From the NCBI GenBank assembly GCA_934667815.1, contig CAKUMO010000012.1, positions 1 to 64,000 of the forward strand: 64,000 nt of DNA, given 5' to 3'. Shown here piece by piece: positions 1 through 64,000 of this stretch. Position numbers and translations under genes: made by a program. How positions within the stretch are numbered: the first letter of the stretch is position 1; every line of letters starts with the position of its first letter. Under the pieces are notes generated by a model, which was not told the DNA's origin, did not search any database, and worked only from the letters and a program-made list of their open reading frames with translations. The DNA is from an uncultured Oscillospiraceae bacterium (GTDB taxonomy: Bacteria; Bacillota; Clostridia; Oscillospirales; Oscillospiraceae).

Positions 1-114
1 AACAAAAATCTTACCGAGGAAGTACGGCAGGCAAAGCGCGAGGGTCTTATCGACGCTTTCTTGTTCGACTCGGTTTCCGAGAACTACTTTGCTTCGGTGA
101 TCGACAGCGTTTAA
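1..114 (+). CDS. 3' end of unrecognised gene (5' truncated by window)
   Basis: An open frame enters from the left edge and ends at a TAA at 112-114, giving 37 residues rich in Glu, Lys and Asp and ending in FASVIDSV. A strong hairpin follows 38 bp later, which supports this being the true end of a gene. The fragment is too short to assign to a family. It lies outside the glycan locus and on the opposite strand to it. Confidence 0.5.
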   Translation, partial: NKNLTEEVRQAKREGLIDAFLFDSVSENYFASVIDSV

Positions 115-151
115 ATCAGACAACGGCAAAACGCAATAAACGGAAAAGACA

Positions 152-195
152 AAGGCAACCGAGTTCTGTTTGGGTCAACTCGGTTGCCTTAATTT
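152..195 (+). terminator. Hairpin terminator after the partial gene
   Basis: A perfect 12-bp stem (AAGGCAACCGAG at 152-163 with CTCGGTTGCCTT at 179-190) encloses a 15-nt loop and is followed by a weak AATTTAAT tail. Its position just after the stop codon at 114 fits a terminator. The poor U-tract lowers certainty. Confidence 0.6.
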
Positions 196-257
196 AATCA
201 CATAAGTCTATCACAGATAATTGATGGGAATAACGCGGTTATTGCCTTTCAGTTGGT

Positions 258-297
258 GATAATGTACAATAACTTGCGCAAATTAAAAAGAGCAAAA
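258..297 (+). repeat. Left terminal inverted repeat of the IS256-family element
   Basis: The sequence from GATAATGTACAATAACTTGC onward matches the reverse complement of 1218-1257 at 38 of 40 positions. It includes the conserved block AATAACTTGCGCAAATT. Confidence 0.88.
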
Positions 298-466
298 TAG
301 GTAGTGTCAAGGTTTATGCGCAAATTTGATTCTGGTATCTGGCAGAAATCTATTACAGGGGGGCTTCGGCGCCCCCTTGGTTACGTTTGAACGGCCGGGG
401 CGCAAAGGGTCAAGGGCGGCGGCAGCCGCTTGTCTTGCCCTTGACGCTTTGTGGGCCGACTGCCAC

Positions 467-1147
467 TCACCCGACCAGCAGGTCTTGCTCGATGACCTCA
501 AGGTGCTTCATATTCATGTATTTTTTGCAGCCCCACTGAGTGCCCGCCACGTGGCGGAGCCTCGCACAGACCATCATCAGGGCGGAGTTCCCGTCCGGGA
601 ACGTCCCCACCACGCGGGTTCTGCGGCGGATCTCCCGGTTCAGCCGCTCGATCACGTTGTTGGTGCGGATGCGCGTCCAGTGCTCGCCGGGAAAATCGCA
701 GTAGGTCAGAGTTTCCTCGATGTGGACGTAGGCTTTCTTGTTCAGCTCGCTGATGGTGGTGGGCGAGACCTTGCTGCCCCACAACGCCTCGGTGATGTCC
801 TCCACCCGGCGCACGGAAACGCCTGCCAGATACATCTCGATGAGGGCCTCCTCCACGCTGCTCTCCCGGCGGCGATACCGCTCAATGATGGCCGTCTCGA
901 AAGACACGCCCTTGAGCCGGGGCATGTGGAGCGTGACGTCGCCGGAGGTCGTGGTGAGATTGCGGTCATAGTGGCCGCTGCGGTAGCCCTGACGGGCCTC
1001 GTTGCGCTCGTAGCGCGCCGCCTGCGTCAGGGACTCCGCTTCCTTTTCCAGCAGCTCGTTCAGGGTTTCCTCCACGCTGCCGCGAACCAATTCTTTTAAT
1101 TCGCTCTTGATAATTTCCTCGTTTAGCTGTACAATTTTCTTGGACAT
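467..1147 (-). pseudogene. IS256-family transposase with in-frame central deletion
   Basis: The 226-aa product starts MSKKIVQLNEE behind a good AAAGGAG site. It keeps the N-terminal DNA-binding half of Transposase_mut proteins (TSGDVTLHMPRLKG, VSPTTISELNKKAYVHIE). It then jumps directly to the C-terminal part (EETLTYCDFPGEHWTRIRTN, NVIERLNREIRRRTRVVGTF, ARLRHVAGTQWG). About 170-180 residues expected between VHIE and EETLTYC are absent, including the YVDG-type and GD-type aspartates of the DDE triad; the downstream NVIER glutamate is kept. The reading frame is preserved, so this is a clean internal deletion, perhaps at a short repeat coding for the Ile-Glu found on both sides. Catalytic activity is not expected, but the product could still bind transposon ends. 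Confidence 0.88.
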
Positions 1148-1217
1148 GGTTTGCCGTCTCCTTTCGAATGCTTGTGTCGTAACTTCATTCTACCAGAGCC
1201 TGCAAGCTATGTCTCCT

Positions 1218-1257
1218 TTTTGCTCTTTTCAATTTGCGCAAGTTATTGTAGATTATC
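1218..1257 (-). repeat. Right terminal inverted repeat of the IS256-family element
   Basis: This is the partner of the repeat at 258-297. It lies about 70 bp upstream of the transposase start, where the transposase promoter would be expected. Confidence 0.88.
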
Positions 1258-1283
1258 ATGGTTCAAGAGTCTTTTTCATTTTT

Positions 1284-1305
1284 TGTTAGTAACGTGTTAG
1301 TAACG
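1284..1305. repeat. Perfect tandem 11-bp direct repeat
   Basis: TGTTAGTAACG occurs twice head-to-tail at 1284-1294 and 1295-1305, between the IS right end and the locus terminator. Such short tandem repeats occur near recombinase sites, but nothing else in this 60-bp stretch supports a specific role. Confidence 0.5.
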
Positions 1306-1312
1306 GCGTAGC

Positions 1313-1350
1313 AAAAAAATCGGGCGGCGGAAGCATTTGCTTCCGCCGCC
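1313..1350 (-). terminator. Rho-independent terminator closing the glycan locus
   Basis: A perfect 12-bp GC-rich stem (GGCGGCGGAAGC at 1323-1334, loop ATTT, GCTTCCGCCGCC at 1339-1350) is followed on the minus strand by a run of seven U residues (the A-run at 1313-1319). It lies 11 bp past the stop codon of the last gene. It is the only strong terminator seen for the 50-kb co-directional block. Confidence 0.9.
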
Positions 1351-1361
1351 TTTATGTTTTT

Positions 1362-1922
1362 TCATCGCAGAATCAGCTTGCCAAAGCTCTGCGGCTGGTG
1401 AAAATTCGGTTTTTCACCGCCGACGGGGTTCCAGCAGGCATAGTGCGGGTGCACGGTTTTGTCGCCGCACTTGTAAAAATTCGCATAGAGGCAGTCGCCG
1501 ACATGGCCGAAGTATGCCACGATCAGAGAAAACGGCACTTCGTACTGCAAAATCCAGTGCTCCGGCGTGATCGTGCTGACAAGGCTCAGACGCTTGGCAT
1601 CCGCCGCAATGGGCTTATGGTCAAAGTCCGCATAGACCGTCCCCAGAGGATTGACCTCGATGTTGATATACTTGAGCGTGTTTTCCGTGCGGAAAAAGAA
1701 CTCCATGCAGCTATCCTCGCAGACGCGGCTGTGGTCGGCTGTCTTTTCCGCAAGGAGCGGGCGCTCGTCGGTCTCGAAGCGGACAAGCAGCGCCGTCTCG
1801 CTCTGCATGAGCTTCACGCTCGTGTGAATGCTCTCGCGGTATTCCGGCCACGGGAAGCAGTCGATGGCAAGTCTCGGCACTTCCTCCCATGCGCGGAGCG
1901 TTGGAACGATAAATTCCTTCAT
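1362..1922 (-). CDS. CBM9-like carbohydrate-binding protein, cytoplasmic
   Basis: This 186-aa protein is a single carbohydrate-binding domain of the CBM9/DOMON-like type. It has the typical early aspartate/aromatic strand regions (VKLMQSETALLVRFET), a central MEFFFRTENTLKYINIEVN block and the C-terminal CWNPV...PNFHQPQSFGKLIL signature. There is no signal peptide or membrane segment, so it is probably intracellular, as many stand-alone CBM9-like proteins in clostridial glycan loci appear to be. It is the last gene of the locus, 4 bp after nagB. Its ligand is unknown. A role as sugar sensor or accessory subunit is inference. Confidence 0.75.
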   Translation of the reverse strand: MKEFIVPTLRAWEEVPRLAIDCFPWPEYRESIHTSVKLMQSETALLVRFETDERPLLAEKTADHSRVCEDSCMEFFFRTENTLKYINIEVNPLGTVYADFDHKPIAADAKRLSLVSTITPEHWILQYEVPFSLIVAYFGHVGDCLYANFYKCGDKTVHPHYACWNPVGGEKPNFHQPQSFGKLILR

Positions 1923-1926
1923 GTGC

Positions 1927-2673
1927 TTACCCTGCGAGCTTTTCCTGCTTCACGATGGCCAGTGCCTCCTCGTCCGCGACGAGGGTAAAGTCCGGGTGAA
2001 GCTGCAAAATCGACGCCGGAATCTGCGGCGTGACCGGCCCCCAGAAGGCGTCCTTCAGGATTGCAGCTTTGCTGCTGCCCGAGGCGATCATGAGCACGCG
2101 GCGCGCCTGCATGATGTCCAGAATACCCATTGTATAGGCCGTTTTCGGCACGAGATCGATGCTGCCGAAGAAGCGTGCGTTGGCCTCGCGCGTGTCCTGC
2201 GTCAGCTCGACGCAGTGTGTTCCCTTGACGAATTCGCCGCACGGCTCGTTGAAGCCGATATGACCGTCACGGCCGATGCCGAGAAGCTGCAAATCCACGC
2301 CGCCCAAGGAGCGGATCAGCGCGTCGTACTTTTCGCCCTGTCCTTCCGCATCTGGGTCGAGGCCGTCGGGCAGATGGACGTTTTCAGGCTTGATATTGAT
2401 GAAATCGAAGAAATTGTGGTGCATGAAATAAGCATAGCTCTGCTCATGCGAAGGAGCGAGACCGACATATTCGTCAAGATTCACGCTGCGCACTCTGGAA
2501 AAATCCACGTCGCCCTTGTTGTACCACTCAATGAGCTGCTGGTACGCACCAATGGGCGAGCTGCCTGTGGCCAGGCCAAGCACGGAATCTGGCTTGAGGA
2601 TCACCTGTGCCGAAATGATGTTGGCGACCTGACGGCTTGCCTCGCGGTAATCTTTCGTTTGAATCAGTCTCAT
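1927..2673 (-). CDS. nagB: Glucosamine-6-phosphate deaminase
   Basis: NagB converts glucosamine-6-phosphate to fructose-6-phosphate and ammonia, feeding amino sugars into glycolysis. The 248-aa length fits the family. Visible landmarks are the phosphate-binding loop LGLATGSSPIG (33-43), the catalytic NLDEY with Asp67, the GIGRDGHIGFNEP block (133-144) carrying Asp136, His138 and Glu143, and the C-terminal VLMIASGSSKA phosphate loop. No N-acetylglucosamine-6-phosphate deacetylase (nagA) is present in the window, so that step must come from elsewhere. Its presence is the main hint that the target glycan contains an amino sugar. Confidence 0.93.
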   Translation of the reverse strand: MRLIQTKDYREASRQVANIISAQVILKPDSVLGLATGSSPIGAYQQLIEWYNKGDVDFSRVRSVNLDEYVGLAPSHEQSYAYFMHHNFFDFINIKPENVHLPDGLDPDAEGQGEKYDALIRSLGGVDLQLLGIGRDGHIGFNEPCGEFVKGTHCVELTQDTREANARFFGSIDLVPKTAYTMGILDIMQARRVLMIASGSSKAAILKDAFWGPVTPQIPASILQLHPDFTLVADEEALAIVKQEKLAG

Positions 2674-2685
2674 AAAGAGTCCTCC

Positions 2686-3519
2686 TTATTTTTTCCACTG
2701 GAGCTTGAGCCAGCGGCAGCTTTCTTCTACCCAGCGCTGCGCGTGCTGCATGCCCGGCGTGATCTCGCCGTCCAAGGTTTCGCGCGTGCAGAGGGACATA
2801 CCATGATAGCCGTAGGGGAAAATGTGCAGCTCAAAGGGCACATGGTGGTCGGCCAGTGCGGTCGCATAACGCAGGCTGTTCTGCACCGGCACGCAGTTGT
2901 CCTCGGACGTGTGCCAAAGGAACGCGGGCGGTGTCGTGTCGCGCACCAGACGGTCGCAGGAGAAGCGCTCTGTCTCCTCGGTCGTCAGCGGCAGATGGCC
3001 GAGCAGGCATTCAAAGCTGCCCATATGCGCAACCGCCGGGTCGGCGGAAATCACGGGATAACATAAAACGGAGGCCTGCACAGGCTTGCTCTCCGGGAGC
3101 ACCTCGCGCACCTCCGGCCAATCATACGCATTGGAATACAGCGCAGCCAGATGTCCGCCGGCAGAGAAGCCGAGAATCGCCACGAGGCCTTCGTCGCAAT
3201 TCCACGCCTCGGCGTTGCGGTGGATCAGCTCAACCGAGGCTGCAACCTCGCGCAGTGCATGTGGGAAATGCTTCGGCGCGACGGTATACCATAAGACAAA
3301 TGCATTGTAACCTTCCTTAAGATATTGCAGTGCAACAGGCTCGGCTTCGCGCTGGGAACACATGGCGTAGCCGCCTCCGGGGCAAATCAGCACGCACGGA
3401 CGGCGCTGGTGCTCTCGGCACATCTCAGTCATGTTATAAGGAAGATAGGCTTCCAGTACAGCCTCACTTCCGTTCAAAAATGCAAAGTGCTCTTTCAAGG
3501 AAACAGTAAAACAGCGCAT
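2686..3519 (-). CDS. Alpha/beta-hydrolase esterase (acetylesterase-like)
   Basis: This cytoplasmic 277-aa protein resembles bacterial acetyl-/feruloyl-type esterases of the alpha/beta-hydrolase superfamily. It carries an oxyanion segment CPGGGYAM, the nucleophile elbow GFSAGG (Ser about 119), an acid region TSEDNCVPV and a C-terminal histidine in PYGYHGMSL. The start at 3519 is preferred because GGAGG lies 8 nt upstream. A longer frame would reach 3585 but would overlap the end of the preceding GH2 gene and add an unconserved leader. It probably removes acetyl groups from imported oligosaccharides. Substrate is inferred from context. Confidence 0.78.
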   Translation of the reverse strand: MRCFTVSLKEHFAFLNGSEAVLEAYLPYNMTEMCREHQRRPCVLICPGGGYAMCSQREAEPVALQYLKEGYNAFVLWYTVAPKHFPHALREVAASVELIHRNAEAWNCDEGLVAILGFSAGGHLAALYSNAYDWPEVREVLPESKPVQASVLCYPVISADPAVAHMGSFECLLGHLPLTTEETERFSCDRLVRDTTPPAFLWHTSEDNCVPVQNSLRYATALADHHVPFELHIFPYGYHGMSLCTRETLDGEITPGMQHAQRWVEESCRWLKLQWKK

Positions 3520-3547
3520 AGGCTTTTCCTCCACGGTTTGAATTATA

Positions 3548-6430
<2,883 letters not shown>

Positions 6431-7780
6431 CTAGACGCGGGCATTCTGCCACTTTCCGCTTTTCCAGCGCAGCAGATAGACCGTCGCCTTAAAGGACTCG
6501 TCAAGGATGGAAGCGACCCAAATACCGGGCAAGCCCCAGCCCAGCACAACCGCCAGCAGCCACGAAAACAGCACGTTGCAGCCCCAGCCGCTGGCGATGG
6601 AGGTCACAAGCGGCGTTTTGACATCGCCGTTGGCGTTGAAGGAATTCTCCGACACATGGTTCACCGCACGCGGCAGCTCGACAAAGAAGTCGATGGCCAT
6701 GATCTTCGCCGCAGCCGAGAGGATCTCCGGATCGTGCGTAAAGATGGACAGCAGCGGCGTGTGCAGCGCCAGTGCCAGAAGCGACACCGTGCCGTTGCAC
6801 AGGAGCGCAAGCAGGAGATCCTGCCGGTAAAGCCGCTTGACAAGGTCGAGCCGCTGCGCACCGCGGTGCCGCCCCATCAGAATGCCGCCCGCATTGCCAA
6901 GAGACAGGCTGATCCGCGAGGTGTAGGTCACGATGTTCGTCACATAGAGCTTTGTGTTGATGACCGCGATGCCAAGGCCGGTAATGAAGCCGGTCGTCAC
7001 CATCTGGGAGAACGTATACGACACGATGCTCATACCCGCAGGTGCACCCAGGCGTAAAATGTCCCATCCAAGCCTCCCCTGAAAGCAAAAGCGGAAGGGG
7101 CAGCGCCTGCGCACGAAGAAAATGCCGGAAAGCAGCAGCCCCGCAAGCTGTGCCGCCGCGCCGCACAGCGCCACGGCCTGCACGCCCGAAACGGGCAGCA
7201 AAACGCCGCCGTAAAGAGCGATATAGCACAGCAGAAGGTTCAAAACGTTGCTGACGATACCCGAGAGCATGGAAATGCGGGAGTAGCCGTGACAGATAAG
7301 CAGATTGTTGACATAGCTCATCGTCGCCGTCAGCGGGAATGCCAGACCCGCGATGCGCAGATAATCCGCCGCAAGGCCGTGCACCTCGCCCTTGAGATTC
7401 ATGAGCCGCATAAGAGGCGCCGCCCCGCCGCATATTCCGAGACCGATCAGTGCGCTTATCCCAATGGCCAGCACCAGACCGGTTCCGGCCGCGGCACGCA
7501 CCTTCGGCAGGTTCTTCGCCCCCAGGGCGATGCTTGAAATGATGACCGTACCCTTGCTGACCATGTTCAACACGGCAACGGCAATGTTGATGACCTGCTG
7601 CGCCACGCCCGCCGCGCTGACCGCAGCATCGGCGTAGCCCGAGAGGATCAGCGTACTGACCGTACCATAGAGCAGGACAAAGATATTCTCCAGCAGCAGC
7701 GGAATGGTCAGGCCGATCAGGCCGATGGTCTTGCCGTTCTCGCGGAAGGTGGAGATGGATTTATCGTAAAGCTTTATCAT
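6431..7780 (-). CDS. MATE-family multidrug/metabolite efflux transporter
   Basis: This 449-aa membrane protein has about 12 hydrophobic segments arranged as two related halves, the MATE (NorM/DinF superfamily) plan. Typical features are the early TIPLLLENIF segment and LLICHGYSRISMLSGIVSNV near helix 5. It sits between two GH2 genes with a 9-bp gap on its upstream side and is clearly part of the transcription unit. MATE proteins export cationic or aromatic compounds with Na+ or H+ coupling. In this setting it could expel an aglycone or toxic by-product released by the glycosidases. That role is inference. Confidence 0.85.
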   Translation of the reverse strand: MIKLYDKSISTFRENGKTIGLIGLTIPLLLENIFVLLYGTVSTLILSGYADAAVSAAGVAQQVINIAVAVLNMVSKGTVIISSIALGAKNLPKVRAAAGTGLVLAIGISALIGLGICGGAAPLMRLMNLKGEVHGLAADYLRIAGLAFPLTATMSYVNNLLICHGYSRISMLSGIVSNVLNLLLCYIALYGGVLLPVSGVQAVALCGAAAQLAGLLLSGIFFVRRRCPFRFCFQGRLGWDILRLGAPAGMSIVSYTFSQMVTTGFITGLGIAVINTKLYVTNIVTYTSRISLSLGNAGGILMGRHRGAQRLDLVKRLYRQDLLLALLCNGTVSLLALALHTPLLSIFTHDPEILSAAAKIMAIDFFVELPRAVNHVSENSFNANGDVKTPLVTSIASGWGCNVLFSWLLAVVLGWGLPGIWVASILDESFKATVYLLRWKSGKWQNARV

Positions 7781-7789
7781 TGCGCCGCT

Positions 7790-10111
7790 TCAAAGCTCCA
7801 TATCCAGCCGGCAGCCTGTAAGCCCGTCGCTGCAAGCGAGCAGCTCGAGGTGCTTCTGACCGTTTTCCGGACGAACTGCAACGGTGATCTTGCCCATGTA
7901 CATCTGCCGTTCCGGCAGGGTCACTGGATTGTGGTCGCAGTTGTCCGACCCGGTACCGACGATCCTCGCCGGTGCATTCACAGAAAAGCGCACGAAGGGC
8001 GCAGCATCCGGGACGCTCCTGCCCTGCGCATCGAGGCAGTCGCAGGTGAACAGTGCAAGATCGCGGCCGTTGGCCTCAAACTCGTTATCTAAGTGCAGGC
8101 GCAGGCGAACCGGCCGCCCCGTTGTGACGCGCACATCCTCGCAGACGGCTTGCCCCGCAAGGAAGCCCGTCACGCGCAGCTCACCCGGAGCATAGGGAAC
8201 CTCCCATTCGCCATGGCCGTAAGGCTCGATGGTCTTTTTCCCGCAGCTTTCGCCGTTCAAAAACAACTCCAGCGTATCGCAGTTGGTATAAACCGTAACG
8301 AGGATGTTCTGCCCCTCCAGGCCCGCAAAGTTCCAGTGCGGCACGATGTGCGCCATAGGCTGGCTCGTCCAGTGGGCTTTGTTCTGATAAAATGCGCCCT
8401 TTTTCTGCAAAAACAGGTCGATCGCACCGGAAAGCGAGCACACGCGCGGCCACTCGGCCTCGCCGCGATGCTCAAAGGCAATCCACTGATACGCCCCGAT
8501 GACGTAGGGCCGCTGCATCAGGTGCTTCCATGTCCGCTCGTGGTTCCAGAACCACTCGTTGACCTGCGTGTCCTTGTCGCGGGCGCGGCCATAGGCGTTT
8601 GCGGCGAAATTCCAGTCGCGTGTGGTACCCGAGGCCGCGCACTCCGAGGCAAGGATGGCTTTGTCAGGATAGACCGCATGGACGGCGTCGAACAGCGGGA
8701 GATTATAGTTGATGCCGATGATGTCGGAATCGTCGTAGATCGTCGAATGATCGGGCGTTTTGTCCTGCGCCGCAAGCACAAAGCGCGTGGCATCCAGCTT
8801 GCGGATGTGCGCGGCGATGGCGCGGTGCAGCCGTCTGCCGACATCGCTGACATGATAGGGTTCTTCATTGCTCGTAGACCAGAAGATCACGCTCGGGCGG
8901 TTGCGGTCGCGCAGGATGAGCGAATCGAGCTGCTCGAAGGCTTCTTTGGTCGTCTCGAACCAACGTGCCTCGGCCATGACCAGAATCCCCAGCTCGTCGC
9001 AGGCATCGAGATAGGCGCTGCCCTGCTGATAGTGGCTGGTGCGGTAGCCGTTCGCGCCCATTTGCTTCACGAGCTGCATCTTGTAGCGTGCAACATTGTC
9101 CGGCACGGCAAGGCCGGTCAGGCCGCAGTCCTGGTGGCCGCAGACCCCCTTGATAAAGGTTGGTTTGCCGTTGAGCAGGAGCCTGTTTTCCGAAATTTCA
9201 ACCGTGCGGAAGCCGATGTGCGTTGTGTCCTCGTCGCAGGGCTGGCCATCTCTGCAAAGCGTCGTGCGAACGGTGTAGAGATTCGGCGTTTCGCAGTCCC
9301 AGAGCAGCGGATCGGTCACGGTCGCTTCATAATGCAAAACGCCCTTTTCCCGCGCCGGAAGCGTCAGCGTTTCCTCCGCAGAAGCGACACACGCGCCGTT
9401 TTTGTCCAGAAGCTCGGATCTTGCCGTAATTTGATGGTCCTCATCATCGGCATTGACGACCGTCGTCTCAAAACTTACCTGCCAACGGTGCTCGTCCAGC
9501 TTCTTTGTCGGTGCATAAACGCCCCAGAGTGCGATGGCCACACGGTCGGTGATCGTCAGACGCACATCGCGGTAGATGCCGCCGCCCTGATACCACCAGC
9601 CCTCGAAATTCTGCCGGTCGATGTAGACCGCAAGGACGTTTTCTTGATTGTAATATACATAATCGCTGATGTCCAGCTCAAACGTGTTATAGGCCGAAAA
9701 ATTGTGGCCCATGCGGCAGCCGTTGAGATAGACCGTGCACTCGCCCGCCACACCGTCAAACCGCAGCAAAACGCGCTTGCCCTCCGTTCCCTCCGGCATT
9801 TGAAAATGCCTGCGGTACCATGCGTTGTCATAGTGTAGGAAGCCAAGCGCGTTGTTTTCGCGTTCGTCAGGCGTTCCGGAGATCACATAGTCGTGCGGAA
9901 CGCGCACAAATTCCCACCGCTCGTGGGTCAAAAGCCCGATGTCGGAGACGAACTGGTCCGGCTGATCGGGATAGCGATAGGTCGCAGGCCCGGCCTGTTT
10001 TCGCTCGGTCTTGCTTTGGGAGTAGACCGGCCCTTTCCATGCAGGCCGGGGCGTTTCGATGTCGCCGCGGTGAAACCGCCAACCGTCGGTGAACAAAATT
10101 TCTTGTCTCAT
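7790..10111 (-). CDS. GH2 exo-beta-glycosidase
   Basis: A 773-aa GH2 enzyme with sugar-binding, Ig-like and TIM-barrel domains, plus a C-terminal GH2 Ig-like extension. The acid/base is Glu416 in FWSTSNEEPY and the nucleophile Glu490 in AILASECAA. The region NGKPTFIKGVCGHQDCG replaces the usual NHHD pattern of LacZ, so the substrate may differ (beta-galactoside, beta-glucuronide or another beta-linked sugar). The start at 10111 is chosen because GAGGG lies 7 nt upstream; an ATG 12 bp earlier overlaps that site. There is no signal peptide. The 83-bp gap before it is one of only two long gaps inside the locus. Confidence 0.85.
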   Translation of the reverse strand: MRQEILFTDGWRFHRGDIETPRPAWKGPVYSQSKTERKQAGPATYRYPDQPDQFVSDIGLLTHERWEFVRVPHDYVISGTPDERENNALGFLHYDNAWYRRHFQMPEGTEGKRVLLRFDGVAGECTVYLNGCRMGHNFSAYNTFELDISDYVYYNQENVLAVYIDRQNFEGWWYQGGGIYRDVRLTITDRVAIALWGVYAPTKKLDEHRWQVSFETTVVNADDEDHQITARSELLDKNGACVASAEETLTLPAREKGVLHYEATVTDPLLWDCETPNLYTVRTTLCRDGQPCDEDTTHIGFRTVEISENRLLLNGKPTFIKGVCGHQDCGLTGLAVPDNVARYKMQLVKQMGANGYRTSHYQQGSAYLDACDELGILVMAEARWFETTKEAFEQLDSLILRDRNRPSVIFWSTSNEEPYHVSDVGRRLHRAIAAHIRKLDATRFVLAAQDKTPDHSTIYDDSDIIGINYNLPLFDAVHAVYPDKAILASECAASGTTRDWNFAANAYGRARDKDTQVNEWFWNHERTWKHLMQRPYVIGAYQWIAFEHRGEAEWPRVCSLSGAIDLFLQKKGAFYQNKAHWTSQPMAHIVPHWNFAGLEGQNILVTVYTNCDTLELFLNGESCGKKTIEPYGHGEWEVPYAPGELRVTGFLAGQAVCEDVRVTTGRPVRLRLHLDNEFEANGRDLALFTCDCLDAQGRSVPDAAPFVRFSVNAPARIVGTGSDNCDHNPVTLPERQMYMGKITVAVRPENGQKHLELLACSDGLTGCRLDMEL

Positions 10112-10134
10112 AGCTTCCCTCATATTCTGTGTAA

Positions 10135-10163
10135 ATTGCAGCAGTTTTTCAAATTCCCGTCAA
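10135..10163 (-). promoter_or_regulatory. Candidate internal promoter in the locus
   Basis: On the minus strand TTGACG (10158-10163) is followed after 17 nt by TGCAAT (10135-10140), a four-of-six match to the -10 consensus. It falls in the 83-bp gap upstream of the GH2 gene at 7790-10111. It could give extra expression of the last six genes. Evidence is pattern only. Confidence 0.3.
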
Positions 10164-10194
10164 CCGCAAACTCTTTCAACTTTTTTCAGAATCC

Positions 10195-10821
10195 TCATTT
10201 TTCAAAGAAATAGGCTTCCGTTTCGGCACACAGGTAGTGATAAACGGGCAGATGCAGCTCCTGCACCTTGAAGGTCTCGCACTCCGGCACGCGGATGCAG
10301 CAGTCGCAGAGCGTGCGCAGTCTGCCGCCTGCTTCGCCGGTCAGGCCAAGCACCGCAACGCCGAGCGCCCGGGCGATTTCCGCCGCCGCGCAGACATTCT
10401 TCGCATTGCCGGAGGTGCTGATGCCCAGCAGCACATCGCCCTCCTTCGCCAGCGCCAGCACGCCCTGCGCATAGAGAAGCTCCGGCTCAACGTCGTTGCA
10501 GAAGGCCGTGTTCAGCGCCGCCATGGACGGCAGAGAAATCGCGGGCAGGCCGCATTGCAGCTTGTCAAGCAGGCTCTCGTCGAGCGGCTCCCAATTTTCA
10601 CGCATTATTTCTCGTTTTCGTGCGCTGAGCGGACGTTTTTTCAAAAAGCCCTTCATCAGCTCGCCCACGATGTGCTCACAGTCGGCGCAGCTTCCGCCGT
10701 TGCCGCAGAGCAGGAGCTTGCCGCCGCGGCGGTAGCAGTCGATGAGAAGCTGCGCCGCCCGCTCGATGTCCTCGCGGCAGGCGGTCAGGGCAGGATAACG
10801 TACCAATAACTCTTCCAGCAT
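10195..10821 (-). CDS. SIS-domain sugar-phosphate isomerase (GmhA-like)
   Basis: A 208-aa SIS-domain protein resembling sedoheptulose-7-phosphate isomerase GmhA/DiaA. It has the phosphosugar loop LLLCGNGGSCADCEH (about 37-51), the second loop LGISTSGNAKNV and a C-terminal VQELHLPVYHYLCAE helix with the Gln-Glu-x-His metal/active-site pattern. A 30-40 residue insertion (KKRPLSARKREIM...) follows the first loop. It lies next to a ROK sugar kinase (12-bp gap), suggesting that kinase and isomerase act in sequence on one imported sugar. The substrate cannot be read from sequence; heptose metabolism is not otherwise indicated. Confidence 0.78.
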   Translation of the reverse strand: MLEELLVRYPALTACREDIERAAQLLIDCYRRGGKLLLCGNGGSCADCEHIVGELMKGFLKKRPLSARKREIMRENWEPLDESLLDKLQCGLPAISLPSMAALNTAFCNDVEPELLYAQGVLALAKEGDVLLGISTSGNAKNVCAAAEIARALGVAVLGLTGEAGGRLRTLCDCCIRVPECETFKVQELHLPVYHYLCAETEAYFFEK

Positions 10822-10833
10822 GAGTCTGTCTCC

Positions 10834-11775
10834 TTATAATAATGCCGTGGCCAGCGCGGCATAGTCTCCGATGCTCTCGCCCAGCTCCGCCGCGACAATC
10901 TGGCAGCAGGCGGCGGACGCGGCAAGCGCCTCGCCGCGCAGCGATCGTTCCATGCTTTCGCGCAGCAGGTCGCCGCTTCTTGCAAAAATACTGCCGAGTA
11001 CGATGCGCTGCGGGTTCAGAAGATCGATGAGAACAGCCAGTCCCCTGCCCAGATATTCGCCGCAGACGCGATAGACCTCCAACGCTGTCTCGTCGCCCGC
11101 GCGGGCGGCATCCGCGATGGATTTGGCTGTGACGCCTGCTTCGCCGTTCTGATAGTACGCCGGGCAAACGCCGCGCTGCACGCGCTCACGCGCCATGGCA
11201 CAGCCGAGCTGTGCCAGTCCGCCGCCGCTGCAAAAGCCCTCAAAGGAGCCTTGTTTTCCGTAGCCGACCGGCCCAAAGCGCTCGAGGCGGAGGTGGCCGC
11301 ACTCGCCGGCGTTATCGTTTGTGCCGGAATAGAGCTGCCCGTCCAGAATCAGACCCGCGCCCAGCCCCGTGCCGAAGGTCAAAAAGATCATGTTGCGCGT
11401 GCCGCGCCCCGCGCCGAACTTCCATTCGGCTACGGCGCAGGCGTTGGCATCGTTTTGCAGGTGCGCCGGTGCGCCAAAATGCCGTGCGGCAAGCGCCGTG
11501 ACCGGCACATCGTCCCAGCCCGGCAGATTCGGCGGGCCTAAAATCACACCGTGCGCAGAGTCCAGCGGCCCGCCGCAGGAGATGCCGACCGCATCGGACT
11601 TGCCGTCCAGAATGCCGTCCGCCAATGCAAACAGGCGCTCAAGCATGGCCTCCGGCGAGACGGAATGATCGGTCGGGCACTTTTCTTTCTTCAGAATTTG
11701 CAGGCGTTCGCCGTCCCAATTCGCAGTCACGGCGGCGCATTTCGTCCCGCCGATGTCCAGTCCCAGCAGCTTCAT
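10834..11775 (-). CDS. ROK-family sugar kinase
   Basis: This 313-aa protein has the ROK kinase plan: N-terminal phosphate loop LGLDIGGTKCAAV, substrate motif NLPGWDDVPV, catalytic Asp in QNDANACAVAEWKFG, and FLTFGTGLGAGLI. The usual zinc motif CxCGxxGCxE is replaced by GPVGYGKQGSFEGFCSGGG, although the GEC-GH histidine is retained. Classical four-ligand zinc binding is therefore doubtful. ROK members phosphorylate glucose, mannose, fructose, allose or N-acyl amino sugars. The neighbouring SIS gene and the distal nagB make a hexose or amino-sugar substrate plausible. There is no HTH domain, so it is an enzyme rather than a repressor. Confidence 0.87.
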   Translation of the reverse strand: MKLLGLDIGGTKCAAVTANWDGERLQILKKEKCPTDHSVSPEAMLERLFALADGILDGKSDAVGISCGGPLDSAHGVILGPPNLPGWDDVPVTALAARHFGAPAHLQNDANACAVAEWKFGAGRGTRNMIFLTFGTGLGAGLILDGQLYSGTNDNAGECGHLRLERFGPVGYGKQGSFEGFCSGGGLAQLGCAMARERVQRGVCPAYYQNGEAGVTAKSIADAARAGDETALEVYRVCGEYLGRGLAVLIDLLNPQRIVLGSIFARSGDLLRESMERSLRGEALAASAACCQIVAAELGESIGDYAALATALL

Positions 11776-11785
11776 AGGAATCTCC

Positions 11786-14098
11786 TTACAGAATGTTCGC
11801 TTTTTTCAAGAGTGTCTCGTATTGCGTCAGGGAGAACGGGATTTCTCCGCTGACATAGTGGTTGCGGTAGGTTTTCCCCTCGCAGACCAGCTCGAGCAGA
11901 TAATAGTGGTTGCCCTGCGGGTCAAAGGGGATCGCGCCCAGCTCCGTCAGGGCATTGGCGTGCAGCGCCGTCTCGCCGGCGGCAAGGCATACGCCCGTTT
12001 CAATGTCCGTGACCGCATAAGACGCGCACTTTTCCGCGCGGAATTCATTCGCCGCAACGATTTGCAGCGCACCGTTCTTCGGCTCACGCAGCATAAGGCA
12101 CAGCGGCTCCTGCGAGCGTCGAATATAGTCGAAGCACAGCTTTTTGTGGAAATAATAGTCCACGCTGGCCTCGGTGATCTCCGGCCAGCCGTCGAGCAGA
12201 TTCCACCAGATCAACCCGGTCCTGCGCCATTTTTCCGTGCGGAAGTGCTCGATGAAGAACTTAAAGCCCTCTGCTTGGAAATACTGGCTGGCCTTGGAAA
12301 AGTCCACCGGCGTTTCCGGCACCGTGCCGAAAAGCTCCGCGACCTGCTTATCGTTCAGATATGGGCGGAAGGCATAGGGCTTGTTCTCGCCCGTTTCCAT
12401 CATGCCGGTATGCAGCTTCCACTCGTCGTGGCCGCGGTTGGAAAGGTTTTCCGGAGAAATAAATAGCCGCAGCGATTCCACGGAGGGACAGCCGAACGCC
12501 CCCATTTCGCTGACGAAGTGCGCATTTGAGTTTACATAATATTCTCCCTTATAATACCCGCGAGGCCCCCAGAGATGATCTTCGGGCATGCGGTTCGGGT
12601 CGCCGGAGGCATAAACCGCTCGGCTGACATAGGGCGAGCTTGGCAGAAAATCGCGCCACGGATCCACGCGCCGCAGAACCTCGGGAATGGTCACGCGCGT
12701 GATGCGGTTTTCGTTCGGATCACCGGAGACAATTTCCCAGTACGCCGCCGCAACGTCGCACTCGTTGTCGCCGGCCCAGAGCGCGATGCTCGGATGACGG
12801 CGCAGTTTTTTGACGATCGTTTCGACCTCGTGCGCAATTTTCCGCTGAAATTCCTCATTTTGCGGATAGGTCGCGCAGCCCATGGCGAAGTCCTGCCAGA
12901 CCAGAATGCCGTGACGGTCGCAGAAGTCGAAAAACGCGTGATCCTCGTACACACCGCCGCCCCAGCAGCGCACCATGTTGCAGTTGGATTCCCACAAAAG
13001 CGCAAGCGCCTTATCCAGCCGCTCGGCGTCGCGGGAATGGAAGGTATCCAGCGGCACCCAGTTCGTGCCGCGGATGTAGGTCTTTTCGCCGTTGACAAAG
13101 AAGCAGAACTCCCCGCTTCCCTGCGCATCAGTCGTATCCGTGCGGACCAGGCGCACCGTGCGTACGCCGAAGGCAAAGCGCCGCTCGTCCACGACCTCGC
13201 CGCGATAGGACAGCGTTGCGCACACATCGTAGAGCGCGGGCTCGCCCAGATCGCGCGGCCACCAGAGCTGCGGGTTTTTCAGTGAAAAGTGGAAGCAGCC
13301 GCGATTGTGCCAGAGCTTGTCAAGGCAGTAGTCAAAGCGGCTCTCGCCGCAGACGCCCGTCAGCCGCAGCGAATAGTCCTGCGAAAAATCGCCGTCCAGC
13401 ACCGTCTCATATACGCAGTGCAGCCCGGCCCCGCCCTCGGAAAGCGTCACCGTCGTGAGATAAATATCCTGTAGATAATCTTTCTTTTTCTCAACAATCG
13501 AGCAGCCGCGCCAGAGTCCGCCGGAGATGCAGCGCGGGAAAATGTCCCAGCCAAAGCTGTGCGCGGCCTTGCGCACCATGAGTGATCCCGCGTTGTAGGG
13601 ATTGTGAACAAAGACGTCCGCGTCCGTTTCCAGCGTCCGCGCTTCGATGCACACGGGCTTGATGTGCACGACCAGCTCGTTCTCGCCCGCACGAATACCC
13701 TCGGCAAAAAACTCGTGCGCAAGGAACATATTGTCCGTCGTTCCGAGCAGGCAGCCGTTGAGATAAATTTCAGAAATGGTGTCGATGCCCTCGAAGCGCA
13801 GGAACGCACGCGAAGCGTCCCCGTCAAACCCGAACCGCCGCACATACCAGAGGTGGCGGTTTTCAAGCTCCTGCAATTTTAGAGGATTTGTTCCGAAAAA
13901 CGGGTCGTCCAGCAGCCCCGCCGCCTGCAAATCCAGCTCAAAATTGCCGGGGACGCTGCCGTTCAGCTTCAAAAAGCCCGCCGCCTGCAAGGCACTCCCG
14001 GTGCAAAGCGGCTCGGAATGCCGCCGCACCTGACTGTGCTCCGCGACAAACAGCGTCCACGTTCCGTTCAGGGATCGTTCGCGTGCGTACATATTCAT
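11786..14098 (-). CDS. GH2 beta-mannosidase-like enzyme
   Basis: This 770-aa protein matches the beta-mannosidase branch of GH2. The N-terminus has the SVPGNFELDLQAAGLLDDPF signature (about 48-67) followed by FFGTNPLKLQELENRHLWYV. The barrel has RGTNWVPLDTF and NMVRCWGGGVYEDHAFFDFC. The acid/base is Glu446 in LWAGDNECD and the nucleophile Glu531 in FVSEMGAFGCPS. No signal peptide, so it cleaves terminal beta-mannose from imported oligosaccharides. A related exo-beta-mannosidase or mannosylglycoprotein endo-type activity is possible. Together with GH36 and esterases it argues for an acetylated mannan-type or N-glycan-type substrate. Confidence 0.85.
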   Translation of the reverse strand: MNMYARERSLNGTWTLFVAEHSQVRRHSEPLCTGSALQAAGFLKLNGSVPGNFELDLQAAGLLDDPFFGTNPLKLQELENRHLWYVRRFGFDGDASRAFLRFEGIDTISEIYLNGCLLGTTDNMFLAHEFFAEGIRAGENELVVHIKPVCIEARTLETDADVFVHNPYNAGSLMVRKAAHSFGWDIFPRCISGGLWRGCSIVEKKKDYLQDIYLTTVTLSEGGAGLHCVYETVLDGDFSQDYSLRLTGVCGESRFDYCLDKLWHNRGCFHFSLKNPQLWWPRDLGEPALYDVCATLSYRGEVVDERRFAFGVRTVRLVRTDTTDAQGSGEFCFFVNGEKTYIRGTNWVPLDTFHSRDAERLDKALALLWESNCNMVRCWGGGVYEDHAFFDFCDRHGILVWQDFAMGCATYPQNEEFQRKIAHEVETIVKKLRRHPSIALWAGDNECDVAAAYWEIVSGDPNENRITRVTIPEVLRRVDPWRDFLPSSPYVSRAVYASGDPNRMPEDHLWGPRGYYKGEYYVNSNAHFVSEMGAFGCPSVESLRLFISPENLSNRGHDEWKLHTGMMETGENKPYAFRPYLNDKQVAELFGTVPETPVDFSKASQYFQAEGFKFFIEHFRTEKWRRTGLIWWNLLDGWPEITEASVDYYFHKKLCFDYIRRSQEPLCLMLREPKNGALQIVAANEFRAEKCASYAVTDIETGVCLAAGETALHANALTELGAIPFDPQGNHYYLLELVCEGKTYRNHYVSGEIPFSLTQYETLLKKANIL

Positions 14099-14106
14099 TT
14101 CTCCTT

Positions 14107-14763
14107 TTACAGTGCGGTCAGGAAGCCGATCAGACGGTCGGCGATCCTTCTGTGGCCTGCATCATTCGGATGCAGGCCGTCGGGGTTATACAGCTCCCTC
14201 AGCAGCGGCACGCGCGGCTGAAGCCCGCTCGTGCGGAACAGATCGAGCACCGGCACGGCGTAATAGCCGCAGATCTCCGTGATCGCATTGACATACTCCA
14301 CCAGCTTCGCCTGTCTGGGGGCGCCGGTGTCTCCGTGGTCGAGGATCTCCTCGTCCGCGCGGTGCGTCGGCGTGAGAACGACAAGCTGCGCGTAGGGGTA
14401 GCGCATGATAAGCTTCTCCAGAAGCGCGTGCAGCGCACCGCAGAAGGTGTCCTCGCCACGGTCGTCCGGCGTGCCGAGGGCGGCGTCGCCGTGACCGAAG
14501 TCATTCGTGCCGCCGAATACGACGACGATGTCCGCATCCGGGATCATATCTTTCACGCGCGAGGCGTAGTAGCGGTCATAGGCTGGCTCGGCCGAGGGCG
14601 TATGCTGCGGCGCAATGCGCGTTCCGCCGATGCCATAGCCATAGCTGATCGCGCCGGTATCCTTGGCCACCAGACCCCAGAAGGACTTTTCAAGGCACGA
14701 TGCCGCGCATCCTTCAGTAATGCTGTCTCCTAAAAATGCAATCTTCTTATTTTTCAGCTCCAT
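14107..14763 (-). CDS. Cytoplasmic SGNH/GDSL esterase
   Basis: A 218-aa SGNH-hydrolase with all blocks visible: GDSITEG with nucleophile Ser14, a Gly in block II (YGIGG), GGTND with Asn87, and DGLHPND with Asp195/His198. There is no signal peptide. It sits 8 bp upstream of the beta-mannosidase gene, so acetyl removal before exo-hydrolysis is the likely job (carbohydrate esterase role by context). It pairs with the secreted SGNH lipoprotein encoded just before it. Confidence 0.85.
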   Translation of the reverse strand: MELKNKKIAFLGDSITEGCAASCLEKSFWGLVAKDTGAISYGYGIGGTRIAPQHTPSAEPAYDRYYASRVKDMIPDADIVVVFGGTNDFGHGDAALGTPDDRGEDTFCGALHALLEKLIMRYPYAQLVVLTPTHRADEEILDHGDTGAPRQAKLVEYVNAITEICGYYAVPVLDLFRTSGLQPRVPLLRELYNPDGLHPNDAGHRRIADRLIGFLTAL

Positions 14764-14769
14764 GAAGGC

Positions 14770-16008
14770 TTACCCCTGATTTTCGAGATACTCGCACAGC
14801 ACCTGCGCGATCAGGTCATGACCGACGACCGTGGGATGCACGTCCCAGGGGCGGCTGGCCTCGAGGAACTTGTCCGAACGGATGCGGGCAAAGTTGAAGT
14901 CCAGATAGTAACCGCCGGCTTCGTCTGCGGCGTTGCGCAGCGCGGTCTTGTAGACGGAGGCATAGTCCGGATCGGCCTCTCTGTCCCAGATCATGTTGCC
15001 GACAATGAGCAGGCTGCCGTTTTCCTGACAGGCGTACTTCACGCGGTCGAGCTTGGAATTAAAGATGCCGATGTCCGCGCCGAGACCCGCGTCGTTCGTG
15101 CCGAGGGTGAGGATGACGACATTGGCCTTGCACATATTTTGCAGCGCCGCATCCTCGATGTCCACCAGCTGGATTCCGCTGAGGGAATAGTTGTTGACGA
15201 TCAGCGCATTCGGGTCATCGATGTAGGAAATGCCGGAGACGATGACGCTCTTGTCCGTGCAGTCGCCGGCGATCAGGTCGATCTGCACGTCGTCCGGGCA
15301 ATTGGCGGGCAGCGCAATATATTCACTGCGGGCGCAGCCGTTGACCTCGCTGCGGTTGGCGTTGATGACGGTCAACTCCTGCCCATTGACCTGCACGGTG
15401 ATGGTGCTGCGGTAGGGACCTTCGGGATAATAAACATAGAACCCGTTGATGTGACGATCCTTGCCGCCCTCGTGGCGGTTGACCTCAATGCGCAGGACGG
15501 AGCCTTGCTGATGCGTCGCGTAGCTCATTCCGCCGGGCGTGTTGCCGGAGACATAATAGCGCTCCCATTCGCCCTGCGGGAAGCTGATGGTATGGATCTC
15601 GCGGCCGGGCACAGCCTCGTTCGTGCGGTCGAGCAGAGAGACGTAGCCGATGTTGTGCGTGCCGTATTTCTTGGCAATGGCCTCCTTAAAGAGCGCCGCC
15701 CACGAATAGTCATAGAACAGGTCGGAGTTCAGCCCCTGAGAAATACTGTCACCGATGATGTTGATGGTCTTGTCGCCGTACATGTCCTTGCCCTCGGAGA
15801 AGTCAAAGATGGCAAACGGCTCGGAGGAAAGGGCGTCCAGCCAGTTTTCCGGCGCAGGCGCTTCGCTCGAGGCCGCAGGCGCCTCGGAGGACGGCGCTTC
15901 GCTTGCAGGCTCGGACTGGCTCTCCTGCGTGGGCGTACCGGCACAGGCACAGAGGGTAAACAGGCTCGCCGCTGCGAGGAACATGGTCAAAAAACGTTTT
16001 TTCAGCAT
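14770..16008 (-). CDS. Secreted SGNH/GDSL-hydrolase lipoprotein
   Basis: This 412-aa protein has a lipoprotein signal (LCAC lipobox, Cys22) and a Ser/Glu/Pro/Ala-rich linker (about 25-55). The SGNH domain follows: IIGDSISQG with Ser88, LTLGTNDAG and WDVHPTVVGHD. Between the first two blocks lies an insertion of about 200 residues with predicted beta-strands (NGFYVYYPEGPYRSTITVQV), possibly a carbohydrate-binding module as in CE2-type esterases. It should act on the cell surface, probably deacetylating the polysaccharide before uptake. The gap to the cytoplasmic esterase is 6 bp. Confidence 0.83.
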   Translation of the reverse strand: MLKKRFLTMFLAAASLFTLCACAGTPTQESQSEPASEAPSSEAPAASSEAPAPENWLDALSSEPFAIFDFSEGKDMYGDKTINIIGDSISQGLNSDLFYDYSWAALFKEAIAKKYGTHNIGYVSLLDRTNEAVPGREIHTISFPQGEWERYYVSGNTPGGMSYATHQQGSVLRIEVNRHEGGKDRHINGFYVYYPEGPYRSTITVQVNGQELTVINANRSEVNGCARSEYIALPANCPDDVQIDLIAGDCTDKSVIVSGISYIDDPNALIVNNYSLSGIQLVDIEDAALQNMCKANVVILTLGTNDAGLGADIGIFNSKLDRVKYACQENGSLLIVGNMIWDREADPDYASVYKTALRNAADEAGGYYLDFNFARIRSDKFLEASRPWDVHPTVVGHDLIAQVLCEYLENQG

Positions 16009-16021
16009 GATAATTTCCCCT

Positions 16022-18484
16022 TTACAGTAGTATTTCTATCTCATTTTCTTCTTTCAGACTATCCCACGGCAGGAAGTAGAACGGGCGGTAAGCCCGCTGC
16101 GGATCCGTGATCGGAAGCACGCGTCTGCCGTTGAGATGCAGACTTGCTTCACCGCGGGAGACCGTGAGGCGGATTCTCTTTCCGCGGCAGGTAAACTGCG
16201 CTTCCGCGCGCGGCCAGGATTCCGGAATGCACGGACTGAGCCGCAGCCCCGTCAGGGCAGGCTCCGCGCCCATCAGCCATTCGTAAGCACCTCGGAAGGA
16301 CATGGCCACGCTGCCCGTCAGGAAACTGAGCATTCCGCGATGATCGAATACCGGAAGCTGCTGCCAGCAGTTCGTGACGGCGTAGGGCGCGGTGCGCGCA
16401 AGCTCCGTCGGGTGGCGGTTCTGATCGTAGGGCAGCATCCATTGCAGCACGTCAAAGAGCTGCTCGCCGCGTCCGGCTCTGGCCAGCGCACGGGCAAGGA
16501 ACCCCTGCGAACCGTGGTTGTAAACATTGCCGTTTTCCGCGAGGAAGGGCGGTACGTCGCCCGTCGTCTGCCGTCCGACATGCGGAATCTTCTGCGCACC
16601 GAAGGGCGGGTAGAACAGGCGGTAGCCATAGGGGCTTTTCAGCATCTGTGCAACCGCAAGCGTATCGTTCACGTGCTCCGGCTCGGCCGTGCAGCTGATG
16701 ACGGCATAATAATTCACGGGGCCGTAGGGGCGCGTCGCACCGTCCGGGTCTTCATCGGAGAAAATCCATCGGCCATCGTCGTTAAACACGGAATTGAACC
16801 AGCCGCGTCCGTTTCTTGCGTGCGTCAGGATGTTGCGGCGCAGCTTTTCGGCGGCCTCGGAATACTCTGCAATCTTCTGCGGGAATTTCCCGGCCTGCTG
16901 CAATATCTCGGCCGTGTCGCGCAGCGCCATGACTGTCTGGCAGCTCACCGTGACCGATTCGCCGCGCCCGCGAAGCCCGGCCATGTTCACCGCGTCGTTC
17001 CAGTCGCCGCCGTAAATTTTGCAAAGGCCGTGTTCGCCGACATTTTCCGGTGCCAGATAATATTCTACCGCACAGACCATGTGTTCTGCAAGTGTAGATT
17101 CTTTATTCTCATTCAGCCACGGCAGCCACTGCTCCAGAATCTCATAATCGCCCGTATAGGCCAGATAGCGATAGAGAAATTCCAGCACGAACACGCCTCC
17201 GTCCACATAGGGTCGCTCGTCATGCTTGCCGAGCCGTCCCTTGGTGGAGTACTGACGCAGGAACCAGCCGTCGCGCCGCTGGCAGGAAAAGAGCCGCAGC
17301 AGCATCTCCCGGCAATCCTGCGGATGCAGGGACAGCAGCGCCATATAGTCGTTCGCGCTGTCGCGCGTGCCGCGCATGCCGCTCGGCCAGCCGCGGTCGA
17401 GCGAGGCAATCCACTCCAGCTGCATGGGAATCCAGTAGTTCATGTAGGCGTTGAAGTCCGCATCCGGCGTGCGGATGGAGTTTTTCGCAAAGATCGACTG
17501 ATAACGCGCTTGCAGTGCCCGGCAGTTTTCGTCGAAGAAATCCGGTTCAAACCAGCGCTGTGCCGCAAGTGCGGTTTTCTCCTGCGGCATATCGCCGTTT
17601 TCGTCCTGCGCAGGAAGCGACAGCGACTGCACGAGCGTTTTCGTCTCCCCCGGCGCAAGGAGCCAGTCATACTGCATGGCATAGACCGGCGGGCAGCCGT
17701 AGAGCTGATTTTCCTGCGTGTACTGCCCGAAGCGCACGTCGCAGGACGCATCCATGCGCAGAGGCGCGCCCAGTGCGTTCTGCGGGCATTGGAGAGAGCC
17801 GCTGCCGACGAGCTTTTCCAGACTGATCTCGACGGTATGCAGATCCTCCGCAGGCGTCAGAAGCACCATCGTCCGGCGCTTGGACACGTCGCCCGAAGGA
17901 TTGAGTAGCTGCGTCCAGAATACCCGGCGGCGGTCGGCCGCAGCATAGCCCGTGCGCAGATACCACTCGTTTTTATCCCATGGCGCCAGTGTGGACAGGT
18001 TGACATAGGGAATCAAATAGGGATTCAGGCGCAGCTTGACCGGCGTTTTGCGCGTATTCTCCACCGTGAAGCGCATGGCAAGCTCCTTGCCCCGCGGCGG
18101 CAAAGTGAACTCCGTGCGGATTTTCAGCCCATTCCGCTCGAAAGCGTAGACCGCCTTCTCCGGCAGATAGCGCACGGACAGCGCCTCGGGCAGCTCGTCG
18201 CAGCGCAGGCAATTGACTGTCGGACGGAAGAAGTTGTTGAACGGCTCCTGCCCGTCCTCGCTGATCCAGACCGTCCAGCTTGAAAAGCTCTGACCGGCTT
18301 CGCGGCGCAGGAGCAGGATGTCGCCGGGCGGGTCGGCCTGCACATAGACAGGGCCGAACTGATCGACCTTGAGCAAAAAGTCCCGATTCTGGTAGATATA
18401 CTCCCACGCAGAGGGCAGATTCAGGTCGTTGATCTCGTATCCGGCGGTGTTTTCGATAAATTTTCCGTATGGCAGGATGCTCAT
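16022..18484 (-). CDS. GH94-type glycoside phosphorylase (short form)
   Basis: The 820-aa protein has the GH94 plan: N-terminal beta-sandwich (about 1-290), helical linker, (alpha/alpha)6 barrel and C-terminal jelly roll. Asp497 in YGGDWNDAV corresponds to the catalytic acid of cellobiose phosphorylases. MRGTRDSANDYMALL (about 370-384) and GDVPPFLAENGNVYNHGSQG (about 655) fit the barrel and phosphate region. It releases sugar-1-phosphate from a beta-linked disaccharide. The N-terminus (MSILPYGKFIENTAGYEI) differs from standard cellobiose or chitobiose phosphorylases, so specificity is open. It overlaps the DUF4434 gene upstream by 4 bp. Confidence 0.8.
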   Translation of the reverse strand: MSILPYGKFIENTAGYEINDLNLPSAWEYIYQNRDFLLKVDQFGPVYVQADPPGDILLLRREAGQSFSSWTVWISEDGQEPFNNFFRPTVNCLRCDELPEALSVRYLPEKAVYAFERNGLKIRTEFTLPPRGKELAMRFTVENTRKTPVKLRLNPYLIPYVNLSTLAPWDKNEWYLRTGYAAADRRRVFWTQLLNPSGDVSKRRTMVLLTPAEDLHTVEISLEKLVGSGSLQCPQNALGAPLRMDASCDVRFGQYTQENQLYGCPPVYAMQYDWLLAPGETKTLVQSLSLPAQDENGDMPQEKTALAAQRWFEPDFFDENCRALQARYQSIFAKNSIRTPDADFNAYMNYWIPMQLEWIASLDRGWPSGMRGTRDSANDYMALLSLHPQDCREMLLRLFSCQRRDGWFLRQYSTKGRLGKHDERPYVDGGVFVLEFLYRYLAYTGDYEILEQWLPWLNENKESTLAEHMVCAVEYYLAPENVGEHGLCKIYGGDWNDAVNMAGLRGRGESVTVSCQTVMALRDTAEILQQAGKFPQKIAEYSEAAEKLRRNILTHARNGRGWFNSVFNDDGRWIFSDEDPDGATRPYGPVNYYAVISCTAEPEHVNDTLAVAQMLKSPYGYRLFYPPFGAQKIPHVGRQTTGDVPPFLAENGNVYNHGSQGFLARALARAGRGEQLFDVLQWMLPYDQNRHPTELARTAPYAVTNCWQQLPVFDHRGMLSFLTGSVAMSFRGAYEWLMGAEPALTGLRLSPCIPESWPRAEAQFTCRGKRIRLTVSRGEASLHLNGRRVLPITDPQRAYRPFYFLPWDSLKEENEIEILL

Positions 18485-19452
18485 CCCCTTTTTTCGTCTG
18501 GTTTCAGACTGGAATGGTATGCGCGGTAAAGCGCGGTCGAGTTCGGGTGACCGCAGAAAGCGGCCGTGCCCGGGCGGTTCATAAGACCGAGGTATTGATA
18601 GCAGAGAATTTCGTCGCAGTAGTCCGAAATTTCCGCAAGCTGACGCTGCACGCGGGAAAACTCCGCCGGAATCAACGCAGAGTGATAGACCTCGCCCTCA
18701 AAGGAGAACACCTCCATATCCGCCCACAGGGCGCTGCGGCCGGAGCGGTCGTGCGCCCGCCGCAGCGCGGCAAAGTATTCGCCGGTCTGCTCGGGCGCGG
18801 ATTTCTGCACACCGACCTCGTCCTGATAGGCGATGACGTCCACATCAAGCGCGTCGAGCTGGCGTACATAGGCATCGTCTGCGTGCAGAAGATTCGTTCC
18901 GTAGGGCGCGATGAGCGTGCGAAAGTGCGGGTCAAGCGTGCGGACGAAGGCACTGTAACGGTTGCAATAACGCAGAAAATCCGGGTGAAAGCTGCCCTTG
19001 ATGCAGGTCTCGTCTGGATAATACCAGCCGTAAAACGACGGATGGCTGCCATAGTGCACGCAAAGCTGCTCCATCGCACGGAAGGCGCGGCGCGTTACGG
19101 CCTCGCTCGTCATATTTTCCATTGTGCTGCGCCACGGGCCGTAATAGCCCACCGAGAGAAAGACCCGCAGCTGCAAAGCGTCGGCCTCGGAGAGCAGCAC
19201 ACCGATGGGATCGGGGCAGGCAAAATTCTCCGGGAAGGGATAGATGTCCGTCGGGAAATACGCCTCCGCTTTGTCCGTGTCCACAAGACTCGTCGCCAGC
19301 AGAACGACGTATTTCATGCCAAGCCCTGCGATCTCGCGCAGCTTTTCCCGCCACTGTGCCTCGGTAAAGGCACGGCAGGCCGGATTCCAGTAGACGCCCT
19401 CGGCGGAGTTGTGGTGGGTAAATTCAAACCAGGTTCCGCTGATGCTTTTCAT
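18481..19452 (-). CDS. DUF4434-like putative TIM-barrel glycosidase
   Basis: This 323-aa cytoplasmic protein begins ISGTWFEFTHHNSAEGVYWN and continues FTEAQWREKLREIAGLGMKY, the pattern of DUF4434 family proteins, thought to be TIM-barrel glycoside hydrolases. Candidate catalytic acids are in FYGWYYPDE (end of a strand, GH-A-like), VIAYQDEVG and LWADMEVFSFEGE. It is translationally coupled by 4-bp overlaps to a GH94 gene on each side. A joint function with the phosphorylases, for example trimming a substituent before phosphorolysis, is likely but unproven. Confidence 0.65.
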   Translation of the reverse strand: MKSISGTWFEFTHHNSAEGVYWNPACRAFTEAQWREKLREIAGLGMKYVVLLATSLVDTDKAEAYFPTDIYPFPENFACPDPIGVLLSEADALQLRVFLSVGYYGPWRSTMENMTSEAVTRRAFRAMEQLCVHYGSHPSFYGWYYPDETCIKGSFHPDFLRYCNRYSAFVRTLDPHFRTLIAPYGTNLLHADDAYVRQLDALDVDVIAYQDEVGVQKSAPEQTGEYFAALRRAHDRSGRSALWADMEVFSFEGEVYHSALIPAEFSRVQRQLAEISDYCDEILCYQYLGLMNRPGTAAFCGHPNSTALYRAYHSSLKPDEKRG

Positions 19453-22091
19453 AGCCGTCCTCCCAAGGTCAGCAGGATGCGGTTTTCCGCAGCATCCTGC
19501 GCGGGCACACGCACGCGCACGCCGTCCGTCTGCATCGGTTCGCCGTTGCAGGACGCAGAGACGATTTTATAAGCTCCGTAGTCCAGACGCTGCGGGTTTT
19601 GCAGCGTGATCACATAGGCTTTACCGGCAAAGTGCAGGCTGATCTGCGCCGTACCCTCGCCGTCGAACTGCTCACGCACGAGCTTCGGCTCGATGACAAG
19701 CCCACCCAGCTCGCCGCGCACGCCGAACACCTGCGTAATGAACGTGAGCATATACCAGCTGGCCGCGCCCGTGAGATAGTGGTAAAGGCCTCGTCCGTCG
19801 GCGTTGAAATACTCCGGAATGCCGGGATAAATGCGGCTGGTTTCAAAGTCCATCGCCGTCTCGGCAAGGCTTTGCAGCGCTTTGTAGCCCTCACGGACGA
19901 AGCCGCGGCGATAGAGGGCGTTGGCATACATAACGCTCATGTGCGAAAAGACCGCGCCGTTCTCTTTCTCTCCGTAGGCAAAGCCGAACATGCGGCCGAG
20001 GTCGAACTTTTCCTCATGGAAATCCGTATTCAGGCGGTAGCCGCCGACCTCTTTGCGGTAGAGATAGCGGTCGGCTGCGCGGCAGATCAGCGACGTTTGC
20101 GCGGGCGTGGCCGTGCCGCTCATAACGGCAAACACCTGCCCCGTGAGCATCATGCGCACGCCGCCCGGGAAATAGCCCTCGACCCTGTTTTGATGATTGT
20201 CGTAATAGCTGTTGAACCAACCCTCGTTCTCACCCGCGATCCACTCCGTCTTGCGGATGTGTGTGCGCAGGCGCTCGGCCATGGCCTGAAGCGTGTCCGC
20301 CAGCGCGAGGGTGTCAAAGCGGCGCTTGCTGCCGCGCACGCTGTGTGCGCAGAGGTGCAGGAAGTCCGGCAGGCGGTTTTCTTTTTCTAATAAAAGTTCC
20401 AGCTCCTCCAGAAGCTCCACCTCGCGGTGGCCGCGTTCGGCCAATACGCGCAGAAGTCCGGCAAGCTCCTCGAGATTGCCTGCGTAGGCGCAGGTAAACG
20501 CGACGCTCTCGCCGTACTCCGCAGCCATGTCCAGCGCGTCGTTCCAGTCCGCGCCGCGCAGGCGGATGTGCCCGTGTGCACCGGTCTCGTGTACCGCGCA
20601 AAGCGTCTCGAGCAGGATGTGCTCAAGAATCGTGCCGGAATAAACCGCTCCGGAGTCCGTTTTCTGCAGAACATCCTGCGTCCACGCCGCGTCCTGCCCC
20701 ATGCCGCGCAGATTCTGCCCGTCCTTAAAATACGGCACGGACTCGAGCAGCACGGCAAGGTCGCCCGTCTGGTCGATATAGAGCTTCGTGGTCAAAAACG
20801 GCCACACGCCGTGATCCATCCAGACGCGGCAGATGCCGTTGCGGTCAGCGATAAATTCGCCGGGTCCGGTGCCGATAATGGTCGCATTTGTGCCGTCGAT
20901 GCGGACGCCCGCAAAGTTCTGCACGATCATGCGGCGCACGCCGTCCGGCTCCATCAAAAGCAGCGACAGGCAGTCCTGCCAGAGGTCGCGCCAGCCGCGG
21001 CCGCCGCGGCCGTAGTCGTGGTGCGGCAGGAAGGAGCAGCCGTAAATTCTTCTTAAAAACGGCTGGAAGCTGATCCAGCGCAAATATTGGTCAAAACGGC
21101 CGTCGCCCGTGCGATAGCGCACATTGACGCGCGCATCCCAGAATTGCTGCGTGGCACGAAGCGACGCAAGAACCTGTTTCTCGGTCGCAAAGGCTTCCAG
21201 ACTCTGGCGGATCTCCTCCGGCTCGGTCGTTGCGCCCAGCAGAACGGTATAGCGCACGCGCTCACCGGGAGCGAGCGTTCTTGCGGCAAAGGCGATGCCG
21301 CCGAGGGCCTCCTTGCCGGCAAGGTGCCGTCCCGCCGGGACAGGGGGCTGCCCCTGCAATAGCGCACGCGGGTGCGTAAGCGTGCCGCCCTGCCCGATGA
21401 AATCTTCAACGGTGGGATAATAGCCCACAGGGCAGGCGCCGTCGCCCTCGATACCGCAGACAAAGTAAGTCACGTCGTTTTTGCGGTGACCGCGCTCGTC
21501 AAAGGACAGCGTGGGCTTGACCAGAACGCCGTGCTCGGTCGTTTCGATGCGGTGCAGCAGGCTCGTCACATGGCGATGGTCGCGCAGATTGTCCGCGCTG
21601 CGGCCGTAAATCGGAATCGCCGCCGTCGGAAAAATGCGCAGCGGCGCACTGCCGGTGTTTTCCAGCGTGACGGAGAACACCTCGAGCCTGCGCTCCGGCG
21701 GGACGAAGCACAAAACCTCTGCCGTCAGACCGAGCGCCGCGCTGCTGCGCCGCACGCGCTGCCACATGAAGCCCGCCGTGAGCGTGCTGTCCTCCTGCGC
21801 GGGCGTGAAGCGCTGCGCCTCCTGCGCCGCGCTTGCGCCGACCGCCGACCAGAAGGCGTTCTCCGTCCCGACCCAGAAATTCCGCACGCCGCGATTATTG
21901 TGCAGATTTTCCACGCTGACCGGCTCGAGCAGAAACGTGTTCTGGTCGAGCTTGCAGTCGCCTCCGAAATTCGGCGTCAGCGCACCTTTGAGCCCCAGCT
22001 CATTGGCCGCCGGAAAATAAAGATTGGAATAATTTTCCGGCTGCGCGAGTGAAAATGTCCCCTGTTCGTCTAAAAATCTGATTTTTTCCAT
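19449..22091 (-). CDS. GH94 phosphorylase, long form (laminaribiose-phosphorylase-like)
   Basis: At 880 aa this is longer than standard cellobiose phosphorylases. It carries GRGGRGWRDLWQDCLSLLL (361-379), FAGVRIDGTNATIIGTGPGE (393-412), VWMDHGVWPFLTTKLYIDQT and the catalytic Asp518 in RGADWNDALDM. The long GH94 group with the RGWRDLWQD/DGTNATIIG blocks includes, as I recall, laminaribiose phosphorylases. Other beta-glucoside or beta-GlcNAc disaccharides are possible. The product, a sugar-1-phosphate, would enter glycolysis by a phosphoglucomutase not seen in the window. The two GH94 copies in this locus are strongly diverged, which suggests different substrates. Confidence 0.8.
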   Translation of the reverse strand: MEKIRFLDEQGTFSLAQPENYSNLYFPAANELGLKGALTPNFGGDCKLDQNTFLLEPVSVENLHNNRGVRNFWVGTENAFWSAVGASAAQEAQRFTPAQEDSTLTAGFMWQRVRRSSAALGLTAEVLCFVPPERRLEVFSVTLENTGSAPLRIFPTAAIPIYGRSADNLRDHRHVTSLLHRIETTEHGVLVKPTLSFDERGHRKNDVTYFVCGIEGDGACPVGYYPTVEDFIGQGGTLTHPRALLQGQPPVPAGRHLAGKEALGGIAFAARTLAPGERVRYTVLLGATTEPEEIRQSLEAFATEKQVLASLRATQQFWDARVNVRYRTGDGRFDQYLRWISFQPFLRRIYGCSFLPHHDYGRGGRGWRDLWQDCLSLLLMEPDGVRRMIVQNFAGVRIDGTNATIIGTGPGEFIADRNGICRVWMDHGVWPFLTTKLYIDQTGDLAVLLESVPYFKDGQNLRGMGQDAAWTQDVLQKTDSGAVYSGTILEHILLETLCAVHETGAHGHIRLRGADWNDALDMAAEYGESVAFTCAYAGNLEELAGLLRVLAERGHREVELLEELELLLEKENRLPDFLHLCAHSVRGSKRRFDTLALADTLQAMAERLRTHIRKTEWIAGENEGWFNSYYDNHQNRVEGYFPGGVRMMLTGQVFAVMSGTATPAQTSLICRAADRYLYRKEVGGYRLNTDFHEEKFDLGRMFGFAYGEKENGAVFSHMSVMYANALYRRGFVREGYKALQSLAETAMDFETSRIYPGIPEYFNADGRGLYHYLTGAASWYMLTFITQVFGVRGELGGLVIEPKLVREQFDGEGTAQISLHFAGKAYVITLQNPQRLDYGAYKIVSASCNGEPMQTDGVRVRVPAQDAAENRILLTLGGRL

Positions 22092-22106
22092 ACTCTCTCC
22101 CCTGTG

Positions 22107-23654
22107 TCAGGGAATTTCAATCGTTTGCAGAACGGTATAACCGTTGATGTATTGCAGGTCGTTGGCAAAGCGAGCGCCGGTTCCGGCGGAGTTCTTCAGA
22201 TAGAACGCGACCTGATACGTTCCCGCCGTCTCCGGCAGGGTCAGCGCAGCCGCTACGGTATGCGTCAGCGGCTCGTTGCTGCTCGGGCTTGTGGAGAGCC
22301 ACGTTGTTGGATCGCCCGCTGCAACGGTGGAAACGACGCTTCCGTTCTGATCGAGCAGCGCAAAGCCGCTTTCCAGATTAAACACCGCGGAAAAGCCGGT
22401 ATTCTTCAGGTTGAGCGAAACATGCAGCGTCTCGCCGCAGCCAAGATTGCCGTTCAGCGTGACCTCCAGCGCACGCAGACGGTAGCCCAGATGGTCGTGT
22501 ACAAATTCAAACGCCGTGCGCTCAAGCGGCTGGCCGTTCTCATCCTGGAACCAGAGCGGGTCGAACGCGACCTTGTGCTCGGTGAGCCACTCCTGCGTGA
22601 TCGGCTCGGTCTGCCAGTAGAACATGCTGTAATAGCCCGCGCCGGGCGTCGCCCATGCGGTGTACTGCTCCTCGATGAAGCTATGGTAGAGGCTGAACGT
22701 ATTCTGATGGAAGGCGCTGAACTTGCGGATGGCCAGATCGCCCGTCGTGGGATTCCAGAGATTCAGGTCGTACTGGCAGCCCCAGAACATCTCGCCGCCC
22801 TCCGGGCCGTAGGCCGATTCTCTGCGCATCTGCTCCCAGAATTCCTCCCACGGGTTGAGGCCGTCATTATAGACCGCGCTCTGCCAGCCGAAGAAGCTGT
22901 CGTCGTGATAGCCCATGCGGCTGAGATTCGGATTTTCCGGCTCTGCGCGGATAAGCACGTTCTTCACGCGCGGATAGCGCACCTGCACGTAAAGGCTCTC
23001 GGGCACCATTTCCAGAATGCCCTTTAAAAGTGCAAGTTCGTCGTGCTCCATTTTATAAGAATGCCACTCGCCCCAAGCGCCGAGGAAGCCGGCCTCCACG
23101 GTGTGGATGACCTCGAGATTCTTCTCGAGAATGGGACGGAGTTGCTTCATATGTGCAAGCATAATCTCGTCCGTGGCCTCGCCCGTGCCTTGCATATCGC
23201 TCTCGTAGGAAAAACGCACGACGAGCTTGATGCCGCGCTCCCTGGCCGCATCGAACACCCGCTGCATCCGTTCAAAGCCCTCGGGCGGGATGGTCTCGGT
23301 GTCTTTGTAGCCGGTCAGGTAAAAATACACCTGGCAAAGCTGCGGGCGATATTTGTGGTAGCGATCGAGCGCAACGGTGACGACCTTCTCCGGCTCTGGC
23401 TGGTCGCTCATGCCGTCGGTCAGGGAGTTTGCCACGTTGATGAAGGCCTCGAGCCGCCAGCCGCGGTCGGGATTGTATTCCAAGAAGTCGTCCTGCGTGC
23501 CGCACAGCGGTGCAAGCTCCGTCGTCGTCGAAATCGGCACGGCGGGCGGATTGTTTGTCGTATCCGGCTTCACTTGCTCTGCACACCCTGTTCCAAAAAT
23601 GAGACTCAGCACCGCGGCCAGCGCAAGCGCGGCAAGGCGTTTGCTCTTTTTCAT
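22107..23654 (-). CDS. DUF4874/DUF4832 surface lipoprotein, copy 2
   Basis: A 515-aa protein with a lipoprotein signal (IFGTGC, Cys24). An N-terminal DUF4874-like barrel follows (EYNPDRGWRLEAFINV..., VEAGFLGAWGEWHSY), then a C-terminal DUF4832 beta-domain (LNLKNTGFSAVFNLESGFAL, YLKNSAGTGARFANDLQYIN). The conserved acidic clusters VEAGFLGAWGEWH, GYHDDSFFG and GEMFWG look like a glycosidase active site; no activity is known to me. The start at 23654 has GGAGG 9 nt upstream; a longer frame would overlap the GH36 gene. A clear paralogue is at 40475-41956. The protein acts on the outside of the cell. Confidence 0.75.
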   Translation of the reverse strand: MKKSKRLAALALAAVLSLIFGTGCAEQVKPDTTNNPPAVPISTTTELAPLCGTQDDFLEYNPDRGWRLEAFINVANSLTDGMSDQPEPEKVVTVALDRYHKYRPQLCQVYFYLTGYKDTETIPPEGFERMQRVFDAARERGIKLVVRFSYESDMQGTGEATDEIMLAHMKQLRPILEKNLEVIHTVEAGFLGAWGEWHSYKMEHDELALLKGILEMVPESLYVQVRYPRVKNVLIRAEPENPNLSRMGYHDDSFFGWQSAVYNDGLNPWEEFWEQMRRESAYGPEGGEMFWGCQYDLNLWNPTTGDLAIRKFSAFHQNTFSLYHSFIEEQYTAWATPGAGYYSMFYWQTEPITQEWLTEHKVAFDPLWFQDENGQPLERTAFEFVHDHLGYRLRALEVTLNGNLGCGETLHVSLNLKNTGFSAVFNLESGFALLDQNGSVVSTVAAGDPTTWLSTSPSSNEPLTHTVAAALTLPETAGTYQVAFYLKNSAGTGARFANDLQYINGYTVLQTIEIP

Positions 23655-23658
23655 CGGC

Positions 23659-25839
23659 TCAGCCCTCCATGCGGACAAGGTCAAAGGCCACGACCGGATA
23701 CGCCTCAAAGGGCATCCGCAGCGGCAGACCCGCGTTCATGAGCGTCGCGCCCGAGAGCGTAAGCCCAAGCTGCTCGACATGGTATCTCGCCTCGGGATCA
23801 AGCCCTTGCAGACGCAGATACTGCGCAGTCGGGTTCGCCATGGGCGTCTGCCAGCCTGCCATCACATAGGCACGGCTGCGGTCGTCCGAAACCAGCTCCC
23901 ACGCGCAGATGTTGCCCGCAAACGGGCTGGACAGGCGGTAATACTCGCCGTCGCGGAGAAGCGGCTCAAGCACTCTGTGGTGCGCGGTCTGCGCCGCGAT
24001 CTGCCCGCGTTCCCCGTCCGAAAGGCGGCCAATGTCCAGCTCGTAGCCATAGTTGCACATCTGGGCGATCTCGCCGCGCGTCGCAAAGGAGCAGGCGCGC
24101 GCCGTCTGGTGGTTCGGACAGGCAGACACATGGCCGACCATGCTGGCAGGCGGATAGGCAAAGCTCGTGCCGTACTGAATTTTCAGGCGCTCGACGGCGT
24201 CGGAATCGTCGCTCGTCCAGATCTGCGGCATGTAATAGAGCATGCCGAAGTCGAAGCGGCCGCCGCCGCCCGAGCAGCCCTCGAAGAAAACGTGCGGGAA
24301 ATCCTCGGTCAGGCGGCGCATCAGCTCGTAAACGCCCAGCATCTGCCGGTGTGTATGCTCGAGCTGGCGGTCGGGCGCAAGGGTCTCGGAGCCGTTGTCG
24401 GAAATATTACGGTTGCAGTCCCATTTGACATAGGTGATGTCGCAGCCTGAAAGGATCTTTGCGACCTGCCCATAAATGTTCTCGACGACCTCCGGGCGGC
24501 TCATGTCCAGCACAAGCTGCTGGCGCGTCTGACGCGGCGCAAAGCCCTCGCAATGAATGCACCAGTCCGGGTGCGCGCGGTAGAGGTCGCTGTTCGGCGA
24601 GATCATTTCCGGCTCGAACCAGATGCCGAACTGCATTCCGTGCGCGCGGCAGAGGTCGGCGATGTGCTGCAAGCCGTGCGGGAATTTCTCTGCAAAGACA
24701 TACCAATCGCCCAAGGAGCTTCGGTCGGTGTCGCGGTGGCCAAACCAGCCGTCGTCCAGCACGAGCGTATCAATGCCGAGGCCGCTGCTGTCGCGAATCA
24801 GCTTCTCGAGCTTTTCCTCGGTGATGTCAAAATAGGTTGCCTCCCAGTTGTTGACGACGATGGGATGGCGCAGAGCCTTCTGCGCAGATTTCCCAAGGTG
24901 GCTGCGGCTGACGCGGTGGAAGTTGCGCGACATTTGCCCGAAGCCCTCGGCAGAATACGTCAGCAGTGCCTCGGGCGTGGTGAAGCACTCGCCCGGCTCG
25001 AGCTTCCACGAGAAGGTCTCGGGATTGAGGCCGACCTGAAAGCGCGTGTTTTCCATCTGGTTGCCCTCGGCCAGAATGCGGAAGTCCGAGCTGTAAACGA
25101 AGGCTGCGCCGTAGACCTCGCCACTCGTTTCGGTCGTCTCCGGATCGGCCAGCGCCGCAAAGGGGTTGAGCATGGCGCTCGACGAGCCGCGGCGGCTTTC
25201 GATGCTGGTCGTGCCCTGACGGACGCGGCGGCGGGCGGGATAGCGCTCGCGCGCCCACGCGCCCTCGAGCGAGATGAAGTCGAAGTTCCCGCGCTCAAAA
25301 TCGACGGAGAGGCTGTCGGCCTTGTGCAGGATCATCGGCGCGTCGGTAGGATTCTTGACCACGGTATAGCGCGAAATGACATCCTCCTGCGGGAAAACGA
25401 CATAGTGCAGCGCCACCTCGGCGCTTGTGATTTCGTCTTGCAGCGTGATCACGAGCGTCTGCACATCCTGCAAATTCGAGTTCAGGCACGGAAGGCCGGG
25501 CAGAAGCTCGCGTCCCTCGCGCAGCTCGTGACGCAGATAGGTCAGAAAGTTGATGCGTCTGCCCTTTTTGTCCTCGAGCACAAACGCAGGCTGGCGCAGG
25601 TCGCCGCGCCCGAAAGTGGGATACTCCTGCGGCAGCGCGTTGACGCTTTCAACGCCGTCCTTTGTGGGGATGACCGGATCAAAGGCCCAGCGCTGGTGAA
25701 TATTATAATAGGTAAAATCATCATGCGGGACTTTTTTTCCGTAGTAGACATGCTGAAGCAGGCCCTCATCCGTTACGCGCAGGATGTAGCTGGTTTTAGC
25801 AGTTTCCAGAAAGAAAAACGGGGCGTTGTAGACGATCAT
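23659..25839 (-). CDS. GH36 alpha-galactosidase
   Basis: This 726-aa enzyme has a complete GH36 layout: N-terminal beta-supersandwich (about 1-320), TIM barrel (about 325-640) and C-terminal beta-domain. The nucleophile is Asp474 in YVKWDCNRNIS. The acid/base aspartate is in QIWTSDDSD (about 544-547). LDDGWFGHRDTD, FGIWFEPEMISP and FFEGCSGGGGRFDFGMLYY are diagnostic. There is no signal peptide, so it removes alpha-galactosyl side groups from imported oligosaccharides such as galactomannan or raffinose types. Gap to the upstream gene is 18 bp. Confidence 0.94.
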   Translation of the reverse strand: MIVYNAPFFFLETAKTSYILRVTDEGLLQHVYYGKKVPHDDFTYYNIHQRWAFDPVIPTKDGVESVNALPQEYPTFGRGDLRQPAFVLEDKKGRRINFLTYLRHELREGRELLPGLPCLNSNLQDVQTLVITLQDEITSAEVALHYVVFPQEDVISRYTVVKNPTDAPMILHKADSLSVDFERGNFDFISLEGAWARERYPARRRVRQGTTSIESRRGSSSAMLNPFAALADPETTETSGEVYGAAFVYSSDFRILAEGNQMENTRFQVGLNPETFSWKLEPGECFTTPEALLTYSAEGFGQMSRNFHRVSRSHLGKSAQKALRHPIVVNNWEATYFDITEEKLEKLIRDSSGLGIDTLVLDDGWFGHRDTDRSSLGDWYVFAEKFPHGLQHIADLCRAHGMQFGIWFEPEMISPNSDLYRAHPDWCIHCEGFAPRQTRQQLVLDMSRPEVVENIYGQVAKILSGCDITYVKWDCNRNISDNGSETLAPDRQLEHTHRQMLGVYELMRRLTEDFPHVFFEGCSGGGGRFDFGMLYYMPQIWTSDDSDAVERLKIQYGTSFAYPPASMVGHVSACPNHQTARACSFATRGEIAQMCNYGYELDIGRLSDGERGQIAAQTAHHRVLEPLLRDGEYYRLSSPFAGNICAWELVSDDRSRAYVMAGWQTPMANPTAQYLRLQGLDPEARYHVEQLGLTLSGATLMNAGLPLRMPFEAYPVVAFDLVRMEG

Positions 25840-25857
25840 CGCAAGGCGTCCTTTCTT

Positions 25858-28182
25858 TTATTGATTCAGGCTTTCGCTGAGGCGGTCGTTGACGGAGAAG
25901 GTCAGGGTCTGTCCGCGGTACAGCTCCAGCTCGAGCGTGTCGATGTCCTTGCCGTAATACTTGCCCTCATAAATCTCGAAGGGGCTGCACTTGTGCTTGA
26001 AATGCAGGACATGCTTGCCGGTATTCTCGGCGTGGATGTTCACGAAATTCTCGTTTGCATAGATGCAGTCGTCCTCATAGCCGTAAATATGGCAGCCGGC
26101 GTACTCGGCAAGCGAGGTCAGCAGCTCCGCGCGAAGAATCTGTGTGGTGCAGTAGACGCTGACGAAATCGCCGGTGTCCTTCATGGCAAGGGCAGGCTTG
26201 CCGTCGATGCAGTAGCGGCCGAGCACCGTGACGCCCTCGCCCTCCTCAATGGTAAAGCAGGGGTTCAGGAAGGGCACATCCAGCACGGAGCCGACCCAGA
26301 TGGTGCTGCACACCTCGCGGTCGATCCAGCCGTAGAAGCGGTCGGGCACGGCATAGCGCAGCGCAGGATGCTTCGGATCCGTAATGCGGAATTTGACCGA
26401 ATGCGTCTCGGTGATGCAGTTGACCTGCATGCCGGTCAGCTCGGAGATGTTCGCGGTATCCATGGGGATCGCGCGGTCGAAGTTCACAAAGCCCGGCGCA
26501 TAGAGCCAGACGACCATCGCGTGGTTCTTTGCAGCCTTTTTGCGAATGGCCTCGCGCTCGGCATCCGTCAGGCAGAAGGTGTTGAGCATCAGATAGAGCT
26601 TGTAATCGGGCATCGCCTCGTTCGTGAGGTCGTCGTGGAAGTAATAGTCCACGGGTGCGCCGATGCGTCCCAGATCCGACGTGCGGTAGAAGTCGAGCAT
26701 GGTGCGGTTGACGCCCTTGGAGACCAGATGGATGCTTTCCTCGTCATAGATAATGGCGATCTCGTTGGCCTTGGGCTTGCCGTGCCCGGCGGCCTCGAGT
26801 GCGACGCGCTGCTGCACGGCCATCATCTTATAGATGTCCTCATGCTTATAGCGGCCGCCGTTCTGGTGCTGGTCGAACCACCATGCAAAGGTATTTTCGC
26901 AGAGGTTGCGGGCAAAATCGCGCTTGAGCGTGTTGAGCGTATCCTGAATGGTGAAGAAATTGTTGGCATCGCGGTAGAAATCGCAGTCCAGATGCGTGCG
27001 GCTGTCCTCCTCGGAGAGGAACAGCATCTTGCGCAGCGTGAAGGAATCCTGCACCTCGCGCTGGGCGACGTAGCCGCCCGGCCAGCGGTTATTGTAGACG
27101 CCGGGCGCGGCCAAGAAGTCCACGACACCGGAATCGAGAATCTTGCGCGTACCGGTGGTCGTGCTGGAGCCGTAATAATCCGTGCAGCCCAGAGAGCCGT
27201 AGAACGAGCCGACAAGCGTTTCGGGGTTGCGCTGCTTCAGAAGGCGGGCAAAGTGAATCATGGTGTTGGCCGTGCCCTCGTGCCACGCGTTGAAGAAATC
27301 GTAGACATGGCGGTAGCCGTTGACGTTCAGGAACACGCCCTTGCGCGTCGGCTCCTGATTGTTGTAGTGAACGCCGTAGTCGATGCGATCGGCACATTCG
27401 AAGGTCACAAGCGAATGGATGATGAGCTTATCGATGTCCACATATTCGCGCTCGTGCAGATCGGGAATGCCGGGATTTTCAAAGGTCGCGTCGTCCTTTT
27501 TCCATGCGGCGCGGAGCGCCTCCTCCGTGCCGTAGTGCTCGCGCAGGATGCGGCCGTATTCCTTGCGGAAGGCGGGGGAAATGTCGGCATATTTGTTCAT
27601 GCCGACCTCGGTGATTTGATTGACATAATACCACTCCGATGTGCCGCCGGCGCCGAGGAAATAGCCGATGACGCGGTCTGCAAAGGGGCTTTGCTCCACC
27701 TGCTCGCAGAAGTGCATCAGCGCCTCGCCGCCGTCCTTGCGCCACGCGTCGGAGCAAAGGGAGTAGCAGCCGGGCACACGGTCGTAGTGCACCTCGGAAT
27801 TGATGACGCAGGGCATGGTCTCGCCGTCGGAGTAGCGCAGCAGATCGTCCGGATGGCTCTCCATCCAGCTCACGGGCGGGTGCAGACCCACGCGCACGAT
27901 GATATATGCATCCGGAACAACGCGCAGCAGGCGCTCGGCCTCAGACTGGAAGGAGGCAAAGCCGCCCCACTCCCGCCAGTCCTGCGTCTCGTCGAAGGAT
28001 TTGCCGGGACGCAGCCAATCGGTATTTGCAAAGACGAAGAAAATGCGCACGCCCGCCTTGCGCAGGCCGCGGAGGTATTCCTCATCCTTGATGCGCGTGG
28101 TCATGGCCATCAGCGAGAAGGTCTCGCCGTTGATCTCAAGGGCGGGTGTGCCGTTGTGGGTGTCGATTTTTGCGGTACTCAT
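25858..28182 (-). CDS. GH42-like (clan GH-A) putative beta-glycosidase
   Basis: The 774-aa protein looks like a clan GH-A retaining enzyme with a GH42-like C-terminal trimerisation domain (ANEIAIIYDEESIHLVSKGV..., about 500-640). The probable acid/base is the Glu in GAGGTSEWYYVNQ (about residue 184). A candidate nucleophile is a Glu in FLSEEDSRTHLD (about 397-398). Strands such as VRIFFVFANTDW and FFTIQDTLNTLKRDFARNLC fit a barrel. It is not LacZ-like and does not carry classical GH42 or GH112 signatures in full, so the exact family is uncertain. No signal peptide. Confidence 0.62.
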   Translation of the reverse strand: MSTAKIDTHNGTPALEINGETFSLMAMTTRIKDEEYLRGLRKAGVRIFFVFANTDWLRPGKSFDETQDWREWGGFASFQSEAERLLRVVPDAYIIVRVGLHPPVSWMESHPDDLLRYSDGETMPCVINSEVHYDRVPGCYSLCSDAWRKDGGEALMHFCEQVEQSPFADRVIGYFLGAGGTSEWYYVNQITEVGMNKYADISPAFRKEYGRILREHYGTEEALRAAWKKDDATFENPGIPDLHEREYVDIDKLIIHSLVTFECADRIDYGVHYNNQEPTRKGVFLNVNGYRHVYDFFNAWHEGTANTMIHFARLLKQRNPETLVGSFYGSLGCTDYYGSSTTTGTRKILDSGVVDFLAAPGVYNNRWPGGYVAQREVQDSFTLRKMLFLSEEDSRTHLDCDFYRDANNFFTIQDTLNTLKRDFARNLCENTFAWWFDQHQNGGRYKHEDIYKMMAVQQRVALEAAGHGKPKANEIAIIYDEESIHLVSKGVNRTMLDFYRTSDLGRIGAPVDYYFHDDLTNEAMPDYKLYLMLNTFCLTDAEREAIRKKAAKNHAMVVWLYAPGFVNFDRAIPMDTANISELTGMQVNCITETHSVKFRITDPKHPALRYAVPDRFYGWIDREVCSTIWVGSVLDVPFLNPCFTIEEGEGVTVLGRYCIDGKPALAMKDTGDFVSVYCTTQILRAELLTSLAEYAGCHIYGYEDDCIYANENFVNIHAENTGKHVLHFKHKCSPFEIYEGKYYGKDIDTLELELYRGQTLTFSVNDRLSESLNQ

Positions 28183-28199
28183 GTTGTTTCCCTCCGGTT

Positions 28200-30332
28200 T
28201 TATTGGATGATCTCAAAGTCCATCGCTGCGATTTGACGGTCCTCGAACGAAGCCGCCTGACGGTTGAAATTCACGATCACGCGGACACCGTCGGCAAAGG
28301 TCGTTACGCTGACGCCGTTTTCGCAGACATAGTCCGTAATCTGCTGGTTATAAATTGCCTTGTAGTAGTCGCCGGTGCGATCAAGCAGCGCGGTAAGCGT
28401 CTCCTCCTGCGCGGCAAAGCAGGTGCCGAACAGGTTCTTGTATTCGCTGCGGCGAAGATTTTCGTTTTCCATTGCCGTGACGGCAAAGCAGGGTACGGTG
28501 CCGCTTGCGATGCAGTTCAGCAGCTCGGTCTGCGGGTCCTGCGTCAGATTCAGCGCCGTGGAAACCAGCAGGACACGGCCGTGGTAGACCATCTGTAAAA
28601 ACGGCACGGACTGCGTCTGCATGGCATAGCCGGACGAGGACACAGGGACATTGTAATTAAGATCGGACACGCCGAGGGTATATTCATTGCCGCCCTCGAC
28701 GGCATTTCCGCTCCCCTTTTCCGCAAGCAGCGCCGCGATGGCGCGCAGATAGGTGCTGCGGGTCGTGCCGTCCGCGCTGCCGTAATTGCCGTAAAGCTCA
28801 CTGCCAAGGTAGTTCATCGCCACGCCGCAGCTCGCCTTGTCCAGCGCCTTGCCCGCGTGGGAGATCAGGCGCGTCAGGCTCATACCGTAGAGATCCGTCG
28901 CGGTATAGGCATAGGTCACAGGCGAATAGGTATAGCGCGCCAGATTTTCCCGGCTGACCATTTTGGCAAAATGGCCCTGTCTTGCCCAGAGGAAGGCAGA
29001 CGCCGGTTCATAGAGCAGATCTTCGACGCAATAGATCGAAGCCTCCGGATGGGCGCTCGTCAGCGCCGCAAAGCCGGACTTTCCGCCGCAGTCGCCGCTC
29101 CACTTGACCGATTCGGGGTAGCTTTCGTTCAGCGCCGCCTTGTCAAAGTCGCGCAGCAGCACCGCAATCGAGCCGTCCGCGTTCAGTCGGTCGAGCATTT
29201 CGGAGACATCGGAAAATTCCGTAGCGACGACGGTTTTGGTATACGGGATGCCCAGCACGGCCGCACGCTGCGTAGTCGCGCCGTAGGCATAGAGCGCAGC
29301 GGTGAGCGCCTTCTCCGGCGCCTGCGGGAGCGTTCCGGCGGTGTCGCGGCATTTTTCTGCCAGCGCACTCAGGCCGCCCCGGTCGAGCAGATAATAGGAA
29401 ACGGAGAAGTCCTCCGTCTCGACCAGCTCGGAAGCCGCGACGTATTCCTTGACCTGCCAGTCGGTTCCGGTGAGGGTCACGGTGTCGAACACGCGGTAGT
29501 CGAAGCTCGCGTAGGCATAGGCATAGCTGCATGCGCTGCCCGTGGCGCGGGCGTTGATCCAGCCCGCTGCGGCATTGCCGTCCACGCGCGCCAGGACGCT
29601 GCGATCACGGTAGTCCGCACCGAACACGGCGAGCATTGCGGATTCGGGGTTGCCCTCCTCGTAATACAGTGCTTCGGCGGGGTTGCGGCCATAGATCTGC
29701 GCGGTGTAGGCCGCGGCATCGGGATTGATATAGGAAAAGTCCACCGTCGCGCCCGAGCCGTCCGGCAGGAGCAGATAGCCGCTGTCCTGCACCGAGCCGC
29801 GCAGCAGATAGGGCGTTACGGAGATGCGGCTGATGCGCTTGGCGCCGTATTCCTGAATCTCGTCGGTCAGCACGCGCACCTGAAAGCAGTCGTCCTCCAG
29901 CCGGTACTCGACCGGAATGATAAACTGCTCGTCCTTACGGGAAAAGTCATAGTCGATGCGCACGCGTGCGTCGTCCAGCCAAGTGACGGTGAAGGTCTTT
30001 TTCTTCACACTGGAAAGATAGCTGCCGATGGTGGAATCGACGTTCAGTTCGCTGTAATAGCTCACGATGAGCTGAGAGCGCAGATTATTCAGAGATGCGG
30101 CAGGGGTGAATTCGTCCTCCTGCGGGTCGTCCGGATTGGTCGAAAGCACCGTGTTTCCGACCTTGTCCAACACGGAAACGCAGCAGGTCTCGGGATCAAC
30201 CGAGAGCGTATAGCTTGCGCTGCCCGAGGTCTGCGGGCGCTCGGGCGCAGCCGTCTGCGGCACAGCCGCCGGTGCACACGCGCCGAGCAGCATACAGCAA
30301 AGCAGCGCCAGCACAAGGATTCGTTTCTGCAC
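28200..30332 (-). CDS. DUF5696 surface lipoprotein
   Basis: A 710-aa lipoprotein (signal with LLGAC lipobox, Cys19) matching the DUF5696 type. It has a beta-rich N-terminal half (SYTLSVDPETCCVSVLDKVG..., GYLLLPDGSGATVDF) and a barrel-like second half (KMVSRENLARYTYSPVTYAY, SVPFLQMVYHG, DFEIIQ at the end). From memory, DUF5696 proteins often lie beside YIP1 proteins, NHL-repeat proteins and sugar ABC transporters, exactly as here. The start is taken as GTG at 30332 because AGGAGG lies 8 nt before it; the GTG at 30341 abuts the same site. Function unknown; surface glycan processing or delivery to the importer is inferred. Confidence 0.72.
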   Translation of the reverse strand: MQKRILVLALLCCMLLGACAPAAVPQTAAPERPQTSGSASYTLSVDPETCCVSVLDKVGNTVLSTNPDDPQEDEFTPAASLNNLRSQLIVSYYSELNVDSTIGSYLSSVKKKTFTVTWLDDARVRIDYDFSRKDEQFIIPVEYRLEDDCFQVRVLTDEIQEYGAKRISRISVTPYLLRGSVQDSGYLLLPDGSGATVDFSYINPDAAAYTAQIYGRNPAEALYYEEGNPESAMLAVFGADYRDRSVLARVDGNAAAGWINARATGSACSYAYAYASFDYRVFDTVTLTGTDWQVKEYVAASELVETEDFSVSYYLLDRGGLSALAEKCRDTAGTLPQAPEKALTAALYAYGATTQRAAVLGIPYTKTVVATEFSDVSEMLDRLNADGSIAVLLRDFDKAALNESYPESVKWSGDCGGKSGFAALTSAHPEASIYCVEDLLYEPASAFLWARQGHFAKMVSRENLARYTYSPVTYAYTATDLYGMSLTRLISHAGKALDKASCGVAMNYLGSELYGNYGSADGTTRSTYLRAIAALLAEKGSGNAVEGGNEYTLGVSDLNYNVPVSSSGYAMQTQSVPFLQMVYHGRVLLVSTALNLTQDPQTELLNCIASGTVPCFAVTAMENENLRRSEYKNLFGTCFAAQEETLTALLDRTGDYYKAIYNQQITDYVCENGVSVTTFADGVRVIVNFNRQAASFEDRQIAAMDFEIIQ

Positions 30333-30337
30333 GGCCG

Positions 30338-31036
30338 TCACCTCCTCAAAAGCTCGGTGATGATCGTCTCAACGAACGTGGTCATCTGCTGCGAGATGGA
30401 GAAGCCCAGCAGCACAAGAAACGCAATAATGACAATCATGCCGAGTGACAGCAGCACCGAGCCGATGGTCTTGCGCACCGTGAACTGATGCACAACCATC
30501 GTCCCGAGGAACACAAGGATCAGCGACCACAGGGTGAGCGCCGAGGAAATGGCCGAATAGAACATGGATTCCGAAAGGGTCATCATGTTCGTGATGAGGT
30601 TCAGCGGCACGGAGAACAGCACCAGAGGCGTAAGGGCATAGCAGGTGGCAAGATAGATCTCCTTGAATGTGCCCTTGCCGTCCTGTAGGGTGCTCATGGC
30701 CCAGTTGGTGATACACCACAGCAGCACCAGCACGACCGTGCGCAGGAGAATCGGCCAGACGCTGAAGCTCTGCGCCTCGTTGTTGCTGAAAAGATAGGCC
30801 ACGGCGAAATAGTTGATGATCTCCTCGAGGAAATACAATGCCAGCAGGAGATTGGCCACACCGAGCGAACCGCGCTTTTCGTATTTAATGTCGTTGAACA
30901 GATCGATGGGATGGGCAAAGAAGCGGAGAGGAACCAGAAGCTTGGTCTTGTCCAGATTGCGCCATTGATAGCGCTCCCAGTCGATCTGGCAGAAGCGGAT
31001 GTAAACGCCGCGGAAAAATCGGCTGAAGTTGGTCAT
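30338..31036 (-). CDS. YIP1-family membrane protein
   Basis: This 232-aa integral membrane protein has about five hydrophobic segments after a 60-residue cytoplasmic N-terminus, with the YIP1 look (EIYLATCYALTPLVLFSVPL, LTLWSLILVFLGTMVVHQ). The start at 31036 forms an ATGA overlap with the NHL gene and has GGGGAGAG upstream; a longer frame would only overlap that gene. YIP1 homologues in bacteria are uncharacterised. Coupling to the NHL and DUF5696 genes by 4-bp overlaps suggests a membrane complex attached to the neighbouring importer. Confidence 0.75.
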   Translation of the reverse strand: MTNFSRFFRGVYIRFCQIDWERYQWRNLDKTKLLVPLRFFAHPIDLFNDIKYEKRGSLGVANLLLALYFLEEIINYFAVAYLFSNNEAQSFSVWPILLRTVVLVLLWCITNWAMSTLQDGKGTFKEIYLATCYALTPLVLFSVPLNLITNMMTLSESMFYSAISSALTLWSLILVFLGTMVVHQFTVRKTIGSVLLSLGMIVIIAFLVLLGFSISQQMTTFVETIITELLRR

Positions 31037-32529
31037 TTCTCTCTCCCCTTTCCCGATCTCAAAATGGCAAGATACAACTGCCGCAGGCCGATGCACACCG
31101 CAGCCACCGTCACAATCACGCAGGGCACCAGCCACAGGCTGTTCTCACGCAGAAATTCCCGGCGGTAGCGCGTCAGCGCCATGGAGTAATAATAGCGGTC
31201 GTCGCCCATTTTCAGGTAGCGCATCGCATCGCGGAAGTTGCCCTCGAGCAGCAGCGCACGTCCGACGCCCTTGGCCGCGACGGAAAGGCCCGCGTTGCTC
31301 TCAAGCACACGCTCCCAATAGGCACGGCTTTCGGAATACTCACCCTGATCGTAGGCACGCAGCGCACAGCGGATGTTCTGCATGTACTCCGTCGGTGCAA
31401 AGACCGTGACGGAATTGCGCGTGCCGTCGGCCACGAGGTACTCCCCGCCGTTTTTGGCCAGCGCGGAGGCGTTGGTAAAGCAGCCGTCCTGCGTGCCGCT
31501 GCCGCCGAAGATGCCCAGCGTGTTCTGCTCGCTGTCGAACAGCAGCACGCGGCCGCGCGAGGAATCCAGCACCGCGATGACATTGTCGCCATCCACGGTC
31601 ACGTCCATGATCTGGCTGCGGCGGAGGCTGCCCTTGGCATACTCCAGAATCTGGTCGCCGAAGTTGTTGCGGTCATAGCCCTTTTGCAGAAAGCCCGTGG
31701 ACGAGCCGGGATACATGAGGATATTCTCGCCGGAGGCGTTCAGCCGCTTGACCTGCGAGGTCGAGGCGGTGACGGTCGTGGTGTAGATCATATCCTCCGA
31801 ATCGATGAAGATGCCCGCGTACTCCGTCGGCACGGTGCGGATCAGGGACTCGCGCTGCTCGTCAGAGAAAATGTTCATCCACATGCTTTTCAGCAGAACG
31901 GCTGCGGTGACCTCGACCTTGTTTGCACCGAAAAATTCGATGAAGCTGCCGTCGGATTCGTAGTGCAGAAGGCCCTGATACACACCGCTGGCCGCAATAT
32001 ACACAGACCCCGCGCGGTTGACGACCACTTTTGAAGGTTTGAAGGCAAAATCCTCGGTCAGAAGGTCGGAGGCAGGCTTGCAGAAGGTCTTGACAACGCG
32101 ATCCTCCGAATCGACCGCGACGACGCGGCTGTTGCCGGTATCGCAGATGTACAGCAGGCCGTCCGCCAGAAACACGGACGAGGGGCTGTTCAGCGCCGAT
32201 GCCGCGCCGCTTTCCTGCACCTCGGAGATCACGCGCACAAGCTCGTACTCCGGGCTTAAGACAACGATGCGGTTGTTGCCCGAATCGGAAAGATAAACAT
32301 TGCCGTTGACATACAGATCCGTGAGCTTGGAGAAATCTCCAAGGCCGAGATCACGGCCGCGCAGCACACGCGTGCAGAGATAGGCGCTCGGTGCGCTCAC
32401 GGCCTCGCCGTATTCGTTATAGACATAGGTTTTCGTGCTCCCGTCGGCGGCAAGCGCCGGCGTAAGGAGCGCACAGAGCAGGAGCAGGCTCAGAAGCAGG
32501 CCGGAAATCAATCTCTTTTTCACGTTCAT
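31033..32529 (-). CDS. Secreted NHL-repeat beta-propeller protein with TPR and C-terminal membrane anchor
   Basis: The 498-aa protein has a signal peptide (cut after ALTPALA, about residue 27). It then has an NHL-type propeller (about 60-400; repeats such as GNVYLSDSGNNRIVVLSPEY, DGLLYICDTGNSRVVAVDS, EYLVADGTRNSVTVFAPT), a short helical TPR-like stretch (about 405-455) and one membrane segment near 468-490. The propeller would lie outside the membrane. It overlaps the next gene by 4 bp, and its start shares a base with the permease stop (TAATG). It probably acts as a scaffold or ligand-binding partner of the importer. Confidence 0.8.
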   Translation of the reverse strand: MNVKKRLISGLLLSLLLLCALLTPALAADGSTKTYVYNEYGEAVSAPSAYLCTRVLRGRDLGLGDFSKLTDLYVNGNVYLSDSGNNRIVVLSPEYELVRVISEVQESGAASALNSPSSVFLADGLLYICDTGNSRVVAVDSEDRVVKTFCKPASDLLTEDFAFKPSKVVVNRAGSVYIAASGVYQGLLHYESDGSFIEFFGANKVEVTAAVLLKSMWMNIFSDEQRESLIRTVPTEYAGIFIDSEDMIYTTTVTASTSQVKRLNASGENILMYPGSSTGFLQKGYDRNNFGDQILEYAKGSLRRSQIMDVTVDGDNVIAVLDSSRGRVLLFDSEQNTLGIFGGSGTQDGCFTNASALAKNGGEYLVADGTRNSVTVFAPTEYMQNIRCALRAYDQGEYSESRAYWERVLESNAGLSVAAKGVGRALLLEGNFRDAMRYLKMGDDRYYYSMALTRYRREFLRENSLWLVPCVIVTVAAVCIGLRQLYLAILRSGKGREK

Positions 32530-33383
32530 TACCCCTTCAAGCCCGAGTGCGCCATGGTCTCAACGATGGAGTTCTGGCTCAGCAGGAAGATCACCACGGA
32601 CGGGAACATCATCAAAACGCCCACGGCCGCGGCCACACCTGCTCTGGTGACGCCCGCCGTGCTCAAAGACGAGAGCATCGCAGGCAGCATCTTCATGTCC
32701 TCGCTGTAAATAAACTGCGCGGCGGTGGTGTTCCAGATGGAGATGAACGTAAAGATCACGACCGTCATCCACGCGGGCTTGAGCATGGGCATGATGAGCT
32801 TGCGGTAGATGACAAATTCACTCGCGCCGTCGATGCGCGCGGCCTCGATCATTTCGTTCGGCACATTATCCAAAAACTGCTGCAGGAGGAACACGCCGAA
32901 GGAGCCGGACATCGCGGGCAGGATCAGCGCCCAATAATTATCAATGATGTGCGCCTTGACCATCAGGATATACAGCGGCACCGAGGTGACCTCCGGCCGG
33001 AACAGAATGGCAAAGACGACGCTCTTGGTGATGGCGTTTTTCAGGGGGAACTTATGCTTGGACAGGGCATAGGCCGCCATGGAAGCCAGAAGCACATAGC
33101 CCACCGTGGACACCACCGTGACGAAAACGCTGTTGAACAGGTAGCGCTCAAAGGGCACATCCGACTGCGCCTGCAATTTGATGAGCGTCAGGAAATTTCG
33201 CAGCGTCGGCTTGATGACATAGAACTTCGGCGGGAAATAGAACAGCTCACTCGTCGGCTTCAGGGCACTGACGACCATGTAGTAAAGCGGCAGGATCATG
33301 AACACGCCGAAGATCAGCAGAAAAACGATTACGGTCACGTTTCCGGCCGCCGAGCGGGAAACGCGTTTGGTAGGTCTTCTCAT
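32529..33383 (-). CDS. Carbohydrate ABC transporter permease, MalG type
   Basis: A 284-aa permease with six membrane spans and the EAA-loop EAARIDGASEFVIYRKLIMP that docks with the shared ATPase. The C-terminus has the MalG-type end (LLSQNSIVETMAHSGLKG). It forms one importer with the adjoining MalF-type permease and the fusion binding protein at 34310-37105. No ATP-binding subunit lies in the window, so an MsmX/UgpC-like multipurpose ATPase encoded elsewhere is expected, as is usual in Firmicutes. Confidence 0.92.
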   Translation of the reverse strand: MRRPTKRVSRSAAGNVTVIVFLLIFGVFMILPLYYMVVSALKPTSELFYFPPKFYVIKPTLRNFLTLIKLQAQSDVPFERYLFNSVFVTVVSTVGYVLLASMAAYALSKHKFPLKNAITKSVVFAILFRPEVTSVPLYILMVKAHIIDNYWALILPAMSGSFGVFLLQQFLDNVPNEMIEAARIDGASEFVIYRKLIMPMLKPAWMTVVIFTFISIWNTTAAQFIYSEDMKMLPAMLSSLSTAGVTRAGVAAAVGVLMMFPSVVIFLLSQNSIVETMAHSGLKG

Positions 33384-33395
33384 TGGGAATCCTCC

Positions 33396-34313
33396 TTAGT
33401 CTGAGGAGAAGCGGTTGAGCACCGCATGGATCAGCAGCCACGAACCGACCATCATGATAAACAGAATCACGGCGATGGCGGACGCATAGCCCATTTCGTA
33501 CTTTCCGTAGCCGTAATCGAGCAGATGCAGCAAAATGGTGTGCGTGGAGTAATCGGTACTCGGATTTCCGGTCAGCGCGGCGTTCACGCCGCCGACGGCG
33601 AAGGCGCCGGAGATGGCCAGCACCGCGCCGATCTTGAGCTGCGGCACCATCTGCGGCAGGGTGATGTACCAAAGCTCCTGCCAGCGGTTGGTCACGCCGT
33701 CGATGGCACCGGCCTCAAACAGCTCGTAGTTGAGCTGCTTGAAGCCCGCAACGAAGGACAGGAAGCCCACGCCCATGCTCATCCAGAGCGTGACGACCAC
33801 GACCACAACAGAGTTATACTGCGGATCCGTGAGCCACTGCACGGGCTTGGACAAGATGCCCACATTCACAAGCAGGCTGTTGAGCAGGCCATAGGAGTCG
33901 CCGCTGAAGATGAAGTTCCACAGCATATACGCGCTTCCTGCCAGTGCCGGAGAATAGAACACGAAGGTCAGAAGTGAGCGCCAGAATTTATTCGGCACCT
34001 CATTGATGAGCCAGGCAACGACGAAGCTGATAAGATAGCCCGCCGGGCCGGTGACGACGGCATAAAAGAGGGTGTTGCTCAGAGATTTGGTAAAGGTCTC
34101 GTCATCCAGCAGCAGCGAAAGATAGTTCCGGAAGCCGACAAAATGCGGTGTGCGCACCATGTCGAAATCCGTGAAGCTCATCACGATGGCGCAGAGGATG
34201 GGGATGACGACGAAAAACAGGAACAGCGTCAGCCACGGCAGGAGAAAACAGCACGTCGCGCCGTATTTGGAGAAAAAGCCCGGCTTGCGCCTCTTTTCGA
34301 TCGGATTTTTCAT
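33396..34313 (-). CDS. Carbohydrate ABC transporter permease, MalF type
   Basis: This 305-aa protein has six spans starting with CCFLLPWLTLFLFFVVIPIL and the EAA-loop EAGAIDGVTNRWQELWYITLP. It is the partner of the MalG-type permease 12 bp downstream. Its start overlaps the stop of the large binding-protein gene by 4 bp (ATGA), which ties it translationally to that binding protein. Confidence 0.92.
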   Translation of the reverse strand: MKNPIEKRRKPGFFSKYGATCCFLLPWLTLFLFFVVIPILCAIVMSFTDFDMVRTPHFVGFRNYLSLLLDDETFTKSLSNTLFYAVVTGPAGYLISFVVAWLINEVPNKFWRSLLTFVFYSPALAGSAYMLWNFIFSGDSYGLLNSLLVNVGILSKPVQWLTDPQYNSVVVVVVTLWMSMGVGFLSFVAGFKQLNYELFEAGAIDGVTNRWQELWYITLPQMVPQLKIGAVLAISGAFAVGGVNAALTGNPSTDYSTHTILLHLLDYGYGKYEMGYASAIAVILFIMMVGSWLLIHAVLNRFSSD

Positions 34314-37105
34314 TCTCCCACCTCCTGCATGACTTCCTTCTTGCGGTCAAATTCCAGATCGAGATCATCGCTGTAACGGTAGATCACGTCTCGCGGTTTT
34401 TCGTAGCTGTAAACCACACGGCGGAAGGCGTTGGAAATGCAGCGGGAAACGTAATAGGTGACCATGGTCTGCGGCGTGTCGCTGACATCGCGGCGCGCCT
34501 CGCGCAGCACCTCCAGCTCGCGCCCCGTCCAGTTGAGCTGCTCGAAGGTGACGGAATTTGCGGTATTATAGCGGGCGGATTTTCCCAGGACGGACTCTAC
34601 CTGACGGCCGAACTCCGTCTGCGTCTGGCTGTCGATCCACCAGCGCATGAATTCGTAGGCGGCGTCCAACTCCTCGGAGCCCTTCATGATGACGCAGCCG
34701 GTGTTAACGCTGGCCTGGCTGCGGTCGAGCGTACCGTCGGCGCGGACGGTCGCAGGCACGGGATACATCGACCACTGATCCTTGATCTCCGGCGCGGCAA
34801 CGCAGAGCTGGTTATACATGGTGTAGCTCATGATGCCGATGGGCATTTCGCCCGTGCGAAAACGGTTGACAAAGCTGAACGACAGCGGCAGTGTGTATTT
34901 GATATAGAGATCCGTCCACTGCGCGAAGGCCTCGACCGCCTCCTGCGACTTGAGCGCACTGGCGGTGCAGTCCTCATTGTAGATCGAGCCGCCATGCTGC
35001 ATCAGAAGCATCTCGAAGATGTCCTGACTTTCCGGAATGCCGATCTCCAGCTTCTTCTCAGCCAGCTTTTTCTGCACGGCATAGAAGTCGTCCCATGTGT
35101 TCGGGACGGCAAGCCCCAGCTCGGAGAAAATGTCGTCTCTGACGAACATCATGTTGAAGGTCTGCGTTACGGGCATGGCGTAAACACCGCCGCCGAAGGT
35201 AAAGGGCACAAGCGCGGAGTCGTAGACCTGCGCGGCCAGCGCGTCATAGTCGGGCATTTCAGTCATGTCGGCCAGAACGCCGCGGATGCCAAGATTCACG
35301 ACCGTCTGCTCGCCCACGAACAGCGCAACATCCGGGCCTTTCCCCGCCAGAATCGCCTGCGAGAGCGTGTCGCCCGCGCTTACGAGGGAAAATTCCACGG
35401 AAATGTTGTGCTCTGTGGTGAAGCTGTCGTCGGAAAGCTGGCGGATAATCTGCATCTGGTCGCGGCCGGAGGCCGAACCGCTGACGAGGATGTCGCCCAT
35501 GTTGATCCAGACCTTGATTGTGCGCGGCGCCGTACCGGAGGTCGTGCGATCCTCGCCGGAGAAGGATGCCAGGAACGCCTTGAAACGGAAGCCGAGATAA
35601 TTGAAGGTCTTGCTCACGCCTGACCAGAGCTTGCCGAAGAAGCCCTGTTCCTCCTGCGGGATATCCTTCGGGGTGAAGGTGATGTAGTCCAGCGTCAGGG
35701 ACTGCGTCTCGAGTGTCTGGATAAGGTCTGCCATGGAATCGATGCGGTTTTTGAACTCGCTGAGGGTCGCAGGGATCTTGTAGGGCTTTTTGATGAAGCG
35801 CTCGAGTGTGCGCACGGTATCGTGCAGGGTGGCGCTCTCACTTCCCTCTCCGTCCTCGGAGCAGGCCTCGATGGAGGCAGCCAGCGCATTTAAGCGCGTG
35901 ACGGAATCATTCAGGAAGGGCATCAGCTCGGGAAGCTCCTTGTCCAGATAGTAGTCGCGGTAAATATCCGGATCGGCACCCGTGATGCTGATGATGCGGC
36001 GGTACATGGAGTTGCACTCGGAAATGTAATTTTTCAGCTCGATGATCGCCTGCTCCAGATGCGTCTGGCTGACCTCCATGCGCAGTGCGTGCTCGCCCGC
36101 CGTGAGATAGACGGCGTAAGGCTCGCCCGCCTCGTCCGCCAGCGTCAGCGTGGAATAGTTCGTACAGTACGGAAACAGGAAATTTTCAAATTCCGCAAAG
36201 GGAATCACGCCGTCAATGTAGATTTTCCGTCCGACGCCCAGCTCACGCAGGCCGTCCTGCTGGTAGCGCGCGGAAATGCTGTAAAAACCGTCCTTTTCGA
36301 CGGAGAAATGCCATTCGATCCACTGTCCCTGCTCGGAATACGCGCCGCCGCCGACGATGTTCAGGGCGATGGTGTCCGGGTAGTTCGGGCTGATGGTGGG
36401 CGAAGACCGGTCGTAGGTCGCAATGATGGAGGAATCGGACTTGGCAGCGATCAGCTCGGTCTCGAGCGTGACCGGCTCGGCCTCCGCAGCACTCTGCGGA
36501 TTTTTGACGGAGGCAAGATAGCTTTCGTAGCTCTGCGGCTGCTCGGAGATCAGGCGGACATCGCCGATCTCCACGGCCTCACTGGCCAGCTTGAGATTTA
36601 GCGTGTATTCGCCCTTTTCCAGCTGCACCGCAGCGCTTCCGGTCTCGGCGGACAGGCCGTAGACCGCCTGCTGCCAGACGCTTTCCTCCTGCGTCTTGGG
36701 CAGTACCTCGTTGCCGTTGGAATCAAGCTGGAAGCGGCCGTTCGTGTGGATGTCCACCCAGCGGCGGGCAAAATAGAGCGACTGCTGATACTGCGCATCC
36801 GCACCCGTCAGGGTGAAGGAGGCCTCCGGGTTGATCTGCCGGCCGGGAATCGCGCGGTAGACCACGGAGAGCCAATAGCCGCCCGTGGCGGGCGCGGTGA
36901 GCGTAAAGTCATGGCTCTGCCCCTCGGAGAGGGCGACGGCGTCGCGCTCGGAGAACCTGATCTCTCCGCCGGAGCGGCTGTCGGTCACGGAAACGGTCTG
37001 CGCAGTCTCCGTTGCGCGCACGGGAAGTCCCACCGCGAGAAGGCCGAACAGCAGCACCGCCGTGAGCGCACCGGAAAGGATTCGTTTGAAAGAACTGTGT
37101 TGCAT
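34310..37105 (-). CDS. Multidomain extracellular solute-binding protein fused to carbohydrate-binding domains
   Basis: At 931 aa this is about twice the size of a normal sugar-binding protein. After a signal peptide (cut near VRA, residue 31; no lipobox seen) come two beta-sandwich domains that look like carbohydrate-binding modules (about 35-195 and 225-350; GGYWLSVVYRAIPGRQINPE, WIEWHFSVEKDGFYSISARY). A helical spacer (about 350-480) and an amphipathic loop (FGKLWSGVSKTFNYLGFRFK) follow. A type-1 extracellular binding domain occupies about 520-870 (GPDVALFVGEQTVVNLGIRG, AMPVTQTFNMMFVRDDIFSE). It probably captures a long or polymeric ligand for the permeases encoded just downstream. Confidence 0.83.
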   Translation of the reverse strand: MQHSSFKRILSGALTAVLLFGLLAVGLPVRATETAQTVSVTDSRSGGEIRFSERDAVALSEGQSHDFTLTAPATGGYWLSVVYRAIPGRQINPEASFTLTGADAQYQQSLYFARRWVDIHTNGRFQLDSNGNEVLPKTQEESVWQQAVYGLSAETGSAAVQLEKGEYTLNLKLASEAVEIGDVRLISEQPQSYESYLASVKNPQSAAEAEPVTLETELIAAKSDSSIIATYDRSSPTISPNYPDTIALNIVGGGAYSEQGQWIEWHFSVEKDGFYSISARYQQDGLRELGVGRKIYIDGVIPFAEFENFLFPYCTNYSTLTLADEAGEPYAVYLTAGEHALRMEVSQTHLEQAIIELKNYISECNSMYRRIISITGADPDIYRDYYLDKELPELMPFLNDSVTRLNALAASIEACSEDGEGSESATLHDTVRTLERFIKKPYKIPATLSEFKNRIDSMADLIQTLETQSLTLDYITFTPKDIPQEEQGFFGKLWSGVSKTFNYLGFRFKAFLASFSGEDRTTSGTAPRTIKVWINMGDILVSGSASGRDQMQIIRQLSDDSFTTEHNISVEFSLVSAGDTLSQAILAGKGPDVALFVGEQTVVNLGIRGVLADMTEMPDYDALAAQVYDSALVPFTFGGGVYAMPVTQTFNMMFVRDDIFSELGLAVPNTWDDFYAVQKKLAEKKLEIGIPESQDIFEMLLMQHGGSIYNEDCTASALKSQEAVEAFAQWTDLYIKYTLPLSFSFVNRFRTGEMPIGIMSYTMYNQLCVAAPEIKDQWSMYPVPATVRADGTLDRSQASVNTGCVIMKGSEELDAAYEFMRWWIDSQTQTEFGRQVESVLGKSARYNTANSVTFEQLNWTGRELEVLREARRDVSDTPQTMVTYYVSRCISNAFRRVVYSYEKPRDVIYRYSDDLDLEFDRKKEVMQEVGE

Positions 37106-37114
37106 ACTGCCCTC

Positions 37115-38086
37115 CTAACCGACCAGACCCGAGGTGAGAACACTGCGGGAGAATCTGCGCTGCAAAACGATGAACAAAATCAGCGCCGGCAGCAGTACCG
37201 TGAAGCACGCGGCCTGCTGAATGGTCATGATCTTATAGGGATTGTAGGCATCGTTTCCCATGAGGGCAGTCAGGGAGCTGGTCAGCCCCGTGAGCTTGGT
37301 GGAAACGGTGCGGATATTGATGAAGAAGGTTGTCATGGTGTAATAGTCGTTCCAGTACCAAACCGCCGAAAAAATGGTCGTGGTGATGATTGGCCCGGAG
37401 GCGTTGCGGAGCATGATTCTCGAAAACAGGCGGAACTCGCCGCAGCCGTCGAGCATCGCGGCCTCCTGAAGCTCCTTGGGCACGGAGCGGAAATATTGAT
37501 AGAAAATCAGAATGAACAGGCCGGAGCGGATGCCCTGCCCCAGCGCGGCCAGAAGAAAGACCGCATAATATTTGTCGAGCATGCTGAAGGTCTTTTCAGC
37601 GCCCGTAACGGCATGCAGAATGCCGAAAATGTCGAAATCACTGAACAGCAGATAGTTCGGAAGGTTGACCATCTGCGGCGGGACGATGATGGTGAAGATC
37701 ACCACGGCAAGCAGCAGCTTGCGTCCCTTGAATTTATACATGGCGAAGCCGTAACCGGTCATCGCGCAGATGAGCGTCTGCAAAAGTGTGCAGACGATCG
37801 TGATAATCGCGGAATTTTTCAGTGCCGGAAGAAAATCCAGCGAGGTGAACAGGAGCTTGAAGTTTTCCAGTGTGAAATGCCGCGGGATCCACACGACGGA
37901 GGAATCGTACATATCCACCGAATCGCGCAGCGCCATGCTCAGCATATACATGATGGGATACAGGATGATGAAGGTCATGCCCAGCAGGAAGAAGAAGCGC
38001 ACGATGCTCCACACGGCCTTGCCCAGATAATACGCGGGCGAAACGGCAATGCCCTGCACGCTTGATTTGTTTCTGATTCGTTTCAT
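37115..38086 (-). CDS. Carbohydrate ABC transporter permease, MalG type (first importer)
   Basis: This 323-aa permease has six spans and the EAA-loop QEAAMLDGCGEFRLFSRIML. The start at 38086 (MKRIRNKSS) has GAGGGAG just upstream; a longer frame reaching 38197 would overlap the preceding gene. It pairs with the permease at 38098-39009 and the lipoprotein SBP at 39123-40475. Confidence 0.92.
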   Translation of the reverse strand: MKRIRNKSSVQGIAVSPAYYLGKAVWSIVRFFFLLGMTFIILYPIMYMLSMALRDSVDMYDSSVVWIPRHFTLENFKLLFTSLDFLPALKNSAIITIVCTLLQTLICAMTGYGFAMYKFKGRKLLLAVVIFTIIVPPQMVNLPNYLLFSDFDIFGILHAVTGAEKTFSMLDKYYAVFLLAALGQGIRSGLFILIFYQYFRSVPKELQEAAMLDGCGEFRLFSRIMLRNASGPIITTTIFSAVWYWNDYYTMTTFFINIRTVSTKLTGLTSSLTALMGNDAYNPYKIMTIQQAACFTVLLPALILFIVLQRRFSRSVLTSGLVG

Positions 38087-38097
38087 GTTCTTCTCCC

Positions 38098-39009
38098 TCA
38101 GCGCTTGGCCTTTTTCTCCCGCATCGGGGACAGAAGGCTCACCGCCCATGTCATGACGCCCAGCGCTGCAATGATGATGATAAAATAGATCCAGCACATG
38201 GCCGCCGCATAGGAATATTTGTAGTCCTTATAGGCCGTATTCATGATGTATTTCATGACGGCGTTGTCGTAGCTGACAAAGTGGTCTATAACGGTATAGA
38301 CAAGATTGACAAAGATATAGGGAAAAACCGCCGGGAAGGTCACATACCAGAAGGTCTCCCATGCCGTCGCGCCCTCGACGTGCGCAACCTCGTAGTGCGA
38401 AACGGGAATGGTCATCAGCCCCATAATGAATACGATGATCTGCACGCTGCTCGACCAGACAAGATCCGTGACGTTCGAGACAAGACTGCCGACGGTGTTG
38501 ACCAGATTATCCGGCAGGCCGAAGCGGTAGAGCATCTGCGTCAGGAGCGCCGCGTTAAAGAGATTGTCCGAGGAATCCGCGCTCATGACGGTGGAGGTCA
38601 GGCTGGTCTTGATGATCGAGGCGATAACGCCCGAGGAAATGAGCAGCGGAATGAAAAACACCGAACGCATCACGCCTCTGCCCTTGAAATCCTGGTTGAG
38701 GATCATGGCCACGACCAGACTGAACACCAGAATGATGGGAATGCGATAGAGCATTTCGGAAAGCGACGCGGAGAGGATCTGCGGAAACTGCGCGTCCCTC
38801 GTGAAGGCGTTGATATAGTGGGTAAACGCTCCGTTGGGCAGTGCATTAAAGACGAAGCCCTGCCCCTGCACGACCTGAAGGTCTGTGAAGGAATACCGAA
38901 GCAGGTTTACGATCGTCTGCGCAAAGAACAGGACGATGCCCACCAGCCACGGCAGGATAAAGAGGAAACCGACCCTGTTTCTTTTTCGCAGGAGATTGCG
39001 CTTTTTCAC
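38098..39009 (-). CDS. Carbohydrate ABC transporter permease, MalF type (first importer)
   Basis: A 303-aa permease, KKRNLLRKRNRVGFLFILPW at its N-terminus, six spans, EAA-loop HVEGATAWETFWYVTFP. No ATG fits: the frame extends back to 39204 but that would run into the SBP gene. The best start is GTG at 39009, with AAAGGA about 11 nt upstream. The spacing is slightly long, so weak initiation is possible. A strong hairpin at 39058-39094 lies between it and the binding-protein gene. Confidence 0.88.
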   Translation of the reverse strand: MKKRNLLRKRNRVGFLFILPWLVGIVLFFAQTIVNLLRYSFTDLQVVQGQGFVFNALPNGAFTHYINAFTRDAQFPQILSASLSEMLYRIPIILVFSLVVAMILNQDFKGRGVMRSVFFIPLLISSGVIASIIKTSLTSTVMSADSSDNLFNAALLTQMLYRFGLPDNLVNTVGSLVSNVTDLVWSSSVQIIVFIMGLMTIPVSHYEVAHVEGATAWETFWYVTFPAVFPYIFVNLVYTVIDHFVSYDNAVMKYIMNTAYKDYKYSYAAAMCWIYFIIIIAALGVMTWAVSLLSPMREKKAKR

Positions 39010-39057
39010 GGGAGAACCATTCCTTTCCGAATCAATGCGATTTGTGCCGAATCCACC

Positions 39058-39094
39058 GGCAGCGCGGACGGGAGACCCGTCCCGCCGCGCCGCC
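39058..39094 (-). other. Intergenic mRNA hairpin between binding-protein and permease genes
   Basis: Nested GC-rich stems: GGACGGG (39066-39072) with CCCGTCC (39076-39082) around an AGA loop, closed by GGCAGCGC (39058-39065) with GCGCCGCC (39087-39094), one G-U-type pair, and a small internal bulge. No U-tract follows on the minus strand. Such hairpins commonly stabilise the upstream mRNA so the binding protein is made in excess over its permeases. Confidence 0.6.
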
Positions 39095-39122
39095 GAAATG
39101 GAATTCAGATATTCGTTGTTTT

Positions 39123-40475
39123 TTAACCGACCGTGTCCTTCAGGGCGTTGTTCAGGACATTTTCCATGGCTGCGGAAACTTCCTCCGCAGACTTCAGGTT
39201 CCAAACGAGATCAGACCAGAAGGTCTCGGCATAGTTGCTCTGCCAGCCGACCAGAGAGTCCATCTTGGACGAGAGCTTTGTCGCACCGGCAAGATAGTCG
39301 TTGATGATGGTCTCCTGCTCCTCGGTCATAAATCTTCTCTGGCGGGCAAGCCATGCTTCTTCCTGTCTTGCTTTGCCCTCAGCCATACGGCGGACATAGA
39401 AGTAGTTCCAAGCCATGCCGCCGAGCGGGTTCTTGGCGTTGGTGGGGACGAAATTCGTGACAAAGATGCTGGGCGCATAGACCTTATCGGCATTGGGACC
39501 CTGCGGGAAGGGCACGATACCGATCTCGTCGTCCATGGTGTTCAGCAGGTCATAGTTGCCGATGGCGTTCATCGGACGTTCGACAAACATGGCGATCTTT
39601 CTGGCCGGGAATTCCGTGAAGCCCTGAATGCTCGGATTCATGGAGCCGTCGGCAATGATGTCGCGCAGGAAGTTCAGACCCGCAATGGTCGCTGCGCTCT
39701 TGAGCGTGGAAACATAGGTGCCCTGCGACTCATCCCAGTCGATGAACTTTCCGCCGTTGGCCAGCACGAACACCTCGCGCGCGTGCGTGCCGATGCCGTA
39801 GGTCTTGACGGTGGTGTTGTCGTCCTCATAGACGGTGGCCTTCTGCGCGATCTCGCGCAGCTTGTCATACGTCCACTCGCCGTTCTGATACAGCTCGTAG
39901 GGATCGGGCAGACCAAGCTCCTCAAAGAGGCTCTTGTTATAGTAGACAAAGAAGGTCTCAATTTCGCCGGTGTTGACGGCGTAGTAGTGGCCGTTCATCT
40001 TGTAGGCCTCGAGGACGTCCTTATCCCAGACGGGGTCGTCCATATCCAGATACTCGTCAATGGGCATGCACAGTCCCTGATACATAAAGGCCAGAGACGT
40101 AGCGTCGGTCATGACGGCGGTGTCGGGCGCGTTGCCGGTGGCGACGAGCTGCGGCAGCTTGGAGGTGTACTCGTTGTAGGTCATGGGCAGCCAGTTGATC
40201 TTAACGTCATAGCGGTCCATGAATTCCTGCACGATCTGCTTTTCATACTCGCTCAGGTCGTTCGGAGAGCCGATCTTGGTGATGGTGGTGCCTGCGATGC
40301 TCTTGAACATCTCGTCCTGCGCCGTCCATTCCAGCTCCATCTCGGCAAACTCGGTCGCGCCGGAGGACTGGGATTCGTTGGTGCTGCCGCCCTGAGGATC
40401 GGTGTTGGTCTTGCCGCAGGCGAACATCGTCGCGGTCAGAACCAGGCACAGCAGCAGACAAAACAGTCTTTTCAT
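39123..40475 (-). CDS. Extracellular sugar-binding lipoprotein of ABC importer
   Basis: A 450-aa lipoprotein (signal with MFAC lipobox, Cys20) of the type-1 sugar-binding family: GNAPDTAVMTDATSLAFMYQ, GHYYAVNTGEIETFFVYYNK, IDWDESQGTYVS. Two adjacent ATGs (40478 and 40475) are possible; the GGAG site is better spaced from 40475. It overlaps the end of the DUF4832 gene. It supplies the permeases at 37115-39009. The ligand is probably an oligosaccharide from the same glycan. Confidence 0.92.
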   Translation of the reverse strand: MKRLFCLLLCLVLTATMFACGKTNTDPQGGSTNESQSSGATEFAEMELEWTAQDEMFKSIAGTTITKIGSPNDLSEYEKQIVQEFMDRYDVKINWLPMTYNEYTSKLPQLVATGNAPDTAVMTDATSLAFMYQGLCMPIDEYLDMDDPVWDKDVLEAYKMNGHYYAVNTGEIETFFVYYNKSLFEELGLPDPYELYQNGEWTYDKLREIAQKATVYEDDNTTVKTYGIGTHAREVFVLANGGKFIDWDESQGTYVSTLKSAATIAGLNFLRDIIADGSMNPSIQGFTEFPARKIAMFVERPMNAIGNYDLLNTMDDEIGIVPFPQGPNADKVYAPSIFVTNFVPTNAKNPLGGMAWNYFYVRRMAEGKARQEEAWLARQRRFMTEEQETIINDYLAGATKLSSKMDSLVGWQSNYAETFWSDLVWNLKSAEEVSAAMENVLNNALKDTVG

Positions 40476-41956
40476 CATTTTGCTCCTTCCTCGATGGTAA
40501 AGGTGTAGAATACGGAATAACCGTTGTTATAGGTCAGGTCGTTATTGAGGCGTGCGCCGGTGCCGGCGCTGTTCTTCAGGTAGAAGGCAAGCTGGTACTC
40601 CCCTGCCTGTGCAGGCAGGATGAGGTCGGCGCTGATGGTGTACTCAATGGGTGCGGCGTCCTCATAGTTCTTCGGGTCGCGGCTGTTCCACGTTGCAGGC
40701 TCGCCCGCCGGGTAGTCCGCGACGACCTCGCCGTTTTTATCCAGAATGGCAAAGCCGCTGTACATGTTGAACGCAGCGGAGAAGCCGTAGTTGATGAGCT
40801 TGAACTCGGCCTTCAGCTTGCCGTTCGGCGCAATGGTGCCCGCGACGTTCGCGGACTGACCCTCGATGCGGTAGCCGAGGTAGTCGCTGACGTACTCAAA
40901 GACCGTTCTGGCCTTCCGGCCGTCCTCGCCGAACCAGTTCGGGCTGTAAAGCAGGCCGTTGCTGTCGAGCCAGTCCTTGGTAATGGGCAGGGTCGTCCAT
41001 TTTTCGATCTCGTAGCCCTTGCCGACGCCGTCCTCAATGAACATGTGGAAGATACTGAAGGAGTTCTGGCGGAAGGCACTGAACTGCTTGATCGCGTCGA
41101 AGCCGTTGACCTTCTCGTTGCTCTCGTAGCCCCAGAAGGTCTCGCCGCCGACCGGCACATAGGGAGATTCCTCCACGATCTGGTTCCAGCCGTCATTGCC
41201 GGGGTTCAGGTCGGCGTTGGCGCAGTAGCGATAGCCGAAGAAGGCATCGTCATGGAAGCCGATGCGCGCATATTCCGGCTCGGTGTCAAGAATGAGATCC
41301 TTGTATTCCGGCTTACGCACCTGCACAAACAGAGGCTCCGGAACCATTTCCAGAATGCCGCGCAAGATGGCCGTCTCGTTGTGGAACTCCTGATAGGAGT
41401 GCCATTCGCCCCAAGCGCCGAGGAAACCGGCCTCGACCACATGGATGACGTCGATGTTCTTCTCGAGCAGCGGACGAAGCTGCTTCATGTGCGCCAGCAT
41501 GATCTCGTCGCTGGCCTCGCCGCGGCCGGACATACCCCACTGGTAAGCAAAGCGGACGTTGAACTTGATGCCAAGCTCCTTGGCGCAGTCAAAAACCTGC
41601 TGCATGCGCTCCATGCCGTACTCGTCGATCTCGGTTTTGTTTTTGTAAGCCGAGAGGTAGAAATAGACCTGGCAGAGCTGGGGGCTGTAAGCGGAATACT
41701 TTTCCACGAAGCGGCGGACGTTGACCGTGGGATCCTCCTGCGGTGTATGTCCGTCGTCCATGGAATTGCCGACGTTGACATAGGCCTCGCCGCGCCATGC
41801 GCGGTCGGGGTTGTAGTTGAGCATGAAGGACTGCGAAGCGTCCAGCGGCTTCAATTCGATTCTCTCATCGACCTTGGTGCCCGTGCTGCTTCCCTGACAG
41901 GCGCACAGGCTCAGCACGCAGGCAAGGACGATCACAAAAGCAATGATTCTTTTCAT
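40475..41956 (-). CDS. DUF4874/DUF4832 surface lipoprotein, copy 1
   Basis: A 493-aa paralogue of the protein at 22107-23654, with lipobox LCAC (Cys20). It shares NYNPDRAWRGEAYVNVGNSM, VEAGFLGAWGEWHSYQEF, GFHDDAFFGY and the C-terminal block AFYLKNSAGTGARLNNDLTY. Conservation of the acidic clusters between the copies supports an enzymatic or ligand-binding role on the cell surface. Its start overlaps the preceding gene by 4 bp and its stop overlaps the SBP start. It is therefore coupled to the first importer, whereas the other copy sits among cytoplasmic enzymes. Confidence 0.77.
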   Translation of the reverse strand: MKRIIAFVIVLACVLSLCACQGSSTGTKVDERIELKPLDASQSFMLNYNPDRAWRGEAYVNVGNSMDDGHTPQEDPTVNVRRFVEKYSAYSPQLCQVYFYLSAYKNKTEIDEYGMERMQQVFDCAKELGIKFNVRFAYQWGMSGRGEASDEIMLAHMKQLRPLLEKNIDVIHVVEAGFLGAWGEWHSYQEFHNETAILRGILEMVPEPLFVQVRKPEYKDLILDTEPEYARIGFHDDAFFGYRYCANADLNPGNDGWNQIVEESPYVPVGGETFWGYESNEKVNGFDAIKQFSAFRQNSFSIFHMFIEDGVGKGYEIEKWTTLPITKDWLDSNGLLYSPNWFGEDGRKARTVFEYVSDYLGYRIEGQSANVAGTIAPNGKLKAEFKLINYGFSAAFNMYSGFAILDKNGEVVADYPAGEPATWNSRDPKNYEDAAPIEYTISADLILPAQAGEYQLAFYLKNSAGTGARLNNDLTYNNGYSVFYTFTIEEGAK

Positions 41957-43992
41957 TTCTTCACCCTCACTTTGCGTTTTTTCGATACGACGATCAGAAC
42001 GATCACCACGGCAAGCAGGACTGCCGCACCCGCTGCGATCAGAACGATCAGCGTCGTATTGACTGCGGCCGGCTGCTCGACGGTCACGGTGGAGGTGTGC
42101 GTCACGCGCTCATCATAGTATTCGCCGCTGTCCTCGCGCGTGGAGAAGGTCTGGTGGTTATAGGTGGCAAGCTCCGTGCCGGATTCGTCTGTCGCAACGA
42201 CGACGACATAGTAGTTCTTGCCTTCCGTCAGGCCGGTCAGCTTCAGCGCGCATTCCTCGCTCAGAAGTGAATGCGTGCAGAGATAGGCGAAATTGCCCGT
42301 GCTGTTATCCTCGGTGTAGACGTCCACACGGTACTCGGCGGCCTTTTCAGTCGGCTGCCATTCGATAATGGCGCTGTCCTTCGTGACCGCACGGATTTCG
42401 GGATAGATCTCGGCCGTGCTCAGGGGGAAGGCATCATAGATGCGTCCGACGACCGGTCCGATGTTCAGAAGGTCGTTATCGGTCGCATAGGAATCGGTGG
42501 CAATGCTGAACACATCGCAATCGTCGAAGGTGACGATCTTGTTGTTCTTGCCCTCCATGTCGGTAATCATGTACAGCGGCCCGATGTAGCCGTCGCCGCA
42601 CTCGCCGCCGACCGCCTGGAACTGGAAGGTCGAGGAAATGAGTTTTCTGCCTTCCATATCCTCCGCGATGGGGTGGGTGAGCATCTTGTCGATCTCAACA
42701 AGAATGTAGCCCTCAAAATTCACGGGCAGATCGACGATGCCGTTGCCGTCGCCGTGCGCTGCGTAGCTTTTCCAGACGCCGGTGCCCTTTTCCATGGCGA
42801 GGATCGTGCTGTTGCCCAGCAGCGTCCATGTATCGACATTGTCCTTGCTGGTGTGCAGGTTAAAGCGGATGGCGGAGCAGCTCGGCTTCTGCGGATGCGG
42901 CGCCGCGCACTTGACGTAGAACAGGAAGGCCTTCATATCGCTGATGTCCAGCAGGCCGGGATAGCGAACGTCATAGTACGGGTCGGAATCGTGGAAGCCG
43001 CCGTAGGTCTTGGCGGAGAGCTTGACGCTCGGCGTGTGGAAGAAGCCGCCGACGCTGTCGGTCAGGGTCATGGTCGCATCCGGCTTATTCTGGATGGTGC
43101 CCATGCCGTTGGCGACAAGATTGTAGCCCACGGGATAGCTGGAATAGTCCTGCAGAACCTCGGCCTTCATGGCCTTTTCCAGCAGTCTTTCCTGCGGCGC
43201 GGTGTCGCCCAGAGTTGCGCCCGAGAGCAGGAATCGCGGCGTTGCATCGCCGTTCAGGCGAACCATGACACTGTCGGTGTCGGAGGTAACGCCATAGATG
43301 GCGTTGATGTAGGCGCTGCCGCTCTGGCCGCCCATGGTGCCGAACTGGAAGATCATGTATTCGACACTGTGGTTGCGGATGTCGTCGGTCAGGTTATCGG
43401 CCTTGTAATAATCGACGGGGATTTTTACATAGCCCTCAAAGCCGGAGGGCAGGTCGATATAAAGGCCCATGGAATCGATGGTTTTCCACTCGCTGCTGTT
43501 GATGGGCAGGTAGCTGATCTTCTGGTTGCCCTTGATCTGTACCCACGTCTCGTTGCCGAGATACATCATCGGCGCGATGCCGTCCTTGCCCCAGTTGTTG
43601 CCGAGGTCGTCCGCACGGGAGAGCGGCATTTTCACATAGAGCATGATGGCATCGATGCCCGCGAGGGACTTCGGCTTGTTGAAGTTGAGCTTGAAGCCCT
43701 GGTCGCCGGGAACGGAGTAATAGCCGCGCAGCGAGGTATAACCGAACTGCATGGCGTTCACACCGCCGATGGCGCCGAGCGTGTTGACGGTCTGGACGAA
43801 GCCCTCGTCCTCCGTGCATTCGATCTGCTTGAGCTTGACCTTGGTGCCGACCTCATAGCCGCTGAAGTCCTCCCAGACCGTCGCCGCCATGGAGCCTCCC
43901 GCCGCAGAGGCGGTGAGGCTGACGGCCGCGGTGGAGAGCAGGAGCGTCAGGCACAGCAGTGCGGTCAGGATTCTTCGGAAACCTTTTTTCAC
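41953..43992 (-). CDS. Membrane-anchored surface protein with two binding-like domains and FN3
   Basis: This 679-aa protein has a signal peptide (cut near TASA, residue 30) and two related jelly-roll-like domains (about 38-255 and 285-510; WEDFSGYEVGTKVKL and QDYSSYPVGYNLV start them). A fibronectin-III domain follows (about 535-620; SAIIEWQPTEKAAEYRVDVY), then a C-terminal membrane segment (about 645-668) ending in KKRKVRVKK. The domains have the GYVKIPVDYY/GYILVEIDKM strand also seen in the giant protein encoded upstream. It is probably a wall-spanning glycan receptor. No catalytic residues are recognised. Family not identified. Confidence 0.68.
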   Translation of the reverse strand: MKKGFRRILTALLCLTLLLSTAAVSLTASAAGGSMAATVWEDFSGYEVGTKVKLKQIECTEDEGFVQTVNTLGAIGGVNAMQFGYTSLRGYYSVPGDQGFKLNFNKPKSLAGIDAIMLYVKMPLSRADDLGNNWGKDGIAPMMYLGNETWVQIKGNQKISYLPINSSEWKTIDSMGLYIDLPSGFEGYVKIPVDYYKADNLTDDIRNHSVEYMIFQFGTMGGQSGSAYINAIYGVTSDTDSVMVRLNGDATPRFLLSGATLGDTAPQERLLEKAMKAEVLQDYSSYPVGYNLVANGMGTIQNKPDATMTLTDSVGGFFHTPSVKLSAKTYGGFHDSDPYYDVRYPGLLDISDMKAFLFYVKCAAPHPQKPSCSAIRFNLHTSKDNVDTWTLLGNSTILAMEKGTGVWKSYAAHGDGNGIVDLPVNFEGYILVEIDKMLTHPIAEDMEGRKLISSTFQFQAVGGECGDGYIGPLYMITDMEGKNNKIVTFDDCDVFSIATDSYATDNDLLNIGPVVGRIYDAFPLSTAEIYPEIRAVTKDSAIIEWQPTEKAAEYRVDVYTEDNSTGNFAYLCTHSLLSEECALKLTGLTEGKNYYVVVVATDESGTELATYNHQTFSTREDSGEYYDERVTHTSTVTVEQPAAVNTTLIVLIAAGAAVLLAVVIVLIVVSKKRKVRVKK

Positions 43993-45119
43993 GGCTTATA
44001 CCATCCTTCCATATATCCATCCTCAGCGATGGGATTCGGGTTGCCATTGGTGTGCTGCTCGTCCTTGATAACAAGCCACGCGCTCATGGGATAATGATCG
44101 GAAGCGCCGACCATGCCCGGCTCGCTCTCGGCATAGACGATCTCAATGTTGTTGGTCGTAAAGACATTGTCAATGTAATCGGTCGTACCGTATTCATAGG
44201 TGTTGAAGGGGCCGAACGCGCCGCCGTTTGCCATGTTATAGCCGTAGCTGAGCATCAGACCATACTCATACAGGCCCTGCTCGACGTTCATATCGCCCAT
44301 TGCGACGGCGTATTCCTCCTGGCTCATCAGCTCGGCCAGCTCGGCAAAGGCCTGCTTACGGCCATCCTCGCCGCCGAAGTTCATCGGCTGGAGATGGACA
44401 TCGAAAATCGCAATGTCGTGGCCCTTGACGGTCACATAACCCTTGACATACAGGCGCTGGATCTCGGGGTCGCCGCCGCACAGGTAGCCGCTTGTGACAT
44501 TTTTCAGGGTCAGGCCGGAGGCGTTCGGGATGAGAATCGCGTTCCACATGGTCAGGCGGGTGTTTGCCGTCTTACCCTCAAAAGAATGGATCTCCTTGAA
44601 ATAATCCTTGAGCACTTCTTCAGACGTGAGGGTGAGGTCCTTCTTGCTGTCGATCATGAAGATCGGGTTGACCTCCTGCGCGCAGATCAGATCCGCGTCG
44701 TATTCCGGGAAAGCCTTCATCCACTGATTGTAGCCGTTCATAACGCGCTCTGGCGTGATGCCGGGGTGGACGGTCTCCTGTGCGCCCCAGACGTTCAGGT
44801 TGGTCGTGCCGTGGTACCACTGGCCAACGTTGAAGGTCGTGACCTTGAAATCCGCGACAACGTCGCCGTCGGCAACGGAGACCCATTTGCCCTTGCTGCG
44901 ATAGGGACGCTCGCCGGGCTTCAGCTCCACAACGGGCGCGTTCTTGCCCTGATTGGTGACGGAGCCGTCATCGCCGTAGGATTGTCCGAGTTTGTCTCCC
45001 TGCTGCATACCGTTCAGTTCCTCCTCCGACGAAGTCGGGCCGCAGCCGCTGAGCAGCATTGCTGCACTAAGCAGCAATGCCACGGCGGCGATCAAAAATT
45101 TGCAGTATTTTTTCTTCAT
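43989..45119 (-). CDS. Secreted endonuclease/exonuclease/phosphatase-superfamily lipoprotein
   Basis: A 376-aa protein with a lipoprotein signal (LLSGC, Cys26) and the complete EEP fold signature: VTTFNVGQW, DLICAQEVNP (metal-binding Glu), VTVKGHDIAIFDVHLQP, VAMGDMNVEQG and VGASDHYPMSAW (catalytic Asp-His). The family includes DNases, sphingomyelinases and inositol-phosphate phosphatases, all hydrolysing phosphoester bonds. The start at 45119 is preferred over a TTG at 45137, which lies inside the preceding gene. Its place among glycan-binding proteins suggests a phosphoester or phosphodiester on the target glycan, or surface DNA/lipid turnover. Confidence 0.8.
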   Translation of the reverse strand: MKKKYCKFLIAAVALLLSAAMLLSGCGPTSSEEELNGMQQGDKLGQSYGDDGSVTNQGKNAPVVELKPGERPYRSKGKWVSVADGDVVADFKVTTFNVGQWYHGTTNLNVWGAQETVHPGITPERVMNGYNQWMKAFPEYDADLICAQEVNPIFMIDSKKDLTLTSEEVLKDYFKEIHSFEGKTANTRLTMWNAILIPNASGLTLKNVTSGYLCGGDPEIQRLYVKGYVTVKGHDIAIFDVHLQPMNFGGEDGRKQAFAELAELMSQEEYAVAMGDMNVEQGLYEYGLMLSYGYNMANGGAFGPFNTYEYGTTDYIDNVFTTNNIEIVYAESEPGMVGASDHYPMSAWLVIKDEQHTNGNPNPIAEDGYMEGWYKP

Positions 45120-45133
45120 ATCGAACCCCGCTT

Positions 45134-48100
45134 TCAATTCGCATACAGCGGTACGCCGAAGTAAGCGGCGACCTCATACAGGCTGCACTTCATATAGGGT
45201 GTGGTCTGGCCGGACTTGTCAGTGTACATGCCGCACCAAACGGTGTACTGCTTGCCGGTCTTGCTGTCCTCGTAGACGACATAGCAGCGCAGGAGCATGG
45301 CTTGCTTGTAATCGCCGGCTTCAATGTCGGTGGTCGCGTAGTAGTAACCGTTGGCGGTCTTGCCGGTCATCTTCACGGAGGCGGGCGTCGTCTCGTCGAT
45401 CAGGCTCTTGCCGTCGTAGCTTCTGCCGAACAGCATCACCGCGCCGCTGGAAACGACCTTGTAGCCGCCCTTCTTGGCAAGCGCTTCGTCCACCGTCCAG
45501 CCGATCTTTGCCGTCTGTGGCTTGGAGCCGTACTTCTTCAGCGTTGCGCCGATGAACTCGGGACGGTAGGCCTCGATCACGGCCGCGTACTCGTTGAGCT
45601 TGTCCAGCTCCTCCTGCGTGACCTTTCCGCGATATTCCTCGCTCATGGATTCATACAGGCTTTGCAGGCGGTCAACCGTAGGCGCTGCGGAAAGATCCTT
45701 GTCCGTCAGCTTCTCGATGAGCTCATGGAACTCGTCAAGCAGCTCGTCGTTGTGCTGCCAGTAGGTTGTCATGACCTTCTTTGCCGCACCATCCACACGG
45801 ATGTAGCAGAAGTTTTCCTTGGTGACGAACCACACGCCGCCGAACTTGATCGGGCCGTACTCCGCACCGAAGGTTCCGGGGCGGAAGGAGAAGGACTGAA
45901 TCTTCAGGGTTTCCTTATCGGCTGTGTTCGCCGCAGTATCGACCTTCAGTCGGACATAGCCCTTGAAGCCGTCGGGCAGGTCGATCTGCTTGTTGTCGTC
46001 CGTGCCGATCTGGCCGTCCACCCACTGCTTGCTGTCCATAGAAAGGTACTGGTACTTCATGCCGCGGGTATTGACCCAGAAGGTGTAGCTGTCACAGGTC
46101 AGATCCCACAGGCGGATGCCGCTGCTGCCTCTGCCGCTGGTGGGCATCTCGATGTAGAACATGACGTCCTGCGTTTTGAGGTCGAGATCCGTCCAGCCGC
46201 AGTTCACCGTATACAGTGCGGAGGTGCGCTTGTTCTCGTAGCCCTCAAGGATGGGGCTGTCAAAGATCACGGACTTCTGGTCGCCGATGATGGTGATGGG
46301 ATCGCCCGCAACCAGAGTCGACTGCGTGGGAATTCCCCACCACTTCGTGCTGTCATTCATGGAGATCAGGCGGGAGGTCTTGTCGTTGGCCGCCGTCTCT
46401 CTGGCCGGAATGGAGCCGATGATGTAATCGCGGTTGGGATCGTCGGGATCGACCGGATCCACCGGATCGACGGGATCCACGGGGCCGGGATCGGAGGCGT
46501 TGGTCATCTTGAGGACCTCGCCGTTATCCACTTTAATTTTAATGTATTCCTCCTTGGAGACGAACCACACGCCGCCGATCTTGATCGGGCCGTAGTCGCC
46601 GCCGAAGGTATCGCCACGGAAGCTGAAGCTCTGAATCTGCAGGGTAGTGGCAGGGAACTTATCCACATTTCCGGCCGTGTTGATCTTCAGACGGACATAG
46701 CCCTTGAAGCCTGCCGGCAGGTCGAGCTGCTTGTTGCCCTCGTTGGTAATCGCGCCGTTCTGCCACTTGTTGGAATCCATCTCGAGGTATTGGTACTTCA
46801 TGCTGCCGGGGGCGATCCAGAAGCTCCAGTTGTTGCAGGTGAAGTCCCAGATGCGCAGACCGGAGCTGGCCTCGGGCAGCTCGACATAGAACATGATGTC
46901 CTGCGTCGTGGTGTCCAGGTTTTTCCAGCCGCAGCTCACGGTGTAGAGGGTCGAGGTCTGCTTGTTGCCGTAGCCTTCTTCGATCGGGCTGTCAATGATG
47001 ACGGACTTCTGGTCGCCAATGATGGTGATCGGCTCACCGGCCACTGCGGTGGACTGCGTGTCCTTGCCCCACCATTTATCATTATCATTGAAGGTCACGA
47101 GCGTGGACTTCTCGCCGTTCTCAGCTTCCTCTGCATTGGGCATGGTGGCGATGAGGTAATCGCGGTCGTCCGGATCGGGATCAGGGTCAGGATTGGGCTT
47201 CGAAGCCTTGGTCATCTTGACGACCTCGCCGTCGTCCACCTGAATGGTAATGTAGTCCTCTTTGCTGATGAACCACACGCCGCCGAACTTGATCGGGCCG
47301 TAGTCGCCGCCAAAGGTACCGGCATAGAACGAGAAGCTCTGCACCTTGAGCGTTTCCTTATCCGCAACGTTCTTCGCGGTATCGATCTTCAGACGGACAT
47401 AGCCCTTGAAGCCGTCCGGCAGGTCAAGCTGCTTGTTATTTTCATCCAGCGGTGCCGCGCCGTTGACCCATTCGCTGCCGTCGATGGCAAGGTACTGATA
47501 CTGCATGCCGCGGGTGTTGACCCAGAAGCTCCAGCTGTCACAGGTCAGATCCCAGATGCGCAGGCTGGACTTGCCGCTGCCGGTGGCAGGCATCTCGATG
47601 TAGAACATCAGATCCTGCGTCTTGAGGTCCAGATTCGTCCAGCCGCAGTCCACGGTGAACAGCGGAGAGGTCTGGCTGTTGCCGAAGCCTTCTTCAATCG
47701 GGCTGTCGATGGTGACGGACTTCTGCTCACCGATGATGGTGATGCCCTCGGCCGCCGTCGCCGTTGCCTGCGAATCAATACCCCAGAATTTGTCATTCTT
47801 ATTGATGCCGATGAGCGTAGAGGCAGCGCCGATCTCGCCATTTTCCTGCTTGACCATGCTGCCGAGGAGATAGTCTCTTTCCGGCTCAGGATCTGGATCA
47901 GGATCGGGCGTGGAGGCCTTGGTCATCTTGACGACCTCGCCCTCACCGATTTTAATGGTAACATAGTCCTCTTTGGACACAAACCACACGCCGCCGAACT
48001 TCATCGGGCCGTAGTCGCCGCCGAAGGTACCGGCATAGAACGAGAAGCTCTGCACCTTGAGCGTTTCCTTGTCCGCAACATTCTTCGCGGTGTCGATCTT

Positions 48101-51100
48101 CAGGCGGACATAGCCCTTGAAGCCATCGGGCAGATCAAGCTGCTTGTTGTCCTCGTCCAGCGGTGCCGCACCGTTGACCCATTCGCTGCCGTCGATGGCA
48201 AGGTACTGATACTGCATGCCGCGGGTGTTGACCCAGAAGCTCCAGTTGTCGCAGGTCAGATCCCAGATACGCAGACTGGACTTGCCCATACCGGTCTCTG
48301 GCAGCTCGATGTAGAACATCAGGTCCTGTGTTTTGAGATCCAGATTCGTCCAGCCACAGCTCACGGTGTACTGCGTCGAGGTCTGGCTGTTGCCGAAGCC
48401 CTCTTCGATCGGGCTGTCGATGATAACTGCCTTCTGGCCGTCAATGATGTTGATGCCCTCGGCCGCCGTCGCCGTTGCCTGCGATTCAATGCCCCAGAAC
48501 TTGTCGTTCTTGTTCATGCTGACAAGCGAAGAATCGGCACCGATGTCGGCAGTCTCCTGATTCGGCACCGTTCCGAGCAGGTAATCTCTCTCCGGCTCGG
48601 GATCGGGGTCAGGGTCAGGATCGGGTGTGGGGTCGGGCGCATTGGTCAGCTTGACCGCCTCGCCGCCGTCCACACTGACCATATAGGTATCGGTCTTGGA
48701 GACGAACCACACGCCGCCGATCTTCAGCGCGCCCAGCTCGCCGCCGAAGCGCTCTGCGCGGAAGTGCAGCGCATCGATCTTCAGGCTGGCAGCGTTCTCG
48801 CCGAGCTTTTCATAATTGCCCGCCGAGCTGAGCACCAGTCGGACATAGCCCTTGAAGCCCTGTGGGAGATTGAGCTGCTTGTTGCCCTCGGTCGTGATCG
48901 TGCCGTCCACCCAGTCGTTGCTGTCCATGGCAAGATACTTGAACTGGACGCCTGCGGGCGCGAGCCAGAAGCTCCAGCCCTGGCAGGTCACGTCCTGAAT
49001 GCGGAGGCTGGACATCGTCGCAGGCAGCTCCACATAGAACATCAGGTCCTGCTTGTCCGCGTTCATGGTTGCGCTCGTCGCAACGCGGAACAGCGGCCAA
49101 GTGGTCGTGCCGTCGTTATGATAACCCTCGGGAATTTCACTGTCGATCACGACGGACTTGCGGTCGGAGATCTTCGTGATGGATTCGCCCAGAGTGATCT
49201 GTGCTTTGGAATCGATGGTTTTCCACGAATCGCTGTCGGTGTAGCTGACCTTGCTGTCCCACGTCGAGACGGGGTCGGCCTCTACCGCCACGGACGTCGC
49301 CTGCATAACAGGCTCCGGTGCGTCATAGGTCGTCATGGCAAGCGCATCCGCGCCGTTCACGGAAATATCGGTGAAATCTTCTTTGGAGACGATCCAGATG
49401 CCGCCGAGCTTGAATGCGCCGAGTCCGCCGCCGAACTTTGCGAGCTTGAAGCGAATGTTCGTCAGCGTCGCTGTCTGCGTTTTCCATGCGTCATTCTCGC
49501 CGGAATTGCCGTGGTACTGCCACCACCAGCCGGTCGCGCCGGTCACATCGATGCGGACATAGCCCTTAAAGCCCGCCGGCAGGTTGATCTGGCTGTTGGC
49601 GTCGATCTTCCGATCCTTGACCCATTCGTTGCCGTCGATCGGCAGATAGTCATAGGTCAGGCCGTCGGAGGTATAGGGGCTGAGCGTGCCGCCATTGCTG
49701 AAGAGTACATTGGAAAGGCGGAGCGACTCTGCGCTCTCGGGCATTTCGATGTAGAGCATCAGCTCCTGCGTCGCCATGTCGAAGGTGACGTTGTCGGTCG
49801 CAACATCAAACTTGCCGTGGCTTCTCTCGCTGCCATCATCCAGGTGGTAGCCCTCGTGCTGTTCGCTGTCGATGACGAGGGACTTCTGGCCGTCGTTCAG
49901 AATATTGATCGTTTCGCCCACGATGCTGGTCGACTTCGGCGCTCTGCCCCAGCCTTCGTCCGTGCAGGTGGTCACGGCCGAAGCCTCTCCCACTGCTGCG
50001 GTCTCCTTGTATACAGATGTCGCGGTGATCCACGTCGCATCAATGGGAGTCGTCATGCGGACGGTCTCGCCCTCGCCTACCTTAATATAACGAGTAGCTT
50101 CCTTGGACACAAACCACACGCCGCCGAACTTCAGCGCACCGGCCTCGCCGCCGAAGCGCGCACAGTGGAAGGTGAAGTTGTCCATCGGACGCGTCTCGGT
50201 TTTCCAGGAAGCGTCGGTGGAATCATGTCCCTGCCACCACCAGCCGTTGGCCTCGCTGATGCGCAGACGGACATAGCCCTTGAAGCCGTCAACAAGCTCG
50301 ATCTGCTTGTTGCCGTCGGTCACGCCGTCCACCCACGTCTTGCTGTCCATGGTGAGATACTGATACGGCAGATCGCCGCCCCCGGGCGTCATCGTGCCAC
50401 CGCTGAGGCTGATGCCGTCGAGGCGAATGCTCGTCGTCCCGACAGGCAGCTCAAGGTAGAACATGACATCCTGCTCGGCAATGTTGAGCTGGCTGTTATT
50501 CATGCTGACCTTAAAGACCGGGTAGCTGTTCTCCTCGCCGCCGGTTTTGTAGCCCTCGAGCTTCGGGCTGTCGAGCACGACGGACTTCTGCGCCCCGATG
50601 GGCGTGATGGCCTCGCCTGCCTTCATGGTGACTTCCGGCACCGCGCCCCACTTCTTGTCAGACCAGGTGAACCACGCGGAGTCCTCGCCGACCGCCGCGC
50701 TTTCCTCTGCGGGAACCGTCGCAGTCAGAACGTCGCCCGTCCACGCGGGCGTCTCGTCGCCGGTCGAGGGCTGCGGCTCGGCCGTGGTCAGGCTGACCTC
50801 GCTGCCGCCGTCCACGCTGACCTTGTACGCCTCGCCCTTGCTCGCAAACCACACGCCGCCGAGCTTGGCCGCGCCGTAGCTTCCGCCATAGGCGCCGATG
50901 CGGAACGCGAAGAATTGCAGCTTGATGGTCGCATCCGCGTAGCTTTCGCAGTTGACCGCCGTGTTCAGGAGCAGACGGACATAGCCCTTGAAGCCAGCCG
51001 TGAGCCTGATTTCGTTATTTTCGTCGATGACATTCTCCTGCCACGTCGCGCCGTCGGCCGCAAGGTACTGATACTTCATACCGGCAGGTGCCGGCCACTT

Positions 51101-51571
51101 GCCCCAGCTATCGGCGCAGATGTGCTTCATGCGCAGGCCGGTGGCAGCCTCGGGCAGCTCGATGTAGAACATGAGATCCTGCTTGCCCATGTCGAATGCC
51201 GTCCAGTTGGTATCGACCTCAAAGTAAGCGGAGGTCTTTTTGTTCTCGTAGCCCTCCTCAATGGGGCTGTCGAAGATCACGCTGTGGCGGTCACTGATGC
51301 CGGTGATCGCATCGCCGATCTTCACGGTCGCCTGCGACGCGATTCCCCACCAGTAGGTGTCCGCACCGCTGGCCTGTTCCTCGGCGTGCTTGATCTTCGT
51401 CGAGGTGTCATTGATGTTCTCCTCCGGAAGTGCGACCGAGGTCGCCTTCATGGTCTCGGGCGCGACCGCGCGAACGTTCGCCGCCGAAATCACCGGTGCC
51501 ATGCACATCACGATGCAAAGCACCAACGAAAGGAGTCTTTTCCATTTCTGATTGTTTTGTGCTCGAGTCAT
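45134..51571 (-). CDS. Giant secreted protein with eight tandem carbohydrate-binding-like repeats
   Basis: This 2145-aa protein is the first gene of the locus. After a signal peptide (cut near PVISA, about residue 30) come eight repeats of about 230-240 residues. Each has the landmarks SVVIDSPIEEGY, DLMFYIELP, YQYLAMDSNDWV, LPAGFKGYVRL and GPIKFGGVWFVSKE. The repeats are numbered from the N-terminus. Repeats 4 to 8 are joined by Pro-Asp or Val-Asp-Pro linkers (PDPDPDPEPE, DPVDPVDPVDP). A helical stretch (DEFHELIEKLTDKDLSAAPT) and a last beta-domain ending FGVPLYAN follow; no LPXTG or membrane anchor is seen. The start at 51571 has GGAAGGG about 9 nt upstream. The repeats look like jelly-roll binding modules of unassigned family. 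Multivalent glycan capture is the inferred role. Confidence 0.8.
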   Translation of the reverse strand: MTRAQNNQKWKRLLSLVLCIVMCMAPVISAANVRAVAPETMKATSVALPEENINDTSTKIKHAEEQASGADTYWWGIASQATVKIGDAITGISDRHSVIFDSPIEEGYENKKTSAYFEVDTNWTAFDMGKQDLMFYIELPEAATGLRMKHICADSWGKWPAPAGMKYQYLAADGATWQENVIDENNEIRLTAGFKGYVRLLLNTAVNCESYADATIKLQFFAFRIGAYGGSYGAAKLGGVWFASKGEAYKVSVDGGSEVSLTTAEPQPSTGDETPAWTGDVLTATVPAEESAAVGEDSAWFTWSDKKWGAVPEVTMKAGEAITPIGAQKSVVLDSPKLEGYKTGGEENSYPVFKVSMNNSQLNIAEQDVMFYLELPVGTTSIRLDGISLSGGTMTPGGGDLPYQYLTMDSKTWVDGVTDGNKQIELVDGFKGYVRLRISEANGWWWQGHDSTDASWKTETRPMDNFTFHCARFGGEAGALKFGGVWFVSKEATRYIKVGEGETVRMTTPIDATWITATSVYKETAAVGEASAVTTCTDEGWGRAPKSTSIVGETINILNDGQKSLVIDSEQHEGYHLDDGSERSHGKFDVATDNVTFDMATQELMLYIEMPESAESLRLSNVLFSNGGTLSPYTSDGLTYDYLPIDGNEWVKDRKIDANSQINLPAGFKGYVRIDVTGATGWWWQYHGNSGENDAWKTQTATLTNIRFKLAKFGGGLGAFKLGGIWIVSKEDFTDISVNGADALAMTTYDAPEPVMQATSVAVEADPVSTWDSKVSYTDSDSWKTIDSKAQITLGESITKISDRKSVVIDSEIPEGYHNDGTTTWPLFRVATSATMNADKQDLMFYVELPATMSSLRIQDVTCQGWSFWLAPAGVQFKYLAMDSNDWVDGTITTEGNKQLNLPQGFKGYVRLVLSSAGNYEKLGENAASLKIDALHFRAERFGGELGALKIGGVWFVSKTDTYMVSVDGGEAVKLTNAPDPTPDPDPDPDPEPERDYLLGTVPNQETADIGADSSLVSMNKNDKFWGIESQATATAAEGINIIDGQKAVIIDSPIEEGFGNSQTSTQYTVSCGWTNLDLKTQDLMFYIELPETGMGKSSLRIWDLTCDNWSFWVNTRGMQYQYLAIDGSEWVNGAAPLDEDNKQLDLPDGFKGYVRLKIDTAKNVADKETLKVQSFSFYAGTFGGDYGPMKFGGVWFVSKEDYVTIKIGEGEVVKMTKASTPDPDPDPEPERDYLLGSMVKQENGEIGAASTLIGINKNDKFWGIDSQATATAAEGITIIGEQKSVTIDSPIEEGFGNSQTSPLFTVDCGWTNLDLKTQDLMFYIEMPATGSGKSSLRIWDLTCDSWSFWVNTRGMQYQYLAIDGSEWVNGAAPLDENNKQLDLPDGFKGYVRLKIDTAKNVADKETLKVQSFSFYAGTFGGDYGPIKFGGVWFISKEDYITIQVDDGEVVKMTKASKPNPDPDPDPDDRDYLIATMPNAEEAENGEKSTLVTFNDNDKWWGKDTQSTAVAGEPITIIGDQKSVIIDSPIEEGYGNKQTSTLYTVSCGWKNLDTTTQDIMFYVELPEASSGLRIWDFTCNNWSFWIAPGSMKYQYLEMDSNKWQNGAITNEGNKQLDLPAGFKGYVRLKINTAGNVDKFPATTLQIQSFSFRGDTFGGDYGPIKIGGVWFVSKEEYIKIKVDNGEVLKMTNASDPGPVDPVDPVDPVDPDDPNRDYIIGSIPARETAANDKTSRLISMNDSTKWWGIPTQSTLVAGDPITIIGDQKSVIFDSPILEGYENKRTSALYTVNCGWTDLDLKTQDVMFYIEMPTSGRGSSGIRLWDLTCDSYTFWVNTRGMKYQYLSMDSKQWVDGQIGTDDNKQIDLPDGFKGYVRLKVDTAANTADKETLKIQSFSFRPGTFGAEYGPIKFGGVWFVTKENFCYIRVDGAAKKVMTTYWQHNDELLDEFHELIEKLTDKDLSAAPTVDRLQSLYESMSEEYRGKVTQEELDKLNEYAAVIEAYRPEFIGATLKKYGSKPQTAKIGWTVDEALAKKGGYKVVSSGAVMLFGRSYDGKSLIDETTPASVKMTGKTANGYYYATTDIEAGDYKQAMLLRCYVVYEDSKTGKQYTVWCGMYTDKSGQTTPYMKCSLYEVAAYFGVPLYAN
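45760..51440 (-). repeat. Eight tandem coding repeats, about 0.70-0.73 kb each
   Basis: Approximate unit borders, in reading order: R1 51440-50729, R2 50728-50033, R3 50032-49310, R4 49309-48590, R5 48589-47879, R6 47878-47165, R7 47164-46433, R8 46432-45760. R5 to R8 begin with RDYLLG/RDYLIA/RDYIIG after an acidic proline linker. R1 to R4 lack that start and are more divergent; R2 and R3 carry an extra GWWWQ segment. Confidence 0.8.
47165..48589 (-). repeat. Near-identical 711-bp direct duplication (repeats R5 and R6)
   Basis: The units at 47879-48589 and 47165-47878 match over long stretches with an offset of 711 bp (237 codons). For example, GGCATAGAACGAGAAGCTCT occurs at 47321 and 48032. 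Differences are scattered and mostly silent. This is a recent in-frame duplication and a likely site of repeat-number change. Confidence 0.85.
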
Positions 51572-51606
51572 AACAATCACCCTTCCTTCCAGTTTTTTAC
51601 CGAACC

Positions 51607-51627
51607 ATGCGGCATACTCTGCCGCAT
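51607..51627 (-). promoter_or_regulatory. Leader hairpin/palindrome upstream of the giant-protein gene
   Basis: ATGCGGCA (51607-51614) and TGCCGCAT (51620-51627) form a perfect 8-bp stem with a TACTC loop, 36 nt before the start codon. No U-tract follows. It shares the GCGGCA/TGCCGC core with the inverted repeat at 51766-51850, so it may be a protein-binding site. Otherwise it may be a 5' mRNA hairpin. Confidence 0.55.
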
Positions 51628-51636
51628 ACTACATAC

Positions 51637-51720
51637 AGTATAATCTGCAAAGCCGCCTTGCTTCTACTGCTATTCCGTCACAGACTTGTACTATATTACT
51701 TTTTTAGACAAAAATTACAA
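51637..51720 (-). promoter_or_regulatory. Probable promoter region of the glycan locus (minus strand)
   Basis: Two weak candidates are visible on the minus strand: TTGTAA (51715-51720) with 16 nt to TAATAT (51693-51698), and TATACT (51637-51642) with no recognisable -35. Poor consensus is expected if the divergent AraC-type activator is needed. No other sequence upstream of the first gene looks like a promoter. The exact start point cannot be fixed by reading. Confidence 0.4.
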
Positions 51721-51765
51721 ACCGGTTTCCTCTTGACATTCCATTTTTTACGCTTTGCTCAATGC

Positions 51766-51850
51766 CCGGCGGCATGCTCTTGACAATTCTTCCGTCTATC
51801 ATTATAATGGCGTCAAGCGGAACCGCCCGCGCACACCGGCATGCCGCCGG
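51766..51850. promoter_or_regulatory. 12-bp inverted repeat bracketing the regulator promoter
   Basis: CCGGCGGCATGC at 51766-51777 is the exact reverse complement of GCATGCCGCCGG at 51839-51850. The arms flank the -35/-10 elements at 51780-51808. In addition GCACACCGGCA is directly repeated at 51831-51841 and 51855-51865 (24 bp apart). This layout fits operator sites for autoregulation and for control of the divergent locus; a DNA loop or RNA stem is also possible. The rest of 51581-51927 shows no gene. Confidence 0.5.
51780..51808 (+). promoter_or_regulatory. Consensus sigma-A promoter of the AraC-family gene
   Basis: TTGACA (51780-51785), a 17-nt spacer and TATAAT (51803-51808) match the consensus perfectly. 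Transcription would start near 51815, giving a leader of about 110 nt before the ATG at 51928, which has GAGGG just upstream. Confidence 0.88.
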
Positions 51851-51927
51851 TACCGCACACCGGCAATCGTAGAAAAGTATCATAATTCTATGTCCGCTTA
51901 ATATTTGCTTATGCCTCGAGGGAATCC

Positions 51928-52812
51928 ATGTCGAAATCATCCGCAAAAGAAATCGCGCAGCACACCTCGCTTACCTCGCCCTTTCGCTACTATCCGTCCG
52001 CGCTGCCCGATCTGAATCTCTTTTTCCCGCCGCACTGGCACAACGAGTTTGAGCTGAATTACATCCGCTCCGGCCGCGCCGTGTTCTATTATAACGGTAT
52101 TCGCTTCACGGCGGAAGAGGGAGACATTTTCATTTTTCAGCCGAACCAGACGCACAGCATGACTACGCTCGGGGACGAGAGAAGCTATTACGATACCTTT
52201 CTTTTCACCGGCGACCCCTTCGGCCCGCCGGGCGAGCGCGGCAATCACGCCGTCATCAGCCCGCTGGTCAGCGGCGATTCCCTGATTCGTCAGCCCATCA
52301 ACCGCGATTGTGCGGGCTACGAGGTCATCCGGCAGACCGTCGAATCCATGATCTCTGCGGCAAAGCTCGACACCGCGCCCACCGATCTGCTGGTCAAGGG
52401 CGACCTGCTGCGCCTGTTTTACTATCTGCACGCTTACGGCCACATCACCTACCGCCAGAACGAGAAGGCCGCCGACGAGGAGCGCATCCGTCCCGTCCTG
52501 ACCTATATTGACCGGCATTTTGCCGAGGATCTGACGATCGACGCCCTCGCGCAGCTCATTCCTCTGAGCAAGAGCTATTTTATGTACTGCTTCAAGCGCA
52601 TCACAGGCACGAGCATCGTCACCTATATCACGCAGATCCGCATCAAAAAAGCCTGTGAAATGCTGCTGAACACCAACAAGCAGGTCGTACAGATCGCGAT
52701 GGAGTGCGGCTTTGACAATCTTTCCAATTTCAACCGGCAGTTTAAGAAAAATGCCGGCTGCTCACCCCTGAAATACCGAAAATCCTTCCTGCCGCAGGCG
52801 GAGGAATTATAA
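51928..52812 (+). CDS. AraC-family transcriptional regulator of the glycan locus
   Basis: A 294-aa regulator with an N-terminal cupin sensor (about 20-110; FPPHWHNEFELNYIRSGRAV, GDIFIFQPNQTHSM) and two C-terminal helix-turn-helix motifs (about 190-288; LTIDALAQLIPLSKSYFMYC and VVQIAMECGFDNLSNFNRQF). This is the usual layout of activators that bind a sugar breakdown product. It is transcribed away from the 50-kb locus, with the shared 350-bp region between. It is the only regulator in the region, so control of the locus is the obvious inference. Confidence 0.9.
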   Translation: MSKSSAKEIAQHTSLTSPFRYYPSALPDLNLFFPPHWHNEFELNYIRSGRAVFYYNGIRFTAEEGDIFIFQPNQTHSMTTLGDERSYYDTFLFTGDPFGPPGERGNHAVISPLVSGDSLIRQPINRDCAGYEVIRQTVESMISAAKLDTAPTDLLVKGDLLRLFYYLHAYGHITYRQNEKAADEERIRPVLTYIDRHFAEDLTIDALAQLIPLSKSYFMYCFKRITGTSIVTYITQIRIKKACEMLLNTNKQVVQIAMECGFDNLSNFNRQFKKNAGCSPLKYRKSFLPQAEEL

Positions 52813-52813
52813 A

Positions 52814-52854
52814 CACACAGCGGAGAAGTGCAATACTTCTCCGCTGTGTGTTTT
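52814..52854. terminator. Bidirectional terminator between the AraC gene and ligA
   Basis: A perfect 16-bp stem (CACACAGCGGAGAAGT at 52814-52829 with ACTTCTCCGCTGTGTG at 52835-52850), loop GCAAT, is followed by TTTT on the plus strand and TTTATAATT on the minus strand. It serves both convergent genes. Confidence 0.88.
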
Positions 52855-52869
52855 GGGGATCAGCTAATA

Positions 52870-55472
<2,603 letters not shown>

Positions 55473-55512
55473 GCCCTACCACCCCGTAGAGGGTATGCAG
55501 GGCGGCCGCGGA

Positions 55513-57879
55513 TTATTCCGCCTTGCGCATTCTCGAAGCCGCGGTGCAGGCCATCAGACGCTTTGTTCCGACCTGATCGAAGGCAATCTCCAGCATGGCG
55601 TCGTTGCCCATTTGCAGAACGGACAGGATCATGCCGCGCCCGAAGGTGTCGTGCACGACCATGTCGCCCTTGCGGAAGTCCGGCAGCGCCGCCTGCGTCT
55701 TGCGCGTCTGGAAGGAATCCGTCCACGCTCGCGGCGCGCGCGGCTGCGGCTGCTGCTTCTGGTCAAAGCGCCTGGGCGGCTCGGACTTCTTGCCCGTCAG
55801 AAGCTCGGGAGGGATCTCGCTGATAAAGCGTGAGGGTCGATTCACGGACGTGCGGCCGTAGAGCATGCGCTGCTTGGCGCAGGTCAGGGTCAGATGCTTC
55901 TTCGCGCGTGTGATGGCGACATAGCAAAGGCGGCGTTCCTCCTCCATCTCCTCCGGGTCGCCGATGGAGCGCATACCGGGGAACAGCCCCTCCTCCGCGC
56001 CGATGACGTAGACATTCGGGAATTCCAGGCCCTTGGCCGAGTGCATGGTCATCATGACCACCGCGTCGGCGTCCTGATCGTACTGCTCGATGTCCGTATA
56101 GAGCGCGATCTCCTCCAAAAAGCCCGCGAGCGTAGGCGCGTCAGTATTGGCGACGTAGTTGACAATGGAGGATTTCAGCTCTCGCACGTTTTCCAGCCGC
56201 GTGCGGTTCTCGACCTCGTCCTTTTCCTCGAGCATCTTGACATAGCCCGTGCGGATGAGCAGTTCTTCATAAAAGTCCGGCAGCGGCAGCGTCTGAACCA
56301 GCTCCGCGCATTCCTCGATCAACACGGTGAAGTTCATCAGCTTCTGTGCGCTGCGCTCCATGGCCGGATAGGAATAGGGGTCGCTGACCACGCTGTAAAG
56401 CGGCTTGCCCGAGGCCGTGCACAGGCGTTCTATGGTCTCTACGGTCTTTGCGCCGATGCCGCGCGGCGGCTGATTGATGATGCGCTTGAGTCGCAGGTCG
56501 TCCGCGCGGTTGCTGATAACCCAGAGATAGGCCAGCATATCCTTGACCTCCGCGCGGTCAAAGAAGCGCGTACCGCCGATGATACGGTACGGAATACCGT
56601 TACGCTTGAACGCATATTCCATCGCGTTGGACTGCGCGTTCGTGCGGTAAAGAATGGCATAGTCCTTGAAATTTTTGCCCTTGGACTCCGTCAGAATCTG
56701 ATTTGCAACGAAGTTCGCTTCATCCGATTCGTTGTACGCCTCATAAAACAGGATATGGTCGCCTGCGCCGTTGTCCGTCCAAAGCTTTTTTCCCTTGCGG
56801 CCGCGGTTGTGCGCAATGACGGCGTTCGCCGCGTCCAGAATGCACTGCGTGGAGCGGTAATTCTGCTCCAGACGGATGACCTTCGCGCCCTTGTACTGCT
56901 TTTCAAAGTCCAGAATGTTGGCGATGGTCGCGCCGCGGAAGCGGTAGATGCTCTGATCGTCGTCACCCACGACGCAGATGTTTTCATAGCGCCCGGCCAG
57001 CAGCGAGGCCAGCAGGTACTGCAGATGGTTCGTATCCTGATACTCGTCGATGAGGACATAGCGGAACTTGCGCTGGTAATAGTCGCGCACCTCCTCAAAC
57101 TCCTGCAAAAGCTGCACGGTCAGAAGGATGATGTCGTCAAAATCCACGGCGTTGGACGCACGCAGCCTCCGCTGATACTCCGCATAAATCTCCGCGATGC
57201 GCTTGAGGCGGTAGTCGTCGCCCGCGTCCTTGGCAAAGTCCTCCGGCGAGGACATCTTATCCTTGGCGCGTGAGATCATGCCCAGCACGGTGCGCGGCGG
57301 GAAAATTTTCTCGTCAAGATTGCGGTCGCGCAGGATTTCCTTCAAAACGCGCTCGGAGTCGGCGGTATCGTAGATCGTGAAGCTGCGCTCGTAGCCGAGC
57401 CGCTCGATCTCGCGGCGCAGGATGCGGCAGCAGGCGGAGTGGAAGGTCATCGCCCAAACGTCGTTGGCCTCGGGGCCGAGCATGGCCGTCAGACGATCCT
57501 TCAGCTCATTTGCGGCCTTGTTGGTAAAGGTGATGGCGATGATGGACCACGGTGCGGCCGGGTTCAGCGTGCACAGCTCGTCAACAGACGCGCGGTGTTC
57601 CTCTGTCGGATGCTCCAGCTCGCGCTCAAGAAATTCCACATCCTCCTCGGTGACATAGTCGGGGGCCTCGTCGGACTGCGCGGCACTGCCGAAGCGGATG
57701 AGATTGGCAATGCGGTTGATGAGCACGGTCGTCTTGCCGCTTCCCGCGCCCGCCAGCAGCAGCAGCGGCCCCTCCGTGGTGCAGACGGCCTCGAGCTGCA
57801 TGGGATTCATGCGGGAAAAGCTCTGTTCTATGTACTTTCTTCTCGCGGTCAGAAACCGCTGTTCGTAGCTTTCTGTCAT
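55513..57879 (-). CDS. pcrA: ATP-dependent DNA helicase PcrA/UvrD
   Basis: A 788-aa superfamily-1 3'-5' helicase with all core motifs: Walker A LLAGAGSGKTT (about 41-51), AITFTNKAANELKDRL, DEYQDTNHLQ (Walker B), VVGDDDQSIYRFRGA, IRLEQNYRST, MTMHSAKGLEFPNV and VAITRAKKHL. It acts in repair and rolling-circle replication and clears RecA and RNA polymerase. A minus-strand TAAAAT (57908-57913) may be its -10 element. The pcrA-ligA pairing is common in Firmicutes. Confidence 0.96.
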   Translation of the reverse strand: MTESYEQRFLTARRKYIEQSFSRMNPMQLEAVCTTEGPLLLLAGAGSGKTTVLINRIANLIRFGSAAQSDEAPDYVTEEDVEFLERELEHPTEEHRASVDELCTLNPAAPWSIIAITFTNKAANELKDRLTAMLGPEANDVWAMTFHSACCRILRREIERLGYERSFTIYDTADSERVLKEILRDRNLDEKIFPPRTVLGMISRAKDKMSSPEDFAKDAGDDYRLKRIAEIYAEYQRRLRASNAVDFDDIILLTVQLLQEFEEVRDYYQRKFRYVLIDEYQDTNHLQYLLASLLAGRYENICVVGDDDQSIYRFRGATIANILDFEKQYKGAKVIRLEQNYRSTQCILDAANAVIAHNRGRKGKKLWTDNGAGDHILFYEAYNESDEANFVANQILTESKGKNFKDYAILYRTNAQSNAMEYAFKRNGIPYRIIGGTRFFDRAEVKDMLAYLWVISNRADDLRLKRIINQPPRGIGAKTVETIERLCTASGKPLYSVVSDPYSYPAMERSAQKLMNFTVLIEECAELVQTLPLPDFYEELLIRTGYVKMLEEKDEVENRTRLENVRELKSSIVNYVANTDAPTLAGFLEEIALYTDIEQYDQDADAVVMMTMHSAKGLEFPNVYVIGAEEGLFPGMRSIGDPEEMEEERRLCYVAITRAKKHLTLTCAKQRMLYGRTSVNRPSRFISEIPPELLTGKKSEPPRRFDQKQQPQPRAPRAWTDSFQTRKTQAALPDFRKGDMVVHDTFGRGMILSVLQMGNDAMLEIAFDQVGTKRLMACTAASRMRKAE

Positions 57880-57982
57880 AGTACGCTCCCAGTTCTTTGT
57901 TGCCTCTATTTTACTCCATTTCGCCGCAGAAATAAAGAGCCGAATTGCGCGATTGGCTATATCTTTTTTTCGCGCTTTCTGG

Positions 57983-57988
57983 TATAAT
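57983..57988 (+). promoter_or_regulatory. Extended -10 promoter of the acyl-CoA synthetase gene
   Basis: TATAAT at 57983-57988 is preceded by TGG, giving an extended -10 (TGn). A clear -35 is missing. The start codon is 30 bp downstream with AGGAGG (58005-58010) 7 nt before it. Confidence 0.65.
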
Positions 57989-58017
57989 ATAAAAACTTAT
58001 AGACAGGAGGTACGCCC

Positions 58018-59727
58018 ATGTCCCTCTCGGCAAACGCACCCTGGCGCAATTTTTACGGCGATATGCCCTCTACCATCGTCTATCCGAAGCTGACGATGTA
58101 CCAGCTTGTGGCACAGACGGCGCGGCATGTGCCCAAGCTCTGTGCCTATGAATTTATGGGCAAAACGGTCAGCTACGCCGCATTCCTTCGCCGCATCGAC
58201 CGCGCGGCCGCCGCGCTCTACGCCCTCGGCATCCGCAAGGGCGACCGCGTGACGATCTGCATGCCCAACACGCCGCAGGCCGTGGACTGCTTTTACGCGC
58301 TCAGCCGCATCGGCGCGGTTTCCAATATGATCCATCCGCTGTCGGCCACGCAGGAGATCACGTTCTACCTCGATCAGTCGAACAGCAAGGCAATTCTGAC
58401 TCTCGACCGGCTCTACGGCAAGGTCCGTGAGGCCATCTCCGGTGCAAAGCGCCGCCCGCTGCTGCTCATCGCGCGCATCTCCGATGAGCTGAATGCACCA
58501 AAAAAGCTCGGCTACGCGCTGACGCAGGGGAGAAAAGTTCCAAAACTGCCGCGCGGCGGGTATCTTTTCTGGTCGGACGCGCTGCACTGCGTCAATTCCA
58601 GTCTGCCCGCCCCGGACGAGGACTACGACGGCTGCGCCTGCATTCTCTACTCCGGCGGCACGACGGGAACGACGAAAGGCATCTGCCTTTCGAGCTATAA
58701 CTTCAACGCCCTTGCGCTGCAAACCATTGCGGCCAGCGGCTATCCCAGCCTCGAGGGGCTGAAAATGCTCTCGGTCATGCCGATCTTCCACGGCTTCGGT
58801 CTCGGCATCGGCATCCACACCGCTCTCGTCGGCGGCGCACGCTGCATTCTTGTGCCCACCTTCACCATCAAGGGCTATGCCGAGCTGCTGAAGAAAAAGC
58901 ATCCGAACTTCATCCCCGGCGTGCCCACGCTCTTTGAGGCGCTGCTGCGCACAACGCATCTGGACAAGCTGGATATGTCCTTCCTCATGGGTATGTTCTC
59001 CGGCGGCGACACGCTCTCCGTGGAGCTGAAGCACAAGGTGGACGATTTTTTGAAGGCGCACAAGGCACGCATTCAGATTCGCGAGGGCTACGGCACAACC
59101 GAGTGCGTCACGGCAAGCTGCCTGACGCCCAAGGATTACGCCCGCGACGGCTCCATCGGCATTCCCTTCCCGGACATGTACTATAAGATCGTCGCCGTGG
59201 GCACGACCGACGAGGTCGAACCGGGCGCGGAGGGCGAAATCTGCATTGCCGGCCCGACGGTCATGCTCGGCTACCTTGACAATCCCGAGGAGACGGCGCA
59301 GACGCTGCGCGTCCATGCCGACGGCAAGACCTGGCTGCACACGGGCGACCTTGGCTGCATGGATGCCGACGGCTTCGTCTACTTCCGCCAGCGCATCAAG
59401 CGCGTCATCATTACCTCGGGCTATAATGTCTATCCCAGCCAGCTCGAAAACATCATCGACGGGCACGAAAAGGTCCTGCTTTCCTGCGTCATCGGCGTCA
59501 AGGATTCCTATAAAATGCAGAAGGTCAAGGTCTATGTCGTCCTGAAGCCGGGCGTGACGCCCTCAGACACGCTCAAAAAAGAGCTGCTGGATTACTGCCG
59601 CAGCCGCATCGCAAAATACGCCATGCCCTATGACATCGTATTTCGTGAGGAGCTTCCCAAGACGCTGGTCGGCAAGGTCGCCTACCGCGTGCTCGAGGAG
59701 GAGGCAGCAAAGGAGGAGCAGGCATGA
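58018..59727 (+). CDS. AMP-dependent acyl-CoA synthetase/ligase
   Basis: A 569-aa ANL-superfamily enzyme activating a carboxylic acid with ATP and CoA. Motifs: P-loop YSGGTTGTTKGICLSS (about 212-227), GYGTTECV, TGDLGCMDADGFVYFRQRIK, the hinge region and C-terminal catalytic Lys in LPKTLVGKVAYR. The pattern resembles medium/long-chain fatty-acid CoA ligases. It overlaps the following membrane-protein gene by 4 bp. The exact acid is not readable from the sequence. Confidence 0.88.
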   Translation: MSLSANAPWRNFYGDMPSTIVYPKLTMYQLVAQTARHVPKLCAYEFMGKTVSYAAFLRRIDRAAAALYALGIRKGDRVTICMPNTPQAVDCFYALSRIGAVSNMIHPLSATQEITFYLDQSNSKAILTLDRLYGKVREAISGAKRRPLLLIARISDELNAPKKLGYALTQGRKVPKLPRGGYLFWSDALHCVNSSLPAPDEDYDGCACILYSGGTTGTTKGICLSSYNFNALALQTIAASGYPSLEGLKMLSVMPIFHGFGLGIGIHTALVGGARCILVPTFTIKGYAELLKKKHPNFIPGVPTLFEALLRTTHLDKLDMSFLMGMFSGGDTLSVELKHKVDDFLKAHKARIQIREGYGTTECVTASCLTPKDYARDGSIGIPFPDMYYKIVAVGTTDEVEPGAEGEICIAGPTVMLGYLDNPEETAQTLRVHADGKTWLHTGDLGCMDADGFVYFRQRIKRVIITSGYNVYPSQLENIIDGHEKVLLSCVIGVKDSYKMQKVKVYVVLKPGVTPSDTLKKELLDYCRSRIAKYAMPYDIVFREELPKTLVGKVAYRVLEEEAAKEEQA

Positions 59728-60452
59728 AGCAGCGCATCTGGGAGCTGGACGCCCTGCGCGGGCTGTGCCTTCTGTGCATGATCGTCATCCACTTTGTGTT
59801 TGATCTGGGTGCGTTCGCGGGGCTGCAAATCACCACGCCGGGCTGGTTCGACTTTTTGCAGACCTACGGCCACATCTTCTTCATTCTGATCTCCGGTGTC
59901 TGCGCTACACTCGCTTCGCGGAGCTTCCGCCGCGGCGTGATCGTCTTTGCAGCAGGACTGCTGATCTCCGCCGTGACGGTGTTCATGGAATTTGTGCTGA
60001 AATTCAGGGGACTCTCCATTTATTTCGGCATTTTACACCTGCTGGGGCTTTGCATGATGCTCTATCCCCTGTTCAAGCGGCTGCCCGCGTGGGCGTTGGC
60101 CGTGCTGGGCACGGCTTTCGTTGCAGCCGGCGTGTGGCTGGCCTCGCTGGCGCACGTCAGTGTAAAGTTTCCCTCGTTCTGGGGCTTGCTGCTCAGCGCC
60201 GTCGGCATCCGCCCCACGGGCTTTTACAGTGCGGACTACTTCCCGCTGTTTCCGAACTTTGGCTGGTTCCTGCTGGGTGCATTTCTCGGAAAAACCGCCT
60301 ACCGCAGACGTGAAAGTCTGCTGCCGAAGGTCAATGCAGACTTCTTCCTGCTGCGGTTTTTCCGCTTCTGCGGGCGGCATTCACTGCTGATCTACCTTGT
60401 GCATCAGCCGGTGCTGGCAGGTCTCGTGATGCTGTTCACGCTGCTGAAATAG
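59724..60452 (+). CDS. DUF1624/HGSNAT-like membrane protein (putative acyltransferase)
   Basis: This 242-aa protein has about seven membrane segments. It begins RIWELDALRGLCLLCMIVIH, the conserved start of DUF1624 and related heparan-alpha-glucosaminide acetyltransferase-like proteins (arginine-aspartate and histidine in helix 1). The end HSLLIYLVHQPVLAGLVML is also typical. Coupling to the acyl-CoA synthetase by a 4-bp overlap suggests that an acyl-CoA made by the first enzyme is used by this one to acylate a surface molecule. That link is inferred. Confidence 0.75.
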   Translation: MKQRIWELDALRGLCLLCMIVIHFVFDLGAFAGLQITTPGWFDFLQTYGHIFFILISGVCATLASRSFRRGVIVFAAGLLISAVTVFMEFVLKFRGLSIYFGILHLLGLCMMLYPLFKRLPAWALAVLGTAFVAAGVWLASLAHVSVKFPSFWGLLLSAVGIRPTGFYSADYFPLFPNFGWFLLGAFLGKTAYRRRESLLPKVNADFFLLRFFRFCGRHSLLIYLVHQPVLAGLVMLFTLLK

Positions 60453-60472
60453 CCGACAAAGCCTTGCAAATC

Positions 60473-60502
60473 AAGGACTCTACTCTCGGTAGAGTCCTTT
60501 TC
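60473..60502 (+). terminator. Rho-independent terminator after the DUF1624 gene
   Basis: An 11-bp perfect stem AAGGACTCTAC (60473-60483) with GTAGAGTCCTT (60489-60499), loop TCTCG, runs into TTTTC. Confidence 0.88.
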
Positions 60503-60603
60503 TACGTTCGGGAGAGCAGCTTCCCCGATCCGTGGCGTGACTTTTGGACGCCCCTCCCGTATGCTTTATGGTATCAAAGTATAATTTTTCCGGAGGTACC
60601 CCT

Positions 60604-61479
60604 ATGGCGCACAGTTATCTGATTCTGACCGATTCCGCCGCCGATCTTTCCGCCGATCTCGCTGCGGCGCTGGACGTTACCGTGCTTCCCCTGAGCGTGC
60701 TGCTCGAGGGCAAGGAATATCTGAACTATCCCGACGAGCGCGAGATCACCGCGAAATATCTCTATGCGCGGCTGCGTGCCGGCGCGATGGCCACGACCGC
60801 CGCGATCAATGTCGATACATTTATAAAAGAAATGGAGCCGTATTTGCAGGAAGGCCGCGACATTCTCTATCTCGGTTTCTCCTCCGGTCTGAGCGCGACC
60901 TACAATTCCTCCTGCATCGCCGCCGAGGAGCTGCGCGAGCGCTACCCCGAGCGCAAGATCTTCACCGTGGACACCCTGTGCGCCTCGTCCGGTCAGGGCA
61001 TGCTGACCTATCTGGTCGCAAAGCGCCGTGACACCGGTGCGACCATTGAGGAAGCGGCGAAATACGCCGAGGACACCAAGCTGCATCTGGCGCACTGGTT
61101 CACCGTGGACGATCTGCACTTCCTTAAGCGCGGCGGACGCGTCTCGGCTGCGACAGCCATTCTGGGCACGGCGTTGGGCATCAAGCCGCTGCTGCACACG
61201 GACGACGAGGGGCATCTGACCGCCGTCGGCAAGGCACGCGGCAGAAAGCGCGTAATTGCTGCAATGGTCGAACGTATGGAGGAAACGGCCATCCGTCCCG
61301 AGGAACAGACCATCTTCATCAACCACGGCGACTGCGTCGAGGATGCGGAGTATCTGGCCTCCCTCGTGCGCGAGCGTCTGCATCCGAAGGAGATCATCAT
61401 GCAGGTCATCGGTCCGGTCATCGGCGCACACTCCGGCCCCGGCACGCTGGCACTGTATTTCCTCGCGACAAAGCGCTAA
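60604..61479 (+). CDS. DegV-family fatty-acid-binding protein
   Basis: A 291-aa DegV/FakB protein. FakB proteins hold a fatty acid for phosphorylation by FakA. Visible are the N-terminal ILTDSAADLSADLAAALDV, the FSSGLSATYNSS loop, LKRGGRVSAATAILGTALGI and the C-terminal IGAHSGPGTLALYF. The start at 60604 has GGAGG 8 nt upstream; an in-frame ATG at 60544 lacks such a site. A TATAAT at 60580-60585 is too close to the start to be a convincing promoter. Confidence 0.92.
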   Translation: MAHSYLILTDSAADLSADLAAALDVTVLPLSVLLEGKEYLNYPDEREITAKYLYARLRAGAMATTAAINVDTFIKEMEPYLQEGRDILYLGFSSGLSATYNSSCIAAEELRERYPERKIFTVDTLCASSGQGMLTYLVAKRRDTGATIEEAAKYAEDTKLHLAHWFTVDDLHFLKRGGRVSAATAILGTALGIKPLLHTDDEGHLTAVGKARGRKRVIAAMVERMEETAIRPEEQTIFINHGDCVEDAEYLASLVRERLHPKEIIMQVIGPVIGAHSGPGTLALYFLATKR

Positions 61480-61495
61480 TCATGAATCCAGCGTT

Positions 61496-61537
61496 AACCG
61501 GATGGGAGCGGCAATTTTTCCGTTCCCATCCGGTTTG
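61496..61537 (+). terminator. Terminator after the DegV gene
   Basis: AACCGGATGGGAGCGG (61496-61511) pairs with CCGTTCCCATCCGGTT (61520-61535), one G-U pair, with a T-containing 8-nt loop. The following T-run is short (TTG), so efficiency may be modest. Confidence 0.7.
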
Positions 61538-61592
61538 TGCAGTCTGCATAATTATGCACATGATATTTTGTGGACTTTGTTCGTGCTGCCAC

Positions 61593-61621
61593 TTGACTTT
61601 GTCGAATTAAAACGGTATAGT
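61593..61621 (+). promoter_or_regulatory. Strong promoter for the small membrane protein
   Basis: TTGACT (61593-61598), 17-nt spacer, TATAGT (61616-61621): ten of twelve consensus bases. It is placed 30 bp before the start codon of the 76-aa gene. Confidence 0.8.
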
Positions 61622-61651
61622 ATGAACAAATCATGAACGGAGGACACAGAG

Positions 61652-61882
61652 ATGTATCGTATGTCTGCACAGCAACAGAATATGAACCGTACTGCCTCTG
61701 CGTCCTGCGCAGACGCTTCTTGCTGCGCTTCTTTCGTCCTGCTTGTAGTGATGGGTGCCATTGCGGCATCCATCATTCTTTTTATTCTGGGCGGTGTCAT
61801 TGGCATGATTATTGTACTGCTGCTGGCCCTGCTTCTGGCATGCACGGGACGTTTGGAAGGCACGTTGGCAAAAGCGTCGTAA
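61652..61882 (+). CDS. Small two-span membrane protein, unknown function
   Basis: A 76-aa protein with a polar N-terminus rich in Gln, Ser and Cys (SASCADASCC) and two closely spaced hydrophobic segments (about 27-45 and 47-63) joined by a Gly hinge. GGAGG lies 8 nt before the ATG. It has its own near-consensus promoter and a terminator directly after, so it is a genuine single-gene unit. I do not recognise the family. The downstream branched-chain amino-acid transporter is transcribed in the same direction but separated by the terminator. Confidence 0.7.
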   Translation: MYRMSAQQQNMNRTASASCADASCCASFVLLVVMGAIAASIILFILGGVIGMIIVLLLALLLACTGRLEGTLAKAS

Positions 61883-61895
61883 CGGCGTATACGTG

Positions 61896-61930
61896 ACCGG
61901 CCGCGTCCCAGAGACGTCGGCCGGTTTTTG
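61896..61930 (+). terminator. Terminator between the small membrane protein and livJ
   Basis: ACCGGCCG (61896-61903) pairs with CGGCCGGT (61918-61925) and the stem continues by four more pairs past one bulged base; TTTTT follows at 61925-61929. Partial read-through could supply livJ, since no separate promoter is obvious in the 34 bp before it. Confidence 0.78.
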
Positions 61931-61963
61931 TATATATTTCCATCGATAAAGGAGAAAACGAAA

Positions 61964-63109
61964 ATGAAAATGAAAAAAGTATTGAGTGTAGTTCTTGTAG
62001 TAGCACTTGTAGCATGTCTTTTCGCCGGCTGCGGAAAGAAAACCGACGGCACCTCCGGTGCGCTGAAGATCGGTACCATCGGCCCGCTGACCGGTGACGC
62101 CGCACAGTACGGCAACGCCACCAAGCACGGCGCCGAGCTGGCCGCCAAGGAAATCAACGCCAAGGGCGGCATCCAGATCGAAGTCAACGGGCAGGACGAC
62201 GAAAGCGATGCAGAAAAGTCCGTCAACGCTTACAACAATCTGCTCGACTGGGGCATGCAGGTGCTTGTCGGCCCGACCACCACGACGCCATCCATTGCCG
62301 TTTCCGCCGAGGCCAATAAGGATCGTATCTTTATGCTGACGCCGTCGGCCTCTGCCGTTAAGGTCACCGAGGGCAAGGACAACGTCTATCAGATCTGCTA
62401 TAACGACCCCAACCAGGGCTCCGCTTCCGCCCGCTACATGTCCGAGCACATTCCCGGCGCCAAGGTCGCTGTGATCTATGACAACGCCAGTGCCTACTCC
62501 ACCGGCATTTACCAGACCTTTGAAGCCAAGGCCAAAGAGCTGGGCGTCGAAGTCGTCTCCGTAACCACCTGCACCGAGGACACCAAGGACTATTCCGTCC
62601 AGCTCGGTGAAGCCAAGAACGCCGGCGCAGATGTCGTATTCCTTCCGATCTACTATACCCCCGCATCCCTGATTCTGAATCAGGCCAACGCCACGGGCTA
62701 TCATCCCACCTTCTTCGGCGTGGACGGCATGGACGGCATTCTGAGCCTCAAGGGCTTTGACACCAGCCTTGCCGAAGGCGTCATGCTCCTGACCCCGTTC
62801 GCCGCTGACTCCACCGACGAGGCCACTGCCTCCTTTGTCAAGGCTTATGAAGAAGCCTATGGCGAGACCCCGAATCAGTTCGCTGCCGACGCTTACGACT
62901 GCGTCTATGCGGTCTATCAGGCCTTCACCGCCTCCGGTCTGGACGTTTCCGCTTCCCATGAGGAGATCTGCGATGCCTTGATGCAGCAGTTCAACACCAT
63001 GAGCTTCTCCGGCATCACCGGTGCAGACATGGTCTGGAAGGACGGGCAGGTCGATAAGGAACCCTTCGCCGTCATCATCAAGAACGGCGCTTACACCAGC
63101 GCAGGTTAA
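61964..63109 (+). CDS. livJ: Branched-chain amino-acid ABC transporter substrate-binding lipoprotein
   Basis: A 381-aa periplasmic-binding-type lipoprotein (LFAGC lipobox) of the Leu/Ile/Val family: LKIGTIGPLTGDAAQYGNAT, LVGPTTTTPSIAVSAEANKD, FFGVDGMDGIL, FAADAYDCVYAVYQAF. The start at 61964 has AAGGAG 9 nt upstream. livH follows after 89 bp, so this is the first gene of a standard liv operon. Ligand could be branched-chain or other amino acids. Confidence 0.92.
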   Translation: MKMKKVLSVVLVVALVACLFAGCGKKTDGTSGALKIGTIGPLTGDAAQYGNATKHGAELAAKEINAKGGIQIEVNGQDDESDAEKSVNAYNNLLDWGMQVLVGPTTTTPSIAVSAEANKDRIFMLTPSASAVKVTEGKDNVYQICYNDPNQGSASARYMSEHIPGAKVAVIYDNASAYSTGIYQTFEAKAKELGVEVVSVTTCTEDTKDYSVQLGEAKNAGADVVFLPIYYTPASLILNQANATGYHPTFFGVDGMDGILSLKGFDTSLAEGVMLLTPFAADSTDEATASFVKAYEEAYGETPNQFAADAYDCVYAVYQAFTASGLDVSASHEEICDALMQQFNTMSFSGITGADMVWKDGQVDKEPFAVIIKNGAYTSAG

Positions 63110-63198
63110 GTCAAACACATCGCCCTGCTCCGCTTCTGCGGCGCGGGGCGCTCCCCCGGCTTGTTCCTGCAATGAAACAGAAACAGGAGGCCGCAAAC

Positions 63199-64000
63199 AT
63201 GGCTTTTTTATCCAATTTTATCAACGGTTTAAGTCTCGGCAGCGTCTATGCCATCATCGCGCTGGGCTATACCATGGTCTACGGCATTGCAAAAATGCTG
63301 AATTTCGCGCATGGCGATGTCATCATGATCGGCGCATATGTATCCTTCGTCTCCATCACCTCGCTGGGAACGCCGCCCCTGCTGGCATTGGTCATCGCCA
63401 TGCTGGTCTGCACGGGACTTGGTATTCTCATCGAGCGGCTGGCCTATAAGCCGCTGCGTTCGGCCTCGTCTCTGGCGGTGCTCATCACGGCCATCGGCGT
63501 AAGCTATTTTCTGCAAAACCTCGCGCAGCTCATCTGGTCGCCGAACACGGTCGTGTATCCGTCCATCGTGAGCTTCGGTTCCCTGCAGCTCTTTGACGGC
63601 CGCCTGACCATCACGGGCGAAGCGGTTGTTACCGTCGCAGCGTGCATCGTCATCATGGTCGGCCTGATGCTGTTCACCGACAAAACCAAGACCGGCAAGG
63701 CCATGCGCGCGGTCGCGGAGGATCGCAGCGCGGCGGAGCTGATGGGCATCAGCGTCAACCGCACGATCTCCATCACCTTTGCCATCGGTTCTGCGCTCGC
63801 CGCCGTTGCGGGCGTGCTCTACTGCTCGATGTATCCCGCGCTCTCCCCCACAACCGGCTCTCTGCCCGGCATTCGAGCCTTTACCGCTGCCGTGTTCGGC
63901 GGCATCGGCTCCATTCCCGGTGCGCTGCTCGGCGGCGTACTTCTGGGTGTGATCGAGATCTTCAGCCGCGCGTATATCAGTCAGGAGCTGAGCAACGCCA
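63199..64000 (+). CDS. livH: Branched-chain amino-acid ABC transporter permease, 3' truncated by window
   Basis: The reading frame is open from 63199 to the window end (267 codons). The protein starts MAFLSNFINGLSLGSVYAII and has GYTMVYGIAKMLNFAHGDVI, the LivH hallmark, and MRAVAEDRSAAELMGISVNR, the ATPase-contact loop. GIRAFTAAVFGGIGSIPGAL is also diagnostic. AGGAGG lies 8 nt before the ATG. A GC-rich segment in the 89-bp gap (about 63120-63160) may fold but has no U-tract. livM and the two ATPase genes are expected downstream. Confidence 0.92.
   Translation, partial: MAFLSNFINGLSLGSVYAIIALGYTMVYGIAKMLNFAHGDVIMIGAYVSFVSITSLGTPPLLALVIAMLVCTGLGILIERLAYKPLRSASSLAVLITAIGVSYFLQNLAQLIWSPNTVVYPSIVSFGSLQLFDGRLTITGEAVVTVAACIVIMVGLMLFTDKTKTGKAMRAVAEDRSAAELMGISVNRTISITFAIGSALAAVAGVLYCSMYPALSPTTGSLPGIRAFTAAVFGGIGSIPGALLGGVLLGVIEIFSRAYISQELSNA

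What the first reader, a model, noticed from the sequence alone, without database searches (positions are those of the whole stretch)
28200..37105. DUF5696 / YIP1 / NHL-propeller module fused to a sugar importer
Six genes are tightly coupled (ATGA or TAATG overlaps or gaps under 18 bp): an oversized binding protein with two extra binding domains, two permeases, a secreted membrane-anchored NHL propeller, a YIP1-like membrane protein and a DUF5696 surface lipoprotein. Nothing in a normal oligosaccharide ABC importer needs the last three. They may form a surface complex that docks polymeric glycan and hands it to the permeases, a Gram-positive counterpart of Sus-like uptake. Gene fusion, overlap and co-location are seen in the sequence; the docking idea is inference.
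Basis: partly seen in the sequence, partly recalled or inferred. Interest (0 to 1): 0.78.

Follow-up and report, generated by a model that had tools for sequence, protein, structure and literature searches.

The report
Four-permease sugar importer with surface proteins
Many Gram-positive bacteria carry, in a nearly fixed order and up to sixteen times in one genome, a gene set of two permease pairs, an oversized binding protein, a propeller protein with a membrane part and a surface protein predicted to be a decayed glycosidase, which likely work together as one machine for catching and importing complex sugars.

Summary
Upstream lie a second permease pair and a lipoprotein binding protein (37115-40478). 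All 80 DUF5696 genes over Pfam's cut-off in 16 module-bearing genomes were fetched: 78 have NHL(-YIP1) directly upstream and 73 have the full set; the two without are stand-alone, enzyme-like relatives. NHL and YIP1 are one fused protein in 56 of the 78. Among 291 genomes of one class, NHL-YIP1 and long DUF5696 genes co-occur in 61, with one genome for each alone. The four permeases form four lineages that exclude 54 non-module permeases, and all core parts diverge together among paralogous modules of one genome. Eleven MalK-type ATPase genes lie beside modules, which points to import. DUF5696 has a predicted GH129-like fold, but only 5 of 140 keep both catalytic residues; the window's copy has Tyr at the nucleophile column. 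I read this as a dual-permease ABC sugar importer with a regular surface apparatus. Glycan docking and a physical complex are inferred; no complex could be modelled. Searches for DUF5696 and PF18952 found no paper in the held library.

The parts
39123..40478 (-). small lipoprotein solute-binding protein (451 aa)
   Evidence: SBP_bac_8 2.5e-16; lipobox-like N-terminus; its position relative to the core varies between modules
38098..39009 (-). permease B1 of the second pair (start uncertain; the frame is open to 39204)
   Evidence: BPD_transp_1 6.6e-7, over cut-off; lies in the B1 clade; EAA-like motif EVAHVEG
37115..38086 (-). permease B2 of the second pair
   Evidence: BPD_transp_1 4e-15; B2 clade; EAA motif
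34310..37105 (-). oversized solute-binding protein: N-terminal hydrophobic segment, two beta domains, helical region, MalE-like SBP at 528-928
33396..34313 (-). permease A1
   Evidence: BPD_transp_1 4e-11; A1 clade 66 of 66; 15 best matches in six genomes, 234-316 bits, as many as modules, next 126 bits
32529..33383 (-). permease A2
   Evidence: BPD_transp_1 2e-12; A2 clade 66 of 66
31033..32529 (-). NHL propeller protein with signal-like N-terminus and C-terminal transmembrane segment
   Evidence: NHL 2e-13; hydropathy; fused to YIP1 in 55 of 80 (set 1) and 56 of 80 (set 2) loci
30338..31036 (-). YIP1 multi-pass membrane protein
   Evidence: Yip1 1.7e-14
28200..30341 (-). DUF5696 lipoprotein with a predicted GH129-like fold

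Best explanation
This is a conserved nine-gene set around two ABC permease pairs that likely works as one sugar importer, in which the propeller-YIP1 protein and the DUF5696 protein, predicted to be a decayed glycosidase, would form a membrane-anchored surface apparatus that catches glycan and passes it to the binding proteins and permeases. Shown by calls: nearly fixed gene order with coupled genes, NHL-YIP1 fusions, near-perfect co-occurrence, four permease lineages set apart by position, joint divergence of the core parts, MalK-type ATPase genes beside some modules, and loss of one or both catalytic residues in most DUF5696 proteins. Inferred: that DUF5696 and the beta domains of the big SBP bind glycan without cutting it; that NHL-YIP1 is the scaffold; that one shared MsmX/MalK-type ATPase drives both pairs where no ATPase gene lies in the module; that the parts touch. 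The small SBP diverges most closely with DUF5696 and B2, so I predict that these help to set the substrate. Imported oligosaccharides would be broken down inside by the GH36, GH94-like and GH2 enzymes of the same gene run, which lack an N-terminal hydrophobic segment.
For: NHL(-YIP1) directly upstream of DUF5696 in 79 of 80 (set 1) and 78 of 80 (set 2) loci; full module in 66 of 80 and 73 of 80. Reverse test: 78 of 79 NHL units within 3 kb of DUF5696. Class sample: both in 61 of 291 genomes, one alone in two. Median gaps of -4 to 14 bp within the core. Four permease clades by position against 54 outgroup permeases. Within-genome co-divergence r 0.75-0.95 among seven core parts, 0 of 200 shuffles reaching any observed value. 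MalK-type ATPase genes: in 16 of 16 genomes; 11 of 30 lie beside modules on the same strand. GH129-like fold with both catalytic residues in 5 of 140.
Against: No contact between parts was shown or modelled. Co-inheritance fits a shared regulon too. 30 of 140 DUF5696 proteins have Asp at the nucleophile column and 5 keep both residues, so some could be enzymes; the alignment there is gapped. The small SBP is not fixed in place and is not seen in every locus, and it diverges with B1 (0.70) no better than with A1 or the big SBP (0.72). B2 is less set apart from ordinary permeases. No ATPase gene was found in the window by motif. No substrate is known.
Confidence: 0.6

Rival explanations
1. Two ordinary ABC sugar importers for different products of one glycan share an operon with surface glycan-binding proteins, without any physical complex.
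For: Each pair keeps EAA-like motifs and two SBPs are often present. B. subtilis imports pectin fragments with several separate importers driven by one ATPase (PMC5730181, passages).
Against: All four permeases are lineages of their own that always come with NHL-YIP1 and DUF5696 and are not exchanged between paralogous modules; the big SBP diverges with B1 (0.94) as closely as with A1 (0.90). NHL-YIP1 and DUF5696 recur with different neighbouring enzymes.
Confidence: 0.22
2. DUF5696 is an active surface glycosidase that trims the glycan before import.
For: Predicted GH129-like fold; stand-alone relatives keep both catalytic residues; 5 of 140 module proteins keep both, and 8 keep Asp plus Glu or Asp.
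Against: 91 of 140 have neither residue; the window has Tyr at the nucleophile column.
Confidence: 0.08
3. NHL-YIP1 and DUF5696 sense glycan and control expression or transporter activity rather than take part in uptake.
For: YIP1 is a multi-pass membrane domain; AraC- and LacI-type regulators are among the flanking genes sampled.
Against: No regulator is part of the conserved core. DUF5696 is followed directly by the second permease pair in 76 of 80 (set 1) and 73 of 80 (set 2) loci.
Confidence: 0.06

Closest known systems
MsmX-energised type I sugar ABC importers of Bacillota (AraNPQ, YtcQP-YteP, YesOPQ; PMC5730181 passages, PMC7658222 abstract)
   Same: SBP plus permease pair with EAA-like motifs; ATPase often encoded elsewhere and probably shared
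   Different: two permease pairs per module, a big SBP with an extra 500-residue N-terminal half, and nearly invariant NHL-YIP1 and DUF5696 partners
GH129 alpha-N-acetylgalactosaminidase NagBb and ZgGH129
   Different: 12-13% identity; catalytic Asp and/or Glu missing in 135 of 140 module proteins
Sus-type glycan uptake of Bacteroidota (recalled, not tested)
   Same: idea of a surface glycan catcher tied to a transporter
   Different: ABC permeases of the cytoplasmic membrane; no SusC or SusD family in the Pfam scans of the nine module proteins
Gram-positive glycan clusters with ABC permeases lacking an ATPase gene, such as the GH161/GH94 clusters (PMC6484121, passages)
   Same: phosphorylases beside ABC permeases without an ATPase gene
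   Different: the passages seen mention neither NHL, YIP1 nor DUF5696 proteins

Membership tests
Type I sugar ABC importer | permeases with BPD_transp_1 domain and EAA motif | tested here: met
   four in the window over Pfam's cut-off; EAA-like motif in A1 66/66, A2 66/66, B1 76/77, B2 73/78
Type I sugar ABC importer | MalE-like solute-binding protein | tested here: met
Type I sugar ABC importer | MalK-type ATPase | tested here: inconclusive
   none in the window by motif and its genome is not held; OB_MalK present in 16 of 16 relative genomes and beside 11 modules
Type I sugar ABC importer | sugar transport | not testable with these tools
   needs uptake assays
GH129 | fold | tested here: met
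GH129 | catalytic Asp and Glu (NagBb Asp435, Glu478) | tested here: not met
   window has Tyr511 and Glu549; both kept in 5 of 140
Sus-like uptake | SusC/SusD proteins | tested here: not met
   no such family in Pfam scans of the nine module proteins
Sus-like uptake | surface glycan binding in contact with the transporter | not testable with these tools
   only single chains can be modelled; both jobs used

The most novel reading that the evidence does not exclude
A new class of ABC importer: two permease heterodimers locked around one NHL-YIP1 membrane scaffold and a pseudo-glycosidase, a double-barrelled glycan-uptake machine that is the Gram-positive answer to Sus, with up to sixteen variants per genome for different glycans.
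Probability: 0.33. Interest if true: 0.92.

Novelty: new variant of a known kind. Interest (0 to 1): 0.76.

Why it matters
Type I sugar ABC importers are usually pictured as one SBP, one permease pair and an ATPase. This module suggests that many importers of Gram-positive bacteria follow another plan, with four dedicated permeases and regular surface partners: 1 to 16 copies in the 16 genomes chosen because they carry it, and long DUF5696 genes in 62 of 291 genomes of one class. If right, it gives a role to DUF5696 and to NHL-YIP1 proteins, changes how sugar use is predicted from gut and soil genomes, and makes testable how thick-walled cells take up large glycans.

Tried and rejected
Chance neighbourhood: rejected. 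DUF5696 as an ordinary active GH129: rejected for most members. Pfam GH129 (PF11308) in 249 genomes: nothing rang, controls included, so it says nothing. NCBIfam gave no family for DUF5696 or YIP1 and only sub-cut-off matches for the other module proteins given (permeases A1 and A2 were not given). Foldseek and VIA rows for the big SBP cover about 523-931 only, so its N-terminal 520 residues are barely tested by fold. PDB sequence search with the 774-aa neighbour: no match up to E 1.

Corrections made on the way: the fused/split tally suffered from a label clash; one search has the right counts. F and G labels differ; only positions were used. For one search I sorted genomes by hand from the tables, where only three or four candidates per genome were scored. 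An N-terminal stretch without start codon (window 38098-39045) was used for permease B1 until.

Literature (all ten searches used): DUF5696 0 papers, PF18952 0, 'Yip1 family protein' with 'solute-binding protein' 0. Broader searches gave 157, 10, 32, 17 and 1 papers, of which I saw 20, 10, 12, 10 and 1 in listings; none was recognisable by title or start of abstract as this module. Passages were read in PMC5698469, PMC8106489, PMC6484121 and PMC5730181, and the outline with abstract of PMC7658222. The library lacks most subscription journals.

Full report
What is there. The six genes named lie where stated, on the minus strand, with overlaps or short gaps. Directly upstream on the same strand lie a lipoprotein SBP (39123-40478) and a second permease pair (38098-39009 and 37115-38086). 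These nine genes sit in a run of 27 co-directional reading frames from 51580 down to 3548 that also holds GH36, two GH94-like proteins, three GH2 proteins, two GDSL proteins, a ROK protein and two DUF4874/DUF4832 proteins. GH36, the GH94-like and GH2 proteins and the 774-aa protein show no N-terminal hydrophobic segment.

Conservation, set 1. A DUF5696 profile matched 220 stretches in species genomes, 205 of them relatives; the best 80 were kept, with up to 10 kb of flank. Profiles iterated from the window's genes put NHL and YIP1, fused (55) or as neighbours (24), directly upstream of DUF5696 in 79 of 80; in the other, L067, DUF5696 starts 171 bases into a contig. I call a module full if it has a big SBP (800 aa or more), at least one permease directly before NHL, NHL/YIP1, DUF5696 and a second permease pair: 66 of 80. 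Of the 14 others, nine are cut by a contig end (L004, L014, L016, L018, L040, L047, L066, L067, L079), L043 has a split SBP frame, L015, L021 and L034 show no big SBP in the flank, and L056 has it downstream of the second pair.

Conservation, set 2. Because set 1 rests on a sequence pattern, 16 genomes taken from set 1 (so the sets overlap) were searched whole with PF18952: 86 matches, 80 over the cut-off. All 80 were fetched. NHL(-YIP1) lies directly upstream in 78 (fused 56, split 21, NHL only 1) and the module is full in 73. Of the seven others, five are cut by a contig end (L111, L139, L141, L155, L160); two (L158, L159) are short stand-alone relatives. In one full module (L115) only one permease of pair A was called. 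Copies run from 1 to 16 per genome. In most loci the second pair follows DUF5696 (76 of 80 and 73 of 80); in the window and a few others it precedes the big SBP.

Reverse test. A profile of 29 natural NHL-YIP1 fusions found 79 propeller-bearing units in the same 16 genomes (YIP1-only pieces left out of the count); 78 lie within 3 kb of DUF5696 and one is a partial hit on a contig without DUF5696. In 291 genomes drawn from the class of G001, 62 have NHL-YIP1, 62 have a long DUF5696 match and 61 have both. In G118, counted as NHL-YIP1 alone, a DUF5696 fragment lies beside it at a contig start; in G117 no NHL match was listed. PF18952 in any form passed the cut-off in 77 of 291.

Four permeases. 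A tree of 287 permeases labelled by position (66 A1, 66 A2, 77 B1, 78 B2; set 1 and window, 240-400 aa) and 54 permeases from 30 loci without DUF5696 gives one clade per position: A1 66 of 66, A2 66 of 66, B1 77 of 77 plus one protein labelled B2, B2 77 of 78; supports 1.0, 0.977, 0.994 and 1.0. In six genomes the window's A1 finds 15 proteins at 234-316 bits, as many as there are modules, and nothing else above 126.5 bits. B2 is less set apart: one module copy ranks below non-module permeases. In 57 modules of seven genomes, distances compared only within a genome correlate at r 0.75-0.95 among big SBP, A1, A2, NHL(-YIP1), DUF5696, B1 and B2; the big SBP follows B1 (0.94) as closely as A1 (0.90); none of 200 shuffles reached any observed value. 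The small SBP (40 modules) follows DUF5696 (0.84) and B2 (0.82) best, then NHL 0.74, big SBP 0.72, A1 0.72, B1 0.70 and A2 0.54.

Energy and direction. OB_MalK matches over the cut-off occur in 16 of 16 genomes: 10 in G008, 3 in G009, one or two in the rest, even where there are 9 (G002) or 11 (G003) NHL-bearing modules. This fits a shared ATPase such as MsmX of B. subtilis (PMC7658222, abstract; PMC5730181, passages). Of the 30 genes, 11 lie 7.8-11 kb from a DUF5696 gene on the same strand; eight ATPase frames found by motif sit -16 to 24 bp from the big SBP gene. I take this as support for import.

Substrate. Of 182 flanking genes next to set-1 modules, 96 were drawn and 70 scanned with Pfam; the 25 commonest of 84 families include LacI, AraC and GntR regulators, GH3, SOGP/GH94, GH76, GH88 and GH38, so the module seems to serve different glycans. 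The window's substrate is unknown; its GH36, GH94-like and GH2 genes hint at a branched, galactose-containing glycan (inference).

Reading. Joint inheritance, fusion and order make it very likely that all core parts serve one transport function. That they form one complex, and that DUF5696 hands glycan to the SBPs, fits best but is untested.

Noticed in passing
L158:8927-10681 (+), L159:9371-11080 (-); similar hits of 565-607 aa: Short stand-alone relatives of DUF5696, outside the module, that keep the GH129 catalytic Asp and Glu; possibly an undescribed group of active glycosidases.
   Followed up: partly
25858-28182 (-): 774-aa protein, no N-terminal hydrophobic segment, directly downstream of DUF5696: no Pfam (E 0.1), NCBIfam (E 0.01) or PDB sequence match (E 1).
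   Followed up: partly
45134-51580 (-): 2148-aa protein with a signal-like N-terminus and no Pfam family over its cut-off, first frame of the 27-frame run.
   Followed up: no
22107-23708 and 40475-41956 (-): Two DUF4874/DUF4832 proteins on either side of the module in the same run.
   Followed up: no
16022-18484 and 19449-22091 (-): Two GH94-like proteins flank a DUF4434 protein at 18481-19452.
   Followed up: no
L077, L079: Module genes in contigs labelled Acholeplasmataceae (recalled as wall-less bacteria), which would mean that the apparatus does not need a cell wall; both are metagenome bins.
   Followed up: no
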